Positions 1 to 64,000 of a stretch of DNA of 64,000 nt are shown one piece after another (position 1 is the first letter of the stretch; each line of letters starts with the position of its first letter). The stretch comes from Niallia sp. FSL W8-0635. GTDB taxonomy: Bacteria > Bacillota > Bacilli > Bacillales > Cytobacillaceae. The notes beneath the pieces were generated by a model. The model searched no databases and was not told where the DNA came from. It was given only the letters and a program-made list of their open reading frames with translations. The stretch covers positions 248,001 to 312,000 of the forward strand of contig NZ_JBBOYD010000002.1 of NCBI RefSeq assembly GCF_038007965.1, written 5' to 3'. The translations under genes were made by a program, and so were the position numbers.

Positions 1-1
1 G

Positions 2-781
2 TACGAAAAAGGATTTTGGACAGAAAAATATTCACCTTTCTCCATCGTACAAAACGAAAAAATAATAGCAAACGTTTCTGCAAATAAGGTAGAGTTAATT
101 ATTAATAATGAAAAAAAGCGTGGGATTCAAATAGGTACGGTAATGACTCATCCTGATTTTCGAAAATTAGGACTATCTCGTAAGTTAATGGAAATAGTGC
201 TTGAACATTATGAGAACCAATATGATTTTATGTACTTATTTGCTAATTCTACTGTGCTAGATTTCTATCCTAAGTTTGGTTTTAAGCGAGTACCGGAACA
301 TCAGTTTACAATGAATATACCGTCAAGAATAATTCCAGTCAGAAGAGTGACTAAACTGAATGGTACTGATTCTGAAGTGTTAAATAGAATTTTCCAATAT
401 AGTAGAGGTAGATTACCAGTATCTTTTATTTTTGGTTCAGAGAATTCACAGGAATTGCTTATGTTTTATTGTCTAAATGTCTTTAGTCAGGACATCTATT
501 ACATAGATGATTTAGATTTGTTTACAATTCATATGCACGATGGGGAAACTCTCCATCTTTTTGATGTAATTAGCCAAAAGGAAGTAACTATTTCTGATGT
601 TATAAATAGAATTGCTAACGAAGATACGAAAAATGTAGTTTTTCATTATACTCCAGATTACGGGGATATTGTAATTAGTAAAAAGTTAATTGATACCGAG
701 AACGATGTGCTGTTCATAAAAATAAAAAATAATTTAGATTTACCTGAATATTTCAAGCATCCCATTACAGTACAAGCTTAG
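2..781 (+). CDS. GNAT family N-acetyltransferase, 5' end cut by window edge
   Basis: The frame is open from base 2, so the start lies left of the window. A GNAT-type acetyl-CoA-binding segment is visible near the left edge: IGTVMTHPDFRKLGLSRKLM fits the V-x-P-x-x-R-x-x-G-x-x-x-x-L motif A, followed by a strand and FYPKFGF, typical of the fold's last helix-strand. About 140 further residues follow without recognised motifs, so this is a two-part protein with an N-terminal acetyltransferase domain. Substrate unknown. It is followed after 38 bp by a small membrane protein gene on the same strand. Confidence 0.75.
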   Translation, partial: YEKGFWTEKYSPFSIVQNEKIIANVSANKVELIINNEKKRGIQIGTVMTHPDFRKLGLSRKLMEIVLEHYENQYDFMYLFANSTVLDFYPKFGFKRVPEHQFTMNIPSRIIPVRRVTKLNGTDSEVLNRIFQYSRGRLPVSFIFGSENSQELLMFYCLNVFSQDIYYIDDLDLFTIHMHDGETLHLFDVISQKEVTISDVINRIANEDTKNVVFHYTPDYGDIVISKKLIDTENDVLFIKIKNNLDLPEYFKHPITVQA

Positions 782-819
782 TATTTATATATATTACTAG
801 TAAAGAGAGGGATATAAAA

Positions 820-1023
820 ATGAAGTATTTATTATATGGTTCATTAGGGTTAGTAGTAATTTTTATTGTTTTATATTTAGTAGGTTATTATTCTTTAGGA
901 ATTATTATAAATATAATGGAATGGTCAACAAAATATATTTTACCTTGGGTGGCTCTATATTGGTTTATTCAATTTGTAAAAGGTAAAAAAAGAATAAAAT
1001 TTTCTATTAAGAAAACCAGCTAG
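820..1023 (+). CDS. small membrane protein, 67 aa, unknown
   Basis: An ATG start is preceded by AAAGAGAGGG at good spacing. The protein has two hydrophobic stretches (about residues 3-30 and 38-54) and a lysine/arginine-rich C-terminus, consistent with a two-helix membrane protein with a cytoplasmic tail. I recognise no family. The gene may be co-transcribed with the acetyltransferase just upstream. Confidence 0.5.
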   Translation: MKYLLYGSLGLVVIFIVLYLVGYYSLGIIINIMEWSTKYILPWVALYWFIQFVKGKKRIKFSIKKTS

Positions 1024-1264
1024 TAGTTTGTAATCATTTTTCAATAAAGAACTTAAATATTATTGGAAGTTTTTGTTTTCTATTAAAACAATTGGTTTTA
1101 TTTGTAAGAGTTTGGTGGCCTAAGCGTGATAGGTAAGATCGAGAGTTATGCATCCCACTATTCCTATTTTCTAATCATGTGGCTTACGACAACTGTATTG
1201 AAGAAGACTAGGAGCATCAATGGAAGGTAAACAAAATTCCTCTTAGTCTATAATAATTTGATGA

Positions 1265-1293
1265 TTGACAATACTCGTTCATTAGAATATAAA
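1265..1293 (+). promoter_or_regulatory. strong sigma-A-type promoter
   Basis: TTGACA at 1265-1270 and TATAAA at 1288-1293 are separated by exactly 17 bp. It reads toward the hairpin leader at 1341-1407 and the YrdB-like gene. The rest of the 1024-1407 intergenic stretch shows nothing else recognisable. Confidence 0.6.
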
Positions 1294-1354
1294 GGAAGAA
1301 ATTACTATTAAAAACACAAATTTGGTAATTCAGATACTAATGGAGGTTGTCTAA

Positions 1355-1402
1355 ATGTTCAAATCCTTTGTTTTTAGACACCTTCCTTTTAATGGGGTGT
1401 AA
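1355..1402 (+). CDS. possible 15-aa leader peptide in a hairpin
   Basis: A TGGAGG ribosome site (1341-1346) precedes an ATG at 1355 opening a 15-residue frame (MFKSFVFRHLPFNGV) that ends 5 bp before the TTG start of the next gene. A hairpin (AGGTTGTCTAAA at 1344-1355 against TTTAGACACCT at 1373-1383) covers the ribosome site and the start of the peptide. This resembles an attenuator or translational-coupling leader. The hairpin could also simply be a terminator followed by CTTCCTTTT. Function is inferred only from layout. Confidence 0.35.
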   Translation: MFKSFVFRHLPFNGV

Positions 1403-1407
1403 TTAAC

Positions 1408-1734
1408 TTGTTTATGAATCTCGTATTACTGTTTATTTTGGAAGTATGTACTATTGTAGCAGTTAGCTATTGGGGCTTTGTTGTTGGTAAAGGAATAGTT
1501 TTTAAAATACTACTAGGTATTGGTGCACCCTTATTGATCATGATGATATGGGGGCTATTTGGTTCCCCAGCAGCACAAATACCCTTAACAGGGGGATATC
1601 GTATTTTACTTGAAGTAACTATTTTCGGGTGTGCGATTTTGGCACTATTAGCTGTAGGTAAACCGACATTAGCATTTGTCTTTGGGGCATTAGTCATAGT
1701 TAACAAAATCCTAATGTATGTATGGAAACAATAA
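1408..1734 (+). CDS. YrdB family (DUF2568) membrane protein
   Basis: A 108-aa protein with four hydrophobic segments. The WGF-x-x-G-K-G near residue 23, the central WGLFGSPAA and the late LRLLLE-like RILLEVTIFG segment match the YrdB/DUF2568 family as I know it; its function is unknown. TTG at 1408 is preferred because GGGGTG lies about 9 bp upstream; an ATG two codons later is too far from it. The next gene starts 36 bp downstream, suggesting a transcription unit of membrane proteins. Confidence 0.65.
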   Translation: MFMNLVLLFILEVCTIVAVSYWGFVVGKGIVFKILLGIGAPLLIMMIWGLFGSPAAQIPLTGGYRILLEVTIFGCAILALLAVGKPTLAFVFGALVIVNKILMYVWKQ

Positions 1735-1770
1735 GCCATGTAGTCATCAACAAATAAAGGGGATAGGTGA

Positions 1771-2343
1771 ATGGAGAATGCGTTTCGAATCAAACTAGGT
1801 GGAGTTATGTCTATCATTGCAGGTTTCTCTCTTGCTACAGCTCACTCTATTAATCTACTGTTTTCAAATGGGGAAGGTATAGTAATAGGAAAAGCCATTG
1901 TATTTATTGCTCATCTTCTCATCGTTTTTGCGTTTTTTGGATTTCATGAATCACAAAGAGATAAAAATGGTATTTTCGGATCAATAGGTATGGTTTTAGG
2001 TGTAATTGGCACGATTATCGTAACGGCCATTGTGTTTGTCGAGATGGCTGGCGTTTCAAATGTTAAGATTGATGAAATATTTGCAGTTAGTACAAATCAC
2101 TTTATTTACTCGTTTGGTCCACTGCTTTTTGTATTGGGGATGATCTTCGTTGGTATTTCAATGGTGAGAGCGAAACTATTTCCATCTGCAGTTGGACTAT
2201 TACTTATTCTTGGAACGATTGTTTTTGCACTAGGGACGGTAGCAGGAAATTTAGAACCGCTCATCTCCACAACCGGGGCAATTATTACTGGACTCGGGTT
2301 TATATGGGGAGGACTCTTTCTTTTTAGGAGGAATTCTATGTGA
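1771..2343 (+). CDS. multi-pass membrane protein, 190 aa, unknown
   Basis: About six hydrophobic helices fill the protein (roughly residues 13-30, 38-58, 68-90, 108-130, 136-158, 166-186). AAAGGGGATAGG precedes the ATG. It may belong to the DUF4386-like group, but I cannot identify conserved residues with certainty. Its last codon overlaps the GTG start of the next frame (ATGTGA junction), so the two were probably translationally coupled. Confidence 0.55.
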   Translation: MENAFRIKLGGVMSIIAGFSLATAHSINLLFSNGEGIVIGKAIVFIAHLLIVFAFFGFHESQRDKNGIFGSIGMVLGVIGTIIVTAIVFVEMAGVSNVKIDEIFAVSTNHFIYSFGPLLFVLGMIFVGISMVRAKLFPSAVGLLLILGTIVFALGTVAGNLEPLISTTGAIITGLGFIWGGLFLFRRNSM

Positions 2344-2864
2344 ACGATAAAAATCGAAGCTTAATGATTTTTTCTCCAATATTAGTTGTTGGTTTAGGAT
2401 TTTTGACAGCAACCATTGCTGTGCGGTTAATCAATGAATGGGCATGGGTACCGCTAGCTATTATTTATTGGAGTACGATGGCATTTATAATCTATCGTCA
2501 TAAAAGAACTACTTTTACAAGTTGGTTGCAAAAGCCAAAGGGCATAAAGGCTGGATTATTTTAGCCTTTTCCGTCACTCCTTCCTGCCTGCATTCATATT
2601 TGGATGGCATACATTAGATTCAGGATTAATCATCTCACTTTGGATACTTACTTTTCTTATTAATCCGCCTCTGGAGGAGGGCTTCTGACGTGGGGAGTGT
2701 TTTCCATTGCAAATCGGAGTCCTGTCACCTGGACTGCCGTATTTCTAATGGGTTTAGCATGGGGTACATATTTTTATAAGACAAAAAGTTTACGTTGGGT
2801 GATTGTTGCTCACATTTTAAACCTTTGTGTTCCAGTGTTTTTAAATAAATTTACGGGGATGTAG
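2340..2864 (+). pseudogene. decayed CPBP-family intramembrane protease
   Basis: The first 74 codons are open and encode two membrane segments, then the frame breaks. Reading on in the other frames recovers PPLEEGF followed by TGA where a tryptophan codon is expected (the EE-x-x-x-R motif of CPBP/Abi proteases) and finally GLAWGTYFYKT and VAHILNL, which match the later H-containing motifs. At least two frameshifts and one nonsense codon are needed, so the gene is dead. Confidence 0.7.
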
Positions 2865-3014
2865 AGACTGTTCATTCATATGTTTTAGCTAGATGCAACC
2901 TCTATTGAGCTTACCCACTGCAAGTGAAACTTATTTTTCTTTCATTAAAATTAGGCTCATTTATTGGTAACGTTAATTTCCATTTCATCAGCTACTTGAT
3001 ACGGCCGATAACGC

Positions 3015-3125
3015 TGGGCGTTCTCATTAGCTACTGAAAAAGATATGCTATTCGAAAGGATTAGTAGTGAAGAAGCACTCATCGCTGATGTCGTTTATCT
3101 TGCGCTTCAATTAACACTATTATAG
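3015..3125 (+). pseudogene. C-terminal relic of a TetR-type regulator
   Basis: An open frame of 36 codons without a start reads WAFSLATEKDMLFERISSEE and continues to a TAG. It resembles the ligand-binding tail of TetR-family repressors. The DNA-binding half is absent; the 2865-3014 stretch in front holds nothing readable. The assignment rests on sequence style and is tentative. Confidence 0.35.
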
Positions 3126-3172
3126 TCAACATTGTTCTTTACATAGCTGAAAATAAAATATGAGGTGGCTTT

Positions 3173-4192
3173 ATGAAAATATTCCATAGCAAGGATTTTG
3201 TAATTACAGCACAAGGTATAAGCAGTGTAGAGAGCATTACAATAGGGGGGATAAAACAAAGCATCTTAATACAAGCGGATAATCCTGGTGCACCTGTTTT
3301 ACTCTTTATTCATGGAGGCCCAAGCATGCCGGTGCCTGGTGTCTCCAATAGGGGACGTGATTATGCTTTAGTAATGACGACAAAGGAATTAGTCAAGCAT
3401 TTTACAGTTGTTTTCTGGGATCAGCGTGGTACAGGTAAATCGTATGCAAAGCAAATTCAAAAAAATACGATGAACTTAAAGCAATTTATTCAAGATGGGT
3501 GTGAGGTTACCGATTATTTAAGGAACCGGTTTAGTCAAGAAAAAATCCACCTCATGGCACATTCGTGGGGGAGTGTGATTGGACTGTCGCTTGCCGCATC
3601 TTATCCAGAAAAATATTATTCATATACCGGGTTCTCACAAATTACGAACTGGGTTGAAAATGACAAGTTAAGTTACAAGTGGCTGATGGAAATATCGAAG
3701 GTGAAGAATCATCAAAAAGCGATAAAGGATTTGCTTGCCGTTGGGGAGCCACCTTATTTAGATGGATTTAAACAGTGGGCTGCAATTCGTAAATGGCAAT
3801 TTAAATACAATTCGATGTTCCATGATGCAGGTGATAAAAAGTCAGCGACATTTTTTTCGGGACTTAAAATTATGTTGCAGTCACCGGATTACTCTCTTAT
3901 CGACGTATACAATTCCCTTATACGCGGCTTTAAACTCTCGTATACGGAAGAATTGCTCAACGATATTAATACCTTCGACTTCTTTACAGAGGTTCCCTCA
4001 TTACAAATACCTGTCATGTTTATTCATGGAAGTAAAGAAAAGCATGTTATGCCTGAACTAATTAAAAGATACTATGAGAATCTAGATGCTCCAGAAGGAA
4101 AAAGGTTATTATGGTCGGATAAATCTTCCCATGCCTTTCATTTGGATGATGCAAGGGAAAATGAGCAGAGGTTAATCCAATACCTGCTTTAA
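3173..4192 (+). CDS. alpha/beta hydrolase, proline iminopeptidase-like
   Basis: A 339-aa cytosolic hydrolase. HGGP at 47-50 forms the oxyanion-hole motif, FWDQRGTGKS at 81-90 is the signature strand of the proline iminopeptidase/epoxide hydrolase group, and AHSWGS at 129-134 is the nucleophile elbow with Ser131. The acid probably sits after FIHGSKEKHVMP (about residue 290) and the histidine in SSHAFHLDD near the C-terminus. GAGGTGGC precedes the ATG. Length fits the family. The substrate (peptide, ester or lactone) cannot be told from sequence. Confidence 0.8.
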   Translation: MKIFHSKDFVITAQGISSVESITIGGIKQSILIQADNPGAPVLLFIHGGPSMPVPGVSNRGRDYALVMTTKELVKHFTVVFWDQRGTGKSYAKQIQKNTMNLKQFIQDGCEVTDYLRNRFSQEKIHLMAHSWGSVIGLSLAASYPEKYYSYTGFSQITNWVENDKLSYKWLMEISKVKNHQKAIKDLLAVGEPPYLDGFKQWAAIRKWQFKYNSMFHDAGDKKSATFFSGLKIMLQSPDYSLIDVYNSLIRGFKLSYTEELLNDINTFDFFTEVPSLQIPVMFIHGSKEKHVMPELIKRYYENLDAPEGKRLLWSDKSSHAFHLDDARENEQRLIQYLL

Positions 4193-4260
4193 TTTAAAAG
4201 GTTCTAACTATTTATTAGAGAAGCAAACCACTACAAAAGGTGAGGAGGAGAGAGAAGAGA

Positions 4261-4851
4261 ATGGAATTTAAAGAGTTTCCGATTATTAACACGGATCGTT
4301 TTTTACTTCGACAAATGTCATTAGCTGATGCTCCAGGTGTCCTAGAGGTACTATCGGATAAAGATGTTACAAAAGATATGGGGATTCGCCCTTTAACAAG
4401 TGTAGAGGAAGCAGAAGGTGTAATTTCATTTATGAACAAACTATTTGATTTAAATCAAGCACTTAGGTGGGGGATTATTAAAAAAGATACGAATACTCTT
4501 ATAGGAACGTGCGGATTCAATGGTTGGGAGGTCCAACGCGGGTCTAGGGGTGAGGTTGCTTATGATTTAGGAAAGCAATATTGGCGAAAAGGATACATGA
4601 CTGAAATATTAACTCATGTCATCGGTTTTGGCTTTCATGAAATGAATTTGCATCGCATCGAGGCATTTACCAACATAGATGCAACACCGTCAAAAGAAAT
4701 TTTACGTAAGTTTGGTTTTTATCAGGAAGGGGTTTTACGTGGCTACTCCTTGATTAATGGGGAGTATGCAGATCAATATTGTTATTCTCTTTTAAAAACC
4801 GAGTGGGATTTTCAGATGTACAAAAGAATTAGAGCTAATGATCGGATATAA
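4261..4851 (+). CDS. RimJ/RimL-type GNAT acetyltransferase
   Basis: A 197-aa GNAT protein of the group that acetylates protein N-termini or small amines. It opens with the typical TDRFLLRQMSLADA strand-loop, has the central GTCGFNGW strand, then YDLGKQYWRKGYMTEIL, the acetyl-CoA motif with the W-x-x-G-Y-x-x-E signature, and ends with LRKFGFYQEGVLRGY. AGGAGGAG at 4243-4250 supports ATG 4261 rather than the upstream GTG at 4240. Stands alone, convergent with no neighbour. Confidence 0.85.
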   Translation: MEFKEFPIINTDRFLLRQMSLADAPGVLEVLSDKDVTKDMGIRPLTSVEEAEGVISFMNKLFDLNQALRWGIIKKDTNTLIGTCGFNGWEVQRGSRGEVAYDLGKQYWRKGYMTEILTHVIGFGFHEMNLHRIEAFTNIDATPSKEILRKFGFYQEGVLRGYSLINGEYADQYCYSLLKTEWDFQMYKRIRANDRI

Positions 4852-5047
4852 GCACCGTCCACTTAAATACCATCAATCAAGGATATTCTATTTACATGTT
4901 AGACACATTACACCTGAAGAATAGGGAAGGATATAGTATTTGAATTAAAATTTTTCTTTAAATTTAGAAGGGCAGGATGGATTAGTTAACTCTGAAAAAC
5001 TATATTGAAGAACACCATAAATAAGTAATGATAAGCGGGAGAGAATT

Positions 5048-5845
5048 ATGAGTAACAACCAATTAATACACTTTGAAAAAATATATAATTTTCGTGACAT
5101 CGGAGGGGTAAAAACAGAGCAAGGATCTACCTTAAGACAAGGTGTACTCTATCGCTCTGGTAAATTATCTAACATGACTCCATGTGATCTGGAAAGAATG
5201 AAGAAATATAAGATTAAAACAATCTTAGACCTTCGATCAGAAAAAGAATACAACAAGAATATGCCCTTATTACTGACTGCAGAAGAGATTAATTCTGTGA
5301 ACATTCCTCTACTTCCCATAGAGACTCAAGATGCTAATTTCCGAAAGTTTCTTAGCTTTTTGTTTCGAAAGACAGGAGCAGACGATTTTAAAAACTTTAC
5401 TAGGGAGTATTATCATAGTATTGCATTCTATCAAACTCCACAAATAAAAAAGGTATTTACCTTAATCTCTGATGATAAAAATTGGCCGGTGCTCATCCAT
5501 TGTTCAGCTGGAAAGGATCGAACAGGGATTATTGCATCAATCATTCAGTCCTTAGTTGGGGTTCCATATCAAAGGGTATTGGAAGAATATCTCTTAACCA
5601 ACGATTACTTCAAACATCGATTAGATAAATTTATAAAAGTTATGAGATGGATGACACTTTTCCAAGTGTCCTCAGAGCGTATAGAATTCATATTAAAGGC
5701 GCATCCCGAAGTGCTCGAGCAACTATATGCCAATATTAACGAGCGATATGGAACCGTTGAAACCTATCTTATGGAGGCTTGCCAACTAGAGGTAGAGATT
5801 TTGGATAGACTGAAGCAGAATCTAGTCCTTAAAAGTATAGAATAG
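5048..5845 (+). CDS. tyrosine-protein phosphatase-like protein (DSP superfamily)
   Basis: A 265-aa protein with NFRDIGG at 14-20, YRSGKL, the DLRSEKE strand and the phosphatase loop HCSAGKDRTG at 151-160, with catalytic Cys152 and Arg158. This layout is that of the Y_phosphatase3 family of bacterial tyrosine/lipid phosphatases. The protein has no signal peptide and should be cytosolic. GGGAGAG precedes the ATG. The substrate is unknown; family members act on phosphotyrosine or phosphoinositides. Confidence 0.85.
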   Translation: MSNNQLIHFEKIYNFRDIGGVKTEQGSTLRQGVLYRSGKLSNMTPCDLERMKKYKIKTILDLRSEKEYNKNMPLLLTAEEINSVNIPLLPIETQDANFRKFLSFLFRKTGADDFKNFTREYYHSIAFYQTPQIKKVFTLISDDKNWPVLIHCSAGKDRTGIIASIIQSLVGVPYQRVLEEYLLTNDYFKHRLDKFIKVMRWMTLFQVSSERIEFILKAHPEVLEQLYANINERYGTVETYLMEACQLEVEILDRLKQNLVLKSIE

Positions 5846-5999
5846 AAATGAGTGATAACTGATGAATTCAAGAAATATTTTGAAACGATTGTAAAAAAAA
5901 CGGCAAACTCTTCTGTTTTTTTTTGCCTAGTAGGGAACTCACTTAAATCATCATTCACTTTTAGATGCTTCAGTAATATCTGTCTTTATAACTGTTCTT

Positions 6000-6027
6000 A
6001 CTGCGCAGTACAACGATACTGCGCAGT
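6000..6027. repeat. two tandem copies of palindrome ACTGCGCAGT
   Basis: The perfect 10-bp palindrome ACTGCGCAGT occurs at 6000-6009 and again at 6018-6027, 18 bp apart. This spacing puts both on nearly the same face of the helix, as for a dimeric DNA-binding protein. It lies just left of the structured block at 6128-6365. Confidence 0.6.
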
Positions 6028-6127
6028 GAAAATCTGTAAAAAATGTACTTAAAGGTTATTTAGGGTAGATTGTCTCTATAAACAAAAGGTGTTATGTTTT
6101 TTTACACTACAAATGCTGAATTAAGCA

Positions 6128-6365
6128 TGTACAAAAACGCTCGTTTAAAGATGTACATTTTTGATTTTCCCTGTATATTACAACTTTACATGGAGTGGCG
6201 GGTATGATAGCCTTGGTTGGCTTGCCAGCCCTTGTTACTGCTGGCTTTTTAGCGGCATAATCATGCCCGCAGAGGCTCCGTGTCAAGTTGTAATTATGCA
6301 CTCACTTGTATAGAGAGCCGTATAACGGTCAAAAGTGTACATGCTTATATAAGCAAAAATGTACA
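6128..6365. other. origin-like structured non-coding block with paired TGTACA sites
   Basis: TGTACA occurs at 6128 and 6152, then again at 6336 and 6360: two pairs each with 24-bp spacing. Between them lies a nested palindrome: TTACAACTT (6178-6186) against AAGTTGTAA (6285-6293), GCGGGTATGAT (6198-6208) against ATCATGCCCGC (6260-6270, one G-T pair), and an inner GCCAGC/GCTGGC hairpin. A primase/helicase gene follows. The layout fits a replication origin, a counter-transcribed RNA or a control region; it is not proof of any. The remaining 6366-6886 is AT-rich with nothing else recognised. Confidence 0.5.
6224..6250 (+). terminator. hairpin plus T-run inside the structured block
   Basis: GCCAGC (6224-6229) pairs with GCTGGC (6240-6245) and is followed by TTTTT, the form of an intrinsic terminator on the plus strand. 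No protein gene ends here, so it could terminate a small RNA started to its left. Confidence 0.55.
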
Positions 6366-6886
6366 TTTTGATACAGACATTTACATTTACACAATTGATT
6401 TCTAAATTTTGTTGGAATTTTTTATGTAATTTCCTCAAGTATAGACAGAAAGTCGCTAATAACCCCAACATCCATATAACCATGATGGAAGTCAGATAAT
6501 CCAAACAAATTCAATGTTTTTGCCTCTAGTTATCTGGTTATTGTTAGTAATTTCTAATTGGGAGTAATCTACAAGTTTTGCTATATGTATATGATCTCTT
6601 TCTGTGACTGTATTTGCTTTCGGTTTTAACATAAGTACTTCAGGTTGGTGTGGTATTTGAGAAAAACAAGAATCTACAGAATTATTATAAAAGGCTTCGA
6701 AATTTCCCTTTATTTCCGTACAAAATAGCTATCAAATAGTCCCCCTCAGTAAAATACCCTTAGTATCAATATATCCATAAAGTTAATTTAAATATTAAAG
6801 AAATAAATTTTTATATGAAGAATTAGCAGGTGAGCATCTATCTTTGTTTAATAGAAACGTTGTAAAGTAAAAAGGAGGTGAGAGCA

Positions 6887-7171
6887 TTGCCAAAGTATTA
6901 TCCAAATTTTAAAACCGGAGAAGTAGTGGAAGCAAAAAAATTATGGGGAAAGAATAAAATTGATTTGTATAAGGAAGGGTATCTAGTTAATTTCTTTAAA
7001 TCTAATCAATATAATGGTCAAGAGTATTTCATATTAAGAAAAAAAGTGGGGGATTATTATCAATTTGAAAAGGTTAGCAGATATGGTACCACAAATAAAT
7101 TACCTTTATTTCTAATTAAAGGTTGGACAATTGTTAAGGCTCCTGAAGGAGTTGAACTTAGAAGAGATTAA
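6887..7171 (+). CDS. hypothetical protein, 94 aa
   Basis: AAGGAGGTG at 6873-6880 followed by TTG at 6887 gives the likely start; the GTG at 6878 sits within the ribosome site itself and is rejected. The protein is basic and soluble, with alternating aromatic residues suggesting a small beta-rich fold. No family recognised. It lies 125 bp upstream of the primase gene and may be a replication-associated accessory. Confidence 0.55.
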   Translation: MPKYYPNFKTGEVVEAKKLWGKNKIDLYKEGYLVNFFKSNQYNGQEYFILRKKVGDYYQFEKVSRYGTTNKLPLFLIKGWTIVKAPEGVELRRD

Positions 7172-7295
7172 ACTACCAACATGCATGTATTTTTAAGCCA
7201 TCTAACAGGTCTTCACAACACAATAAAAAGCATACATATAAAACACAATATACACTCCTAAACCCTGTGTAATGAGGAAAGGGGAGTGATGTAAT

Positions 7296-8876
7296 ATGGC
7301 TACATCTAAAGAATTTAAAAACAAAGTTACACCACCAAATTGGAGTAATATTGATGGAGAAAACAATCAAGAAATAACAGTTTCTACTGAGGAACTAAAT
7401 AAAAAAGTTGAAGAATATGAAAAAAAGGATTTAAAACAAGTCTCAATAAAAGACACAGAAAATCTCCCTATCTGGAAGAGTGTCTTATACGACGAAGACG
7501 GAAATGAATATATTGGACCGAAAGGATTTAAGGTAGAATACATAGATAATGAAGTTCGACTTGTTGGCCCATTTTTAAGGAAATCAGATAAAGGCTTTAG
7601 TTATATACATCGAGGTTTTTTGTCGGAATACCTCATAAAAAATGTTCCTGTCATCAATTCAACGGGAAAGTTATATTTTTTTGATAATGGGGTGTATAGA
7701 CCAGCGAATGAGAATGAGGATAAGGGGATAGTAAAAGAGTTATTAACACCTGAATATGCTAAGTCCCAGGTTATAAATGATGTTGTTCAATTGTGGAAGA
7801 TAGATAGTCGAATTAATAAGTTTCCGCACGAAATAAATAAGTATCCCTTTAAGTTAAATCTTCTAAATGGAACATTTGATTTACAAACTTGGGAGTTTAC
7901 TAAAGGTCACTCAATAGATAACTATTCTACAATTCAAATACAAGCAAACTATGATCCGAACGCTAATGGAGAAAACTTCAATAAGTTTATTAATAGTGCA
8001 GTACCGGATAAAGAACTTCAAATGCTGCTGCAGGAAATGGTAGGGTATTGTTTAACTCCATTAACAGATTCCAAAAAGATGATTTTCATATTTGATGGAC
8101 CGGGAGATGCAGGGAAAAGTACTTTTATCACAGCAACTCTAGAGAATCTCTTAACCGATAATGCTAAATCACACATTCCATTACAAGACTTGTCTGATAA
8201 TGAGTACAAACAAGCAGAATTGTTTGGGAAGGTTGTCAATATATTTGCTGATCTACCCGCTAAAGGAATTAAAGATAATGGCTATTTAAAAGCGGCTACC
8301 GGGAATGATAGGATATCTGCACGAAGACCATATGGACAAGTATTTGAGTTTTATAATAAAGCAAAGTTTGTTTTCTCCACAAATGGTCTACCGGATAATT
8401 ACAGTAAAGATACTAGTGATGCTTTTTACAACAGGTTAAGTATTATCCCTTTTAAGCATGTACCTGCAAAAAAAGACCCTCACCTGAAGGAAAAATTATA
8501 CAAAGAGAAGGACGCTATCCTGCTTTGGATTCTAGACGGACTAAGAAGATTGATACATGAAAATAATTTTAAGTTTACAGAAAGTAGGGAATCTAGTGAA
8601 CTAGTCCAAAGATACAGAGAAGAGAATAATGCTGTAATGAAATTCATGAATGAACATTGCGAATTTAATCCAGATGCTGAGACAGCGCGTATTAATCTGT
8701 TTACAGCATGGCAAAATTTCTGTGAACAAAATGGACACATTGCGGGAAGTCAAACAAAGTTTAATAAAAAAATTGAAAGTATATATGGTAATCTGGTTAA
8801 ACGTAGCCAAATGAATAACAGTAGAAGGACTAAGTCTTGGAAGGGTTTAAAACTACTTGATTTTGATGAAATTTAA
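7296..8876 (+). CDS. phage/plasmid primase-helicase, P4 family
   Basis: A 526-aa protein with an N-terminal region of no clear domain and a C-terminal superfamily 3 helicase. Residues around 260-275 read FDGPGDAGKSTFI, the Walker A loop (G-x-x-G-x-G-K-S form). A Walker B-like strand (VVNIFADLP) follows, then the sensor KFVFSTNGLP and FYNRLSIIPF arginine-containing segment. These are the D5_N/P4-type C-terminal hallmarks. Family members unwind DNA at phage, satellite or plasmid origins. The structured block upstream is a natural partner. A hairpin terminator follows closely. Confidence 0.85.
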   Translation: MATSKEFKNKVTPPNWSNIDGENNQEITVSTEELNKKVEEYEKKDLKQVSIKDTENLPIWKSVLYDEDGNEYIGPKGFKVEYIDNEVRLVGPFLRKSDKGFSYIHRGFLSEYLIKNVPVINSTGKLYFFDNGVYRPANENEDKGIVKELLTPEYAKSQVINDVVQLWKIDSRINKFPHEINKYPFKLNLLNGTFDLQTWEFTKGHSIDNYSTIQIQANYDPNANGENFNKFINSAVPDKELQMLLQEMVGYCLTPLTDSKKMIFIFDGPGDAGKSTFITATLENLLTDNAKSHIPLQDLSDNEYKQAELFGKVVNIFADLPAKGIKDNGYLKAATGNDRISARRPYGQVFEFYNKAKFVFSTNGLPDNYSKDTSDAFYNRLSIIPFKHVPAKKDPHLKEKLYKEKDAILLWILDGLRRLIHENNFKFTESRESSELVQRYREENNAVMKFMNEHCEFNPDAETARINLFTAWQNFCEQNGHIAGSQTKFNKKIESIYGNLVKRSQMNNSRRTKSWKGLKLLDFDEI

Positions 8877-8881
8877 ATTGC

Positions 8882-8909
8882 AGACGGGTATTAAACCCGT
8901 CTTTAATTT
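8882..8909 (+). terminator. intrinsic terminator after the primase gene
   Basis: AGACGGGT pairs with ACCCGTCT across a 5-base loop, followed by TTTAATTTT. Confidence 0.8.
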
Positions 8910-9271
8910 TGTAAAAATAGAACCCAAGTTGAACCAATCTTGAGCCAATAATGAACCAAGTGTTTGCAAGCGAGAAAAGGGTTGAGCCAAATGAACCAGT
9001 TTAATTATTAAAACAGTAGTATATGTGAGGTGTATACAAATAATCTCTTGTAGTTTTGTAATGCTTTTCAAAATGGTCATTTAGGTAAATAGTAGTTCAA
9101 ACGGCTCAAGTATTGATACTAATAGAATCGCAAGGCTTAAAACTAGTTCAACAAAACATCCAAAAGTGGTTCAATGCTTCTTGTGATTCCTTCCAAAATA
9201 AAGGTAAGAACAAGTGTTTGTTTAAGTGTATAAGTAGAAAGATTACACTAAAGATACTTGGAGGGATTCTC

Positions 9272-9484
9272 TTGAAAAACAAGGATATACTTCGTAAGAA
9301 GGCTGATTATGAACTAATAACGTTTAACCATTTTCAGTACAATTTCTTCATTGCAAGATTTAAGAAATGCTTTTTATTGCCAGATGAAACTGAACCATTC
9401 TTCTATTTCATATATGTACTTAAAGAGGATTACAGAGTGGCAGGCAAAAAAAGGGAAAGACAAAAATTGAAAAGTATAATGTAA
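9272..9484 (+). CDS. small basic hypothetical protein, 70 aa
   Basis: TTGGAGGG at 9258-9265 places the start at TTG 9272; the longer upstream frame lacks a ribosome site. The protein is rich in Phe, Tyr and Lys, with no recognised domain. Its TAA stop overlaps the ATG of the next small gene by one base (TAATG), suggesting coupled translation. Confidence 0.45.
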   Translation: MKNKDILRKKADYELITFNHFQYNFFIARFKKCFLLPDETEPFFYFIYVLKEDYRVAGKKRERQKLKSIM

Positions 9485-9621
9485 TGTGTTTTAACCAAGA
9501 TTTTAAAGATTTTAACCAAATGATTTTGCTGCTTTGTCCGATTTTGGAAGAGTATATACTAGAGCCAGATGTTCGATACAAATTAATCAAGTTAGCGCGA
9601 AAGTTACATCCATGTCAGTAG
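9484..9621 (+). CDS. 45-aa hypothetical protein coupled to upstream gene
   Basis: ATG 9484 overlaps the preceding stop by one base. The product has an amphipathic middle (LLLCPILEEYILEPDVRYKL) and ends HPCQ. A terminator begins at its stop codon, which supports a real end of the transcription unit here. Function unknown. Confidence 0.4.
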   Translation: MCFNQDFKDFNQMILLLCPILEEYILEPDVRYKLIKLARKLHPCQ

Positions 9622-9645
9622 GGACTAGTCCCTGCTGTTTTTTTA
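9616..9645 (+). terminator. intrinsic terminator
   Basis: The palindrome CAGTAGGGACTAGTCCCTGCTG is nearly perfect and is followed by seven T residues. Confidence 0.8.
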
Positions 9646-9757
9646 TTTTTAAACAAGGGTTGTTATAAGTTATGTCTAATAGAAAGGTATATGAAAATTC
9701 CGTTAAGGTCTGGTCAGTTTTTAACAATCAATTTAAAAATGAAAGGGGAGGATTTTG

Positions 9758-10159
9758 ATGAATCAAAAAGTAGAAATTAGAAGAAATATAGTTGTTGAGA
9801 AGTTAGTGGAGTTAAACTTATTTCATGCAAGATACGGTTTGAAAGTAAAGGGTTACATATATAACGATAGGGATGAGGAGTTGGAAGGAGTACTTATAGA
9901 GGAGCGAAGAAGCCTAGGCGAAGAGCCGAATGTTTATCTCCTATCAGATATAGAATATACAAACATTTTGAATGGTTTCTATAATTATGATTTAAAAGAG
10001 GCGAAGAGGTTACTGTTACAAGATTGTACATTTTCACTTGCTAGAAACGATAAAACAGGTTTTTATCAGTTTACTTTTATTCGATCTATTAATGATATTT
10101 TTGTTTTTATGTGTTCGAAAGAAGAAAGAGATTATTTATTCAATTTTTTGATAGGTTAG
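9758..10159 (+). CDS. hypothetical protein, 133 aa
   Basis: GGGGAGG at 9745-9751 supports ATG 9758 over the preceding TTG. The protein is soluble, with predicted alternating helices and strands and no known motif. It is bounded by a terminator on the left and a 74-bp gap to a membrane protein gene on the right. Confidence 0.55.
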   Translation: MNQKVEIRRNIVVEKLVELNLFHARYGLKVKGYIYNDRDEELEGVLIEERRSLGEEPNVYLLSDIEYTNILNGFYNYDLKEAKRLLLQDCTFSLARNDKTGFYQFTFIRSINDIFVFMCSKEERDYLFNFLIG

Positions 10160-10233
10160 TTTATAGTTGGCCCTGATATTATCTTTAAGACGCGCTATAA
10201 TGTATGTAATTAGTAATTGGGGGTGACCTAAAA

Positions 10234-10716
10234 TTGAAAGAGATTAATTCGAGAATAAGATATTTGGCATTTCTTATATTCTGGACGCTGCTAATTGGTG
10301 GAATTAGTTCTGTCATGTTGTATCCTATTAATCATTTCACATTAAAAATTGATATAGTTTTCTATTATTCCTTATTCATATTAGCATTTGTAAGCAGTGG
10401 AATATTTTATCACATATTTTATTCTGTAATTATTTTTGGAAGTGCCGAAAATCCTAGTGAGAAAAAGGAAAGATTTTGGGATACATTATCGATTGTTATA
10501 TTTAGTATAATTGTATTAATCTTTGGCATAATCGTTTATTTATTATCAGGTATTCTGGCTTATGGTATTGTGACATTCTTTGTTTGTCTTAGTGGAGTAT
10601 ATACTTGGTGTTTGCCAATGCTTGACATAAAAAAATTGCTAAAAGAAAGAGAACAGAAATATAATAAAGTGTTTATTGATGAAAATGGTCATAAGCGTAT
10701 GTGGTTTAAAGTTTAA
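10234..10716 (+). CDS. four-helix membrane protein, 160 aa, unknown
   Basis: GGGGGTGA precedes TTG 10234. Four hydrophobic segments (about 10-33, 42-66, 87-108, 112-132) are followed by a charged cytoplasmic tail ending GHKRMWFKV. No family recognised. A strong terminator follows within 3 bp of the stop. Confidence 0.55.
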   Translation: MKEINSRIRYLAFLIFWTLLIGGISSVMLYPINHFTLKIDIVFYYSLFILAFVSSGIFYHIFYSVIIFGSAENPSEKKERFWDTLSIVIFSIIVLIFGIIVYLLSGILAYGIVTFFVCLSGVYTWCLPMLDIKKLLKEREQKYNKVFIDENGHKRMWFKV

Positions 10717-10718
10717 AA

Positions 10719-10766
10719 AAGTATGTCTCCTAACAGTATTGTTGGAAGTAGACATACTTTTTTATT
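10719..10766 (+). terminator. intrinsic terminator
   Basis: AAGTATGTCT pairs with AGACATACTT, followed by TTTTTTATTT. Confidence 0.85.
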
Positions 10767-10863
10767 TATAATATGTCCCTTATTGCTTTGCTAATGGTGA
10801 AAAAAAAATTCAACCGAAAAAAATGCTACAGAGTAAAAATGAGCGATATTGATAAGGAAAAAA

Positions 10864-10974
10864 ATGAAAAAAATAGGTCGTGCAAGAAATCGCTTAACAT
10901 TTAATCATTTTGCAGATAAAAAAAATCAACTGACCGATTTTGGGGGAAATGAAGAAATAACAACAAATAATTAA
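10864..10974 (+). CDS. possible 36-aa peptide
   Basis: ATG follows AAGGA at 8-9 bp. The peptide is MKKIGRARNRLTFNHF and about 20 more polar residues. It ends 34 bp before the left end of the mercury transposon. Nothing else is visible in 10767-11008. Support is weak. Confidence 0.25.
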   Translation: MKKIGRARNRLTFNHFADKKNQLTDFGGNEEITTNN

Positions 10975-11008
10975 TTGAACGAGACGAAAAAAATAAATAA
11001 CTAAAGTA

Positions 11009-11046
11009 GGGGTCCTACCAACAAAACGCGGAAAACATACGCTAAG
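11009..11046 (+). repeat. left terminal inverted repeat of mercury transposon
   Basis: 38 bp, GGGGTCCTACC... to ...TACGCTAAG, identical in reverse complement to 17940-17977 over the whole length as read. Confidence 0.95.
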
Positions 11047-11064
11047 CAAATTTCGACATGAAAA

Positions 11065-11100
11065 AAGCCGATTTTTCCTACGCTAAGGAATCATCGGCTT
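11065..11100 (-). terminator. subterminal hairpin, merA terminator
   Basis: AAGCCGAT (11065) pairs with ATCGGCTT (11093), preceded on the plus strand by AAAAAA, so it is an intrinsic terminator for the minus-strand mer operon. The inner 32 bases are an inverted copy of the hairpin at the right end (17887-17918). Confidence 0.8.
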
Positions 11101-11115
11101 GATATTAAAAGATAG

Positions 11116-12756
11116 TTATCCTGCACAACAAGATAGTTTGGATACATCTTTGTCAAACGTTAGAGCAGCCAGCTTCAGTCCTTCTGCCATTGTCAAATAT
11201 GGTGCAAGGGTTTCGCGAAGATCCTCTACGGTTAAACCGAATTTGACAGCTAATGTCGCTGCATAAATCACGTCTCCTGCGTTTTCTGCAACCACATGAG
11301 CCCCTAATATTTTTAACGTTTTCGCGTCCGCGACCAGTTTAAACACACCTGTTGTTTCCCGATTAACCAGTGCTCTTGGAACGGCATCTAACGGCAAAAC
11401 GGATGTTTTCACTTCATATCCTTTCTCTTTCGCCTGTTGCTCCGTTAAACCAACCGTTGCAATTGCTGGAGCTGTAAATGTAACCCCCGGAACCACTTCT
11501 AAATTCAGCTTTTTGTTCAGTCCACCGATAGCATTTCCTGCCGCAACTCCACCTTGATAAGCTGCTACATATACAAATTGAGGACCAAGCGTGACATCTC
11601 CTGCTGCATAGATGCGTGAATTCGTTGTTTTTGAATACTCATCGATTACGATTTCACCACGGGGGCCTACTTCAACGCCTGCATCCTGTAAATTCAAGGT
11701 TGCCGTGTTTGGTGTTCTTCCTGTGGCAACCAGTAATTGATCTGCCTCAATGATTCGCTTCTTGCCATTTACCTCAACATGGACCTTTTTAATGTCTCCA
11801 TCTTGTTCGATTCGTTCAAAAGATGCTCCCGTCACTAAGTTGACCCCTTGTTCTGTCAAGGCTTGCGTGATTGCTTCTGAAACCTCAGGATCGTATTCCT
11901 TTAACAAACGCGGGCTTCTTTGCATCAATGTGACTTCTGAGCCTAGATTATGGAAGAGTTGTCCCAATTCCATCCCGATATAGCCAGAACCGATGACCGT
12001 AAGACGCTTAGGAACCTTCTTTAATTCAAGCAGAGTTGTGCTTGTTAAATAATCGACTTCATCCAGTCCAGGAATGTTTGGCACTGCTGGTGAAGCACCT
12101 GTCGCGATTAAGAATCGTTTGGCTGACAACTGAATGCTATTGACTTCAACGGTTTTTTCATCTACGAATTTCGCTTCGCCTTTGATTAATTCAAAGCCGT
12201 AGTCATCAATCAAATCCACATATTTTGAGTTTCGAAGATCCGTCACCAGTTCATTTTTCTGCTTGATCAATGGTGCCAAATCAACGTCACCAGCTGACGT
12301 GTGCAATCCGATGAATGGATTATTTTTTGCCAGATGATTGATTTCGCCAGCCCGAAGCAAAGTCTTTGAAGGAACACAGCCGATGTTCACGCATGTTCCA
12401 CCAACCGTACCACGTTCAATGATTGCCACTTTTGCTCCGTATTTCACGGCTTCGATGGCAGATGAAAAGGCAGCCCCACCAGAACCGATGATGATGTAGT
12501 CATAATCACCTTCATCACCTAACTGCATCATTTCTTGCGATTGTACTTCTTCTGCTTCGCCTGGTTGATATTTCGCTTCAGCAATCGCTTTTTTCGCTGT
12601 TTCAACCTCTAAGCCATTTGGTAGCTCAAATACAGCTTCGCCACGGCGAAAATCTACTTCAATCCCTCTTGCACCCATGTTTTCAAGAGCAACAGCTACA
12701 TGCTCTTCACAACCCGTACAAGTCATTCCTTGAACGTTCACTCGATATTTTTTCAT
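11116..12756 (-). CDS. merA: mercuric reductase MerA
   Basis: A 546-aa FAD flavoprotein that reduces Hg(II) to volatile Hg(0) with NADPH in the cytosol. An N-terminal heavy-metal domain carries [10 protein letters not shown] (Cys13/Cys16). The FAD-binding [10 protein letters not shown] follows, then the redox-active [13 protein letters not shown], the NADPH Rossmann segment [14 protein letters not shown], the second FAD motif IYAAGDVT and the C-terminal LSCCAG with the vicinal cysteines that receive mercury. It has one N-terminal metal domain, not the two of the Bacillus RC607 enzyme. Last gene of the mer operon; 15 bp after the MerP-like gene. Confidence 0.97.
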
Positions 12757-12771
12757 GTTAACTCCCTCCTT

Positions 12772-13110
12772 TTATTCGACTCCAAGCCCGAAATCCGAAA
12801 CTGCCGTCTTAATTGCCTGTAAATCCGTTTTCTTATCATTAAAGGAAACCGTTACTTCGCCCTTGCTTCCACTGACTTTAATGGCTGTTTTGCTAACGCC
12901 ATCTATCTCTTCCAGGACGCTTTCTACAACAGACGGCGGACAACAATCCATCCCCAAAACCGTGAATGTCCCTGTTTTAGTTGTTTCAATGGTAGCTTTT
13001 ACTTCCTTCTTAGCATCTATAGTATTTTGTGCTTCTTTTTCGTTGCTACACGCACTAACCACTAACAGAAGGGATAATAGCATCATAATCCTAATTATTT
13101 TTACGCTCAT
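12772..13110 (-). CDS. MerP-like mercury-binding lipoprotein
   Basis: A 112-aa protein with a lipoprotein signal (VVSAC, lipidated Cys) and a heavy-metal-associated domain. The metal loop is GMDCCPPSV, with adjacent cysteines, where MerP normally has CxxC. It should sit outside the membrane and hand Hg(II) to the MerT-like transporter encoded just upstream. The start was placed at ATG 13110, seven bases after GAGGTG; the GTG further out overlaps the ribosome site. The CC loop is unusual enough that merP homology, though likely from context, is not certain. Confidence 0.75.
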   Translation of the reverse strand: MSVKIIRIMMLLSLLLVVSACSNEKEAQNTIDAKKEVKATIETTKTGTFTVLGMDCCPPSVVESVLEEIDGVSKTAIKVSGSKGEVTVSFNDKKTDLQAIKTAVSDFGLGVE

Positions 13111-13127
13111 ATAAAGCACCTCATTTT

Positions 13128-13430
13128 TTATAGTCCACCTTCAACTAGAAATAAAAAAAGAAACATGCAGAAAACGAAAAACGTCGTGATCCATAAGCCG
13201 ATGATAGAACTCTTCCTTTTGCCTTTTCTCCCGTAAACCATGTAAAAGGAGTATGCAAGAAGGATGATGGTAACGATGCTGAACAATAACCGATACTTCA
13301 ATGAGTAGAAGGCGATTGCTCCTGCAAATCCAGTTAATCCAAGAGGAATAAAAATCAGTGGACCCAAGCAGCATGCAGCCATACCAAAAGCTGAAAATAT
13401 AGTGGCTAACTGTGACACTTTTTCCTTCAT
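13128..13430 (-). CDS. merT: MerT-like mercuric ion transporter
   Basis: A 100-aa three-helix membrane protein. ACCLGPLIF in the first helix matches the paired-cysteine signature of MerT, which takes Hg(II) from MerP and passes it across the membrane to MerA. Typical MerT is about 116 aa with a second cysteine pair in the 2-3 loop; that pair is not visible here. Overlaps the upstream merE-like gene by 4 bp. Confidence 0.8.
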   Translation of the reverse strand: MKEKVSQLATIFSAFGMAACCLGPLIFIPLGLTGFAGAIAFYSLKYRLLFSIVTIILLAYSFYMVYGRKGKRKSSIIGLWITTFFVFCMFLFLFLVEGGL

Positions 13431-13696
13431 GATTTAAACCTCTTCATACTGCAACAATCATGCGTTGTTGTTTCTTTCGTTGTTTCATTTTTAATTTCTG
13501 GGTTCAGTTTTCTCCATCCTTTGAAAAGGGTGAAAACAAATAACAGACCCATCACGATGAAAATAACATCTTTAAATTCCGTGAAGTATGAGCCCAGTGC
13601 CGTTCCCGCAAACAACGGAAGCAGTAAAAACAAATGGCACGGACATGTGATTAGTGCGACAAGAAACCAACCTGAACTTTTTATTGTGTTTTTCAT
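13427..13696 (-). CDS. MerE-like mercury transport protein
   Basis: An 89-aa two-helix membrane protein. ALITCPCHLFLLLPLFAG is close to the LTCPCHLP-x-x-x-x-x-AG core of MerE, which takes up Hg(II) and organomercurials. The tail adds a His-Asp-Cys-Cys motif likely to bind mercury. First gene after merR, 13 bp downstream, and overlapping the merT-like gene, so all are one operon. Confidence 0.75.
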   Translation of the reverse strand: MKNTIKSSGWFLVALITCPCHLFLLLPLFAGTALGSYFTEFKDVIFIVMGLLFVFTLFKGWRKLNPEIKNETTKETTTHDCCSMKRFKS

Positions 13697-13709
13697 CCTG
13701 TTTCACCTC

Positions 13710-14108
13710 TTATTTCTTCATCAGTGTTTCAATAATGGGACATTCGTAAATATCTTTGTTTTCGGGACATCTTTCTTTAAGATCCATCAGCATTTGTTCA
13801 ATTCTTTTGAGATCTTCAATTTTACGCTGGATGTCCTCTATCTTAAGAACGGTGAAATCATACATATCACGGCACTTTGCTTCATCGCGATCAACGACTC
13901 CTAGCAACTTATCAATTTCATTTAGCGTAAAGCCTAGTTCCTGCATCCTCTTTATGAAATTCAATCGATCGACCGTTTGTTGTGAATACATTCGGTATCC
14001 CTTTTCGGTACGATTAGGCTCTGGAATTAACCCTAAACGTTCATAATATCGAATGGTCTCTTTATTAACGCCGCACTTTTCAGCCAGTTCTCCAATACGA
14101 AATTGCAT
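13710..14108 (-). CDS. merR: mercury-responsive regulator MerR
   Basis: A 132-aa MerR dimeric activator. RIGELAEKCGVNKETIRYYE is the winged-helix start, followed by the long dimerisation helix. Cys79, Cys114 and Cys123 are present, in the same positions as the three Hg(II)-binding cysteines of the Bacillus RC607 MerR. It is the first gene of its own operon, so it controls itself and the resistance genes from the promoter at 14128-14158, unlike the divergent layout of Gram-negative Tn501. Confidence 0.95.
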   Translation of the reverse strand: MQFRIGELAEKCGVNKETIRYYERLGLIPEPNRTEKGYRMYSQQTVDRLNFIKRMQELGFTLNEIDKLLGVVDRDEAKCRDMYDFTVLKIEDIQRKIEDLKRIEQMLMDLKERCPENKDIYECPIIETLMKK

Positions 14109-14127
14109 TTATCTCACCTCATATAAA

Positions 14128-14158
14128 GTATAAACCCTGTACCATAGTACATAGTCAA
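14128..14158 (-). promoter_or_regulatory. mer promoter with overlapping MerR operator
   Basis: On the minus strand, TTGACT (14153-14158) and TTATAC (14128-14133) are separated by 19 bp, the over-long spacing that MerR corrects by twisting DNA. The spacer holds the dyad TGTAC-TATG-GTACA (14138-14151), the expected MerR operator. Confidence 0.85.
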
Positions 14159-14353
14159 TATATATATTACTCCCTTCAATTAAATGATTCCAATGCCGAA
14201 AACGACCGTTTTTGGTTAAAAACAGAGAACTTCTCTAAAACCTCAAAAACTACTTAAAATGCATAACCAAAAATATGACCAAAATCTAAATACCAATATA
14301 TCTATTACAAACCCCTTTTTGGTATAGTTAGGACATTAAAAAAGGGGGAATTC
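14159..14353. other. candidate res site of the mercury transposon
   Basis: The region between merR and tnpR, where Tn3-family elements keep the resolution site. It contains repeated ACCAAAA-type blocks (for example ATAACCAAAAAT and TGACCAAAATC) and a TTTTTGGT run before tnpR. Subsites I-III cannot be delimited by eye. Confidence 0.5.
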
Positions 14354-14926
14354 TTGTTGAAATTTGGATATGCACGTGTCAGTACACAAGATCAGTCATT
14401 ATCGTTACAACTCGATGCATTGACTCACTACGGAGTGGACCAGACTTTTGAAGAAAAGGAGTCAGGCAAGAGAAAAAACCGTCCGCAGCTTGACGAGCTT
14501 CTTAAAGTTTTGCGTAAAGGCGACACGGTAGTTGTCTATAAATTAGACCGTATCAGTCGTAGTACCAAACATTTAATTGAGCTTATGGAACATTTTGAAT
14601 CAAAGGGTATTCATTTTGTCTCCATACAAGACAAGATTGACACGACAACTGCTATGGGACGATTCTTTTTTAGAATGTTGGCCAGCATAGCAGAATTAGA
14701 ACGAGATATTATTAGTGAACGAACGAAAGATGGATTGACGGCTGCTAGAGCTAGAGGAAGAAACGGAGGCAGACCGAAGGTTGATTTAAAGAAAATAGAA
14801 CTTGCTATAAAAATGTACGAAAGCAAAGATTACTCTTTATCTCAAATTAAGACGGCAACAGGGATTGGAGCGACAACCTTATATCGTTATCTAGAAAAGA
14901 AAAAGATATCTAGCAAGGAGTTGTAG
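14354..14926 (+). CDS. tnpR: serine resolvase TnpR of the mercury transposon
   Basis: A 190-aa small serine recombinase that resolves transposition cointegrates at res. GYARVSTQDQ carries the nucleophile Ser10, followed by YKLDRISRSTKHL, FRMLASIAELERDII and a C-terminal helix-turn-helix (SLSQIKTATGIGATTLYRYL). Starts at TTG 14354 or the adjacent TTG 14357; AAGGGGG lies upstream of both. tnpA starts 1 bp after its stop, so the two are one operon. Confidence 0.93.
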   Translation: MLKFGYARVSTQDQSLSLQLDALTHYGVDQTFEEKESGKRKNRPQLDELLKVLRKGDTVVVYKLDRISRSTKHLIELMEHFESKGIHFVSIQDKIDTTTAMGRFFFRMLASIAELERDIISERTKDGLTAARARGRNGGRPKVDLKKIELAIKMYESKDYSLSQIKTATGIGATTLYRYLEKKKISSKEL

Positions 14927-14927
14927 C

Positions 14928-17879
14928 ATGAGAGGGAAAGAATTACTAACAGAAGATCAAAGAACGGAATTTGTACGAATTCCAGCTGATATGAGCGAAA
15001 GTGAACTAGAAACTTATTATACTTTTTCACAATATGACCTTGAAATTATTAAACGACACAGAAGAGATCATAATCGTTTAGGCTTTGCTGTTCAATTATG
15101 TGTTCTACGCTACCCAGGATGGTCCCTTTCAGATGTTGGACCTATACCAGATTACATAATCCAATACATAGCTGGACAAATAAATGTTAATCCTAATTCA
15201 TTTTCTTTATATGCCCAACGAGAGCCAACTAAACATGAGCATATGGAAGAAATCCGTCAAGTTTATGGTTATCAAAATTTTTCCCTAGGGAACTACCGCA
15301 AGGTAGCTCAGTTTCTGTTGAATCATGCCCTTCAAAATGGAAATTCAATGTATCTTCTTCGTACAGCACAAGAAGAACTACGGAATCAGAAAATTATTCT
15401 CCCTGGTATGACTACTATAGAAAGACTTGTTTGGGAAACTCGTCAACGAGCAGAGGAAAGAATTTTTAAATCATTAACTTGTACTCTATCTAAATGGCAA
15501 AAACAAAAGTTAGATAAACTTATAGATCCATTTGTAGACAATAGAAAAACCCCCTTAGCATGGCTTAGAGAACTTCCCGGACACTCTTCACCTGAAGCCT
15601 TTTTAAAAGTAATAAAGCGCTTAGAATATATTCGAGATTTAAAATTAGAAATAAATTCAGAACATATCCATCCCAATCGTTTACTTCAATTATCTCGTAT
15701 TGGAGCAAGGTATGAACCACACTCATTTCGAAGGTTTAAAGAAAAAAAGAAATATGCAATTCTCGTGGCATATCTTGTGACTCATAGTCAGGATTTAATT
15801 GACCAAGCAATTGAAATTCATGATCGACAAATGATGATCTTGCAATCAAAAGGACGTAAAACACAAGAAGAAATGCAAAAAGAAAATGGAAAAGCAGTGA
15901 ATGAAAAAGTCGTACATTTTGCAGATATTGGTTCAGCACTTATCCAAGCACGAAATGAAGGGCTTGATCCATTTAATGCTATTGAAAAGATTATGCCGTG
16001 GGATAAAATTGTTTCTTCCGTCGAAGAAGCTCAAAAATTAGCCCGACCGATGGATTACGATTATCTAGATTTGTTAGAAAATCGTTTTTCTTATCTAAGA
16101 AAATATACTCCTACTTTTCTTAAGTCTTTTGAATTTCGTTCTACACAAGGTACAGAGCCACTATTGCAAGCCTTAAAGACGCTAAATGAAATGAATGAAT
16201 CTGGTAAAAGAAAAATTCCAAATGATGCCCCGGTAGATTTTATTCCTAAACGTTGGAAGAAGCATGTTTATGGTGATGATGGAATAATTAACCGACACTA
16301 TTACGAGATGGCTGCACTAACAGAGTTGAAAAATCATATTCGTTCAGGCGACATATCCGTAGTCGGTAGTAGACTTCATAAAGATTTTGAAGAGTATCTT
16401 GTTCCTAAAGAAGATTGGACAACAACTCGTCTTACGGATACTAAACTAGCCGTTCGTTCATCGGCAGATGAATATCTTGAGGAAAGAAGAAAGTCACTAG
16501 CTCAACGCCTTACATGGGTTTCAAATAATCTTGATTCTTTAGAAGGAGTAACTATCGAAAAGGCTAAGATCCGATTGGACCGTTTGGAGAAGAATACACC
16601 CGAAGAAGCGAGAGCTTTTAGCCTGTCTTTATATAATATGTTGCCAAGAATAAAGCTCACTGATCTTTTAATGGAGGTAGCACACTGGACAGGATTTGAC
16701 GAAATGTTGATACATGCCTCAACCAATCGCCCGCCAAAGGGAGAGGAAAAAGTTGTTCTCATGGCTGCTCTCATGGCGATGGGAACTAACATAGGACTTA
16801 CTAAAATGGCAGAAGCGACACCAGGAGTTACTTATCATCAAATGGCTAATGCAGCACAATGGCGTTTATTTGATGATGCTATAAGTCGTGCACAAGCGAC
16901 ATTAGTAAATTTTCAACATAAGCTTAAACTAGCTTCCTATTGGGGAGATGGAAGTACCTCTTCTTCTGATGGAATGCGCGTACAGGTTGGTGTTTCATCG
17001 TTACATGCCGATGCCAATCCACACTATGGGTCTGGAAAAGGGGCAACCATTTATCGATTTACCAGTGATCAATTTTCAAGTTTTTATACGAAAGTCATTA
17101 ATACTAATGCTCGTGATGCTGTCCACGTTATTGATGGATTACTTCATCATGAGACAGATTTAAATATTGAAGAGCATTTTACAGATACAGCTGGCTACGC
17201 CGACTCAGTATTTGGATTGAGTCATTTACTAGGATTTCGTTTTGCACCAAGGCTACGTGATTTAGCTGACTCTAAGCTATTCACGATCCAAACGCCAAGT
17301 GAATTCCATAAATTAGAAAATATACTCCGTGGTCGTATTAATACAAAAATTATTCAAGAGAATTTCGATGACGTATTACGTGTAGCTCATTCTATTCGAG
17401 AAGGAAAAGTGTCCGGTTCACTTATGATGGGGAAATTAGGGTCGTATGCGAGACAAAATAAACTTGCAACTACTTTGCGAGAAATGGGGAGAATCGAAAA
17501 GACCATTTTTATTTTGGATTACATATCTAACGAAACACTACGCCGTCGAATTCAACGGGGACTAAATAAAGGAGAAGCGATGAATGGGTTAGCGAGAGCC
17601 TTATTCTTTGGAAAACGAGGTGAGTTGCGGGAACGAGGAATACAAGACCAGCTACAACGTGCAAGTGCTTTAAACATTCTAATTAATGCCATTAGTGTAT
17701 GGAATACCGTTTATCTTACAGAAGCAACAAAACTATTGAAGGAAAAAGGGAATTTGAGAGAAGACTTACTTAAACATATTTCTCCATTAGGATGGGAACA
17801 CATTAATTTTCTTGGTGAATACAACTTTGATGCAAGAAAAGTAACAAGTCTACATTCCCTACGCCCTCTTCTTCAATAA
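14928..17879 (+). CDS. tnpA: Tn3-family transposase TnpA of the mercury transposon
   Basis: A 983-aa full-length transposase. The N-terminal DUF4158-type region is followed by the Tn3 DDE domain: SYWGDGSTSSSDGMR (first Asp), HFTDTAGYADSVFGLSHLLG (second Asp) and KGEAMNGLARALFFGKRG (Glu). It cuts at the 38-bp ends and makes 5-bp duplications, matching the AAGTA flanks. About 70% similar by eye to the broken tnpA at 42666-45120. No frame breaks, so probably active. Confidence 0.95.
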   Translation: MRGKELLTEDQRTEFVRIPADMSESELETYYTFSQYDLEIIKRHRRDHNRLGFAVQLCVLRYPGWSLSDVGPIPDYIIQYIAGQINVNPNSFSLYAQREPTKHEHMEEIRQVYGYQNFSLGNYRKVAQFLLNHALQNGNSMYLLRTAQEELRNQKIILPGMTTIERLVWETRQRAEERIFKSLTCTLSKWQKQKLDKLIDPFVDNRKTPLAWLRELPGHSSPEAFLKVIKRLEYIRDLKLEINSEHIHPNRLLQLSRIGARYEPHSFRRFKEKKKYAILVAYLVTHSQDLIDQAIEIHDRQMMILQSKGRKTQEEMQKENGKAVNEKVVHFADIGSALIQARNEGLDPFNAIEKIMPWDKIVSSVEEAQKLARPMDYDYLDLLENRFSYLRKYTPTFLKSFEFRSTQGTEPLLQALKTLNEMNESGKRKIPNDAPVDFIPKRWKKHVYGDDGIINRHYYEMAALTELKNHIRSGDISVVGSRLHKDFEEYLVPKEDWTTTRLTDTKLAVRSSADEYLEERRKSLAQRLTWVSNNLDSLEGVTIEKAKIRLDRLEKNTPEEARAFSLSLYNMLPRIKLTDLLMEVAHWTGFDEMLIHASTNRPPKGEEKVVLMAALMAMGTNIGLTKMAEATPGVTYHQMANAAQWRLFDDAISRAQATLVNFQHKLKLASYWGDGSTSSSDGMRVQVGVSSLHADANPHYGSGKGATIYRFTSDQFSSFYTKVINTNARDAVHVIDGLLHHETDLNIEEHFTDTAGYADSVFGLSHLLGFRFAPRLRDLADSKLFTIQTPSEFHKLENILRGRINTKIIQENFDDVLRVAHSIREGKVSGSLMMGKLGSYARQNKLATTLREMGRIEKTIFILDYISNETLRRRIQRGLNKGEAMNGLARALFFGKRGELRERGIQDQLQRASALNILINAISVWNTVYLTEATKLLKEKGNLREDLLKHISPLGWEHINFLGEYNFDARKVTSLHSLRPLLQ

Positions 17880-17884
17880 TATTA

Positions 17885-17925
17885 AAGGCCGATGATTCCT
17901 TAGCGTAGGAAAAATCGGCCTTTTT
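17885..17925 (+). terminator. subterminal hairpin, tnpA terminator
   Basis: AAGGCCGAT pairs with ATCGGCCTT and is followed by TTT. It lies just after the tnpA stop and mirrors the hairpin at 11065-11100. Confidence 0.8.
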
Positions 17926-17939
17926 ACCTCGGAATTTCT

Positions 17940-17977
17940 CTTAGCGTATGTTTTCCGCGTTTTGTTGGTAGGACCCC
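17940..17977 (-). repeat. right terminal inverted repeat of mercury transposon
   Basis: Reads CTTAGCGTATG...GGTAGGACCCC on the plus strand, the reverse complement of the left end, and is followed by the AAGTA target duplication. Confidence 0.95.
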
Positions 17978-18058
17978 AAGTAAAACTTATTATAGAAGGT
18001 TTTAGAAAAGAAACAAACAAGATGAACTATATAATTCAAAAAAGGAGTGTGCTTACAA

Positions 18059-18316
18059 ATGAAAAATTGGGTTGATCTTCAGCAAGATATTTTAGAAGCT
18101 AAAGAACTATTTGGAGAATTTATCAGTTGGTTAGAAATTGCTTTCCGCTGGTCATTCTTTTCTGTGATTATTTTATTGATTGGCTGTGTAATTATCAAAT
18201 GGCTTCTTCAAAAGAATAAGATGGTTGGAGAAATCACGTTTGGTATGTTAATTGGTTTTTGCTCAATGTGGATATTTGGTAGTTTTGTTATTTCATTTTT
18301 TGCATATACAAACTGA
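18059..18316 (+). CDS. two-helix membrane protein, 85 aa, unknown
   Basis: AAAGGAG at 18042-18048 supports ATG 18059. A helical N-terminal part (QQDILEAKELFGEF) is followed by two hydrophobic helices (about 28-49 and 58-80). It lies 81 bp outside the mercury transposon and would be continuous with the 10-kb region before the transposon inserted. Family not recognised. Confidence 0.5.
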   Translation: MKNWVDLQQDILEAKELFGEFISWLEIAFRWSFFSVIILLIGCVIIKWLLQKNKMVGEITFGMLIGFCSMWIFGSFVISFFAYTN

Positions 18317-18345
18317 AGCTGTGCTTCAGTTTGTATATGGACATT
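18303..18345 (+). terminator. very strong hairpin terminator
   Basis: A perfect 17-bp stem, CATATACAAACTGAAGC against GCTTCAGTTTGTATATG with a TGT loop, followed by GACATTATTTTTTC. It overlaps the last codons of the 85-aa gene. Confidence 0.85.
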
Positions 18346-18374
18346 ATTTTTTCTATAGCAATTTCGTAGAATAT

Positions 18375-18400
18375 TTGCATAGAATAGGTATTCCATGCAA
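18375..18400. promoter_or_regulatory. 26-bp palindrome upstream of the recombinase gene
   Basis: TTGCATAGAATA-GG-TATTCCATGCAA has 12-bp arms with one mismatch. The half-site TTGCATAGAAT recurs at 18461-18471, and AAATAACAGTAAAAA is repeated at 18411 and 18442. These surround the possible starts of the recombinase gene and look like an operator or recombination site. Confidence 0.45.
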
Positions 18401-18436
18401 TTAGTTAACAAAATAACAGTAAAAAGGAAATGAATT

Positions 18437-19324
18437 ATGGCAAATAACAGTAAAAAAATATTGCATAGAATTATTTATGCCAAAAAATCTGGAGGAGAGA
18501 ATATGATTAACCAATTTGTAGAAGAAGCACTGAGAGGAAAATCAGAACAGACAATTAAGACTTATGTTCACTCAATTAAGCAATTTAGTGATTGGTTGGA
18601 AGGGGCTGGAGCAGATTTATCAAATTACGCGAGAAGCGACGTTCAACAATACATTGATTATTTAGTGAGTAGACGCAAGAGCCCAGCAACAGTAAATAAA
18701 ATTTGGAATGCGATTAAGAAGTATAGCAAATGGTCTCAACAAGTGAATACAATAGAAGATATTTCGGTTGTTAAACCTACTAACTATAAAAATGAGGCCC
18801 CTAAAGCACTAGACAGGTTAGAATTGAATAGGTTGATACGAGAAATTGATAGAACTGAGAATAAAAGAGATATGGCTATTCTACAAGTATTGTTAAATAC
18901 AGGTTTACGGCTTTCTGAATTGGTTGCCTTAGATATATCAGATATCGAAGTAAGTGAGAGAAAAGGTCAGGTTACTGTAATTAAAGGAAAAGGAAACAAA
19001 CAGAGAACAGTTCCACTTAATAAAGAAGCACGAAGAGCATTAGTTAAATATCTTGAAGAAAGGTCTGACAATGAAGAAGCACTATTTCTATCAAATAGAG
19101 GTAAAAGAATAAGTGTTAGAACAGTGCAATATTTAATAGAAAAGCAGGGTTTCAATGTTCATGCTTTAAGACATACTTTTATAACAGGATTAGTTCGAAG
19201 TGGACAGGATATCAGCGTAATCCAATCTTTAAGTGGACATTCAAGCGCTGACATGATACTTAGATATTCTGCTCCTACTCCTGAGGACAAACAGATTGCA
19301 GTAGAAGAAATTTGGACTAGGTGA
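18437..19324 (+). CDS. tyrosine recombinase/integrase, XerC/D-like
   Basis: A 295-aa site-specific recombinase. An N-terminal SAM-like core-binding domain (about 25-100) precedes the catalytic domain, where all key residues are visible: Arg in NTGLRLSEL, Lys in the KGKGNKQR hairpin, HALRHTF (His-x-x-Arg), HSSADMILRY (His and nucleophilic Tyr). Two starts are possible: ATG 18437, or ATG 18503 preceded by CTGGAGGAG, which has the better ribosome site and would free the repeats at 18375-18471 for regulation. Confidence 0.9.
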   Translation: MANNSKKILHRIIYAKKSGGENMINQFVEEALRGKSEQTIKTYVHSIKQFSDWLEGAGADLSNYARSDVQQYIDYLVSRRKSPATVNKIWNAIKKYSKWSQQVNTIEDISVVKPTNYKNEAPKALDRLELNRLIREIDRTENKRDMAILQVLLNTGLRLSELVALDISDIEVSERKGQVTVIKGKGNKQRTVPLNKEARRALVKYLEERSDNEEALFLSNRGKRISVRTVQYLIEKQGFNVHALRHTFITGLVRSGQDISVIQSLSGHSSADMILRYSAPTPEDKQIAVEEIWTR

Positions 19325-19537
19325 CCTTTACTAGTTTTATTAATCATTAATATTTGAGATCAATTATTATAATGGCTAATAAAATTACTATAATACTTTG
19401 CCATAAATAAAGGGTTATGCTATTTCATATAGAAGTGTAGGTATATCAGGACAATTATTCCCCTTTAAAATCCTGAATGTGTTCCTCTCCAAGGTGTAAC
19501 TTAGACAAATTTCTTTTGCTAGCCCTTTCTAGGACAT

Positions 19538-19578
19538 AAAATGGTCAAACAGTAATTTTTGCTGTTTGACCATTTTTA
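19538..19578 (+). terminator. intrinsic terminator
   Basis: AAATGGTCAAACAG pairs with CTGTTTGACCATTT and is followed by TTATT. The surrounding 19325-19885 holds no gene that I can see. Confidence 0.8.
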
Positions 19579-19611
19579 TTAAATATCAAAATGTGACAAT
19601 TTTGTGAAAGG

Positions 19612-19649
19612 TTATCTATGAACGAACAATAATATCATTTCATAGATAA
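19612..19649. repeat. 11-bp inverted repeat, possible recombination site
   Basis: TTATCTATGAA (19612-19622) and TTCATAGATAA (19639-19649) are perfect inverse copies 16 bp apart. Arms of 11 bp near an integrase gene are compatible with a core site, though Xer-type spacers are shorter (6-8 bp). Confidence 0.35.
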
Positions 19650-19885
19650 AAAGGCAGGGTTATGCAGATAATGCATTTTTAATCTAACTTGTATATTATT
19701 TTAATATAATTAAATATTTATCTACGATTTTGCCGCCAATTCAAATCATAGAGAAGTGGGTTTACAAGCGTATCAAGGGTCTTTTATAATCAAAATCAAG
19801 TTAGAAAATTATCTATTAACAATTTTTTTGCAAGGGGATTTGTTATATGAGAAAAATTTAGGGATTTAAAAAGGGGGAAGTTTTA

Positions 19886-20125
19886 ATGGGAAAACCAACA
19901 ATTTATATGAATTTTGATGATCAAAATTCAAAAACGCTTCTAGGTATAACAATTAAGGCAACTAAGATGTTACAACATATGGGAGATCAATGAGATAAAA
20001 CAGTTGAATTATATAATAATGTTGCTAGCGCGGTAGAAAACATTATTATAAGTGAGGGAGAAATATATGAAGGTGGACTCGATATTATAGAAGAGTATGT
20101 AACCATCAGTAATAGGAGACGATAG
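19886..20125 (+). pseudogene. small gene interrupted by an in-frame TGA
   Basis: AAGGGGGAAG precedes ATG 19886. The frame MGKPTIYMNFDDQNSK runs 35 codons to TGA (19991-19993), then continues in frame for 44 codons (DKTVELYNNVASAVENIII... to TAG). The conserved reading frame on both sides suggests a recent nonsense change. Its start resembles the KKPVIYMRIG peptide at 23975. No known family. Confidence 0.5.
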
Positions 20126-20390
20126 CCCAAATAAATTCGTCACAGATATCTTATGACATACCGATTTGGTCTTTTGATAAAGGTGCTATACTACCTAAAA
20201 GTAAGGTAATTGCACTTTAAAGGAGGTGGTTAATAAAAGTAAAACATGATTGCTACTAACCGTTACTTATTGTTGCGTCATTGGCGTGGGCAACTCTAAG
20301 CAAAACTATTATTTGGTGTTATATAGGTGATTCTATTTATGGTAATTATATATTACCACGGAATCTCCTTAATGAAAAGGGGGAATTTTA

Positions 20391-20777
20391 GTGAAAAAAA
20401 TAGCAGTAGGTTACTTTATGGTTAATTTAAATGAATCAAACTGGCAAGTTATAAGTGATATGTACAAAGCGCTTTACGAATATTGCAATAATAAGAACTA
20501 CTCGTTACATGCTGTGTATCACGATATTAGTGAAGAATTAACTGAATATCAATTACTCAACGCTGCATATAGACCAACTTTCAAGGATTTTAAAAGAAGA
20601 GTATCAGAAGACAGAAGGATTGACCATGTTCTATTACCAGTACTTTCAGAGAGTTATTATGATGATGGATATGATGATTTATTGGAAGTTCCTCACTTTG
20701 GAAAAATCTCAATGTTTTATGTAAATAGTCCAGAGATTCCTGAGGAAGCATACGAATTTGATGGAATACCTTTCTAA
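20391..20777 (+). CDS. degenerate resolvase-like protein, 128 aa
   Basis: GGGGGAA precedes GTG 20391. The protein opens IAVGYFMVNLNESNW and has LYEYCNNKNYSLHAVYHDIS, which parallels AVGYVRFAS and VNYCTNKGILVEKILDD of the next gene and the YARVST/helix/strand pattern of serine recombinases. The ARVS active-site segment is absent, so it should not cut DNA. The C-terminal part is acidic and unrelated to the usual DNA-binding domain. Resolvase ancestry is inference; function unknown. Confidence 0.5.
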   Translation: MKKIAVGYFMVNLNESNWQVISDMYKALYEYCNNKNYSLHAVYHDISEELTEYQLLNAAYRPTFKDFKRRVSEDRRIDHVLLPVLSESYYDDGYDDLLEVPHFGKISMFYVNSPEIPEEAYEFDGIPF

Positions 20778-20832
20778 GAGATTCAAGATGGATTTTGAAT
20801 AAAAATATAGATTTAAAAAAGGAGGAGTTTTT

Positions 20833-21255
20833 ATGTTGGAACAGTTAAAAACAGCAGTAGGATATGTAAGGTTTGCTTCATTAGAAGATGGAGGTTTGCA
20901 ACGAAGTAATGCAATTGTAAATTATTGCACCAATAAAGGAATTCTAGTCGAAAAGATTCTTGATGATCGAGAAAGTGGATATTCTCCATTAGTAACGCGT
21001 AATGGTGGTTGTAAACTAATCGATTACGTCGATAGTGGAGAAATTGACTATATCATACTCTCATATTTGCATGAATTGAGTAGAGACAATGAAGAACTTT
21101 ATCATTTCTTAAAATTATTGAAGGAAAAAGGGATTGAGTTGATTGTACTTTCATCAATAAATATTGAAAGAAGTTATTTTGAAAACCTTTTTAAAGATTT
21201 CGCAGATAGAGATTTTCAACTACCTAGACTAGAAAGAGGTTATTTATATGAATAA
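20833..21255 (+). CDS. serine-recombinase-fold protein lacking catalytic serine, 140 aa
   Basis: AAAGGAGGAG precedes ATG 20833. The resolvase catalytic fold is readable along 110 residues: GYVRFASLEDGG, a helix, EKILDDRESGY, a helix, IDYIILSYLHELSRDNEELY (the DRISR region) and GIELIVLSS. Where active enzymes have R-V-S-T this one has R-F-A-S, so the nucleophilic serine is replaced by alanine, though the next residue is serine. No DNA-binding domain follows. The next gene overlaps by 8 bp, indicating an operon. Confidence 0.6.
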   Translation: MLEQLKTAVGYVRFASLEDGGLQRSNAIVNYCTNKGILVEKILDDRESGYSPLVTRNGGCKLIDYVDSGEIDYIILSYLHELSRDNEELYHFLKLLKEKGIELIVLSSINIERSYFENLFKDFADRDFQLPRLERGYLYE

Positions 21256-21493
21256 CGATAAATTTCATGTTGGAGTAATTAATTCAAGTTTCGGGATTCA
21301 AATAGCGGGTGCTGATGTTTGCTTTAAAGAAGGTGAGGTAGTTTATATCCTTGCTGAAATTTATGATAAAGAAAATCCAGAATGCATTATGTGGTATGTA
21401 GTATTAAAACCTTTAAGTAAGGATTCATTAAGGATTAACTCAGAATTTGTCGATTTAATGTTCCTAGAGAATGTTCCTCGATTTCCACATTAG
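21248..21493 (+). CDS. hypothetical protein, 81 aa
   Basis: ATG 21248 lies within the end of the preceding gene. The protein looks like a small beta-rich fold (FHVGVINSSFGIQIAG, EVVYILAEIYDKE, WYVVLKPL). Unknown family; probably acts with the two resolvase-like proteins in the same operon. Confidence 0.5.
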   Translation: MNNDKFHVGVINSSFGIQIAGADVCFKEGEVVYILAEIYDKENPECIMWYVVLKPLSKDSLRINSEFVDLMFLENVPRFPH

Positions 21494-21675
21494 AATGAAC
21501 TATGGCTTCACATACAAGTATAAGAAAAGTCCTGCGGTAATATGTCAAGTACCAAAATCTAAGGAATTGGAAATTGTAAGCCAACCAATACCTAAAAAAG
21601 ACAATACTTAAGAAACCCAGTAAGATATTAAACCATTTACTGGAAAATATTGAAGGATTTAGGATGTTTTATCCT

Positions 21676-22905
21676 TTAGTTATTCACCTTCCTTCTTGGC
21701 GTGTAGACTTGATCGTTGCGTAGCAGCGCATCGACCAACCGCACAAGTTTTCTTGCCGTTAAGACGAGTGCTCTTTTGTGTTGATGCTTAGGAACCTCAC
21801 GATATTTTTTCAGGTAGTATGCCCGAAATTCAGGTTCATTTCGTTGAACCGAGTTGGCAGCTTCAACAAGGTAATAACGAAGAAATCTATTTCCTGAACG
21901 TATCATTTTGGTTTCCTCAGCTTGGAACTTTCCTGATTGATTCTTGGACCATGTAAGTCCACTATATTTGGCAATGGAAGCTTGGTTATCAAAGCGATCA
22001 ATTTGTCCAATTTCGGCTAAAATACCAGCGGTATAGACTGGGCCTATTCCTGGAATCGTCTGTAAGGTATTAGGGATACCTTCTAGAAGCTTTTGGATGG
22101 CTTTGTCAAGTTCTTTAATCTGTTTAGTTATACTACGGATGGACTCTATTGAAGTCCCTAATAATAGGTCGATAGAATCTTCCACACACTTTGATAATCG
22201 GTAGGAAGATCTCGCAGCCTTTTGAATGGATTTCGCCACACACTCGGCGTCAGTAAAGCGATTTTTGCCCTTATCTTGAAGATAATTCGCAAGTTCTTGA
22301 AGATCCATTGAGCTAATTTCATCTAAGCTATATTGTTCAAGAAATAGCTCTAACATGGCATTTCCAAAAACCGAACTATCCACTTCAGTCGTAAAGGAAC
22401 TACACTTATAAAATAAGTGTTGCAGAAAATATTGCTTTTCTCGCGTTAGGTTGTGAACGAGATGATATCTCATTCTTGTCAACCTTTGAAGAGCAATAAA
22501 TTGTTCCTGCATCACCGCCGTTAGTGGAAGACGTCCAAACCGTAAGCGATCTGCAATAATCCAAGCATCGACTTGGTCTGTTTTATCCAGGTCAACATAT
22601 GACTCTTTAAATTTTTTAATTAGTTTTGGATTAATAGTAAAGACTGTTGTTTTAAATTCTTTAAGAGATTCATCCTCGTGAAAAAACATAGCAGGATGCC
22701 AACTATAGACTGAAGTGGCCTCCATCCCGATTTGAATCTCGGAAATTGAGTTACTTTGGGCTATCTTGACAATCTGATCTTTCAGATAAGATGCCCCAGT
22801 CAAATTGTTGTCAACAGTGAGAGCAGTTAATGCTTCTCCTTCAAAATTCATGACACAAGCTTTCATATCTTGAGAGCTAACGTCTATTCCAACAAATAAT
22901 TTCAT
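21676..22905 (-). CDS. IS110-family transposase
   Basis: A 409-aa DEDD recombinase. The N-terminal RuvC-like domain begins LFVGIDVSSQDMKA (first Asp), and the C-terminal transposase_20 domain contains LQTIPGIGPVYTAGILAEIG and YSGLTWSKNQSG, with the catalytic serine expected in this domain. ATG is preceded by AAAGGAGG. IS110 elements lack clear terminal repeats, so the exact insertion sequence borders cannot be read. The 300-bp region upstream is probably part of the element. Confidence 0.93.
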   Translation of the reverse strand: MKLFVGIDVSSQDMKACVMNFEGEALTALTVDNNLTGASYLKDQIVKIAQSNSISEIQIGMEATSVYSWHPAMFFHEDESLKEFKTTVFTINPKLIKKFKESYVDLDKTDQVDAWIIADRLRFGRLPLTAVMQEQFIALQRLTRMRYHLVHNLTREKQYFLQHLFYKCSSFTTEVDSSVFGNAMLELFLEQYSLDEISSMDLQELANYLQDKGKNRFTDAECVAKSIQKAARSSYRLSKCVEDSIDLLLGTSIESIRSITKQIKELDKAIQKLLEGIPNTLQTIPGIGPVYTAGILAEIGQIDRFDNQASIAKYSGLTWSKNQSGKFQAEETKMIRSGNRFLRYYLVEAANSVQRNEPEFRAYYLKKYREVPKHQHKRALVLTARKLVRLVDALLRNDQVYTPRRKVNN

Positions 22906-23205
22906 GGTGGCTAACCTCCTTTCAATCTAGGATCAAGGGAAGGACTCTTCGGGATATCCCCAGTGTACTTGTCGGTCAATCACCCTCGCGTATTAGAACT
23001 CACTTTGGTCCATGAGCTGCCTGGAAGCTGCAACTTCCAGCATGGGCTGCCAAAGGGAACAGCCTGCGGGTTAGAAGTTCGAACAAGGACTGGGGAGACA
23101 GACTTTTGTAGTAGTCAAAGCTACAGGAGATGATAGAAATCCCCCAAATGATCCTAAGACCATTATCTAGGGACATCACGAAAAGTCCACCCTTTGGAAA
23201 ACTTT
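22906..23205 (-). ncRNA. candidate IS110 bridge RNA region
   Basis: About 300 bp with no open frame lie directly upstream of the IS110 transposase, the place where IS110-group elements encode the bridge RNA that pairs with donor and target DNA. Stem-forming sequence is present, for example CTGGAAGCTGCAACTTCCAG and repeated GGGCTGCC-like blocks. Base pairing to target cannot be tested by eye. Identification rests on position. Confidence 0.4.
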
Positions 23206-23241
23206 TTCAGATAGTGGGGGGCTAGCCCCCCACTATCTGAA
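23206..23241. repeat. perfect 36-bp palindrome
   Basis: TTCAGATAGTGGGGGG, CTAG, then the exact reverse complement. It is perfect over all 36 bases and sits at the outer border of the IS110 upstream region; it may mark the element end or be a terminator lacking a T-run. Confidence 0.7.
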
Positions 23242-23332
23242 CTAACATCTATAGAATTATCAAAGAACAATATTTTAATTGGAAATTACCTCGAAAGAGG
23301 ACTATAAACTTACTATACGAGGAGATGGTTTA

Positions 23333-23644
23333 ATGAAAAAAATAATCAATAAAAAAATTTATAATACAGAAACAGCGACACTAATTGCTGAGTATAGTAA
23401 TGGGCTTACAAGAGGTGACTTTAATCATATCTATGAAGATCTATATGTAACTAAAATAGGACAGTTCTTTTTACATGTAGAGGGTGGACCACTTACTTGC
23501 TACAGTGAAACAGATGGTAGAAATACTTGGGGAATAGAAACTATTATTCTTCTAAATTCACTTCAAACATACAACTGGCTAGAAAAACGTTCAGAATACG
23601 AATTAATAGACAAATATTTTCCCGATATGGTTTCTGAGGGGTAA
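23333..23644 (+). CDS. hypothetical protein, 103 aa
   Basis: CGAGGAGATGG supports ATG 23333; the longer upstream frame has no ribosome site. The sequence (DLYVTKIGQFFLHVEGGPLT, then CYSETDGRN) resembles small plasmid/ICE proteins of unknown role that I have seen next to recombinases. No firm family. Confidence 0.55.
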   Translation: MKKIINKKIYNTETATLIAEYSNGLTRGDFNHIYEDLYVTKIGQFFLHVEGGPLTCYSETDGRNTWGIETIILLNSLQTYNWLEKRSEYELIDKYFPDMVSEG

Positions 23645-23758
23645 GGTTAATTAGTTTCTATAAGCAACTATAATCAATTTCAATATTAACAGTAGGAGGG
23701 TGTCTCTATAATATTTACTTCACACTATAACCCTTCCTGAAAAAGGGAGGAATCTATA

Positions 23759-23905
23759 ATGGACAAGAAAACAACAAAAGAATTGAAAAGTGATAAGGAA
23801 AAGTTTCATATTCCTAGTGAAGAAGAATTGAAAAAAAGAGAACTAGTATCAGTTCTTGCGGAACTTATTTTAAATTATTCATTATCTAAAAAAGAAGTAA
23901 AGTAA
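23759..23905 (+). CDS. hypothetical protein, 48 aa
   Basis: AAAGGGAGG precedes ATG 23759. A charged N-terminus (MDKKTTKELKSDKEKF) leads into a helix rich in Leu and Glu. It is too short for family assignment; the good ribosome site and the hairpin GGGCAAGC-TGCT-GCTTGCCC at 23931-23950 support a real transcription unit. Confidence 0.4.
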   Translation: MDKKTTKELKSDKEKFHIPSEEELKKRELVSVLAELILNYSLSKKEVK

Positions 23906-23930
23906 CGACGCTATAATTCAATGTGAACAT

Positions 23931-23950
23931 GGGCAAGCTGCTGCTTGCCC
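23931..23950. terminator. 8-bp GC-rich hairpin
   Basis: GGGCAAGCTGCTGCTTGCCC is a perfect hairpin with a 4-base loop. The following AAATCTT is T-poor, so termination is only possible, not sure. Confidence 0.45.
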
Positions 23951-23974
23951 AAATCTTAAAGGGGGATATCATAA

Positions 23975-24034
23975 GTGAAAAATTCAAAAAAGAAACCTGT
24001 AATTTATATGAGGATTGGATATGAAGAAAAATAG
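23975..24034 (+). pseudogene. remnant peptide start before recombinase
   Basis: AAGGGGGAT precedes GTG 23975; 19 codons (KNSKKKPVIYMRIGYEEK) end in TAG. The stretch to 24155 has coding-like fragments in shifted frames, so this is probably the start of a decayed gene related to the one at 19886. Confidence 0.3.
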
Positions 24035-24155
24035 AAAAAAACAAATCCCGTTGAAATTATGAAAAAGATACGATGTCAAGTTATTAAATCTTATGGTAAC
24101 GATACTATGAATAATTTTGTAAGTAAAAGTGATTTGAATGAGGGGAGAGATATAT

Positions 24156-25736
24156 ATGGAAAACAATAAAAAATTAAGAGTTGTGATTTACAAAAGGGTG
24201 AGTACTGAGGAGCAAAAAAGAACAGGTTTTTCATTGGAAGGGCAAGAAGATGAGTTAAGGGCATATGCCGAAAGGAAAGGGTATAAAATAGTAGGTGTGT
24301 ACACTGATGGTGGCTATTCAGGTAAAAATTTCAACAGACCTGAAATTCAAAGGTTATTTTCTGATATGAGAAATGGTGATTTTGATGCGATTTTAGTATG
24401 GAAAGTGGACCGGATCTCAAGGAAGAACAGGGATGTTTTAGATTTAATTGATAATGAACTCCATCCAAGAAATATGAAACTATTAGTATCTACTTGTGAT
24501 ATAGATAGTAGTAATGCCAACGGTTATATGTTTATTTCTATGCTAGGTACTTTTGCTGAGTATGAAAGGTCACTAATTATAGAGCGTGTGTCAAGTGGCA
24601 TGGAAAAACGTGCAAAATCAGGTATGTGGAACGGTGGTATCATTTTAGGATACGATGTAGTAGAGAAAAGTTTAGTAATTAATGAGGAAGAATGTGAAAT
24701 AGTTAAACAGATTTTTCAATTAAGGGCAAACGGCTATGGGTACAAAGCGATTACAAATGTACTAAATAGTGAGGGAAAAAAATCTAAGAAAAATAACAGT
24801 TTTAGTATAAATGCTGTAAAAACAATTTTGGAAAATAGAACTTATATTGGTCAATTAAATTGGGGAACTCATAGAGAGTGGGAAAAGAAACGGAGAAGTG
24901 GGAAGACAGATCCAATCAGTGCCGAAGGTGTACATGAGGCAATAATCGAATTAGGTTTATGGAATAGGGTACAAGAAGTTAATAAGGTAAACAGAGACGC
25001 TTCTACAAATACCAAAAATATTAAGAGTGAGTTTATACTTTCAGGGATATTACGTTGTCCCACCTGCGGGGCTGGAACTGTTATGAGTAAGTCAAAGAAA
25101 AGAAATGGTTCAGGATATCATTTTTATTACATGTGTCAAAACTATCATACAAAGGGTAAAGATGTCTGCCGCTCCAATTTAGTTAAGAAAGAACTGATCG
25201 AAGAACAAGTTTTATCTTATATTAATGGTCTAATCTCTAAATCTGGAATCGTAAATGACATTATCGATAAAATAAATAAAGAAAAACATACAGATACAGA
25301 CAAACTTCAAGAGCAAATAGTTGCTTATAAAAAGGAATTGAGAGTAAAAGAGAAGGAATTGGACGCTATTGACGAAGAATATCGCAATAAAGAAATTACT
25401 GCAAAAGCATACGGAAGGTTATCTGGGAAAATTGAGGATGAAGTAGATCGATTACAGGGTATTGTCAGCGATTTAGAAGAAAAGTACGGTAAAGTTACTT
25501 CATCCTACTCTGTTGATGAAAAGATTGTAAAAGAGGCCCTAGAAAACTTCAACGCTTTATTTACTGGTGCAAGCAATGAAAATAAGAAAATCTTAATAAA
25601 ATCACTTATTAAGAAAATTGAAGTTGAATCAAACAGAAAGGAAATAAAGCGCATTGTCTTCTGGTTTTTAGAAGACAGTGCTTTGTCTTTAAAGAATGCT
25701 TTACCAAATAATGAAGGACGCAGAACCGTATCATAA
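24156..25736 (+). CDS. large serine recombinase
   Basis: A 526-aa integrase-type recombinase. VVIYKRVSTEEQKRTG holds the nucleophilic serine; VWKVDRISRKNRD and FAEYERSLIIERV complete the catalytic domain. A recombinase domain (about 160-270) is followed by a zinc ribbon (CPTCG ... CQNYHTKGKDVC) and a coiled coil (about 380-450). GGGGAGA supports ATG 24156. Such enzymes integrate phages or conjugative elements at att sites. The gene ends exactly where a broken DUF421 gene begins, so this may be an attachment junction. Confidence 0.92.
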   Translation: MENNKKLRVVIYKRVSTEEQKRTGFSLEGQEDELRAYAERKGYKIVGVYTDGGYSGKNFNRPEIQRLFSDMRNGDFDAILVWKVDRISRKNRDVLDLIDNELHPRNMKLLVSTCDIDSSNANGYMFISMLGTFAEYERSLIIERVSSGMEKRAKSGMWNGGIILGYDVVEKSLVINEEECEIVKQIFQLRANGYGYKAITNVLNSEGKKSKKNNSFSINAVKTILENRTYIGQLNWGTHREWEKKRRSGKTDPISAEGVHEAIIELGLWNRVQEVNKVNRDASTNTKNIKSEFILSGILRCPTCGAGTVMSKSKKRNGSGYHFYYMCQNYHTKGKDVCRSNLVKKELIEEQVLSYINGLISKSGIVNDIIDKINKEKHTDTDKLQEQIVAYKKELRVKEKELDAIDEEYRNKEITAKAYGRLSGKIEDEVDRLQGIVSDLEEKYGKVTSSYSVDEKIVKEALENFNALFTGASNENKKILIKSLIKKIEVESNRKEIKRIVFWFLEDSALSLKNALPNNEGRRTVS

Positions 25737-26227
25737 ATAACGCCATCGGATTGTGGACGTTTCTTATGTTGGGAATAGAGTTTATGACTCTAAAAAATAA
25801 ATCGACACGTTCTCTCTTATTAGGCAATCCTAACATAATCATTCGAGATGGTGTTATGGACAGAAAGTTACTTACAAAGAACAAATTGGATGTAAATCAA
25901 GTATTGAGTATACTCCGTCAAAATAATGTCTTTTCAGTTCGCGAAGTCAAATACGGTATATTGGAAGCTAATGGGCAAATAAGTTTATTATTAAAATCCA
26001 AGTATCAAAAACCAGACAAGCAAGATCTCAATCTTCCAGAAAGTCCAGTAGACCTCCCAACATCGTTAATTATAGATGGGGAAATTTTATGGGATAATTT
26101 ACATGAACTCGGATTTGATCAACAGTGGTTAGATAACCAATTAACTACCAATGGATATGATAATGTAAAGCGTATACTCTACGCAGATTGGCGAGAGAGT
26201 GAAGGCATACATGTAAGTCCTAAATAA
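25737..26227 (+). pseudogene. DUF421 (YetF-like) protein, N-terminal half missing
   Basis: Directly after the recombinase stop an open frame begins inside the third helix of a DUF421 protein and continues through the cytoplasmic domain (GNPNIIIRDGVMDRKLL, NNVFSVREVKYGILEANG, SLIIDGEILWDNL) to its normal end. No initiation site for a full protein is present. Its last 240 bp are repeated at 35771-36012. Confidence 0.8.
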
Positions 26228-26286
26228 AATTTGTTAGGATAAGAGCATATCAATTTTCTTGGTGAATATAAACTTTAGTCTTCAAC
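25986..26286 (+). repeat. 301-bp direct repeat, copy A
   Basis: Matches 35771-36071 without gaps and with about seven mismatches. It covers the DUF421 3' end and a short relic of a Tn1546-type tnpA end (EHINFLGEY). After 26286 the sequence follows the Tn1546-type tail a little further (GGGCGCTTTTC) and then diverges. Confidence 0.9.
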
Positions 26287-26346
26287 GGGCGCTTTTCTGG
26301 AGTAAGGATTGCGCTCTTTCCGCATCTAAGTGTTCATTACAAAAGA

Positions 26347-26384
26347 CCAGCTAATATCTTGACGGGATATTAGCTGGTTTTTGT
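26347..26384. terminator. 12-bp stem terminator
   Basis: CCAGCTAATATC pairs with GATATTAGCTGG, followed by TTTTT on the plus strand and by TCTTTTG on the minus, so it could end transcription from the minus-strand tnpA. Confidence 0.75.
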
Positions 26385-26405
26385 CACCGATCAAAATGAT
26401 CAAAA

Positions 26406-29402
26406 CTACGACACTTTCAACTTAATAGGTATTCGCTGATTCATATTGAGTTCAAAAGTTCCGTATGGATTGACATGATGATAAAATAAAGGTGTTAATC
26501 CCCTAAAATCTTCTGGAGTCATTTTCTCCAACCAATATTGGTTGTTGTCATAAAGTACTTCTTGTACCATTAAGGTATTCATATAGACTAAGCAATTTTG
26601 CAGCAATTGAAGTGATAAGGCAGACACCTCATGATCTTCTATAGAATTGGAACGAATTTCACTATTTTTTCCATAAAAAATATAGGTGTTCACCGAGTTC
26701 CATTGTTCCACTGTATTTAATCCTTCATGGATCTCCCTGCGAATCTCTTCATAGTGTAAATAATCACATAAAAAGATCGTTTTAATCGCTTTCCCTAATT
26801 CACATAAAGCTAGATATGTTGGATGTTTTGTATCCCTAGTAAATCGCTTTAATATGGATTCGGCAGAAGCAGTACCCAAACGTAGAGCAGTTGCATACTT
26901 AATGATTTGTTCATACTGTTGTCCAATAAGATCCCAGTTAATTGGTCTACTTAAAACCGGTTGCAGGTGAGGATATTCATCATTCATGCCAGCTTCTGGA
27001 CGATATAACTTTTGAGAACCTATATTTTTGAAACGTGGCATCAGCTTAAAACCAAGCAGATGACAAAAAGCAAAAGCAACCACACTTTGTCCGTGTGTAT
27101 CGACATAATTTCGATCGATTTTCATATCTGTGCAGTGACGAAGGACCCCTTCTATCATCGCGGCCACTTCGGAAGAGAGACAGGACTTAAGCTGAGAATA
27201 AATACATGCCGATTTTCGATCCGTATGCCAATAAATCATAACCCCCTGCCTCTTATAACGAGGATGCCATTCGGAAAGGAGGTTCTGATCCCAAGATCCA
27301 AAATGTTTTGAATCGGAAGCACATGCAGTAGTAGCTTCTCCCCATACTTCTTTCTGCCGATGGTAGATAATATGATTGGTAACCTCTGCATTGGCTTTTC
27401 GTAAATGATCTTTATGAATAAATTTTTGACGGATATACCGAAGCTCCCGATAACCATCTAGGTGGTTTCCAGCAGAAACAGCTTTCAAACCTGTATTCGT
27501 TCCTAATCCAAATAAACTGAGAAGAAGCCGTCGTTGGATGGTTTCTCGATCTAAAATCTCGCTATCAGCAGTGGTCTTAAAATGCTGGGTAAACTCCGTA
27601 TGAAAATCTGTTTCTTTTAATAAATCCAATAGGTTGATATCAGACCAACGATTCTTAATCTCCTGTTTAATCCTCATCACATGTGGGGGTTCAATTTGCT
27701 TTTCAAGTGGAGTGACTCGAATCCACCCCTTGTTATTTCTAGTAGTAATCGCGACTTGTTCGTTACTTTGAACCTCTAACCCTTGATTTAGTAATTGGAG
27801 CTTATCTTTCATCAACTGTATAATATCTTCGATAAAAGGCTCTACATCAAGTGGTGCTTTCAGTGCTTGAAAATATTCTTCCTTGTGCTCTTCAAAATCT
27901 TGGGGGAGATCTTCATCTGGGTTTCGATATCGATCAGCACCCTCAATCCAAATTTCTTTACAACGAAGACGAGTACGAAGCGATTGGATCACTGCAATTT
28001 CATAATTGATTCGATTCACTCTCTCTATGCCTTTGCTGTCTATCTCGATAATGACATCTTTCCATTTGGGCTGAATTACGCCTTCAATAGGCACTTCATC
28101 TCCAGCAGCGAAAAAACGTTGCCCACTTTCTCCATATTCTCGAATGAGTTGAATGGCTTCAATCACAGGTTGATGAAATTTATTGTTGGACCGAAAGGTA
28201 AGATTCATTAAAATATTAGAGAAAGCATGTCGATAATATCCGCGATAAGAGGCATGCATCTTTGTATAGATTTTTTCTTTGTATTCCCGATTATTTTTTG
28301 TCATATCTTTTATAATATCTTGAATCGTGGAAGGACTGACAATAGGGAATAGAGTATCTTGAATAACGCCTTCTGGATGATCTACCGTCGCTTTTAATAA
28401 GTTGACAATATGTTTATTTTTCCCTTGGATTCTTTCTAATTCCTTTACTGCTTCTTTTCGGGTTGTATTCTTGGCCTTATTTCCGAACTTAAGCGTAATT
28501 TCATCCAATAAATCAGCTAAATAATCAATGACTTCCCCATGACGATGCGAAAATAAGATGGCAAGTAGAGTATAACGAATGGGTGCTGGGTGTGCACGCA
28601 ATTCCGTTAAGGTCTCCGTAGCTGCACGAAGTCGATATTTCTTTACTAATTTCGGAGTCAAATGATGAAATAATCCTGGAGGAATGTGTAGATGCTTGAT
28701 CGCTAATAGTTTTTTAACTTCCATTTCCATGGTGCTTACACTTGGTTTACGAGGAGAAGATAAAAGGTGCCGAAAAGTTAAAATGTCAGATTCCACTTTC
28801 TCATGAAACTCTTCTTCAAAACCTTCTTCCGATTCCTCATCCGCATGAGATTCCAGTAATGCATCTAATCGAGAACAAGTCCTAGGAGACAGCTGATGAT
28901 AAGTCGATTGATATAAATTCTTTTCAAAAGTGTCAATGGCAGAATCAATCATCCGATTCAAGCTTCCAATCGAAGGAGGTTCGACTTTCCACTTACGAAA
29001 TAAGCTATATGCCTGATTTTTTAAGTAGTCGATATCATGAGTAAATTGAACTTGACCGTGTAACCACTCTGTCAAAAGTTCGTTATCTTTTGCTGTAAGT
29101 TCTCGAAAACCGAAGAATTCTCGAATTTGTTTTCGATAATAAGTAAAGTTTCTTTCATCTGCGCCCCAACGATATTCCACAAAGAGCACTGAAGATAACC
29201 CCAATTGCTGTGCTATAAATTCAACTACCACTTTGGGAATATCTTGTTTCTTAGAAGGAAATCTAGCCTCTTGTTGAAAGTACTTTAATAATACTGCAAA
29301 TCCTAAACGACTTGCCCCTGTTTTATTACCAATCAGTTTTCTTTCAATTGATACTACTACAAAATGTTCTAGCAGCTCATCTTCATTCCAATTTCGTTTC
29401 AT
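26406..29402 (-). CDS. tnpA: Tn3-family transposase, 998 aa
   Basis: A full-length transposase from a different branch than the other TnpA copies here (starts [14 protein letters not shown]). DUF4158-type N-terminus, then the DDE core: [15 protein letters not shown] (Asp), [20 protein letters not shown] (Asp), [18 protein letters not shown] (Glu). AAGGATATTT lies before the ATG. No matching resolvase and no terminal inverted repeats could be identified, so its transposon is either incomplete or has ends I cannot see. Confidence 0.92.
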
Positions 29403-29543
29403 AAATATCCTTCCCCTAACATTAGAATAATCACTATTTTGAGTGTAATCTATTGAATAGAGGGTGAAAACTCTACTTTGCGGTCTAGAGCAGCAACCCT
29501 GTCACTAAGCCTAGAAGTTGCTATACAAATGAAAATGCTTATT

Positions 29544-29717
29544 TTAATGTATCCTGTCCCAAACCCTACTTAGATCTAAGGGAACATAAACTTTATCGCG
29601 ATGAATTTCCTTATGTATAATAGGATTTTTAAAACTATCCTCTAAACTTCCAAAAAAATTCTTTTGTCTAGCTCGTGGTTTTGGTCCTAAAACCATTTCA
29701 CTATAATCTTTATACAT
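29544..29717 (-). CDS. hypothetical protein, 57 aa
   Basis: AAAGGAG supports the ATG at 29717. The peptide is basic (GPKPRARQKNFFGSLED) and ends in PLDLSRVWDRIH. Lies divergent from the spoVA operon and could be a small spore protein, but I do not recognise it. Confidence 0.45.
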   Translation of the reverse strand: MYKDYSEMVLGPKPRARQKNFFGSLEDSFKNPIIHKEIHRDKVYVPLDLSRVWDRIH

Positions 29718-30004
29718 ACTTCCTATTCTCCTTTGATAATTTTCCACTTTCTTATGTTAAATAATTTAATAACACAAACCTGCAACTATTACTCCATTTC
29801 CAAAACAAAAAGCATATATGTCTATGTTTGGACTAAAACTCACAGTAACCCATGAATAAATCAACTGAACTTTAATCACTTTTTTAAAAAAGCTTGATTT
29901 ACCAAAAACCTTAAAATATTTCATATTTAAATTTTAAAAATAAATGAATAAATTTATATTTTATTTAGCACCATATTACTGTCAAATCATAGGAGGTGTT
30001 ATTC

Positions 30005-30211
30005 ATGACAGTCATAAATGACGTTAAAACAGCTTTAGCTGGATTAAAAAGCGCTCAAGCTAGCTTTGAAACATTTGCTCTCAGTACGGATAATCAACAA
30101 GCTAAGAAACTTTATCAAGATGCTGCTACACAAACCCAATCCGTTATTGATAATGTTGAACCACGTGTTCAACAAATCGAACAAGAAGAACCTCAATACA
30201 AACAACAATAA
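30005..30211 (+). CDS. DUF1657 protein, first gene of spoVA2mob-type operon
   Basis: A 68-aa helical protein (INDVKTALAGLKSAQASFET, then FALSTDN) of the DUF1657 family. AGGAGGTG lies 5 bp before ATG 30005. In the spoVA2mob operon of Bacillus Tn1546 the first gene is a DUF1657 protein of unknown role; the order here is the same. It begins a same-strand run of seven genes. A related domain recurs at 32615 and at the end of the DUF421 protein. Confidence 0.85.
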   Translation: MTVINDVKTALAGLKSAQASFETFALSTDNQQAKKLYQDAATQTQSVIDNVEPRVQQIEQEEPQYKQQ

Positions 30212-30285
30212 TGAGTATGGCGAAAAGGTTGGTTGAAAGGCCAACCTTTTGCATCCCTATACTGGTAAAACATGGAGGTGATTTC

Positions 30286-30741
30286 ATGAAAGTGAAAATA
30301 TTATTTTTCATTTTAATCCTTATCGGAATGGGTTCAGGGTGTAACGGGAACCAAAATCAGTTAGATAATAATAATGATTTGAGTATTTCACAAGTACATA
30401 CAAGTAAACCAATTGATCAATCTGTTGCCAATCATGCTAAAGAAAAGATTATCACTAAGGAAGAAATTTCGGATGTAAAGGCTGTGAATACAGATAATGA
30501 GCTTTTAGTAGCGATAAAAGTCGGAAATTTCAACCGTTTCCGATTAAAAAATATCGAGAAGTCAGTTAAATCTGACTTAAAAAAAATGTATCCCGATCAT
30601 AAAGTATTTGTTTCGAGTGATAAAAAAATGTTCTGGGAACTTGAAAACATAGAACAGAGACTGAAAAAAAACGATACGAATGAGAAAAACTTAAAAAAGG
30701 ATTTAAATAAACTGAAAAGTCTTATGAAGGAACAAACATAA
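30286..30741 (+). CDS. YhcN/YlaJ-family spore lipoprotein
   Basis: A 151-aa lipoprotein: signal peptide with lipobox GMGSGC, then a YhcN/YlaJ domain (KPIDQSVANHAKEKI, VAIKVGNFNRFRLKNIEKSV, KMYPDHKVFVSSDKKMFWEL). ATG 30286 follows GGAGGTG. Family members sit in the spore inner membrane or forespore. It is the second gene of spoVA2mob in the described operon. Confidence 0.85.
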   Translation: MKVKILFFILILIGMGSGCNGNQNQLDNNNDLSISQVHTSKPIDQSVANHAKEKIITKEEISDVKAVNTDNELLVAIKVGNFNRFRLKNIEKSVKSDLKKMYPDHKVFVSSDKKMFWELENIEQRLKKNDTNEKNLKKDLNKLKSLMKEQT

Positions 30742-30758
30742 AGAGAAAGGAACGAGTT

Positions 30759-31238
30759 ATGTCTAATAATCAAAAGAAACAACTCACTCCTGTGCAACAG
30801 GAATACCAAAAATTGCAAAAACAACGAGAGATTAAAAGACCGGTTGTTAAAAATTGTATAAAGGCCTTTATAACTGGTGGACTTATCTGTCTGATCGGTC
30901 AGTGTATTTCTGACTTTTACATTTATTTTTTTGATTTTACTGAGCAAACGGCCGGAAATCCGACAGTGGGTACGTTAATTTTTATTACGATGCTTCTTAC
31001 TGGTTTTGGTGTATATGATCGAATGGCCCAATTTGGAGGGGCTGGAACAGCTGTACCCGTAACTGGTTTTGGCAATGCGGTCATATCACCTGCCATTGAG
31101 CATCGTTCCGAAGGATTTGTACTGGGCGTAGGCGGCAACATGTTTAAATTAGCAGGGGCGGTTATTTTATTTGGTGTTTTTTCTGCTTTTGTCATTGCCC
31201 TCATCAAGACCATTTTAATCCAGTGGGGTGGTTTATAA
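30759..31238 (+). CDS. spoVAC: SpoVAC-type stage V sporulation protein
   Basis: A 159-aa membrane protein with LTPVQQEYQKLQKQREIKRP before the helices and the SpoVAC core GGLICLIGQCI and GAGTAVPVTGFGNAV. SpoVAC forms a mechanosensitive channel in the spore inner membrane, needed for dipicolinic acid movement. Its stop overlaps the spoVAD ATG by one base. Confidence 0.93.
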   Translation: MSNNQKKQLTPVQQEYQKLQKQREIKRPVVKNCIKAFITGGLICLIGQCISDFYIYFFDFTEQTAGNPTVGTLIFITMLLTGFGVYDRMAQFGGAGTAVPVTGFGNAVISPAIEHRSEGFVLGVGGNMFKLAGAVILFGVFSAFVIALIKTILIQWGGL

Positions 31239-32251
31239 TGCTTGCAGGTCATCGTACATGGATCTTTGAACACAAACCTGTGATACTTTCTACTGGAACA
31301 GTTGGAGGACCATTTGAAGCAAACGGAGCGATCGCAGAAGATTTCGATCTCCTTCATGCTGATTTATGGCTTGGACAGGATTCCTATGAAAAGGCACATA
31401 AAGTCCTTTTTGAAGAAGCCTGTCAAAAAGCCATGGAAAAAGGGGGCATCCAAAAAGATCAAGTTCAATTTATCCTAGCTGGGGATCTGATCAACCAGAT
31501 AACTCCGACAAGTTTTGCCAGTCGAACAATTGGATCTCCGTATTTTGGTTTATTCGGTGCCTGCTCTACGTCTATGGAAGGATTGGCTCTAGGTGCTTAT
31601 ATCGTTAATACAAAAGGGGCTAAATATTTGTTAACAGGAGCTTCCAGTCATGATACAGCTGTTGAAAAACAATTTCGGTATCCTACAGAGTATGGTGGAC
31701 AAAAACCTCCTACGGCACAATGGACAGTTACTGGCGCCGGTGTAGCCCTTTTAAGTGATTCTGGGGATGGGCCTCGTGTCACTTCTGCCACAATAGGTCG
31801 TGTAATTGATATGGGTCTAACCGATCCTTTTAATATGGGAGGGGCTATGGCTCCTGCTGCAGTTGATACCATTGAAGCGCATTTAAAAGAACGAAACGTC
31901 GATCCGTCTTATTATGACTTAATTGTTACAGGAGACCTTGGGAAAATTGGGCATGAAGTTTCTTTGGATCTATTTAAAGAGCATGGAATTCCTATTCGTA
32001 AAGAGCAATACCAAGATTGTGGCCTTATGATTTATAGGGAGGGGCAACCGGTTCTTGCAGGAGCAAGTGGAGCAGGATGCTCAGCAACGGTAGTTTATGG
32101 TCATCTGTTAAACCGGATGAAAAAAGGTGAATTCAAAAGAATGTTAGTCGTTGCAACAGGTGCTTTATTATCTCCTCTTTCTTTTCAGCAAAATGAAACG
32201 ATTCCTTGTATTGCACATGCGGTATCGATTGAATATGGAGGTGAACAATGA
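31238..32251 (+). CDS. spoVAD: SpoVAD-type stage V sporulation protein
   Basis: A 337-aa thiolase-fold protein that binds dipicolinic acid during its uptake into the forespore. [38 protein letters not shown] and [15 protein letters not shown] are SpoVAD signatures. ATG 31238 is chosen over the earlier in-frame start because it sits at the coupled TAATG junction behind GGGGTGG. Confidence 0.95.
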
Positions 32252-32252
32252 T

Positions 32253-32603
32253 ATGACCTATTTTTGGGCATTCACAGTAGGTGGTTTGATTTGTGTGATT
32301 GGGCAGATAATGTTTGATGTTTTTAAACTTACACCGGGACATACGTTAAGTACCCTTGTAGTAGTGGGGGCAATTTTAGATGGGTTTGGTTTATATGAAC
32401 CGTTGATTGATTTTGCTGGGGCAGGGGCCACCGTTCCGATTACAAGTTTTGGGAATTCGCTTGTTCATGGTGCGATGCAGGAAGCAGAAAAACATGGGTT
32501 AGTTGGTGTACTGACAGGAATTTTTGAAGTAACTAGTTCCGGTATTTCAGCAGCCATTGTTTTCGGCATGATAGGAGCTTTACTTTTTAAACCAAAAGGA
32601 TAA
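32253..32603 (+). CDS. spoVAE: SpoVAE (SpoVAEb)-type stage V sporulation protein
   Basis: A 116-aa membrane protein with [14 protein letters not shown] and [20 protein letters not shown], closely paralleling SpoVAC, as known for SpoVAEb. GGAGGTG at 32238-32244 supports ATG 32253. Part of the dipicolinate channel complex. Confidence 0.93.
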
Positions 32604-32614
32604 GGAGACTTAGG

Positions 32615-32821
32615 ATGACAGTAGGATCAGATGTTAAACAGTGTTTTGCCAGTCTAAAGGGAGTAGAAGCAAGTCTCTCAAGTTTAGCCTTACGGACTTT
32701 TGATGATGAATCGAAAAGAACTTTGCATGAGGTTATGATGGTCGTACACGAAGTAACAAAAGATTTAAAAAAAAGAGTAGGAGAACTAGAAGGAGAGGAA
32801 TTTCAGTACAAAGGTTTCTAG
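32615..32821 (+). CDS. DUF1657 protein, second copy
   Basis: A 68-aa helical protein (DVKQCFASLKGVEASLSSLA, then LRTFDDES) related to the first gene of the operon. 11 bp after spoVAE with AAGGAG. Sixth gene of the spoVA2mob order. Role unknown. Confidence 0.85.
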   Translation: MTVGSDVKQCFASLKGVEASLSSLALRTFDDESKRTLHEVMMVVHEVTKDLKKRVGELEGEEFQYKGF

Positions 32822-32849
32822 AAAACTATATTTACAGGGGGTATAAGCG

Positions 32850-33710
32850 GTGCCTGAATGGTTAGATATAGCTGTACGCTCAGCATTATTTGTTGCTGTT
32901 TTATTTTTAATCACAAAATGGTTAGGGAAAAAGCAAATTTCTGAACTAACTTTCTTTGAATATGTCACTGGTATTTCTATTGGAAGTATTGGTGCAGAAG
33001 TAGCTATGGGACTTGAACGAAGTATATTTCATGGAATTATTGGAATCTTCATTTTTGCTGCTATTCCCTTTTTTGCTGGTTTAATTTCATTAAGAAGTAA
33101 AGGTTTTCGCAATTTTATAGAAGGGAAATCAACTGTATTTATCAAAGATGGTAAAATCATGGAAGATAATTTAAAAAAGGAAAGATATACAACAGATGAA
33201 CTGTTAGAACTACTTCGCAGAAAGGATGTCTTTCAGGTGTCTGATGTAGAATTTGCAGTGCTAGAGGCAACAGGAGATTTATCCGTTATGTTGAAAAAAG
33301 AGAACCAACCATTAACAGCAAAAGATTTAAACTTATTTGTTCCTTCCATTAAAGAACCACAGACTGTCATTATGGATGGTGTCTTATTTGACGAACCGCT
33401 AGCTACAATTGGACGAAATCGAGCTTGGCTACACACTGAGTTAGAAAAATTAGGGGTTACGGTTGAAAATGTATTTCTCGGACAGATTAATTCTTACGGA
33501 GAGTTAACGATTGATCTGTTTGACGATAAATTACAAGTCGCACCCCCACAAGAAAGACCCTTAATTCTTTCAACCTTGAAAAAATGTCAAGCAGACTTAG
33601 AACTATTTGCTCTTGGAACCGAATCAAAAGAAGCTAAGCAAATGTATAGTAAAAATAGTGAAAAACTACAAGAAGCTATTGTTAAAATGATGCCTATTTT
33701 AAAAGGATAA
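32850..33710 (+). CDS. DUF421 membrane protein with C-terminal DUF1657
   Basis: A 286-aa protein. The N-terminus has three membrane helices and FFEYVTGISIGSIGAEVAMG, followed by the cytoplasmic DUF421 domain (GKSTVFIKDGKIMEDNLKKE, DVFQVSDVEFAVLEATGDL, TVIMDGVLFDEPLATIG). The last 60 residues (LILSTLKKCQADLELFALGT) are a DUF1657 domain. GTG start with GGGGG. This fused protein ends the spoVA2mob operon; a contribution to spore heat resistance is known for the operon as a whole. Confidence 0.9.
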   Translation: MPEWLDIAVRSALFVAVLFLITKWLGKKQISELTFFEYVTGISIGSIGAEVAMGLERSIFHGIIGIFIFAAIPFFAGLISLRSKGFRNFIEGKSTVFIKDGKIMEDNLKKERYTTDELLELLRRKDVFQVSDVEFAVLEATGDLSVMLKKENQPLTAKDLNLFVPSIKEPQTVIMDGVLFDEPLATIGRNRAWLHTELEKLGVTVENVFLGQINSYGELTIDLFDDKLQVAPPQERPLILSTLKKCQADLELFALGTESKEAKQMYSKNSEKLQEAIVKMMPILKG

Positions 33711-34324
33711 TGGTTTATTTCGCTATCTTGGATGATCTTAAGACACATAACAAAAAAGTAGTACCATTTTTTTATATAATATCATTAAGTCGAATCTTGA
33801 AAATAAAATCTTTGGAAAAATATTTTTTTAAAATTGATTCGGGTATATGTATATATAGAAAGTTTTTCTTCAGCCGTTAAATTTAAAAACGCTAGGAAAT
33901 TTTTTCAACTAAATATTCTGCTACAAATGATGTAAATACTCTAGAAGGAAGTCGTGATACCTATTCGTTAGTAGGGAAAGAGCAGAAGTATCAAAATCGT
34001 ATTTATGTTATCGCCTAGTGTAAAATAAAGGGAGTAAACTGGGAATGCACCTATATCATATATTATAATTGAATAAATTTAATGTCTATCTGCAAAAACT
34101 GCCTCACCTCGGGTAGTTTTTTTGTATCATTAATAGACATTTTCCTTTAAACAGGGTTACTTGACCTACAAGGGCTAGGGTTATTAGTTATCGTTTTTTT
34201 GCGCTTATGTTGCGTCTACTTGCACTTCAGAAGTTATATTCAGTGAAGTAAAAGTTGTCTATAATGCTAACGTTTTTGGCATATACATAGAACACGTCCA
34301 TTTAGACAGGAGAGTTCTTAATAA
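33711..34324. other. 614-bp gap after the spoVA operon
   Basis: AT-rich sequence with no open gene. It contains a terminator at 34096-34123 (AAACTGCC against GGGTAGTTT, then T-run). I see no other signal in it. Confidence 0.6.
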
Positions 34325-34894
34325 ATGCCATATTTTATGAAAGCAGTTGCTATTCTTGTAGGCAGCATGTCAATAGCGTTGGGAATAAATACTTTTTTAT
34401 TACCAAACAAAGTTTTAGATGGCGGAATTATTGGCCTAGGTTTAATTATTAGTTATTTATTAAATACAAACGCCGGGTTCACGATAATGGTATTGAGCAT
34501 CCCCATTTTTGCTCTAGCTTGGTTTAAGTATCGTTCATATTTTTTTAATAGTTTGCACGGTATGCTTTTATCATCATTTTTTATTGACCTTTTTCATAAC
34601 GTTAATCAAGTTCCTATAAAATTTTCACCAATTCTTAGTTCATTTACAGGTGGTGTATTCATTGGTTTTGGCATTGGTCTTATGCTTCGCTTCGAGACAA
34701 GCACAGGTGGAACAGATTTATTAGCCCAGTACTTTTCTGAATTCATTAAAATTAATGTTGGGATCATCATTCTCATTATGGCTGTTTTTGTTATTTGTCT
34801 TGGGGGTTTATTCGTTTCAACATAAACTTTCTTTCTTTCGGCTATAACTATTTCATCTGGTGGAATAACTACAAGCCTTTGCACTTGGAATTTT
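34325..34894 (+). pseudogene. YitT-family membrane protein, frameshifted
   Basis: The first 166 codons encode the first half of a YitT/DUF161 protein (FLLPNKVLDGGIIGLGLIIS, FETSTGGTDLLAQ). The frame stops at 34825; the following bases in shifted frames give LSFSAITISSGGITTSLCTW, the expected continuation. The C-terminal cytoplasmic domain is absent. Nothing recognisable lies in 34895-35206. Confidence 0.7.
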
Positions 34895-35206
34895 AAAAGC
34901 AATGATTATTGACCAAGTAATTCCAATTAATAACAATTAGGCAACTGTCTAGTCATTGGACAATCGCGGAGCATATGATGAAATTGTTAATATCAAATAG
35001 GTAAAAATCATTAACAAGGATGCTTTAATAAAAGGTTTGTGTCATTTTGAATAATTTACTTTTGATAAGTCTATTATCAATTACCGGGGGCCACTTACCT
35101 TTTCATAACCAGAAGCATTAACGAAATTTACCTATTTGTATTTTTAAACATGTCGATTGTTTTTTGAATATTATGGATGAAAATTATGGTCGGGAGATGA
35201 AGAGGA

Positions 35207-35644
35207 ATGGAAGAAGTAGAAGAAATACAATATCGTGAAGAGTTGCTGGAATGGTGTGATAACATTTATTTGCATTGGGAAAGAATGAAACCAAGGTTTT
35301 CAAAATTATTTGATTTGAAGACCTTAGAGGAATGGGAAGAGTCATGTCGTGGGTTGAAAGAAAAATTACAGATAGATACAGAAGCTGATCTTGATGAATA
35401 TCACACAGCAAAAAACTTATATGAACAGTGGGAAATGTTGTATGGAGAATCAATAAGTGGTAAAGAAGACGTTAATTCCGATGTGAGGGAAGGTGTGGAG
35501 TTGTCCACTCAATCTGATCGCGAAATCGAATTGTCGGATCGGGAAAGTGATAAAGAGGACGAACTTATACAGGTGACAATTAATTTGGAAATACCGAGAC
35601 AGGATTTAAGGAAAATTTTATTAGACTATAAAATGGAAGTCTAG
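35207..35644 (+). CDS. acidic hypothetical protein, 145 aa
   Basis: GAAGAGGA precedes the ATG. An N-terminal helical half with many Trp and Glu residues is followed by a disordered acidic segment (SDREIELSDRESDKEDE) and a final predicted strand-helix. No family known. A hairpin terminator follows 50 bp later, so it is a complete transcription unit. Confidence 0.5.
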   Translation: MEEVEEIQYREELLEWCDNIYLHWERMKPRFSKLFDLKTLEEWEESCRGLKEKLQIDTEADLDEYHTAKNLYEQWEMLYGESISGKEDVNSDVREGVELSTQSDREIELSDRESDKEDELIQVTINLEIPRQDLRKILLDYKMEV

Positions 35645-35694
35645 CCATCCCAAATAGAGAGGGGTCAATGGCCTATTTGTAATTCGTATAGAGA

Positions 35695-35740
35695 AAACGC
35701 CAAACCCTAAGTTCAAGGTGTTGGCGTTTGTTCATTTTTT
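35695..35740 (+). terminator. intrinsic terminator
   Basis: AAACGCCAA pairs with TTGGCGTTT, followed by GTTCATTTTTT. Confidence 0.8.
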
Positions 35741-35770
35741 ACTCTTTATAAATAGTTATTTACACAACAC

Positions 35771-36071
35771 TATTATTAAATTCCAAGTATCAAAAACCAG
35801 ACAAGCAAGATCTCAATCTTCCAGAAAGTCCAGTAGACGTCCCAACATCGTTAATTATAGATGGGGAAATTTTATGGGATAATTTACATGAACTCGGATT
35901 TGATCAACAGTGGTTAGATAACCAATTAACTACTAATGGATATAATAATGTAAAGCGTATACTCTATGCAGATTGGCGAGAGAGTGAAGGCATACATGTA
36001 AGTCCTAAATAAAATTTGTTAGGATAAGAGCACATCAATTTTCTTGATGAATATAAACTTTAGTCTTCAAC
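35771..36071 (+). repeat. 301-bp direct repeat, copy B, with DUF421 fragment
   Basis: Second copy of 25986-26286. It encodes only the last 80 codons of the DUF421 protein (stop at 36010-36012) with no start, then the tnpA-end relic. Unlike copy A it is followed by a complete Tn1546-type end. Confidence 0.9.
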
Positions 36072-36153
36072 AATCAAGCGCTTTAATGAAGTAACTAAAG
36101 CCTAATTTTTCACTTATAACACCGAGAAATTAGACTTTTTATATTTTGATATC

Positions 36154-36191
36154 CTTAACGTTGTAAATCCGCATTTTCCTGACGCTACCCC
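36154..36191 (-). repeat. Tn1546-type terminal inverted repeat R1
   Basis: Reverse complement begins GGGGTAGCGTCAGGAAAATG and continues to TTAAG, one base from the Tn1546 end as I know it. GGGG faces right. A hairpin (36097-36140, AAAGCCTAATTTTTC against GAGAAATTAGACTTT) lies just inside, as at the R3 copy (60336). Confidence 0.85.
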
Positions 36192-36268
36192 TATATGAAG
36201 CTACCAATCCTGTAGACGATTACATCACAGAAAAAGAAATACAGAAAGTAAAATAGTTTTGGGAATTA

Positions 36269-36320
36269 AGGGCCTGACCCCCATCGTACTAAAGCGTTAG
36301 CGCACTGGGGGTCAGGCCCT
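36269..36320. repeat. REP-like palindrome with 15-bp arms
   Basis: AGGGCCTGACCCCCA (36269) and TGGGGGTCAGGCCCT (36306) are perfect inverse copies around a 22-base loop with its own GCGTTAGCGC. The GGGTCAGGCCC core is of a type I have seen dispersed in Bacillaceae genomes. Confidence 0.65.
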
Positions 36321-36330
36321 GCTTTTCTAT

Positions 36331-36438
36331 ATGAATTTATTCTTAAAACTAGTAGAAAAGATGACGGTGTATAAAGAGGAAAAAGTGATTGTAACTTTTC
36401 TAGATGGAACAGAAGTTGAGTGCCAGATTGATAAATAA
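36331..36438 (+). pseudogene. C-terminal relic of a large serine recombinase
   Basis: A 35-aa frame, MNLFLKLVEKMTVYKEEKVI then VTFLDGTEVECQIDK, matches the last strand-turn-strand of large serine recombinases (LVEKVTVYED...). The rest of the gene is missing. Confidence 0.45.
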
Positions 36439-36857
36439 GAAATGGGCTTGGAAATATCAATACCTCCAAGCCAAAATTGCTTTCCCCATTAATCAAGTGC
36501 TGTGTAGTTAAGTAGGTTGATGTTTTTAGTGTATTCAATGGTATCTTTCCGATATTCGATACATCTTTGTGTTCATAGTTTATCACTTCGAAACTTTGAA
36601 TCCTTAAAGTGATTGTATCAAATCCATATGGTGGATTATGTGCTCCTTCAAACGTAGTAATTTGGACCGTTACATCATAATAATCATCCCGTATATTTTG
36701 GGTAATATCAATAATTCCTCCATCATGATAGAAAAGCTTTGGTTTTCCATAAAATGTTTTTGTGGCATTAAGGATTTCTTTTTTATTAAGGGGTACCCCC
36801 ATACATAACTTGTTCATTTGTAAGTGTAAATTTATTTAAAGATTATATATTAACCTA

Positions 36858-37130
36858 TTATGTTCGATAAACATCGGGGCAGGATGATTCTGTAGGAGAG
36901 TAAAAACAGTGTGATTTATAGCGCCCAGCATTCCATTGATTATACCATTGTGCAGGGCAACTACCTTCTGGTTTAAAGAACCATAATGAGTATGTCGCTG
37001 GATGAAATCGTTCTCCTTTAATTAGTCTCCTTGCTAACCTAATTTCTGTTTCTCTAGCTTCTTGGTAAAAATATCCTCTTATAGTTGCTTCAAATCCTCC
37101 AGGTCGTTGAAAAACTTTCCTACAAAAAAT
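36858..37130 (-). pseudogene. CwlJ/SleB-type cell-wall hydrolase, C-terminal fragment
   Basis: The minus-strand frame reads QRPGGFEATIRGYFYQEARE, RRLIKGERFHPATYSLWFF and SCPAQWYNQWNAGRYKSHCF, the second half of a Hydrolase_2 spore-cortex lytic enzyme. The catalytic first half is gone. A cell-wall hydrolase gene accompanies spoVA2mob on the Bacillus heat-resistance transposon, so this is probably its remains. Confidence 0.8.
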
Positions 37131-37133
37131 CTA

Positions 37134-38024
37134 TTATAAATTTTCCATTAGACGTTTTTTGATTAATTCATAATCGTCCCTAGTAATACCAGGAGCAAAT
37201 TCTTCAGGTAACTCCTCTAAGTTTGGAATTGGTCCGCCTTCAGGAGTACCAATTTTCACTTCAAGTGGTTGCCCATTTTCCGGATTTGTTCCTTTCCAAA
37301 TCATTCCGATATCCCTGTATTCTGTTTCGCTCCATGTGAATAGCACATTGCTTAAGCCTTTTTCTATGAACGGTCTGGCATAATCAAATTTTGAGTTATC
37401 AAGATTTGGAACTGGAAGCATTTTCGTCAAGTCTACCCCTGTAGCAATTTCGATTGCTTTCGCATAGGCGAGGATATGTGTTCCTCCACGAACAAGTAAA
37501 TACCCAATCATGGTTCTAGCAACTGGGTTATCAGTCATCTCATAAACTCTCATTTTATGTGTACGTGCACCAATCTCTAGAAAAAAGTTATGTGTTAAAT
37601 CTAAAACCAGATTTCCACTATTAAAAACATTATCACCAGTCCAAGGTCTTCCCATTGAATCACCTGGTATAGCCGTTTGAGCTGTAGAAATAAAATGGTG
37701 GGTGTTTCTCGCATCCTTCCCATTTTGAAGTGGAGTGATATCCGGATTCCCTGGAAAAGTATTACCTACCGATAACAAATTAATCGTATTAGAAACAAGT
37801 TCTACATGACCAAATTCTTCTGCTGTAATGCTTGCCACTAACTCATAGAATGGTTTTAGCTTTTTTTTATTTCTGAAGTTAAAAGACTGAAACATATAGT
37901 TATTTAAGGTAGACATCTCCCCAAACTTGCCACCCAAGAGTTCTTGTACTGCTGCTGCAGCATTCATATCGCCGTGTGCGGGTATAGGAAGTTCAATTGC
38001 CAATTTATTTATTCTTTTAAACAT
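37134..38024 (-). CDS. manganese catalase
   Basis: A 296-aa non-haem catalase that splits hydrogen peroxide at a dimanganese site. Metal ligands are visible in MNAAAAVQELLGG, ITAEEFGHVELV, HNFFLEIGARTHKMR and RGGTHILAYAKA. The length equals that of family members. GGAGGGGAAAT precedes the ATG. It follows a DUF2642 gene by 24 bp in one operon. Spore-former enzymes of this type are often coat-associated; this pair also belongs to the Tn1546 heat-resistance cargo as I recall it. Confidence 0.93.
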   Translation of the reverse strand: MFKRINKLAIELPIPAHGDMNAAAAVQELLGGKFGEMSTLNNYMFQSFNFRNKKKLKPFYELVASITAEEFGHVELVSNTINLLSVGNTFPGNPDITPLQNGKDARNTHHFISTAQTAIPGDSMGRPWTGDNVFNSGNLVLDLTHNFFLEIGARTHKMRVYEMTDNPVARTMIGYLLVRGGTHILAYAKAIEIATGVDLTKMLPVPNLDNSKFDYARPFIEKGLSNVLFTWSETEYRDIGMIWKGTNPENGQPLEVKIGTPEGGPIPNLEELPEEFAPGITRDDYELIKKRLMENL

Positions 38025-38048
38025 TATTTCCCCTCCACTTCCTTTTTG

Positions 38049-38258
38049 TTAACCAGGAAAAACCCAAATAATTTGCTGGGTACGAATAAAAAAGGGAGTT
38101 CCGTTAGATTCGACAACAATGTGATCTGGCAATACATTTTTCAAGGAGCCACGAACGCTACCTCTTATGGTTTGAACAGTAACAATTTTACCAACAATGG
38201 TTGTTAATGTCTGATAAACATATGGATCATAAAAGCTTAACAGGTTGTTGTTTGTCAT
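38049..38258 (-). CDS. DUF2642 protein, spore-coat type
   Basis: A 69-aa protein with YQTLTTIVGKIVTVQTIRGS and VLPDHIVVESNGTPFFIRTQ, typical of DUF2642 (CotP/YuzF-like small proteins). AGGAGGATCT precedes the ATG. First gene of an operon with the manganese catalase. Confidence 0.75.
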   Translation of the reverse strand: MTNNNLLSFYDPYVYQTLTTIVGKIVTVQTIRGSVRGSLKNVLPDHIVVESNGTPFFIRTQQIIWVFPG

Positions 38259-38469
38259 TTAGATCCTCCTATTCTAAAGTCATTCTTACTGAGTATATGT
38301 TTCTCGATATGAAAAAAGACTGAAAAACAACTGTTCAATTTGACTCTTGTTGTTAAATACTATCCTGAAAATAATAAACGGCAATAGCACATTTTTTGCA
38401 ATACGAAACTAGGCCTAGCAATACCTAATTTTTTAAACTGGACCTAGGAATGACTAATCTAATCCTTTT

Positions 38470-38694
38470 ATGTACGAATTTATACTATGGCTCGCATACG
38501 CCGATGTAATTGACAATAAAATTGAAAAGATAAAGCAAGGGCTTGTAGAGTTCAAGAATAAACTTTATGGCACAGGTAATGCCATTCAAAGTATAACGAA
38601 AACTCTTGACAAACTATTTCAACGTCAGGACGAACTGTTTCAACGTCAAGACAATATTATCAAGCTACTGGAAGTTGTGTATAACAATTTATAA
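38470..38694 (+). CDS. possible coiled-coil protein, 74 aa
   Basis: A frame beginning MYEFILWLAYADVI followed by heptad-like sequence and a duplicated LFQRQDELFQRQDNI. No good ribosome site is visible, so expression is doubtful. Confidence 0.3.
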   Translation: MYEFILWLAYADVIDNKIEKIKQGLVEFKNKLYGTGNAIQSITKTLDKLFQRQDELFQRQDNIIKLLEVVYNNL

Positions 38695-38855
38695 TTATAT
38701 GGAACACCAGTAAATCTCGGGCCTATTTCAAAAATTAGAAGTCATTAAGCCGCACTCGAAAGATGGACAAAGATATATTGAAGTTGTATTTATTTATCGC
38801 TTTGAAAAATCTGTTGAAACATGTGCCGATATGATTAATTGCGACAGGAGCACCT

Positions 38856-39258
38856 AATTGGTATGTAAATAAATTAGCAGCAGAGTTAAGCAACAAAGGT
38901 GATGACAAACTATTCAAAACCTTATCATTACTTATTCCAGAGGAAGAATTAAAACCAGAATTAAAGAGTATAAAGGGTGGCTATAAAGATATTGATGTGG
39001 TCACTGTTTCCGAACAACTAAATCAAAAAGGGATACTGGAGGATGTGGGCGGCGTAACCTATCTTACTCAATTAGCTGGCTCAGTACCAACTACAGCGAA
39101 TACCATTTATTATTGTGATTTGGTAAAATCGAAATCCTTGCGTAGGCGAGGAATTGAAGCAGCAAAAAATATAAGATATTTATCGGAGGTACAGGAATTT
39201 GAATATGACGAGACATTTTTGACAGAAGTAGAAAATCAGGCTTTAAAAATCCGATCAA
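38856..39258 (+). pseudogene. fragment with DnaB helicase N-terminal domain
   Basis: IDVVTVSEQLNQKG, VGGVTYLTQLAGSVPTTANT and YYCDLVKSKSLRRRGIEA match the N-terminal domain of replicative helicase DnaB. The upstream part (ELSNKGDDKLFKTLSLLIPE) is unrelated. The frame then runs into an IS66 fragment; the ATPase domain is missing. Confidence 0.65.
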
Positions 39259-39267
39259 TGGCGTTCT

Positions 39268-39426
39268 CATTACTCGCATCTCATTGGGAAGCTTCTCGAA
39301 AATGTACATCAAGTATTGATAAGGATTAAGCCCATTTTCTTTGGCTGTTTCTACAATACTATAAGTCACAGCACTAGCCTTCGCTCCTTTCGGAGTGTTT
39401 GCAAAAATCCAGTTTTTCCTTTTATG
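39268..39426 (-). pseudogene. IS66 transposase C-terminal fragment (minus)
   Basis: Minus-strand frame reads HKRKNWIFANTPKGAKASAV then SIVETAKENGLNPYQYLMYI, the end of IS66 TnpC. It stops at the DnaB fragment and meets the next IS66 fragment head-to-head. Confidence 0.8.
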
Positions 39427-39436
39427 TACTTAAACA

Positions 39437-39661
39437 CATAAAAGAAAAAACTGGCTCTTTTCCGTCAGTGAAGTTGGTGCAAAAGCCAACGCCATCTGTT
39501 TAAGTATCGCAGAAATGGCAAAAGCAAACGGAGTGGATTTCTATCGTTATCTCTTGAAGTTACTGACAGATTTTCCGAATCTTGATATCTATCCACATTC
39601 GGAAATTTTAAATCAATATATGCCTTGGTCAAAAATGATTCAAGCAGAATGTGGCAGATAA
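39437..39661 (+). pseudogene. IS66 transposase C-terminal fragment (plus)
   Basis: Plus-strand frame HKRKNWLFSVSEVGAKANAI ... AEMAKANGVDFYRYL ... MPWSKMIQAECGR and stop. A different IS66 lineage than its neighbour; both begin at the same HKRKNW motif. A hairpin follows at 39667-39710 (AATCACCGTATATC against GATATACGGTGATT). Confidence 0.8.
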
Positions 39662-39767
39662 AATGAAATCACCGTATATCTGATTAAAAAAATCATGATA
39701 TACGGTGATTTATGATGCGTACGGTTAAGGTATGCTTATTTTTTATAGTTTGGGCTTACAAAAGAAA

Positions 39768-41699
39768 AGGGGTTGTCCGAAAAGTGAGTAAAAGCTAATT
39801 TTTCGGACCCCTTTTTTTATCTTTTTTCTAAAAAAATGCACAAAAAAAACATCCTTTTTAGTAAAATGAAGTTACCACACAACATTAAAAGAAAGGATGA
39901 TTTTTTTGTGCAATCAAATGATTACTACTGAAAATTATAACACGCAAATGACATTACTTCCAGTTCTAGAAGGGAATGAGATGGAGAAAAAAAACAATAA
40001 AAGGCAATTATCCCCAACGTTCAAACCTTACAACAACCGTCAAATCCAAGCAATTTTTGATTTAGAATCCTTCATTCCAGCTCATCATGTGGCCCGTGTG
40101 ATAGATGAAATGGTAGAGGCTGTTTCGGACAAAATTCTATTCTCCCATTATAAAGGTGGAGGACGAAGCTCTTATCATCCTAAAATGATGCTTAAAATCA
40201 TTCTATTTGGCTATTCTCAAAAAATTTATTCTTGCCGTGGGATCGAAAAGCTGATTACAGAAAACATCCCAGCGATGTGGCTAGCTGCGATGCAACAACC
40301 TGATTTCCGTACCATTAATGAGTTTAGAGGAGTACGGTTGAATGTTTTGATAGACGAGCTATTTGAAGTGATGATTCTAAAACTAATAGAAGAAAACTAC
40401 ATCACAATGGAAAACTACTTTTTGGATGGGACCAAAATCGAGGCCAATGCCAATAAGTATACTTTTGTATGGAAGAAATCAACCGAGAAATTTGAAGCTA
40501 AATTAAAAGAAAAAATTCAAGAAACCCTTCAACATATTCAGGAACTAACCCAATTGGAAGCTGGTATGATCCAAGGAGAAGTTCTTCTCAACGAAGACCA
40601 CACGATACCTACTCTAGAAAGTGTAGCGGAGAAACTCGAGGAGAAAGTAGAAACGTTAACAGAGGAAATCGAAATAGAATCTTGTACACACATCCGTAAA
40701 GAAAAGCGAAAAGAACGTAGTACATTAAAGAAGTCAGTGAAGTTAATCCGACAGGATTTCATCGAGCGACTTGCCAAATATAAGGAACAGAACGAAATCT
40801 TTGGCGAACGAAACAGTTATTCAAAAACGGACAAAGATGGCACCTTTATGCGAATGAAAGAAGATCCTATGAAAAACGGTCAGCTAAAACCAGGATACAA
40901 TGTTCAAATGGGGACAGAAAATCAATTTATCCTATTCTACTCGATTCATCAACGCCCAACTGACACACGTTGTTTTATTCCACATATGGAAAAGCTCGCC
41001 TCTACATCATTACCGATGCCTAAAACCGTCATTGCCGATGCAGGTTACGGAAGCGAAGAAAATTATGTTTATGCGGTAGGAGAAGAAAAAGAGCTACGTT
41101 TTGATTTTCTTATTCCTTATGGTTCCTACCTCCATGAACAAACACGTAAATTCAAAAATGATATCAAAAACGCTAAAAACTGGACTTATATGGAACAAGA
41201 CGATTATTTTATTTGCCCAAATGGAAGGAAGGTTCTCTTTAAAAAATATCAAACCAAAAAAAATCGCTACGGTTATGAACAAAGTTTCAAAATCTATGAA
41301 TGCGAAGACTGTACAGATTGTCCCTTGAAGGCCCAGTGCACAAAAGCCAAGGGAAATCGGCAAATTCACTGGAATACGATTTTTGAAGAAATGAAAACCA
41401 AAGCGAAAACAGCCCTTGAATGTGAAGAGAAGACCGCAATCTACGCTCGACGGAAAATCGAAGTAGAAAGTGCGTTTGGTCATATTAAGGGCAATCGGTC
41501 GTTCCGCAGGTTTTCGTTGCGGGGGCTCGATAAGGTTCATGCCGAGTTTGGGATTGTGGCATTGGCCCACAACCTATTGAAAGTAGCGGGCATCCGCCAG
41601 CTACTTTCAAAAATAAAACAACAGAATAGAAAAGCAAGAGGAGAAAAACGAGCCTTTTTCTCCTCTTGCCTTATTTTAGGGACTTTTCGGACAGCCCCT
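39768..41699 (+). mobile_element. IS1182-family insertion sequence
   Basis: Terminal repeats AGGGGTTGTCCGAAAAGT (39768-39785) and ACTTTTCGGACAGCCCCT (41682-41699) differ at one base. They frame one transposase gene. I see no clear target duplication, which is common when flanks have rearranged. Confidence 0.85.
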
Positions 41700-41714
41700 G
41701 GTAGGAATTTTTAA
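39906..41714 (+). CDS. IS1182-family transposase
   Basis: A DDE transposase of about 600 aa. The N-terminal DUF772 domain (FIPAHHVARVIDEMVEAV, YHPKMMLKIILFGYSQKIYS, PDFRTINEFR) is followed by the DDE domain with YFLDGTKIEANANKYTFVW (Asp), PKTVIADAGYGSEENY (Asp) and RRKIEVESAFGHIKGNR (Glu) and a Cys cluster (CEDCTDCPLKAQC). Start is TTG 39906 (AAAGGATG 8 bp before) or ATG 39918. The frame runs 15 bp past the right terminal repeat, so the natural stop may be lost at the junction. Confidence 0.9.
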   Translation: MCNQMITTENYNTQMTLLPVLEGNEMEKKNNKRQLSPTFKPYNNRQIQAIFDLESFIPAHHVARVIDEMVEAVSDKILFSHYKGGGRSSYHPKMMLKIILFGYSQKIYSCRGIEKLITENIPAMWLAAMQQPDFRTINEFRGVRLNVLIDELFEVMILKLIEENYITMENYFLDGTKIEANANKYTFVWKKSTEKFEAKLKEKIQETLQHIQELTQLEAGMIQGEVLLNEDHTIPTLESVAEKLEEKVETLTEEIEIESCTHIRKEKRKERSTLKKSVKLIRQDFIERLAKYKEQNEIFGERNSYSKTDKDGTFMRMKEDPMKNGQLKPGYNVQMGTENQFILFYSIHQRPTDTRCFIPHMEKLASTSLPMPKTVIADAGYGSEENYVYAVGEEKELRFDFLIPYGSYLHEQTRKFKNDIKNAKNWTYMEQDDYFICPNGRKVLFKKYQTKKNRYGYEQSFKIYECEDCTDCPLKAQCTKAKGNRQIHWNTIFEEMKTKAKTALECEEKTAIYARRKIEVESAFGHIKGNRSFRRFSLRGLDKVHAEFGIVALAHNLLKVAGIRQLLSKIKQQNRKARGEKRAFFSSCLILGTFRTAPGRNF

Positions 41715-41868
41715 TATTATTAGTCAGCTCATTTAAAATAATTTTTTTCTTTGCCTGAGGTAAATGGCAGCTTAAAATTAGCAAATCAACTAGGTCAGGT
41801 TGTTCCTCAGCAATTTCCTGTAAGTAATCCCTGCCAAACTCTTTCATAACAGGTAGCAAACTGCTCAT
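41671..41868 (-). pseudogene. small gene after hsp20, 3' end cut by IS1182
   Basis: ATG 41868 lies 2 bp after the hsp20 stop. About 55 codons (MSSLLPVMKEFGRDYLQEIA, LVDLLILSCHLPQAKKK) look genuine; the last codons are insertion-sequence DNA. Function unknown. Confidence 0.55.
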
Positions 41869-41870
41869 TT

Positions 41871-42311
41871 TTAATGGAAATCCACATCAATTCTCTTTTT
41901 ATTTGTTTGAGTTTGTTTAGGCATGATAACTTCTAGTACACCATCCTTATAAGAAGCCTTTATACCTTCCTCAGAAACAGGAGTTGGTAGTGTAATAGCT
42001 CTGTGAAAGCTACCTGTGTATCTTTCTCTCCTATGCATATTCTCTTCTTTAATCTCATTAGTTCTGTTAATTGAGCCACTAATTCTCAATACATTATTTT
42101 CAATATCAATGTTTACATCTTCTTTACTCTGTAAGCCTGGAATGTCACAAGTTGCTACTACCTCTTTATCTGTTTCATGAACATCCACTCTTATATTCCC
42201 CAATTGATTCATTTCATTGTCTAAATGAAAAGGGAAATCATTGAATAATCTGTCAAAATCTCTCCTAATGTTAGTTAATTGTCTAAATGGATCATAAGGT
42301 ATTAATGCCAT
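41871..42311 (-). CDS. Hsp20 small heat-shock protein
   Basis: A 146-aa alpha-crystallin-domain chaperone that holds unfolding proteins. IRVDVHETDKEVVATCDIPG begins the domain, GSFHRAITLP and ASYKDGVLEVIMPK carry the conserved A-x-x-x-x-G-V-L motif. AAGGAGATG supports ATG 42311 over the longer frame. Fits the stress-resistance theme of the region; Hsp20 genes have been seen with mobile stress islands. Confidence 0.93.
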   Translation of the reverse strand: MALIPYDPFRQLTNIRRDFDRLFNDFPFHLDNEMNQLGNIRVDVHETDKEVVATCDIPGLQSKEDVNIDIENNVLRISGSINRTNEIKEENMHRRERYTGSFHRAITLPTPVSEEGIKASYKDGVLEVIMPKQTQTNKKRIDVDFH

Positions 42312-42424
42312 TTGTATCATCTCCTTAGTTATTTTTAACAAATATATTTTTCCCATTTACTATGTAATTATTCATTTAAGGGATAAGCTGAGTCAGTTTT
42401 AGAAAAGCATCCTATTACAGAAAA

Positions 42425-42447
42425 AGGAGAGCCTAATTAGCTCTCCT
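42425..42447 (-). terminator. intrinsic terminator (minus)
   Basis: AGGAGAGC pairs with GCTCTCCT; the minus strand continues TTTTT. It ends the truncated gene at 42437-42591. Confidence 0.75.
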
Positions 42448-42591
42448 CAGTGTCATTAGTTTTAACCTCATATCCAAAAAGCTGTGACCTTTCTTTAGAC
42501 CCAAGATGGGATTCTAACTCGAGAAAGCCTCCTTTAGCTGTTATTGAAGACAATGCAGCGAACGTTACTTCTTTATATAAATCCTCATTTG
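42437..42591 (-). pseudogene. C-terminal fragment of a gene cut by a Tn1546-type end
   Basis: The minus strand reads EDLYKEVTFAALSSITAKGG, FLELESHLGSKERSQLFGYE to a TAA stop with its own terminator. The 5' part is replaced by the terminal repeat R2 at 42592, so the transposon inserted into this gene. Product unknown. Confidence 0.5.
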
Positions 42592-42629
42592 GGGGTAGCG
42601 TCAGGAAAATGCGAATTTACAACGCTAAG
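42592..42629 (+). repeat. Tn1546-type terminal inverted repeat R2
   Basis: GGGGTAGCGTCAGGAAAATG, then CGAATTTACAACGCTAAG: one base from the Tn1546 end as I know it. The tnpA pseudogene lies directly inside. Confidence 0.9.
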
Positions 42630-42665
42630 CCCATTTTCAAGACGATTCCCCCAGTTTTAACAACG

Positions 42666-45120
42666 TTAAGAAAGTTTCAATGGTCTTAAAGAATCTAACG
42701 AGACCATTTTCTCCGAATTAAAATGGTATTCTCCAAGTAAATTAATATGTTCCCAACCTAGAGGTGACATATGGTGCAATAATTCTTCATTAAAACTACC
42801 TGACCGTTTTTGATATTCAACTGCCTTTGTTAGATGTAAAGTATTCCAGATACTGATGGCATTGATAATGATGTTTAAGGCACTGGCCCTTTGCAATTGA
42901 TGCTGTATGGTTCGTTCCCTAAGCTCGCCTTGTTTTCCGAAGAAAATAGCTCTTGCCAGTCCATTCATGGCTTCTCCTTTATTCAATCCTTTTTGTATTT
43001 TTCTTCTTAATGATTCATCCGAAATATAATTCAAAATAAAGATCGTTTTTTCTATTCGGCCCATCTCACGTAAGGCTGTAGCCAAGCTGTTTTGTCTTGA
43101 ATAAGAACCTAATTTCCCCATAATAAGGGATGCTGAAACTGTTCCTTCCCTTATAGAATGAGCTAATCGCAAAACATCCTCATAATTCTCTTTAATGACC
43201 TTTGTATTTATTTGTCCACGTAAAATGACTTCTAATTTTGGATACTCACTTGCCTTATCTATTGTAAATAATTTCGAGTCTGATAAATCTCGTATTCTTG
43301 GAGCAAATTTAAATCCTAATAAATGGGTCAGTCCGAATATTTGGTCTGTGTAACCAGCCGTGTCTGTATAATGCTCTACTATATTTAGATCCGTCTCATG
43401 GTGTAACAAACCATCCAAAACATGAATCGCATCCATTGAATTAGTATGAATAATCTTTGTGTAATAAGAAGAAAATTGATCACTTGTAAAACGATAGATG
43501 GTGGCTCCTTTTCTAGTTCCATAATGTGGGTTTGCATCTGCATGTAGCGATGAAACGCCTATCTGCATTCTCATACCATCGGACGAGGATGTTGTACCGT
43601 CTCCCCAATAAGAAGACAATTGCAATTTGTGATGAAAATTTACTAATACGGCTTGGGCTTTATTCATTGCATCTTCATACATGCGCCATTGTGATACATT
43701 GGCCAATTGCTTATATGTAAGTCCGGGTGTTGCTTCAGCCATTTTGCTTAAACCAATATTCATTCCCATTCCTAAAAGAGCAGCCATAATAATAATTGTT
43801 TCTTCTTTATCCGGTTTTCGATTATTGGAAGCATGAATAAATTGCTCATGAAATCCTGTTATATAAGCAATATCCATCAGTAAATCGGTTAATTTTATTC
43901 TTGGTAGCATCTGATACAGGCTTGCACTAAATTTTTTTGCTTCTTCTGGAACATCTTTTTCTAAGCGTGCAATTGACAGCTTTCCTTTTTCAAGAGAAAC
44001 CCCGTCTAACTTGTTGGAATTGGTAGCTAACCACTTTAACCTTTAGGCTGCTGGTTCTCTCCGTCATATAATCCTCGAATGATAAACTAACTGATAATCT
44101 TGTATTCTCCTTCGTTTGATTCCATGTATCTTCTGAAAACAAATATTCTTCAAAGTCTCTATATTGTCTGCTGCCAACAATGGAAACATCTCCTGCCCTA
44201 ACATGCTCCCGAAGTTCTGTTAAAACAGCCATTTCATAGTAATGACGATTGATTGTTGTACCATCATCCTCGTATAAATGCTTTTTCCAACGTTTTGAAA
44301 TAAAATCCACAGGTGAGTCATTAGGCACTTTTCGCTTTCCGGATTCGTTCATTCCACGGATAATCTCAACAGCTTGTAAAAGTGGTTCATTTGCTTTTGT
44401 AGAATGAAATTCCAATACCCTTAATAGCGTTGGCGTATATTTTCTAAGTGAATAAAATCGTTTTTGCAGTAAGTCTAAATAATCATAGTCGGCAGGGCGT
44501 GCAAGCTCCTGAGCTTCTTCGACCGAAGAGACAAAAGAATTCCATTCGATAACGGATTCTAAAACCTCAAAAACGTCTAATTTTTCCTTTTTTGCTTTGA
44601 TTAAAGCTTGTCCGATGTTCGTAAAGTGTATAACTTTCTCATTCAGCTTTTTACCGTTTTGTTTCTGAATTTCCTCTTGAGCCTTACGGCCTTTTGATAA
44701 CAGACTAAGTATTTGTCTATCATGAATTTCAAAAGCTTTATCCGTTAACTCTTGAGTAAGATGTAATAAATAGACGGTTAATATCGAATATCGCTTATTT
44801 TCTTGAAAGTCACGGAATGCATATGGCTCATATCTTGAGCCTAAGCGAGATAGTTGTAACAGGCGATTGCGATGCAAATGACTAATTTGTACCGTTTCTA
44901 ATTCCATTCCTCGTATGTATTCGAGTCGTTCTATTACTTTTAGAAATGTTTCGGGTGAAGGATGACCCGGCGGTTCCTTTAACCAACCCAATATCGTTTT
45001 ATTGGATTCGGATGGATGCTGCGAAGTAATGATCTCTTCAAGCTTTCCTTTTTGTTCATTTGTAAGAGATTGACTAACAGTATTAAACAGTTTCTTTTCA
45101 GCCATTGCCCTTGCTGTCAC
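42666..45120 (-). pseudogene. tnpA: Tn1546-type Tn3-family transposase, frameshifted and truncated
   Basis: Two frames (42666-43910 and 43990-45120) together cover about residues 165-983 of a TnpA like that of the mercury transposon. The DDE parts are intact (SYWGDGTTSSSDGMR, YTDTAGYTDQIFG, KGEAMNGLARAIFFG). A single extra G near 44036 shifts the frame: dropping it restores KWLATNSNKLDGVSLEKG across the gap. The first 160 residues are missing, and res-like GTGCAAAATAGC sequence lies at 45126-45165. Confidence 0.88.
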
Positions 45121-45213
45121 TTTAGGAGGTAATTTGCGCTTATTTTAAGTGCTATTTTGCACATCTGTTCATTTACAATCAAGTTGTTGAATCTTAATAC
45201 TTTAAACACAGAT

Positions 45214-45241
45214 AACACCGTTCTAAATGTAGAACGGTGTT
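45214..45241. repeat. 11-bp stem hairpin
   Basis: AACACCGTTCT pairs with AGAACGGTGTT around AAATGT. A-run rather than T-run follows on the plus strand, so a terminator function is uncertain. The rest of 45166-45558 shows no gene. Confidence 0.5.
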
Positions 45242-45558
45242 AAAAAATAGTTGTTTAACTTTCTTCATCCTGTACCCATTTATCTCAAAATAAATAACAA
45301 TAAAGTCGTTTAAAAACAAAGAGTTCTTCCACTATTTCGCCCGATTTGTTGAATAGATTTTTCATTATACATAACAAGAAATAATGCGTAGTAGACACAA
45401 GAAGCGCTACTGATCGGCGGCGCTTCGGACACAAAATGTTCAGTAAAAAAACCGACGAGATTGCCGGCTTCTACAAAATTAATGATCATTCATAAAATAT
45501 AAAAATCAAACTGCATAATTTTGTTCGTCGGCTGAAGCTTGTGTAAATGCACCTTTAA

Positions 45559-45596
45559 GGGGTACGACCGAGGTACTTGTAAAAAAGGGTCATAGC
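45559..45596 (+). repeat. left terminal inverted repeat of RuMP transposon
   Basis: GGGGTACGACCGAGGTACTT onward to GGGTCATAG; preceded by TTTAA. Confidence 0.92.
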
Positions 45597-45627
45597 ATGG
45601 ATTTTTTTTACATTTACAACCCTTTTT
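45582..45627 (+). terminator. subterminal hairpin at left end of RuMP transposon
   Basis: AAAAAGGGT (45582-45590) pairs with ACCCTTTTT (45619-45627). It mirrors the tnpA terminator near the right end. On the plus strand it could stop outside transcription from entering; on the minus strand it could end the Gfo/Idh transcript. Confidence 0.55.
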
Positions 45628-45970
45628 ACTCTGTAGGGTAGGGTGGGGTCAGAAAAGTGCGGTTGTTGGTAGGATCCTAATAGGGGTAGTGTCATTGTTG
45701 CTACTCCTATTAAGGAATACTTAAACTAAATCACAAATTAAAGAAGAAACACATCTTAAAAAATGAGCATTGAACCTTTGCATAATAAGCAAAAGTCCTT
45801 TAAAATTTGTTAGCCGGGTAGAAAATGCTATAATGCTCTTATAAAAAAGAATGGATGCAAAATAGTTTAGGTAAGTTCTAAAACGATTTCTTTTATTCTT
45901 CGACAAACAGGCCAGATTCGTAATTTCTCAAGAGAATAATACAAGTCGCTGTAGGGGTTTTTGTGTTTTT
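45628..45970. other. non-coding stretch inside the left end of the RuMP transposon
   Basis: No gene is supported. It contains an imperfect hairpin (CCTAATAGGGGTAG at 45676 against CTACTCCTATTAAGG at 45701) and, at 45664, TGTTGGTAGGATCC, which faintly resembles the mercury transposon end. Confidence 0.5.
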
Positions 45971-46957
45971 TCACTTATGATCACTTTGATATACAAGACC
46001 TATTTCATCTCTCACTTTATCCAACACTTGTATCGTGGTGTATGAATTTTTATATGAGTTAGTATCAGACTCTGTTTTTCCTCGGTTGATTAATTCAATA
46101 AATTCTTTCACTTCGTAATACATAGCTGGATGAGATTGGTCGACTGTTAATTGTTCAACCGTGCCGTCAGTGTAGTGAATTTCTACTTTTTCAGCCGTAT
46201 GAATCTTATCAATCATGATACTTCCTTTTTCGCCTTGAATTTCGCTTGGTAAATAAGAGTTCGTTATTTTGGAATACATCACAATCGCATCTTTATCATC
46301 ATATTTTAAGATGACGCTACCTTCACCATCCACACCCGAATCAAGCATAATGCCAGTTGCCTTCACTTCTTTTGGTTCACCAAATAATGTAATAAGTGGA
46401 TACAAACAATAGACACCAAGGTCCATTAATGAACCGTTCGCAAACTCTGGATTGAAGGCATTAAGGACAATTCCTTCTTTGTATTTATCATAACGAGATG
46501 AATACTGACAATAGCTTGCAAAGTATCTACGGATAGGACCAATTTTATGTAAATTATCTTGAATGACCTTGAAGTTTGGAAGTAATGTTGATTTCATTGC
46601 TTCCATTAATAGGGCGTTATGATCTTTTGAGGCTTGAATCATCCTCGCTACTTCGGTTGCATTAACAGCCAGTGGCTTTTCACATAACACATGTTTGCCA
46701 TTTTGCAAAAATAAAATAGCTTGTTCTGCGTGATATGAATTGGGAGTAGCAATGTACACCGCGTCAATTTCTTGACTAACTGCCATTTCTTTTAGGTTTG
46801 TAAATATTTTTGTTACTCCATATTTACTTGCAAATTCTTCTGCTCTACTAATCGTGCGAGAATAAACAGCAGTTAGTTTAAAATCTTCTACATCATTTGC
46901 TGCTTCAAGTAATCTTTCTGTAATCCAATTAGTACCGATTACGCCGAATCGAACCAT
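45971..46957 (-). CDS. Gfo/Idh/MocA-family NAD(P)-dependent oxidoreductase
   Basis: A 328-aa dehydrogenase. The Rossmann start FGVIGTNWITERLL, IATPNSYHAEQA and HVLCEKPLAVNATE (the E-K-P motif with the catalytic lysine) define the family; the C-terminal GFO_IDH_MocA domain follows. Members oxidise sugars or inositol derivatives or act on 1,5-anhydro and diketone sugars. As part of this transposon it may act on a sugar phosphate side product, but that is a guess. It lies 358 bp from hxlB on the same strand. Confidence 0.85.
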   Translation of the reverse strand: MVRFGVIGTNWITERLLEAANDVEDFKLTAVYSRTISRAEEFASKYGVTKIFTNLKEMAVSQEIDAVYIATPNSYHAEQAILFLQNGKHVLCEKPLAVNATEVARMIQASKDHNALLMEAMKSTLLPNFKVIQDNLHKIGPIRRYFASYCQYSSRYDKYKEGIVLNAFNPEFANGSLMDLGVYCLYPLITLFGEPKEVKATGIMLDSGVDGEGSVILKYDDKDAIVMYSKITNSYLPSEIQGEKGSIMIDKIHTAEKVEIHYTDGTVEQLTVDQSHPAMYYEVKEFIELINRGKTESDTNSYKNSYTTIQVLDKVRDEIGLVYQSDHK

Positions 46958-47061
46958 TTATTCAACCTCATTCCTTTGTTTTATAAAACGAAGAGTTTTG
47001 TTTACTACACTTATGAAGCGTTTTTCATCGCCAATAGGATTTTATTTTCCCATAAAAAAAC

Positions 47062-47229
47062 TTATATAGACATGGGGCCTACCAGTGAAATATTGGTGAT
47101 AACCCAAATAGGGCTCATACTGTGAGTGATGGCTAAATTCTTGGCTGTGCCCCACCCAATAATGATCTCTGATCCGGCCATAGAAGGGACTGAATCAGAG
47201 GCTATTTTTTCTTTCCTGTATGGACTGTG
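47062..47229 (-). pseudogene. coding relic, possibly a PiT/CysP-type permease fragment
   Basis: An uninterrupted minus-strand frame without a start reads SDSVPSMAGSEIIIGWGTAK, NLAITHSMSPIWVITNISLV to a stop. The style resembles anion permeases, but I cannot confirm it. It shows that the interval between the Gfo/Idh gene and hxlB was built from broken pieces. Confidence 0.3.
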
Positions 47230-47246
47230 TTATTTGTAATATGCAG

Positions 47247-47286
47247 TAAAGACCGCAATTCATAAAAGAAATAAATGCGGTCTTTA
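47247..47286 (-). terminator. hairpin after hxlB
   Basis: TAAAGACCGCA pairs with TGCGGTCTTTA (11 bp), 30 bp downstream of the hxlB stop. The T-run is weak, so it may slow rather than fully stop transcription. Confidence 0.6.
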
Positions 47287-47315
47287 CGATGTTTCCATAT
47301 TTTTTAAAGTGTACT

Positions 47316-47873
47316 CTATTCGAGATTGGCATGTTTGCCGTACATTTTAGTAGAGTCTAAGCCTTTTTTTTCCATAAAACGCAAGATCAATGCATCATAA
47401 AATAATAACATCGTTTGCTCAAAAAGTGACCCCATTGGTTGTATGGTCTTGTATTCACTTTCAGATTGATCTTTCGGTGATCCAGGCAATTTAATGATAA
47501 TATCAGCTAATTTTCCAATCGTGGAGTCAGGGGAAATCGTTACAGCTGCGACCGTCCCACCTAAACTTTTTGCTTTTTCAGCGATTGAAACCAAGGTTTT
47601 CGTTTCACCTGAACCTGAACCGATGATCAACAAATCACCTTTTTCTAAATTTGCTGTTACAGTTTCACCGACTACATAAGCATCGATCCCCATGTGCATC
47701 ATTCTCATCACGAAAGATTTGCCCATAAATCCAGATCTGCCCGCACCTGCAACAAAGATTTTTTTGGATTCCAGAATCTTATTAACCAACTTCTCTGCTT
47801 CTTCGTCAGAGATTAAGTCGACTGTCCGACTTAATTCTTGAACGACTTCAGCTAAATATTGAGTAGTTTTCAT
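47316..47873 (-). CDS. hxlB: 6-phospho-3-hexuloisomerase
   Basis: A 185-aa SIS-domain isomerase turning hexulose 6-phosphate (arabino-3-hexulose 6-phosphate) into fructose 6-phosphate, the second step of RuMP formaldehyde fixation. IFVAGAGRSGFMGKSFVMR, DLLIIGSGSGETKTLVSIAE and AAVTISPDSTIGKLADI are the sugar-phosphate-binding motifs. Length equals that of the B. subtilis enzyme. It follows hxlA by 8 bp in one operon. Confidence 0.95.
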   Translation of the reverse strand: MKTTQYLAEVVQELSRTVDLISDEEAEKLVNKILESKKIFVAGAGRSGFMGKSFVMRMMHMGIDAYVVGETVTANLEKGDLLIIGSGSGETKTLVSIAEKAKSLGGTVAAVTISPDSTIGKLADIIIKLPGSPKDQSESEYKTIQPMGSLFEQTMLLFYDALILRFMEKKGLDSTKMYGKHANLE

Positions 47874-47881
47874 AGTTATAA

Positions 47882-48514
47882 TTAACCTTGTTTAATTAAT
47901 TCTTGCATTTTAGCTGCAACTGCTTTTTTATCGTCTTTGCTTGTGATACCGCCACCTACGATGACAAGATCTGGTTGTACTTTAATCACATCTGGAAGTG
48001 TTTCTAATTTGATTCCGCCTGCAATAGCAGTTTTCGCATTTTTTACAACGCTCTTAATGGTTGCAAGGTCTTCGAAAGAATTTTTTCCTACAGCTTGAAG
48101 GTCATAACCTGTGTGAACGCAGATATAATCTACTCCTAGTTCATCCAGTTCTTTCGCACGACCTTCAATGTCTTTAACTGCGATCATATCAGCAAGGATT
48201 TGTTTACCTTGTTTTTTTGCTTCTTCTACAGCACCTTTAATGGACTCGTCTTCAGCTGTACCAAGAATGGTGATGATGTCAGCGCCTGCTGCAGATGCTT
48301 GGCTAACTTCATATCCAGCTGCATCCATGATTTTAAGGTCAGCTAATACAGTTAAGTTAGGGAAGGCAGCTTTCACTTCCTTTACTGCTTTAAGGCCTTC
48401 ATTAATCACAACCGGCGTGCCGATTTCTACAACATCTATATGATTTTCTACTTCTTTCACCAATTCAATGGCTCCTGGAATATCTACAAGATCTAATGCT
48501 AATTGTAATTTCAT
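47882..48514 (-). CDS. hxlA: 3-hexulose-6-phosphate synthase
   Basis: A 210-aa TIM-barrel aldolase of the orotidine decarboxylase suprafamily. It condenses formaldehyde with ribulose 5-phosphate. LQLALDLVD, ADLKIMDAA (Asp59, Lys61, Asp64: the D-x-K-x-x-D metal and catalytic motif), VHTGYDLQA and VIVGGGITSKDD (phosphate-binding) are all present. GGAGCGAG precedes the ATG. First gene of the hxlAB operon, divergent from hxlR. Confidence 0.97.
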   Translation of the reverse strand: MKLQLALDLVDIPGAIELVKEVENHIDVVEIGTPVVINEGLKAVKEVKAAFPNLTVLADLKIMDAAGYEVSQASAAGADIITILGTAEDESIKGAVEEAKKQGKQILADMIAVKDIEGRAKELDELGVDYICVHTGYDLQAVGKNSFEDLATIKSVVKNAKTAIAGGIKLETLPDVIKVQPDLVIVGGGITSKDDKKAVAAKMQELIKQG

Positions 48515-48717
48515 TTATTACTCGCTCCTTATATAATAGTATATTGTGCCGTATAGCTTTCTTTTGCACAGTGTTATTGTATCCAATTGATAGCTATTTA
48601 CTAACGGTATGATACTCAGTATACTGGGTATGTTACTAAATTAAAAGTATGCACTTTTTTATCATATAGTAACAAAAAGTATACTATGGGACATAATAAG
48701 GGTTGGAGGTGAAATGA
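48515..48717. promoter_or_regulatory. hxlA-hxlR divergent control region with twin AGTATACT sites
   Basis: 203 bp separate the two genes. The palindrome AGTATACT occurs at 48618-48625 and 48678-48685, exactly 60 bp apart, each within similar surroundings (GATACTCAGTATACTGGGTA and AAAAAGTATACTATGGGACA). In B. subtilis HxlR binds two sites in this region to turn on hxlAB under formaldehyde; these are the natural candidates here. Confidence 0.6.
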
Positions 48718-49083
48718 ATGCCGAATCTTGGGGAAAAAGTGTTTAATTGTGAAAAAGAATTGACTCTTTCGATTATTGGTGGAAAATGGAAAATGTTGGT
48801 ATTGTGGCATCTAGGAAAAGAAGGAACCAAACGTTTTGGTGAACTAAAGGCCCTCATGCCGGGTATCACTCAAAGAATGCTTGTTAATCAATTGCGCGAA
48901 CTTGAAGACCATTTGATTGTTCATCGTGAAGTCTATCCTGTCGTTCCACCAAAAGTTGAATACTCACTCACTGAGTATGGAAGAAGTCTGATGCCTATTC
49001 TGGATGCTATGTATGACTGGGGTAAAGATTATATTGAGAATGTATTGGAAAAAGAAACAGAAAACAAATCGTCTATTCAGTAG
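48718..49083 (+). CDS. hxlR: HxlR-type transcriptional activator of the RuMP operon
   Basis: A 121-aa winged-helix regulator. [28 protein letters not shown] and [12 protein letters not shown] are the HxlR signatures. Cys11 and Lys13 are both present (FNCEKEL). In B. subtilis HxlR these two residues are reported to be crosslinked by formaldehyde, which activates DNA binding. GGAGGTG lies 8 bp before the ATG. Two terminators follow (49143-49185 and 49258-49306). Confidence 0.93.
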
Positions 49084-49142
49084 AAAAAAGTGTTTCTCCT
49101 AGGGGTTCGAAAAAGTGTAAAAAAGTTCATATACTAACAAAC

Positions 49143-49185
49143 CACGGTTAGCTATCTTAATAAAGATGCTGTCCGTGTTTTTTTA
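49143..49185 (+). terminator. intrinsic terminator after hxlR
   Basis: CACGGTTAGCTATCTT pairs imperfectly with AAGATGCTGTCCGTG and is followed by TTTTTTT. Confidence 0.8.
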
Positions 49186-49257
49186 TATCTCTACGTATTT
49201 AAAAGGTTGAAAAAACACAACATTTAAACACAACATTTAATAAAAGAATCAGTTACT

Positions 49258-49306
49258 AAAAAGCCAAGGGCAGCGAATCTTGTATAATCGCTGTCCTTGG
49301 CTTTTC
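49258..49306. terminator. second strong hairpin terminator
   Basis: AAAAGCCAAGG and CAGCGA pair with TCGCTG and CCTTGGCTTTT around a short loop; nearly symmetrical, so it could act in both directions. The gap to 49557 otherwise shows only a repeated AAACACAACATTT at 49214 and 49227. Confidence 0.8.
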
Positions 49307-49557
49307 ACTCTTGGTATTGGATTCAAGTTTATAGTATTATTTTTAACACTATGTTATACCAATGTATCTATATGTTAATAAAGTGCGTACTTTCAAAAAT
49401 ATAACATACGTAATATACTGATTTTGCTCAAGTAATAGCGAGCTTAAAGAATACTACCAAACCTTAAGGGAATACTGCTACAAGCATGGTGAGATGAAGT
49501 GAAACTTCATTTAATAATTTATACATGTTGTTGCTTTTTACGAAAGGAGAGATCCGC

Positions 49558-49722
49558 ATGGAAAGGTTCAAAACTAAGCAGCGAAAAGTTTGTGAAAGAT
49601 GTCTAATCATCACCATAAATAATGAAACCTGTCCAAAATGTGGACATTCTCAATTAAGAGATATCATTATTACCGGACAAGCTGGGAGAAATAAACGAAA
49701 CTTACATCCAAAAGTAGGATAA
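49558..49722 (+). CDS. small zinc-ribbon protein, 54 aa
   Basis: AAAGGAGAG supports ATG 49558; the earlier in-frame start is unlikely. Two CxxC pairs (VCERC, TCPKCGH) form a zinc ribbon. The rest is basic. Lies 96 bp upstream of zwf on the same strand. Possibly a regulator or chaperone; no function known. Confidence 0.55.
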   Translation: MERFKTKQRKVCERCLIITINNETCPKCGHSQLRDIIITGQAGRNKRNLHPKVG

Positions 49723-49818
49723 CGCAATAGCGAAAATCCTTGTTGTTTTGTAGGGAAAACGAAGAAAATCAGACATTTTTCTATTTGAAAATGCTTTGAA
49801 AAAGTGGAGGAATGAAAA

Positions 49819-51291
49819 GTGGATTCTATGACGTTTGTCTTATTTGGGGCAACTGGGGATTTAGCTAAGCGAAAAATCTACCCTGCCTTGTTTAATTTAT
49901 ATTTGAATCAAAAATTACCAGATTCTTTTTTGATCATTGGTGTAGGAATAGACGAAATGTCTGATGTTGATTTTCAAAACCATGTAACAGACTCGCTATA
50001 CACTTTTTCTAGACACTTGATAAATGATAAATCCGAAAAACAAGAGTTTGTAAAGGCATTTCGTTATTGCCAGTTAGATTTCACGAATGCTGAAGGGTAT
50101 AAGAAGTTAGTTGAAGTCGTTCAACAAAATGAAAAAGACCAGAGTATTGAAGAGAATCGAATGTTTTATCTTTCTGTTGCTCCTGAATTCTTTGATGTAA
50201 TTGCTTTGAACATCAAGGAGAGTGGATTAGGCTCGACAAAAGGATGGAAACGATTAATGATCGAAAAACCATTTGGGCGTGATTTAAAATCTGCTCAAGA
50301 TTTAAATGAAAAACTAAGCAAAGCTTTTGAAGAAGACGAAATTTTCAGGATTGACCATTATCTTGGAAAACCGATGGTTCAAAACCTTGAAGCTTTAGAA
50401 TTTGCCAACCCTGTGCTGCAATCACTATGGAACAATCGGTATATTGCCAATGTGCAAATAACGGCTAGTGAAACGGTTGGTGTAGAAGAGAGAGCTAGTT
50501 ATTATGAAAAAGCAGGGGCTATTCGTGATATGGTCCAAAATCATATGATGCAGCTGTTGATGATGACGGCCATGCATCAGCCAAAACAGATGAGCACGAA
50601 CGATATCCGTACAGTGAAAAGAAAAGTTATGGACTCTCTTCGGCCTGTACAGAAAGATACTGTAGGTATCCACGTTGTTCGTGGTCAATATGGACCGGGG
50701 GAAATAAAGGGTAAACCTGTAGTCGGATATTTAGAAGAACCTGGAGTGAATGCTTCTTCCACAAACGATACATTTGTGGCTGCTCGTTTATGGATTGATA
50801 GTTCATTCTGGGATGGGGTGCCATTTTATATCCGGACAGGAAAAAGAATGAAGGAAAAGTCGACGCGGATTGTGATTGAATTCAAGAATCCAACGAAAAA
50901 TGTGTATACTAACGAGAATCAATTTGCAGAACCCAATCTATTAGTTATCAAAGTAAGTCCAAATGAGGGTGTGTCGATGCAATTAAATAGCAAAAATTTA
51001 ACAAATGGAAATTTGGAGCCGATAATTGTTGACTTCTCAGCAAGTACAAAAGACATACCAGAAGCTTATGAACTCTTAATATTCGATGCTCTGCGTGGGG
51101 ACTCTACCTTCTTTGCTCATTGGGACGAAGTTGAATTATCTTGGAAATGGGTACAGCCCGTTTTAGAGGCGTTTGAGGAAAATGCCCTTCCACTCCACCT
51201 ATATCAAGCCGGTTCGATGGGGCCACAAGCTGCTTCGCAATTATTGGAGGAGGATGGTTTTAAATGGTGGGAAACCAGGGGGGGAGTTTAA
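49819..51291 (+). CDS. zwf: glucose-6-phosphate 1-dehydrogenase
   Basis: A 490-aa enzyme oxidising glucose 6-phosphate to 6-phosphoglucono-lactone with NAD(P). FVLFGATGDLAKRKIYPALF is the cofactor-binding start, FRIDHYLGKPMVQN is the active-site peptide (the conserved R-I-D-H-Y-L-G-K), and YIRTGKRMKEKSTRI lies in the C-terminal domain. Full length. GGAGG lies 8 bp before GTG 49819. In the transposon it starts the oxidative arm that regenerates ribulose 5-phosphate. Confidence 0.97.
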   Translation: MDSMTFVLFGATGDLAKRKIYPALFNLYLNQKLPDSFLIIGVGIDEMSDVDFQNHVTDSLYTFSRHLINDKSEKQEFVKAFRYCQLDFTNAEGYKKLVEVVQQNEKDQSIEENRMFYLSVAPEFFDVIALNIKESGLGSTKGWKRLMIEKPFGRDLKSAQDLNEKLSKAFEEDEIFRIDHYLGKPMVQNLEALEFANPVLQSLWNNRYIANVQITASETVGVEERASYYEKAGAIRDMVQNHMMQLLMMTAMHQPKQMSTNDIRTVKRKVMDSLRPVQKDTVGIHVVRGQYGPGEIKGKPVVGYLEEPGVNASSTNDTFVAARLWIDSSFWDGVPFYIRTGKRMKEKSTRIVIEFKNPTKNVYTNENQFAEPNLLVIKVSPNEGVSMQLNSKNLTNGNLEPIIVDFSASTKDIPEAYELLIFDALRGDSTFFAHWDEVELSWKWVQPVLEAFEENALPLHLYQAGSMGPQAASQLLEEDGFKWWETRGGV

Positions 51292-51489
51292 TCCGCACCT
51301 CCCTGGAAGGCTATTGGTATGAAGAGAGCAAACCGAGGTTGGATTTGACAGATAATTGTTACGCGATTTACCCAAGGAACTTAAAGTATTTGTTGAATCC
51401 TTATGGTTCCATAAGGAGACCATGAAGAACAACAAATGGGTAGCATAATAATACACGCTATTTTTTGTAATTTAAAGGAGGAAACTCAA

Positions 51490-52383
51490 GTGAAAGTAGG
51501 ATTAATTGGATTAGGGAAAATGGGTATGAACTTAGGAAAAAACTTAATTGACAATAAACACCGTGTAATGGCGTTTGATCTAAATACAAATACTATTGAA
51601 GAAATTAAAAAATATGGAGTTGAAGGAGCATCCAGTTTACAAGATCTTGTTCAATCATTAGAAAAGCCACGAGTTGTTTGGATAATGGTCCCACACTCCG
51701 TCGTTGATTCAGTTATTAGTGAAATCACACCATTTCTAAGTGAAGGAGATATCGTCATTGAAGCTGGTAATTCGCATTATAAGGAATCCATTCGTCGTTA
51801 CGAACAGTTGAAGAAAGTTGGAGTGAGCTTTATGGATGCCGGTACTTCTGGGGGGATGGAAGGTGCTCGCTATGGTGCTTGTTATATGATTGGTGGAGAT
51901 CCTGAAGCATGGAGCATTGTCGAGCCGATTTTTAGAGATACAGCTGTAGATAATGGGTATTTATATGCTGGGAAATCTGGTAGTGGCCACTTCTTAAAAA
52001 TGGTCCACAATGGAATAGAATACGGAATGATGGCCGCCATTGGTGAAGGATTCGAAGTCCTGGAAAAAAGCGATTTCGATTTTGACTATGAAAAAGTGGC
52101 ACGGGTGTGGAATAACGGTTCTGTCATCCGCTCATGGCTCATGGAATTGACAGAACGCGCATTTTCTAAAGATGCAAAATTAGATGAAATTAAGGGCATT
52201 ATGCATTCTTCTGGGGAAGGGAAATGGACAGTTGAAACCGCTTTGGATCTTCAAACAGCTACCCCTGTTATCGCTATGTCTTTACTAATGCGTTACCGTT
52301 CATTAGACAATGATACATTTACAGGTAAAGTGGTAGCTTCCCTTCGTAATGAATTTGGCGGACATGCTGTGGAAAAATCATAA
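51490..52383 (+). CDS. gnd: 6-phosphogluconate dehydrogenase, decarboxylating, short type
   Basis: A 298-aa enzyme turning 6-phosphogluconate into ribulose 5-phosphate and CO2. VGLIGLGKMGMNLGKNLID is the nucleotide fold, FMDAGTSGGMEGARYGACYM the substrate motif and GHFLKMVHNGIEYGMM has the catalytic lysine. This is the short (about 300 aa) YqeC/GndA type, usually NAD-linked, rather than the 470-aa form. AAAGGAGG places the start at GTG 51490. Closes the RuMP cycle and releases formaldehyde carbon as CO2. Confidence 0.95.
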   Translation: MKVGLIGLGKMGMNLGKNLIDNKHRVMAFDLNTNTIEEIKKYGVEGASSLQDLVQSLEKPRVVWIMVPHSVVDSVISEITPFLSEGDIVIEAGNSHYKESIRRYEQLKKVGVSFMDAGTSGGMEGARYGACYMIGGDPEAWSIVEPIFRDTAVDNGYLYAGKSGSGHFLKMVHNGIEYGMMAAIGEGFEVLEKSDFDFDYEKVARVWNNGSVIRSWLMELTERAFSKDAKLDEIKGIMHSSGEGKWTVETALDLQTATPVIAMSLLMRYRSLDNDTFTGKVVASLRNEFGGHAVEKS

Positions 52384-52504
52384 AGTCATCTGCTGTATAT
52401 GTCTTTCGTTAAAATGAGCCGGAAATTCATTGGATTTTTAGTTTGGTATATCCCAAAAATTGGTAGATTTACTTAAGTCGTTGATAGTGCTAACTATGTT
52501 GATT

Positions 52505-52695
52505 GAAGCGGAAGGAGCGAGACTCCTCGAAAATGCATTCACATTTTCTCGTGCGGTGCCTATTCACGGATGATGATTCAACGTCCTGTGGGAAAAACAG
52601 GACAAGGGAGACCCCGCAGCCGCACAGCGCCGAGGAGGCTCCCGGCTCGCCCGCGGAAAGCGAGCACCTGGAGCCAACAGACAAGTTTAACAGAG
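52505..52695. repeat. GC-rich dispersed Bacillus-type repeat
   Basis: A GC-rich block unlike the surrounding DNA, with GGAGCGAGACTCCTCG, GGACAAGGGAGACCCCGCAG, GAGGAGGCTCCCGG and GCGGAAAGCGAGCACCTGGA. I know this wording from intergenic repeats scattered through many Bacillaceae genomes. It folds into several hairpins. It sits between gnd and the next gene and suggests past joining of chromosomal pieces. Confidence 0.65.
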
Positions 52696-52729
52696 CCAAA
52701 AAAATAAAACAATATTGAGGTGTGACATC

Positions 52730-53221
52730 ATGAACGTATTGGATGCAAAAATCATTAACACACAATATGGTTTAGAAACCTATTTAGACATGGTGAAGAA
52801 TATCGAAGTAAAAGAACTCCATTCTCCATCAGATAATGAGCCCTTTTATGAAATAGTATTAGGGATAGAGTATTTTCTTCTAAGGGACGGAAAATACTAT
52901 GATAGTGAAAGGAATTATTTTCGGATTCAAATGAGCGAAGATTTTAATTCAATCACGTTAAGAGAGACAGATACCGAAAGTTTATTTGCTGTCAAAACCG
53001 AACACGAGAGAGACTCAACTAAGCTACTGGTTGGAGAATGGCTTATAAAAACCAATGCTTTCAAGCAAGTAATAAGTGAACTGATCCAACAAAAGAAAAT
53101 GGAGAATGTTCAAAATGAGGGAGACACTCGAAAAGTATTAGGAACGATAAGATTCTTGGAAATATTACTTGAAATCAAAACAGAAGACATACTAAGTGCC
53201 GATGTAGAGAGGGACCATTGA
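52730..53221 (+). CDS. hypothetical protein, 163 aa
   Basis: GAGGTG supports ATG 52730. A soluble acidic protein with a predicted beta-rich first half (EPFYEIVLGIEYFLLRDGKY) and a helical C-terminus. I recognise no family and no 6-phosphogluconolactonase motifs. Located between gnd and pgi on the transposon. Confidence 0.55.
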   Translation: MNVLDAKIINTQYGLETYLDMVKNIEVKELHSPSDNEPFYEIVLGIEYFLLRDGKYYDSERNYFRIQMSEDFNSITLRETDTESLFAVKTEHERDSTKLLVGEWLIKTNAFKQVISELIQQKKMENVQNEGDTRKVLGTIRFLEILLEIKTEDILSADVERDH

Positions 53222-53366
53222 GTTTTCTTAATACTAACTATCTTTTAATGTACGCTATTGATAATTACACGGTCCCACTAAGGATTTTTCAAAATTGAAA
53301 AGGGGGAGTTTAAATGTGTTTTTAAAAACTTCCCTTATATACTGTAGAAAAGGAGAATGCACTAAC

Positions 53367-53465
53367 ATGAAACGTTTTACTATGCCGAGAGATCTTTTTT
53401 ACGGAGAAGGATCTCCGATTGAAGCAGCTAAGCTAAATTTGATTGAAAGGGGAAGTAATGTATGA
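53367..53465 (+). pseudogene. N-terminal remnant of an iron-containing alcohol dehydrogenase
   Basis: AAAGGAG precedes ATG 53367. KRFTMPRDLFYGEGSPIEAA is the typical N-terminus of Fe-dependent (group III) alcohol dehydrogenases, but a stop follows after 32 codons. The TGA overlaps the pgi ATG (ATGA), so the remnant may serve as a translational lead-in for pgi. Confidence 0.65.
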
Positions 53466-54799
53466 CTATTTCGTTTGATTACTCCAATGCATTAGCATTT
53501 ATGAAAAAGAGTGAAGTAGATAATCTAAGTGAATTTGTAAAAGTGGCTCATAAAATGCTACATGAAAAAACAGGCCCCGGCTCTGATTATCTTGGTTGGG
53601 TCGATTTGCCACTAAACTATGATAAGAGTGAATTTGAAAGAATTAAACAAGCTGCTGAAAGAATCAAGAAACATTCAGACGCAATGGTTGTAATTGGTAT
53701 TGGTGGTTCGTACCTGGGGGCAAGATCGGCTATAGAATCTCTGTCCCATAGCTTTCATAACCAGATGAACAATAAGACACATGTTTATTTTGCCGGTCAG
53801 AATATCAGTTCTACTTATATATCTCATTTATTTGAACTATTAGAGGGGAAAGATATCTCTGTTAACGTCATTTCTAAATCAGGAACAACGACAGAGCCAG
53901 CCCTTGCTTTCCGTATTTTCCGTGACTATATGGAGAAAAAATACGGAAAAGAAGAGGCGAGAAAACGTATTTTTGCTACTACAGATCAGAAAAAAGGCGC
54001 ATTAAAAAAGCTTGCGGACGAAGAAGGATATGAAACGTTCGTTATTCCGGATGATGTTGGTGGAAGGTATTCTGTGCTAACAGCAGTTGGTCTCTTACCA
54101 ATTGCCGTAGCAGGACTTGATATTGATCATATGATGGAAGGGGCAGCAGCAGCAGCCCGTAAATACAACAATCCTGATTTATTGACAAATGAGAGCTATC
54201 AGTATGCTGCGGTCCGAAATGTACTCTACAATAAGGGAAAAGCAATTGAAGTGCTTGTTAACTATGAGCCCTCCCTTCACTACGTATCGGAATGGTGGAA
54301 GCAGCTGTTTGGGGAAAGTGAAGGAAAAGATCAAAAGGGGCTATTCCCTGCTTCCGTTGATTTTTCAACGGATTTGCATTCCATGGGGCAATATGTACAA
54401 GAAGGTCGACGAAACCTTTTAGAAACGGTTTTACAGATTAAGAAACCTCGAATTGAAGTGACTATTCAGGAGGATCCAGAAAATATTGATGGATTAAACT
54501 TCCTGGCAGGTAAGACGATGGATGAAGTCAACAAAAGTGCATTTCAGGGTACCCTTATGGCCCATATAGATGGAGAAGTACCTAATCTCGTGATTGAACT
54601 GGATGAAATGAATGAATACACTTACGGTGAGATGGTTTACTTTTTTGAGAAGGCATGTGGGATTAGTGGCCATCTATTAGGAGTTAACCCATTTGACCAG
54701 CCTGGAGTCGAAGCATACAAGAAGAATATGTTTGCTTTACTTGACAAACCTGGTTTTGAAGCAGAAAAAGCTACTCTCATGGAGCGTTTATCAAAATAA
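53462..54799 (+). CDS. pgi: glucose-6-phosphate isomerase
   Basis: A 445-aa full-length cytosolic isomerase interconverting fructose 6-phosphate and glucose 6-phosphate. [55 protein letters not shown] and [14 protein letters not shown] are family motifs. GAAAGGGGAAG precedes the ATG. It links HxlB to Zwf, allowing carbon to cycle rather than enter glycolysis. Confidence 0.97.
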
Positions 54800-55003
54800 T
54801 TATATCTGATTGGTTTTGTATTAATAAAAAGATTGTTACCAAAAACCATATTTTTTGTAACAATATTTATGAGAAATACTGATGCTTGATTTTACTAATT
54901 TTATAGGTTACCAAAAATAATTACCAAAAGTTTTACCAAATACTTTTACAAAAATGATGTCTCTTGTACAATTAGATTATTAAATTGTGCAGGAGGCTTC
55001 TTT
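54800..55003. other. candidate res site of the RuMP transposon
   Basis: Between pgi and tnpR lie several copies of TTACCAAAA (near 54837, 54907, 54921 and 54932 in TTACCAAATAC). The mercury transposon has similar ACCAAAA blocks before its tnpR. These are probably resolvase subsites. Confidence 0.5.
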
Positions 55004-55588
55004 ATGATAATCGGTTATGCTCGAGTTTCGACAGTTGACCAAAATTTAGACCGACAAATTATATTACTTTCTGAGTACGGCTGTGAAAAAATGGTTCAAG
55101 AGAAATTTACTGGGACTACAAAGGATAGAGATGGACTTAACTCATTGCTAGATGTAATAAGGAAAGGTGATACCGTTGTAGTAGAAAGTATTTCACGCTT
55201 AGGGAGAAAAACACTTGATATTCTTTCTATTATTCAGCAATTCGAGGATACTGGTGTAAAGTTCGTTTCTATTAAGGAGAACATGGATACAAGAACATCA
55301 ACAGGAAAAGCCATGTTTCAAATGATGTGTGTCATCGCAGAGTTAGAAAGAAATTTAATTGTAGAAAGAGTTAAAGAAGGGTTAGAAGCGAGTAAAAGAA
55401 GAGGAAAAAAACTAGGAAGGCCTAAAGTGGATCAAGGGAAAATTGAAATAGCCTTGAGGATGTATGACAGTAAAGAATACTCGGTAAAAGAAATTGTAGA
55501 AGGTACAGGACTTTCACAGGGATCATTATATCGAGCGATTAATAAAAGAAAACTAGAGAAGCAAATTAAAAATCTCTTATATTTTTAG
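55004..55588 (+). CDS. tnpR: serine resolvase TnpR of the RuMP transposon
   Basis: A 194-aa resolvase: IGYARVSTVDQNLDRQI (catalytic Ser), VESISRLGRKTLDIL, MMCVIAELERNLIVERV and a C-terminal helix-turn-helix (KEIVEGTGLSQGSLYRAI). GCAGGAGGC precedes the ATG. Full length; resolves cointegrates of this transposon. Confidence 0.93.
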   Translation: MIIGYARVSTVDQNLDRQIILLSEYGCEKMVQEKFTGTTKDRDGLNSLLDVIRKGDTVVVESISRLGRKTLDILSIIQQFEDTGVKFVSIKENMDTRTSTGKAMFQMMCVIAELERNLIVERVKEGLEASKRRGKKLGRPKVDQGKIEIALRMYDSKEYSVKEIVEGTGLSQGSLYRAINKRKLEKQIKNLLYF

Positions 55589-55658
55589 GGAATTATGTGA
55601 CGGACTAGGGCAGCTACTCTGTCACCACCCCCAACTTAATTTGAATGGAGTTGGTAAT

Positions 55659-58607
55659 TTGGCATCTATAGAACGTACGGCTTATCCAAGATTTAAAAAA
55701 CGTCCTACTTCAAAAGAACTTCGTGATGTTTACTCCCCTACACCTGAAGAAAACCAATTTGCGCATAAAGTTGCTAGAGGACCTGTTTCAGTTCTAAGTC
55801 TATTAGTTATGTTAAAGTCTTTCCAACGACTTGGTTACTTTCCTCTACCGAAAGATATTCCTGTAGAGATCATGATTCATATTCGGACCTGTTTGAATCT
55901 CTCTGCTAGTGTTGAACCGAATTACAATAGTAAATCAATTTACCGACATCAAAAAGCAATTAGAGATTACCTCAATGTACGTCCTTATGGAAAAGAAGCC
56001 TTACATATTGCAACTACTTCAATTTATAAGGCTACACAGGTAATGGACAATCCAGCCGATCTTATCAACGTATCCATTGAAATATTAATAAAAGAAAGGT
56101 GTGAATTACCTGCTTTTAGTACATTAGATCGATTGGCTCGTCGTATAAGAACATTAGTGAATCACCAGTTATTTAATTCAGTATTTTCAAAATTGACTCC
56201 TGAAATTGAGCGAAAATTAGATCAATTACTAGTTACTAAAAATGATAATCGGACTTCTGAATATAACTTATTAAAAGAAATTCCAAAAAGCGCAACACTT
56301 TCGCATATGAAAGAAATACAAAATAGGTTACTTCTGTTAACTGATTTTATAGAAGAAATTGATAGCTTACTAGAGGATATTCCAAATTTAAAAATTAAAC
56401 ACTTCGCTTTAGAAGCAAAAGCGCTTGATGCATCAGAATTAAAAGACTTTAATTTAGCTAAAAGATATATGCTGCTACTTTGTATGATTTATCGCTCAAA
56501 AATTTCAGCTATAGATAGTTTGGTAGAGATGTTTCTCAAAAGAGTCAGAACTATACATAACAAAGGCAAAGAGGAGCTAGAACTTCTTCGAGAAAAACAT
56601 AGATCAAAAACTGAAAATCTTATATCTGTTTTGGCGGAAGTCTTAAATGCCACAAGTATAAATGAGAACGATACCTTGACTGGTCAGAAAATAAGGGAGT
56701 TATTAGGGAGAAGAGGTGGTATCGACGCATTAAAAGAAGATTGTGAATCAATTTCATCATATAATGGCAATAACTACCTTCCTCTTTTATGGAAGTTCTA
56801 TAAAAGCCACAGGAAAACTCTTTTTAGATTGATTAGTATGATTGAAATTAATTCAACCACACAGGATCAATCACTTTTAGAAGCTTTACAATTTTTACGT
56901 GATAATGAGAACCGAAAAATTGAAAATCTACAAATAGATTTGGATCTTTCATTTGCTAGTGAACAGTGGAAAAAAACGATTTATGTACCTAAAGAAAATA
57001 ACTTAATCCATCGTAAACACCTTGAAATCTGTATTTTTTCCTATCTTGCAAGCGATTTAAAAACGGGAGACCTTTGTGTAAAAGGATCAGAGAATTTTGC
57101 TGATTACCGTGAACAGCTCCTTTCTTGGGATGAGTGTAAACCTATGGTAGATGAATACTGTAAGGAACTTGGCTTTTCTTCAAATTCAGGGGATTTTGTT
57201 CAACAATTAAAGCTCTGGCTAGGAGATACTGCACAAAAAGTAGATTTAAACTACCCTGATAACGGCCAGGTAATCATTAATGAAAATGGAGAACCAACGT
57301 TGAGAAAAATAATGAGAAAAGAACAACCTCAGACAAGTAAGGCGTTAGAGGTAGTTATTTCTCAACGTTTACCTGAACGAAATGTCTTAGATATTCTTTG
57401 TAATGTAGAACATTGGACAAATTGGACACGGCATTTTGGACCATTATCTGGTTCAGATCCTAAGCTTGAAAATGCAATGGAACGTTATATCATTACTTCT
57501 TTTGGATACGGATGTAATTTAGGACCAACACAGACTTCTAAGCACATGAAAAAAGCAGTAACCCCACACATGATTTCATTTGTAAATCGGCGACATATTA
57601 ATGCATCTAAAATAGACGAAGCTATTCGTAATATTTTAAATCAATACAATCAATTTAGTTTGCCTAGACTATGGGGTGATGGAAAAACGGCTGCTGCAGA
57701 TGGAACAAAATTTGATCTCTACGAAGAAAACTTAATCTCTGAATACCACATTCGATACGGAGGTTATGGGGGGATTGCATATCATCATGTTTCAGATACT
57801 TATATTGCACTCTTTAGTCACTTCATTCCATGTGGAGTTTGGGAAGCAGTTTATATTATTGATGGTTTGCTGAAAAATAAATCAGACATTCAGCCCGATA
57901 CGTTACATGCTGATACGCAAGGTCAATCAACGCCTGTTTTTGCACTTGCACATTTATTGGGGATTAATTTAATGCCTCGTATTCGAAATTGGAAGGATTT
58001 AAAATTTTACAGGGCTGATAAGGACACAAAATATCACCACATTGATCAGTTGTTTAGTGATACCGTTGACTGGGACCTAATTGAAACACACTGGCAAGAT
58101 CTGCTCCAAGTGGTTCTTTCTATAAAAGCTGGTAAAATATTACCCTCTACACTACTTAGAAAACTAAGTAACTATAGTAGAAAAAACCGATTATATCAAG
58201 CTTTTAGGGAATTAGGAAGGATTGTAAGAACTGTATTTTTGCTTAAATATATTTCTGATATAAAACTAAGAGAGCAAATTGGTGCTAGTACAAACAAAGT
58301 CGAAGCATATAACGGCTTTTCCAAATGGCTATTTTTTGGTGGCGATGGGATCATTTCAGAAAATGATCCAGAAGAACAAGAAAAGCGAATTAAATATAAT
58401 GATTTAGTTGCCAACGCAGTAATATTCCAAAATGTATGTGATATAACACTTATTTTGTGGGAACTTTCTAAAGAAGGCTATGTATTTTCAAAAGAAGATA
58501 TTGTCATGCTTAGCCCTTATCTGACTAGGCATATAAAACGTTTCGGAGACTATATGATCGATTTAGAAAATATTCCACAACCAATCGAGGGAGATATTCC
58601 TGTATAG
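55659..58607 (+). CDS. tnpA: Tn3-family transposase of the RuMP transposon
   Basis: A 982-aa transposase of a third Tn3 branch (MASIERTAYPRFKKRP start). DDE residues lie in LWGDGKTAAADGTKFDLY, LHADTQGQSTPVFALAHLLG and NKVEAYNGFSKWLFFGGDG. TTG 55659 is chosen because TGGAG lies 8 bp before and family members begin here. No breaks, so it is probably functional. A terminator overlaps the right end. Confidence 0.94.
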   Translation: MASIERTAYPRFKKRPTSKELRDVYSPTPEENQFAHKVARGPVSVLSLLVMLKSFQRLGYFPLPKDIPVEIMIHIRTCLNLSASVEPNYNSKSIYRHQKAIRDYLNVRPYGKEALHIATTSIYKATQVMDNPADLINVSIEILIKERCELPAFSTLDRLARRIRTLVNHQLFNSVFSKLTPEIERKLDQLLVTKNDNRTSEYNLLKEIPKSATLSHMKEIQNRLLLLTDFIEEIDSLLEDIPNLKIKHFALEAKALDASELKDFNLAKRYMLLLCMIYRSKISAIDSLVEMFLKRVRTIHNKGKEELELLREKHRSKTENLISVLAEVLNATSINENDTLTGQKIRELLGRRGGIDALKEDCESISSYNGNNYLPLLWKFYKSHRKTLFRLISMIEINSTTQDQSLLEALQFLRDNENRKIENLQIDLDLSFASEQWKKTIYVPKENNLIHRKHLEICIFSYLASDLKTGDLCVKGSENFADYREQLLSWDECKPMVDEYCKELGFSSNSGDFVQQLKLWLGDTAQKVDLNYPDNGQVIINENGEPTLRKIMRKEQPQTSKALEVVISQRLPERNVLDILCNVEHWTNWTRHFGPLSGSDPKLENAMERYIITSFGYGCNLGPTQTSKHMKKAVTPHMISFVNRRHINASKIDEAIRNILNQYNQFSLPRLWGDGKTAAADGTKFDLYEENLISEYHIRYGGYGGIAYHHVSDTYIALFSHFIPCGVWEAVYIIDGLLKNKSDIQPDTLHADTQGQSTPVFALAHLLGINLMPRIRNWKDLKFYRADKDTKYHHIDQLFSDTVDWDLIETHWQDLLQVVLSIKAGKILPSTLLRKLSNYSRKNRLYQAFRELGRIVRTVFLLKYISDIKLREQIGASTNKVEAYNGFSKWLFFGGDGIISENDPEEQEKRIKYNDLVANAVIFQNVCDITLILWELSKEGYVFSKEDIVMLSPYLTRHIKRFGDYMIDLENIPQPIEGDIPV

Positions 58608-58631
58608 TATATAAGAAAGTAAAGAGCAAGA

Positions 58632-58676
58632 AAGGGTTATAAATGGTAAACAATACCATACTATGACCCTTTTTTA
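58632..58676 (+). terminator. tnpA terminator overlapping the right end
   Basis: AAGGGTTATAAATGGTA pairs with TACCATACTATGACCCTT, then TTTTTT. It partly lies inside the terminal repeat, whose left counterpart also sits beside a hairpin. Confidence 0.75.
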
Positions 58677-58697
58677 CATGTATCTCGGTCGTACCCC
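58660..58697 (-). repeat. right terminal inverted repeat of RuMP transposon
   Basis: Reverse complement starts GGGGTACGACCGAGATACAT, differing from the left end at three or fewer bases; followed by TTTAA. Confidence 0.92.
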
Positions 58698-58744
58698 TTT
58701 AATAATTTGATTATTAGTACTCCTTGCTATCTTGTGATAAAAAC

Positions 58745-59029
58745 CTACTGCTTTCTGTTTGTTCCCATTTCCTTTTTTGTTACTTTTGTTAATTCAGTTG
58801 TTAATTTGTCAATTTGCTGCTGCATCTTTTCAAACTTTTCATCTAATTCTTTTTGATCTTGTTTTTCTTTTTCTGAATTAATGATTTCCTCATCTATAAC
58901 TGTTATCGCTTCTATAGTTGCAATGCCTTCTTCAATAGTAGTAAGAATAGCAGTTATTAGGGCAAGTCTAAGGCTAGAACTTATTGGCGATTGATCACTT
59001 TGTTCTGACTTTGAATTGGTATTATTCAT
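58745..59029 (-). CDS. hypothetical coiled-coil protein, 94 aa
   Basis: AAAGGGGG supports the ATG at 59029. A polar start (NNTNSKSEQSDQS) leads to a helix (LALITAILTTIEEGIATIEA) and a coiled coil (EKEKQDQKELDEKFEKMQQQ). Unknown function; 42 bp outside the RuMP transposon. Confidence 0.45.
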   Translation of the reverse strand: MNNTNSKSEQSDQSPISSSLRLALITAILTTIEEGIATIEAITVIDEEIINSEKEKQDQKELDEKFEKMQQQIDKLTTELTKVTKKEMGTNRKQ

Positions 59030-59164
59030 ATAATTGCCCCCTTTATCTGACATTGTTAGAAAGGTTTACATTAAACCTATGCTTTAGGTTCTGTAGTAAT
59101 ACATTTCCTTTGAATATTACTTACCTTGAATAAAATAGAAAAATAAAGGAATTTCAATTAGCAA

Positions 59165-59527
59165 TTAATTGCGTAGTTCGTAGAGATTGTAAATCATTAT
59201 CTTCACACCAAGCTAGTGTTCTTCGGTAAATGGAAGTAATTGAAATACCTTTGTTGGACAAGAATATTTTTTTACTTGGTCTTGGATTGCTAGGTCAACT
59301 TTCACTTTGCTCTTATCAGTTCTTTTCATTCGAACCAGTCCTCTTAAACCTAGTTCTTGATATTTCTGAATCCAATAACGCAAAGTGCGAATTGAAATGT
59401 TTTCCTCAACGCTAATCTTTTCTAAATATTTTGGCTTTTGTAAATATGGATAGATAATTAAATATTTTCTGTGTGCTTCCTCTAGTTGTATTTCTGTACA
59501 TTGAGTTAAAGAATTTATTTTTTGCAT
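59165..59527 (-). pseudogene. Tn552-type (Mu-like) transposase N-terminal remnant
   Basis: The helix-turn-helix part (KPKYLEKISVEENISIRTLR, WIQKYQELGLRGLVRMKRTD) matches the start of Tn552/TniA-type transposases. A frameshift near 59215 is followed by ITSIYRRTLAWCEDNDLQSL in the other frame. The DDE core is absent. Confidence 0.7.
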
Positions 59528-59700
59528 TGTCTTTTGTCACTCCCTTTTTTTGGATTCCTGTCCATTGTTTCATATTTTTTATTCAATGTCTATTTAGGGT
59601 AAACCTTAAACAACCACTTAAGCATTATTGTTAAGATTAGGTTTTAAGTGTATGATTAGGGTGTCTATTAAATAGATTTGTAAAAGGAGAAAATTACGAA

Positions 59701-60306
59701 ATGAAAGTTGCTTATGCTAGAGTTTCTACTGAAGATCAAAATTTGGAACGGCAAATTGAAAACTTGAAAAGTTTTGGCGCAGAAAAAATATTTACAGAGA
59801 AGAAATCTGGTGCTGCAGTAAATAATCGAGAGCAATTCCAAAAAGCTCTTGATTTTGTTCGTGAAGGAGATTATTTCATGGTTGAAGCAATTGATCGACT
59901 AGGAAGGAACTACAATGAGATTATTGAAACGGTTACTACTTTAAAAAATAAAAATGCAGGTTTGATCGTGACGAGTATGCCTATCTTAGCTGAAGCTATT
60001 GGAAACCCCTTGTTGGACCGATTTATGAAAGATTTGATTGTTCAGATTTTGGCGATGGTTGCAGAAATGGAACGGACAGAAAGTAAACGTCGTCAAGCCC
60101 AAGGTATAAAAATTGCCAAAGAAAAAGGAGTTTACAAAGGGCGTCCGTTACTTTATTCACCTAATGCAAAGAATCCACAAAAGCGATTAGTCTATCAAGA
60201 AGTCGTAAGAATGTTGAAATCCGGAACCCCAATTAAGCAAATCGCAGAAAAAAATGCCATTACTCGATCAACTGTTTATAGGATTAAAAAGGAGCTCGCA
60301 GAATAG
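59701..60306 (+). CDS. Tn552-type resolvase/invertase
   Basis: A 201-aa serine recombinase: [17 protein letters not shown] (Ser), [34 protein letters not shown] and a C-terminal helix-turn-helix ([20 protein letters not shown]). AAAGGAG precedes the ATG. Divergent from the transposase remnant exactly as in Tn552, where the resolvase (BinL-like) is divergent from its transposase. Confidence 0.88.
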
Positions 60307-60335
60307 AAATCTACGGGTTCTTAAACTATTTAATA

Positions 60336-60372
60336 GTAGTAGCGTCAGGAAATGCGGATTTACAACATTAAG
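60336..60372 (+). repeat. Tn1546-type terminal inverted repeat R3, degenerate
   Basis: TAGCGTCAGGAAATGCGGAT, then TTACAACATTAAG: the outer GGGG is lost and one A is missing compared with R1 and R2. It faces left, so a Tn1546-type element extends to the right. Confidence 0.75.
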
Positions 60373-60390
60373 GAAATTCAAATATAAAAA

Positions 60391-60436
60391 AAGCCTAATT
60401 TCTCGGTGTTGTAAGTGAGAAATTAGGCTTTTTTTA
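60391..60436. terminator. subterminal hairpin inside R3
   Basis: AAGCCTAATTTCTC pairs with GAGAAATTAGGCTT, followed by TTTTT. The same hairpin lies inside R1 at 36097-36140. Confidence 0.8.
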
Positions 60437-60604
60437 CTCATGAAAAGCGCCCGATTGCTGAATAACTTAACTTCTATACATAAACACCCCCAAATTTTTC
60501 TCCCTACAACAAACTATTTTTTTTGCCATTTATCTAATTTTGGATACATCTGTAACAAAGCAACCTATAAATGTTTACAATAATTAAAAGAAGGTGTTCA
60601 AGTT

Positions 60605-61135
60605 ATGGATAATGAACTGAAAGCAACGTTTGGTTCTTGGGTCCAAGCGATTGGAACAACCCTTTCAGCTATCGGAGCTACACCTTCCAAAAATATTTCC
60701 GATACTCTGCTTGGAGATTTAAATCTATGGGGAAATGTATTACAAGCAACCGGAAATTCATTAGTAGCAGATAGTGAAAAAAACTTTACCCTTGAAAAGA
60801 TAGGCAACGAAATTCAGGCAATAGGAAATTCAACGGTCATTGTAGGGATATTAATAAATTTTAGCGAAAAAACAAAAAAGGAATTAAACATAAAAGGAAA
60901 TTTACTTCAAGCAGTTGGTGGTGGAGTATCTCTTGCTGATGCTCTAGGCCGTGAACCTACTGTAAAAGAGCTTTACAGCATATATGGAAACCTTCTACAA
61001 GCAATTGGTAATGCATTACAAGCACTTTCAGGTATCAACGAACTAAGGAACAGGGAGGGGCAAGAACTGAATGTGGTCGGAAGTTGGATCCAAGCCATCG
61101 GTTCCATCATTTCAGCTTTAGGCCAAAGTAAGTAA
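60605..61135 (+). CDS. DUF6944-like repeat protein, 176 aa
   Basis: Six copies of a G-N/S-x-x-Q-A-x-G unit are spaced along the protein (GSWVQAIG, GNVLQATG, GNEIQAIG, GNLLQAVG, GNLLQAIG, GSWIQAIG). No signal peptide. AAGAAGGTG precedes the ATG. Similar proteins occur only in spore formers as far as I recall; function unknown. Confidence 0.6.
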   Translation: MDNELKATFGSWVQAIGTTLSAIGATPSKNISDTLLGDLNLWGNVLQATGNSLVADSEKNFTLEKIGNEIQAIGNSTVIVGILINFSEKTKKELNIKGNLLQAVGGGVSLADALGREPTVKELYSIYGNLLQAIGNALQALSGINELRNREGQELNVVGSWIQAIGSIISALGQSK

Positions 61136-61188
61136 TTTTGAATATATAGTTTACATTGTAATGGAAAAGCGTATTTAGCTTGGATAAT

Positions 61189-61237
61189 AAAGGAGATAAA
61201 ATATGGATATCGAATCTAGTTCTATCTCCTTTTTGGG
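61189..61237. terminator. intrinsic terminator
   Basis: AAAGGAGATA pairs with TATCTCCTTT, followed by TTGGG. Confidence 0.7.
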
Positions 61238-61362
61238 TATTTATTACTTAAATAGTTACAGGAATTACTTTTGGTAAGCTAGCGGAATAACTTATATTTC
61301 GAGTTCACCTTACTTTGCCAAAGAACAAAATTTATTTTGACCATGTTTATTTTTTTAGATCT

Positions 61363-63125
61363 TTAAGGCAATACCTTTAACGGTCTCATCATTTCATTAT
61401 CCTCGTGTTCAAGCATATGGCAATGCCATACATATCCAGGCCCAAGGCTAGGGTCGAATGGAAAGGGACTGCCATCCTGGGAAGTAAACCGAACTCTTAT
61501 CGTTGTCACTTCTCCCGCATTCATTTGTATGGTATCCTTCCACCCTTTCTCATTGAGTGGAGGTGCAATAGGTTGACCTTGTAAATATGCGTCTATTGGT
61601 GGTGTCTTAGGCTTAACAAAATAAGGTGGGGTGCTAGGAGGCGTCGTTTGATTTAGTTGCATCCAGTCTTTCAAATAAGCGTCAGAATGGAATTTCTGGC
61701 GGCTAACGAGCAGGAACTGAACGAGATGAAGATGGATTGGATGGGTGTCATCGGTAAGGTTAACAACTTGCCAATCTTCTGTCGTTCCTGCCTGAGGCAG
61801 CTCAGAAACGGGATTACCCCACAGTTGGCCATCTAACGTAACTTTCAAGGGACCATTAGGACCCTCCAGTTCGAATAAAGTCAAAGTTCTCGTTTTTGTT
61901 GGCTTTAATTGAGGAATGCTGTTAAGAACAGGTGGCAATTTCTTTGGCGGTAAGACAGTTTCATTTATGACTGTAAATTGCATAATTTGACCAACAGTTT
62001 GTGGGTCTGCCGGTGTTCCATCAGGGAACGGGGCGTTAGCAGTATTCGTTAAAATAACGGTTGTACCAGGAGCTAAAGTAGAGAAATCAATAAGGATATC
62101 TGCTCGTTCTGCCGGTGAAATCAAAAGTGAGGAAAGTTCTACAGCTTGAGGTAAATAACCTCCATCGGTGCCAATCTGGATAAATTTCTGTTTATTGGAA
62201 AGCTGTAAACGATAAAAACGAGCATTTGAACCATTCAGAACACGAAAACGGTATTGTTGAGGTTTGACATTAAGGTTCGGCCACACCTTACCATTCACCA
62301 TTATCGTGTTTCCAAAAACTCTGGTACCACATAAGGATGAATACTTGGGTTAGCCCCCATATGATCATAGAAAAGAGAACCATCAGTATTAAAAGATCGG
62401 TCCTGAATGTTGAGTGGAATCTCATTTTCTCTACTAGGAAGAAACGGGACAATGGGGTCATTCATATCACGGAGCAAATAGAACCCTGTAAGCCCGGCGT
62501 AATTATTCAATCGAGTCATTCCCATGGTATGGTCATGATACCAAAGAGCTGTAGGCTGTTGTACATTGGGGAATGTATAGGTATTAGTTATGAAAGCCAT
62601 ACCGGTCCTTCCATCTGCAGTAAACCAAGCATCAGGATAACCGTCAAAATAAGATGGATGCTCTCCTCCGTGCAAATGAGGGACAATAGGTACTGGTTGC
62701 TGTGCTAGGGGAAATCCTGGTGGAAATGATGGAAATGGTGGTAGAGGAACTGACATGGAATTTGGATTTGCCCAATCGAGTGTCGGATCAACCGGAAGAA
62801 AATGGGGACCAGTAATGTTGTTTATCCATTGAACATGTACAGGAATTCCTCGAATGGCTTCAAATGTGGAACCTGGAGCACTTTTATAGTAAACCGCTCT
62901 TCCCGTGTACGGGTCCTGTATCATACCACTGTAACCAAAAACTTTCGTGGTACCGAATCCAGGCGGTAAGATTTGCTGCTGGAATTCACTTGCTTCAATT
63001 TTATACGCATGCCCGATCACTTCACCAGATATTGGCTGTCTAAGAATAGTAGGCATATATACCGGTGGGATAACGAGTTGATTTACGAATTTAGGAATCC
63101 TTTTAGGATCTAAAGGTTGTACCAT
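61363..63125 (-). pseudogene. cotA: CotA-type multicopper oxidase (laccase), single-base frameshift
   Basis: Two frames (62301-63125 and 61363-62301) together give a full spore-coat laccase. Copper-binding motifs are HLHGGEHP, WYHDHTMG, HPIHLHLVQF and HCHMLEHED. The break is at a T-run near 62308: adding one T gives EFFGNTIMVNGKVWPNL. CotA oxidises phenolics, bilirubin and Mn in the spore coat. Either the gene is inactivated or the run is a sequencing error or slippage site. Confidence 0.9.
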
Positions 63126-63443
63126 TTCATCCTCTCCTCTTCATATCACTACGGTATATGCAGGAAAGGAGCATTTCATGCGTATATTCATACTAGAATA
63201 ATCTATTTACTTGAAAACGTTCCTCAACAATCTGGCCCTTTAATGGAATATCATAACTGTTGTTTTAACCACTTAATTTTAAGTTGAAGAACTTTATTTT
63301 AACTTATCAGCTATCATTTTAAGATAACTTTTTTATTACTTATAATGCAAAATAGCGATTAAAATTGGTGCAAAATAACGTCTAAAGTGACAATCATAGT
63401 TAAGAGCGTCTCATAAGACTTGTCTCAAAAACGAGGTGATATT
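63126..63443. other. candidate res region of a Tn1546-type element
   Basis: Non-coding stretch in front of the Tn1546-type resolvase. ATGCAAAATAGCGATTAAAA and GTGCAAAATAACG (63343-63390) resemble the GTGCAAAATAGC sequence at 45126-45165 beside the broken tnpA, as expected of shared resolution subsites. Confidence 0.5.
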
Positions 63444-64000
63444 TTGCGGAAAATCGGTTATATACGTGTTAGTTCGACCAGCCAAAATCCTTCAAGGCAA
63501 TTTGAGCAGCTAAATGAAATTGGAATGGATATTATATACGAAGAAAAAGTTTCTGGAGCAACAAAGGATCGCGAGCAACTTCAAAAAATGTTAGAGGATC
63601 TACAGGAAGATGACATCATTTATGTTACAGACTTAACTCGAATTACTCGTAGCACACAAGACCTATTTGAATTAATCGATAACATACGGAAAAAAAAAGC
63701 AAGCTTAAAATCACTAAAAGATACATGGCTAGATTTATCAGATGATAATCCATACAGCCAATTCTTAATTACAGTAATGGCTGGTGTTAACCAATTAGAG
63801 CGAGATCTTATTCGTATGCGACAACGTGAAGGGATTGAGTTGGCTAAGAAAGAAGGAAAGTTTAAAGGTCGGTTAAAGAAATATCATAAAAATCACGCAG
63901 GAATGAATTATGCAGTTAAGCTATATAAAGAAGGAAATATGACTGTAAATCAAATTTGCGAAATTACAAATGTGTCTAGAGCTTCATTATATAGAAAGCT
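63444..64000 (+). CDS. tnpR: Tn1546-type resolvase, 3' end beyond window
   Basis: GAGGTGA precedes TTG 63444, and the frame is open to the window end (185 codons). KIGYIRVSSTSQNPSRQFEQ (catalytic Ser), YVTDLTRITRSTQDLFELI, FLITVMAGVNQLERDLIRMR and QICEITNVSRASLYRKL are nearly those of the Tn1546 resolvase (191 aa) as I know it. Only the last few residues are missing. Confidence 0.93.
   Translation, partial: MRKIGYIRVSSTSQNPSRQFEQLNEIGMDIIYEEKVSGATKDREQLQKMLEDLQEDDIIYVTDLTRITRSTQDLFELIDNIRKKKASLKSLKDTWLDLSDDNPYSQFLITVMAGVNQLERDLIRMRQREGIELAKKEGKFKGRLKKYHKNHAGMNYAVKLYKEGNMTVNQICEITNVSRASLYRK

Follow-up and report, generated by a model that had tools for sequence, protein, structure and literature searches.

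A Tn3-family transposon with a predicted formaldehyde-burning cycle as cargo on plasmids of Bacillus-like bacteria

The window analysed, a 64,000-nucleotide stretch of the genome of Niallia sp. FSL W8-0635, raises the question of whether a cycle for the removal of formaldehyde is carried there as a single mobile unit under its own control. The initial annotation had proposed such a unit, in which one Tn3-family element would carry hxlA, hxlB, hxlR, zwf, gnd and pgi as a complete cycle independent of the host.

Structure of the transposon and its cycle enzymes

A single Tn3-family transposon of 13,139 bp was found at positions 45559-58697 of the window, on contig C2 (445,863 bp) of a host whose main contig, C1, measures 4,682,306 bp. 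Its left (45559-45596, plus strand) and right (58660-58697, minus strand) terminal inverted repeats are 38 bp long and are flanked by the target duplication TTTAA (45554-45558 and 58698-58702), which is present as a single copy in the empty site described below. The matching ends proposed at the outset were borne out, with 35 of 38 positions identical and 3 differing; including the duplication, the arms aligned with 86% identity over 72 nt. Ends of about 38 bp beginning with GGGG are typical of the Tn3 family, and ends of this kind were found here together with a 5-bp target duplication and a DDE transposase. The transposase encoded by tnpA (55641-58607, plus strand) matched PF01526 with 502 bits, NF033527 with 736 bits (cut-off 500) and, over residues 71-973, the TnpA of Tn4430 (E 1.7e-74). 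The likeness to Tn4430-type Tn3 transposons, evident from the transposase, the 38-bp ends and the 5-bp duplication, extends to a serine recombinase gene beside tnpA. This gene, tnpR (55004-55588, plus strand; PF00239), is preceded by an inverted repeat (54828-54868) with 18-nt arms of 89% complementarity, whose position before tnpR makes it a candidate for the resolution site that accompanies the resolvase in the Tn3 family.

The gene order was Gfo/Idh-type, hxlB and hxlA on the minus strand, followed on the plus strand by hxlR, a 54-codon ORF, zwf, gnd, an orphan gene for 163 aa, pgi, tnpR and tnpA. All six genes named by the initial annotation were recovered inside the element, the enzymes with curated models above cut-off and hxlR (48718-49083, plus strand) with PF01638. 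The enzymes of cyclic RuMP are represented by HxlA (Hps; 47882-48514, minus strand; TIGR03128), HxlB (Phi, 6-phospho-3-hexuloisomerase; 47316-47873, minus strand; TIGR03127), the glucose-6-phosphate isomerase Pgi (53462-54799, plus strand; NF010697), the glucose-6-phosphate dehydrogenase Zwf (49819-51291, plus strand; TIGR00871) and an NAD-type decarboxylating 6-phosphogluconate dehydrogenase, Gnd (51490-52383, plus strand; TIGR00872). Besides these and the serine recombinase, the element holds a Gfo/Idh/MocA-family oxidoreductase gene as a passenger (45971-46957, minus strand; PF01408), the orphan gene, and the 54-codon ORF (49558-49722, plus strand; WP_155986760.1), which, read by eye, is zinc-ribbon-like with two CxxC pairs and is annotated as a hypothetical protein in some copies.

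No 6-phosphogluconolactonase was found by family models among the ten element proteins scanned, so that the cycle falls one enzyme short of the term complete first applied to it; one lactonase-family gene (PF10282), a candidate 6-phosphogluconolactonase, is present on the host main contig. The proposed duplication of zwf, gnd and pgi was confirmed and applies to hxlA as well, the counterparts on the host main contig being 77% (hxlA), 47% (zwf), 67% (pgi) and 64% and 40% (gnd) identical. In a Zwf tree of 54 of 95 rows, in which about a third of the rows below 55% identity were retained, 32 cassette-type Zwf were separated from housekeeping Zwf, that of the host among them, by a branch with 100/100 support. 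Zwf of a Staphylococcus arlettae plasmid fell on the housekeeping side and that of Exiguobacterium on the cassette side, placements that are unsure because both have long branches. The tree thus marks the Zwf of the element as a dedicated type, separate from housekeeping Zwf.

Judging by these enzyme families, HxlA would combine formaldehyde with ribulose 5-phosphate and HxlB would then yield fructose 6-phosphate, which Pgi would convert to glucose 6-phosphate and Zwf to 6-phosphogluconolactone; after hydrolysis to 6-phosphogluconate, by the host lactonase or spontaneously, Gnd would split off CO2 and regenerate ribulose 5-phosphate. In net terms, one formaldehyde would be converted to CO2 and two reduced cofactors.

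The cargo could instead serve assimilation, in which formaldehyde carbon from methanol or methylated compounds would enter sugar phosphates for growth as a form of accessory methylotrophy, with burning being secondary. Although HxlA and HxlB are common to assimilation and dissimilation, according to passages of PMC8879981, and iron- or zinc-type alcohol dehydrogenase genes adjoin related plasmid cassettes, the genes present in the element, zwf and gnd, burn carbon instead of keeping it. Among the ten scanned proteins, moreover, no family match to methanol dehydrogenase, transketolase, transaldolase, fructose-bisphosphate aldolase or GlpX was obtained. We therefore regard assimilation as improbable and prefer the burning of formaldehyde to CO2.

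The orphan gene (52730-53221, plus strand) encodes a protein with 51 relatives at E 0.001 or better, of which those with a named source are all hypothetical proteins of Bacillus-like bacteria; no Pfam family was matched. Its structure model had a pLDDT of 92, and structure comparison revealed no clear fold relative. Relatives occurred in 41/193 genomes of the family. Neighbourhoods were fetched for 30 loci and gene names were assigned by eye. Among the 17 closest loci (L200-L216, at least 48% identity), zwf, gnd or pgi lay within 1.5 kb in 16, and in 10/11 when the six copies of the element were left out; zwf or pgi was found at 3 of the 13 distant loci (29-36%). Of three distant loci read by eye, one lay by rpiA- and glpX-looking genes and another by a transaldolase-like gene, and the third had no such neighbour. 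By its neighbourhood, the orphan gene is linked to RuMP and pentose-phosphate genes.

Predicted HxlR operators and control of the cycle

HxlR of the element matched the structure 7bzd (E 1.9e-55), and in the alignment it retains both Cys11 and Lys13, the residues crosslinked by formaldehyde in Bacillus subtilis HxlR as stated in passages of PMC7835342. Both residues were kept in 59/61 HxlR-type matches, counted over all loci then compared with repeated stretches included; the two exceptions were staphylococcal HxlR-type proteins with Thr at position 11.

The operator motif was derived in this analysis and not from published HxlR binding regions. A two-box motif was present at 28 or more of 41 positions upstream of hxlA in 36 of the 39 stretches listed. 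For the search of the 64-kb window, a weight matrix was built from 11 non-redundant sites with the copies of this cassette left out, and 40 random sequences with the dinucleotide make-up of the element were used as control. The best 41-bp site in the 64 kb was the predicted HxlR operator upstream of hxlA (48645-48685, minus strand), and a further predicted operator was found upstream of zwf (49333-49392, plus strand), with the left box at 49333-49352 and the right box at 49379-49392. The right box before zwf scored 24.7 bits, the best value in the 64 kb, followed by that of the hxlA promoter with 21.5 bits (random maximum 15.5), while the two best left boxes, with 29.2 and 22.7 bits, were those of the hxlA promoter and, second, the zwf region, the next scoring 16.8. 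The boxes are spaced 46 bp start to start before zwf versus 27 bp before hxlA. With a flexible two-box score of hxlA-type spacing (gap 5-9), the hxlA site reached 50.7 and the zwf region 8.6, barely above the best random value of 8.2; the prediction at zwf therefore draws on the boxes taken one by one and on their comparison across loci.

This comparison was done with thresholds of 15.5 bits for the right box and 15 bits for the left box, and rows with 57% identity or more were taken as cassette-type zwf. The right box was found before 23/36 cassette-type rows versus 1/63 other zwf rows, and the left box before 20/36 versus 1/63. The sole other row with a right box was from an Exiguobacterium plasmid, itself an hxl cluster. 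When the eight near-copies of this cassette were left out, the right box was present in 15/28 rows, one locus accounting for two rows; the 13/28 rows without a box count against an operator before zwf. Among these non-copy rows, hxlA or hxlB was in the fetched stretch of 13 of the 15 with a right box versus none of the 13 without.

Around zwf and pgi of the host itself, and around its long-type gnd (472-aa frame), the fetched stretches had no box at 14 bits. The stretch of its NAD-type gnd had one left box (16.1) on the opposite strand, and a full two-box site was present at its own hxlA. A predicted operator before zwf as well as hxlA, with none found around host zwf and pgi, implies that the whole cycle of the element is likely formaldehyde-induced. 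The independence from host control, a guess in the initial annotation, gains from the same two observations. We propose that formaldehyde would bridge Cys11 and Lys13 and so activate HxlR, which would switch on hxlAB leftward and zwf-gnd-(orphan)-pgi rightward. Under formaldehyde exposure, the element's own zwf, gnd and pgi would then keep the supply of ribulose 5-phosphate from limiting detoxification.

Zwf and Gnd have other uses, namely pentose supply and NADPH, which counts against detoxification. A second alternative is a redox module in which the extra Zwf and Gnd would give reduced cofactor under thiol or oxidative stress, with HxlAB as an adjunct. Peroxiredoxin, thioredoxin and thioredoxin reductase genes follow the diverged cluster on a Priestia megaterium plasmid, and in related MarR/DUF24 regulators Cys11 is a sensor of electrophiles and oxidants, according to passages of PMC7835342. 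However, the regulator of the element is closest to the formaldehyde sensor itself, hxlAB was kept in 11/11 transposon copies, and a Gnd of the NAD-type family would serve NADPH supply poorly. This makes a redox module quite improbable, and a formaldehyde-induced burning cycle is retained as the preferred reading.

Empty site, copies and other vehicles of the cassette

On plasmid pB218 of Metabacillus sp. B2-18, both flanks of the element were found joined at a single TTTAA (7216-7220), with identities of 99.6% and 99.9%, which argues that the ends and the duplication in the window did not arise by chance. The whole unit was present in 4 of 72,556 records of the plasmid collection with 98.5-98.6% identity, and 18 records had a partial match. 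Two plasmids of one P. megaterium strain, pPmC-129-1 and pPmC-129-4, hold full copies with the duplications AAGTA and TCTTT, and Paenibacillus urinalis has a full copy on one plasmid in each of two strains, both with TAACT. Genomes were surveyed with the last 1,698 bp of the element, searched as DNA, and full-length matches rounding to 100% were counted. This element end was present in 6/193 genomes of the family (the window's own, G009, G010, G091, G013 and G212), in 2/397 of an even sample of the order (own and G254) and in 1/398 of the class sample (own).

The copies of G009 and G010 are identical to that of the window in sequence and insertion site, whereas the left flank differs in G091, where the contig stops at the right end of the element; the copy of G254, from another family, has the duplication AAATA. 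Rearranged copies were found in G013 and G212, with a second 586-bp right end about 2.7 kb past the first. No target duplication was seen in G212 (L154), and in G013 (L152, 1158-4398) the outermost ends are flanked by ATATT, which suggests that the unit that moved there may have been longer. The region enclosed by the two right ends of G013 contains a recombinase gene and a gene for a zinc alcohol dehydrogenase, whose best NCBIfam model was glutathione-independent formaldehyde dehydrogenase with a score well below cut-off, and which is 96% identical to the enzyme beside the B. subtilis plasmid cassette described below. Occurrence of the whole unit at different sites, put forward initially as a check, was hence found for at least five sites in several Bacillus-like genera (TTTAA, AAGTA, TCTTT, TAACT, AAATA). 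The copies mark the element as a true mobile unit, on different plasmids and in different genera.

Eleven full copies, including that of the window, were compared. Four of them (pPmC-129-1, pPmC-129-4, G254 and G091) had zero differences over 13,131 bp, and the two identical copies on two plasmids of the one P. megaterium strain agree with replicative transposition. Relative to this identical form, the P. urinalis copies had small gaps besides 1 and 2 substitutions, 38 substitutions were counted in G013 and G212, and the window form had 161, mostly in zwf, where 84 fell in the bin 50559-51058 and 31 in the preceding bin, with neighbouring genes being nearly identical. This pattern identifies the window zwf (50059-51058) as a mosaic tract in common with the B. 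subtilis plasmid. That the genes merely ride along on a successful transposon, with no present benefit to the host, is the least probable alternative: the frame check of all 11 copies revealed the Gfo/Idh gene to be broken in 8, so that decay is allowed in the element, yet next to this decaying gene hxlA, hxlB, hxlR, zwf, gnd and pgi aligned full-length and in one piece in the 10 other copies (zwf of Pu833 to residue 488 of 490), and other vehicles hold the enzyme set too, as do staphylococcal and Exiguobacterium plasmids, where it was apparently assembled separately.

In B. subtilis SRCM102749, window positions 46607-54849 were found with 99.8% identity on a 28-kb plasmid carrying transfer genes, without terminal repeats, tnpR or tnpA. 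Plasmids of Peribacillus frigoritolerans and Bacillus sp. SD075 have hxlR-zwf-gnd-pgi-tnpR and the first bases of tnpA with roughly 86-93% identity, and more diverged gene sets are present on plasmids of Priestia flexa, P. megaterium and Cytobacillus. The same gene order without terminal repeats had been named in the initial annotation as speaking against a transposon-borne cycle; it does occur on the B. subtilis plasmid and, diverged, on Peribacillus, Priestia and Cytobacillus plasmids, but the transposon reading stands. Presence of the cassette without the transposon on several plasmids implies that it uses several vehicles.

Directly to the left of the element, at 42666-45120, two open frames (414 and 376 aa) make up another Tn3-type transposase, of which the part 44400-45114 matches DNA from 162 plasmid records, mostly of Enterococcus, at 90-95%. 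To the right of the element, 58698-63392 has recombinase, DUF6944 and multicopper oxidase genes and is 99.9% like pB218, with 60339-63392 being 99.5% like a B. subtilis plasmid. Further left, at 26406-38024, a full-length Tn3-family tnpA frame (26406-29402) lies beside YhcN/YlaJ, SpoVAC, SpoVAD, DUF421+DUF1657 (2Duf-like) and manganese catalase genes. This region resembles spoVA2mob, the Bacillus cargo for spore heat resistance known from Tn1546 (PMC5133452 and PMC10126465), so that the contig stacks likely spore heat-resistance cargo with formaldehyde cargo. After the four copies, the closest TnpA in the plasmid collection was 73.9% identical. Record CP079755.1, listed as a Klebsiella grimontii plasmid, contains, along with spore germination genes of Bacillus-like type, a Tn3 transposase that resembles that of the element at 72.6%, and is perhaps wrongly labelled or from a mixed sample.

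Relation to known systems and meaning

Transposons of the Tn3 family with catabolic or detoxification cargo are a known kind, to which the element belongs; it differs from catabolic and resistance transposons of the family in that its cargo is a central-carbon cycle with a formaldehyde regulator, which is unusual. The pBM19-type methanol plasmid is defined by a methanol dehydrogenase with RuMP genes, unlike the element, where no methanol dehydrogenase family was matched among the ten scanned proteins. HxlA, HxlB, HxlR and the motif upstream of hxlA are in common with chromosomal hxlAB-hxlR of B. subtilis and relatives; the chromosomal hxl genes of the window's own genome, however, lie far from zwf, gnd and pgi and outside this transposon. 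The reaction set is that of the cyclic dissimilatory RuMP of methylotrophs such as Bacillus methanolicus (passages of PMC8879981), from which the element differs in being compact and mobile with its own regulator, no methanol dehydrogenase having been found. Mobile protection from formaldehyde is also known from Escherichia coli, where plasmid-borne resistance is conferred by a formaldehyde dehydrogenase (Kummerle 1996, as cited in PMC12656544), in contrast to the predicted CO2-ending cycle here.

The nearest parallel was found in staphylococci. Of 204 plasmid records with HxlA-like sequences, 87 belong to Staphylococcus, as do 44 of the 265 with Zwf-like sequences, not all being true HxlA or members of a cluster. 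By annotation, two staphylococcal clusters comprise hxlA, hxlB, pgi and gndA in the vicinity of an IS6-family transposase, and that of S. arlettae also includes zwf; the fetched stretch of the Staphylococcus hominis cluster ends at the start of the record. For the S. hominis qacA plasmid pShoR14-1, passages of PMC9782665 (2022) describe a seven-gene cluster flanked by IS257, with no direct repeats beside the IS257 pair, whose function is called unknown and 'hard to imagine'; for the S. arlettae plasmid, a formaldehyde-inducible hxlAB operon is named in a passage of PMC9302096. The likeness of the pShoR14-1 cluster to the element, as far as described in those passages, is the presence of hxlA, hxlB, zwf, gnd and pgi together on a mobile plasmid, and we infer that this qacA-plasmid cluster makes sense when read as a formaldehyde cycle. 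The two staphylococcal clusters fetched have an NADP-type gndA, IS6/IS257 copies near and Thr for Cys11, whereas the element has Tn3 ends and an NAD-type gnd; staphylococcal plasmid Zwf was 41-43% identical to that of the element among the rows listed, and no HxlR-type operator box was found in the two clusters fetched. The staphylococcal enzyme set was likely put together separately from that of the element. These clusters (L157 and L158) also adjoin copper-handling genes with IS6/IS257 copies.

No paper on the element was found among the matches listed in the open-licence PubMed Central literature, and publication elsewhere is possible. Newly seen here are the predicted HxlR-type operator before zwf, the transposon-free cassette on plasmids, the staphylococcal parallel and the link of the orphan protein. 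At the level of sequence, the transposon, its empty site, its copies elsewhere, the enzyme families and the HxlR-type boxes before hxlA and zwf are established; what the cargo does in metabolism and regulation is a prediction based on protein families, the motif and gene context. We conclude with good confidence that a Tn3-family transposon, present on different plasmids and in different genera, carries a predicted formaldehyde-burning cycle that is likely switched on by formaldehyde.

We lean, with less assurance, towards a wider view. A formaldehyde-sensing transposon would install a private, formaldehyde-induced oxidative RuMP cycle as one nearly self-sufficient resistance unit, with the orphan 163-aa protein as a further cycle component. 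The enzyme set would have been assembled at least twice, with Tn3 and HxlR in Bacillaceae and Paenibacillaceae and with IS257 on staphylococcal biocide-resistance plasmids, and would represent a general kind of mobile formaldehyde resistance that so far has no name. Protection from a reactive poison by mobile genes is usually seen as the work of one enzyme; here it would be a cycle regenerating its own acceptor, for which reason the gene load resembles central metabolism and is easily overlooked. An almost complete detoxification cycle would pass between bacteria in one hop. If this holds true, the presence of hxlAB together with zwf, gnd and pgi on a plasmid would point to formaldehyde resistance and would mark tolerance to a common disinfectant, and the element would be a ready-made, self-regulated module for engineering formaldehyde use into bacteria.
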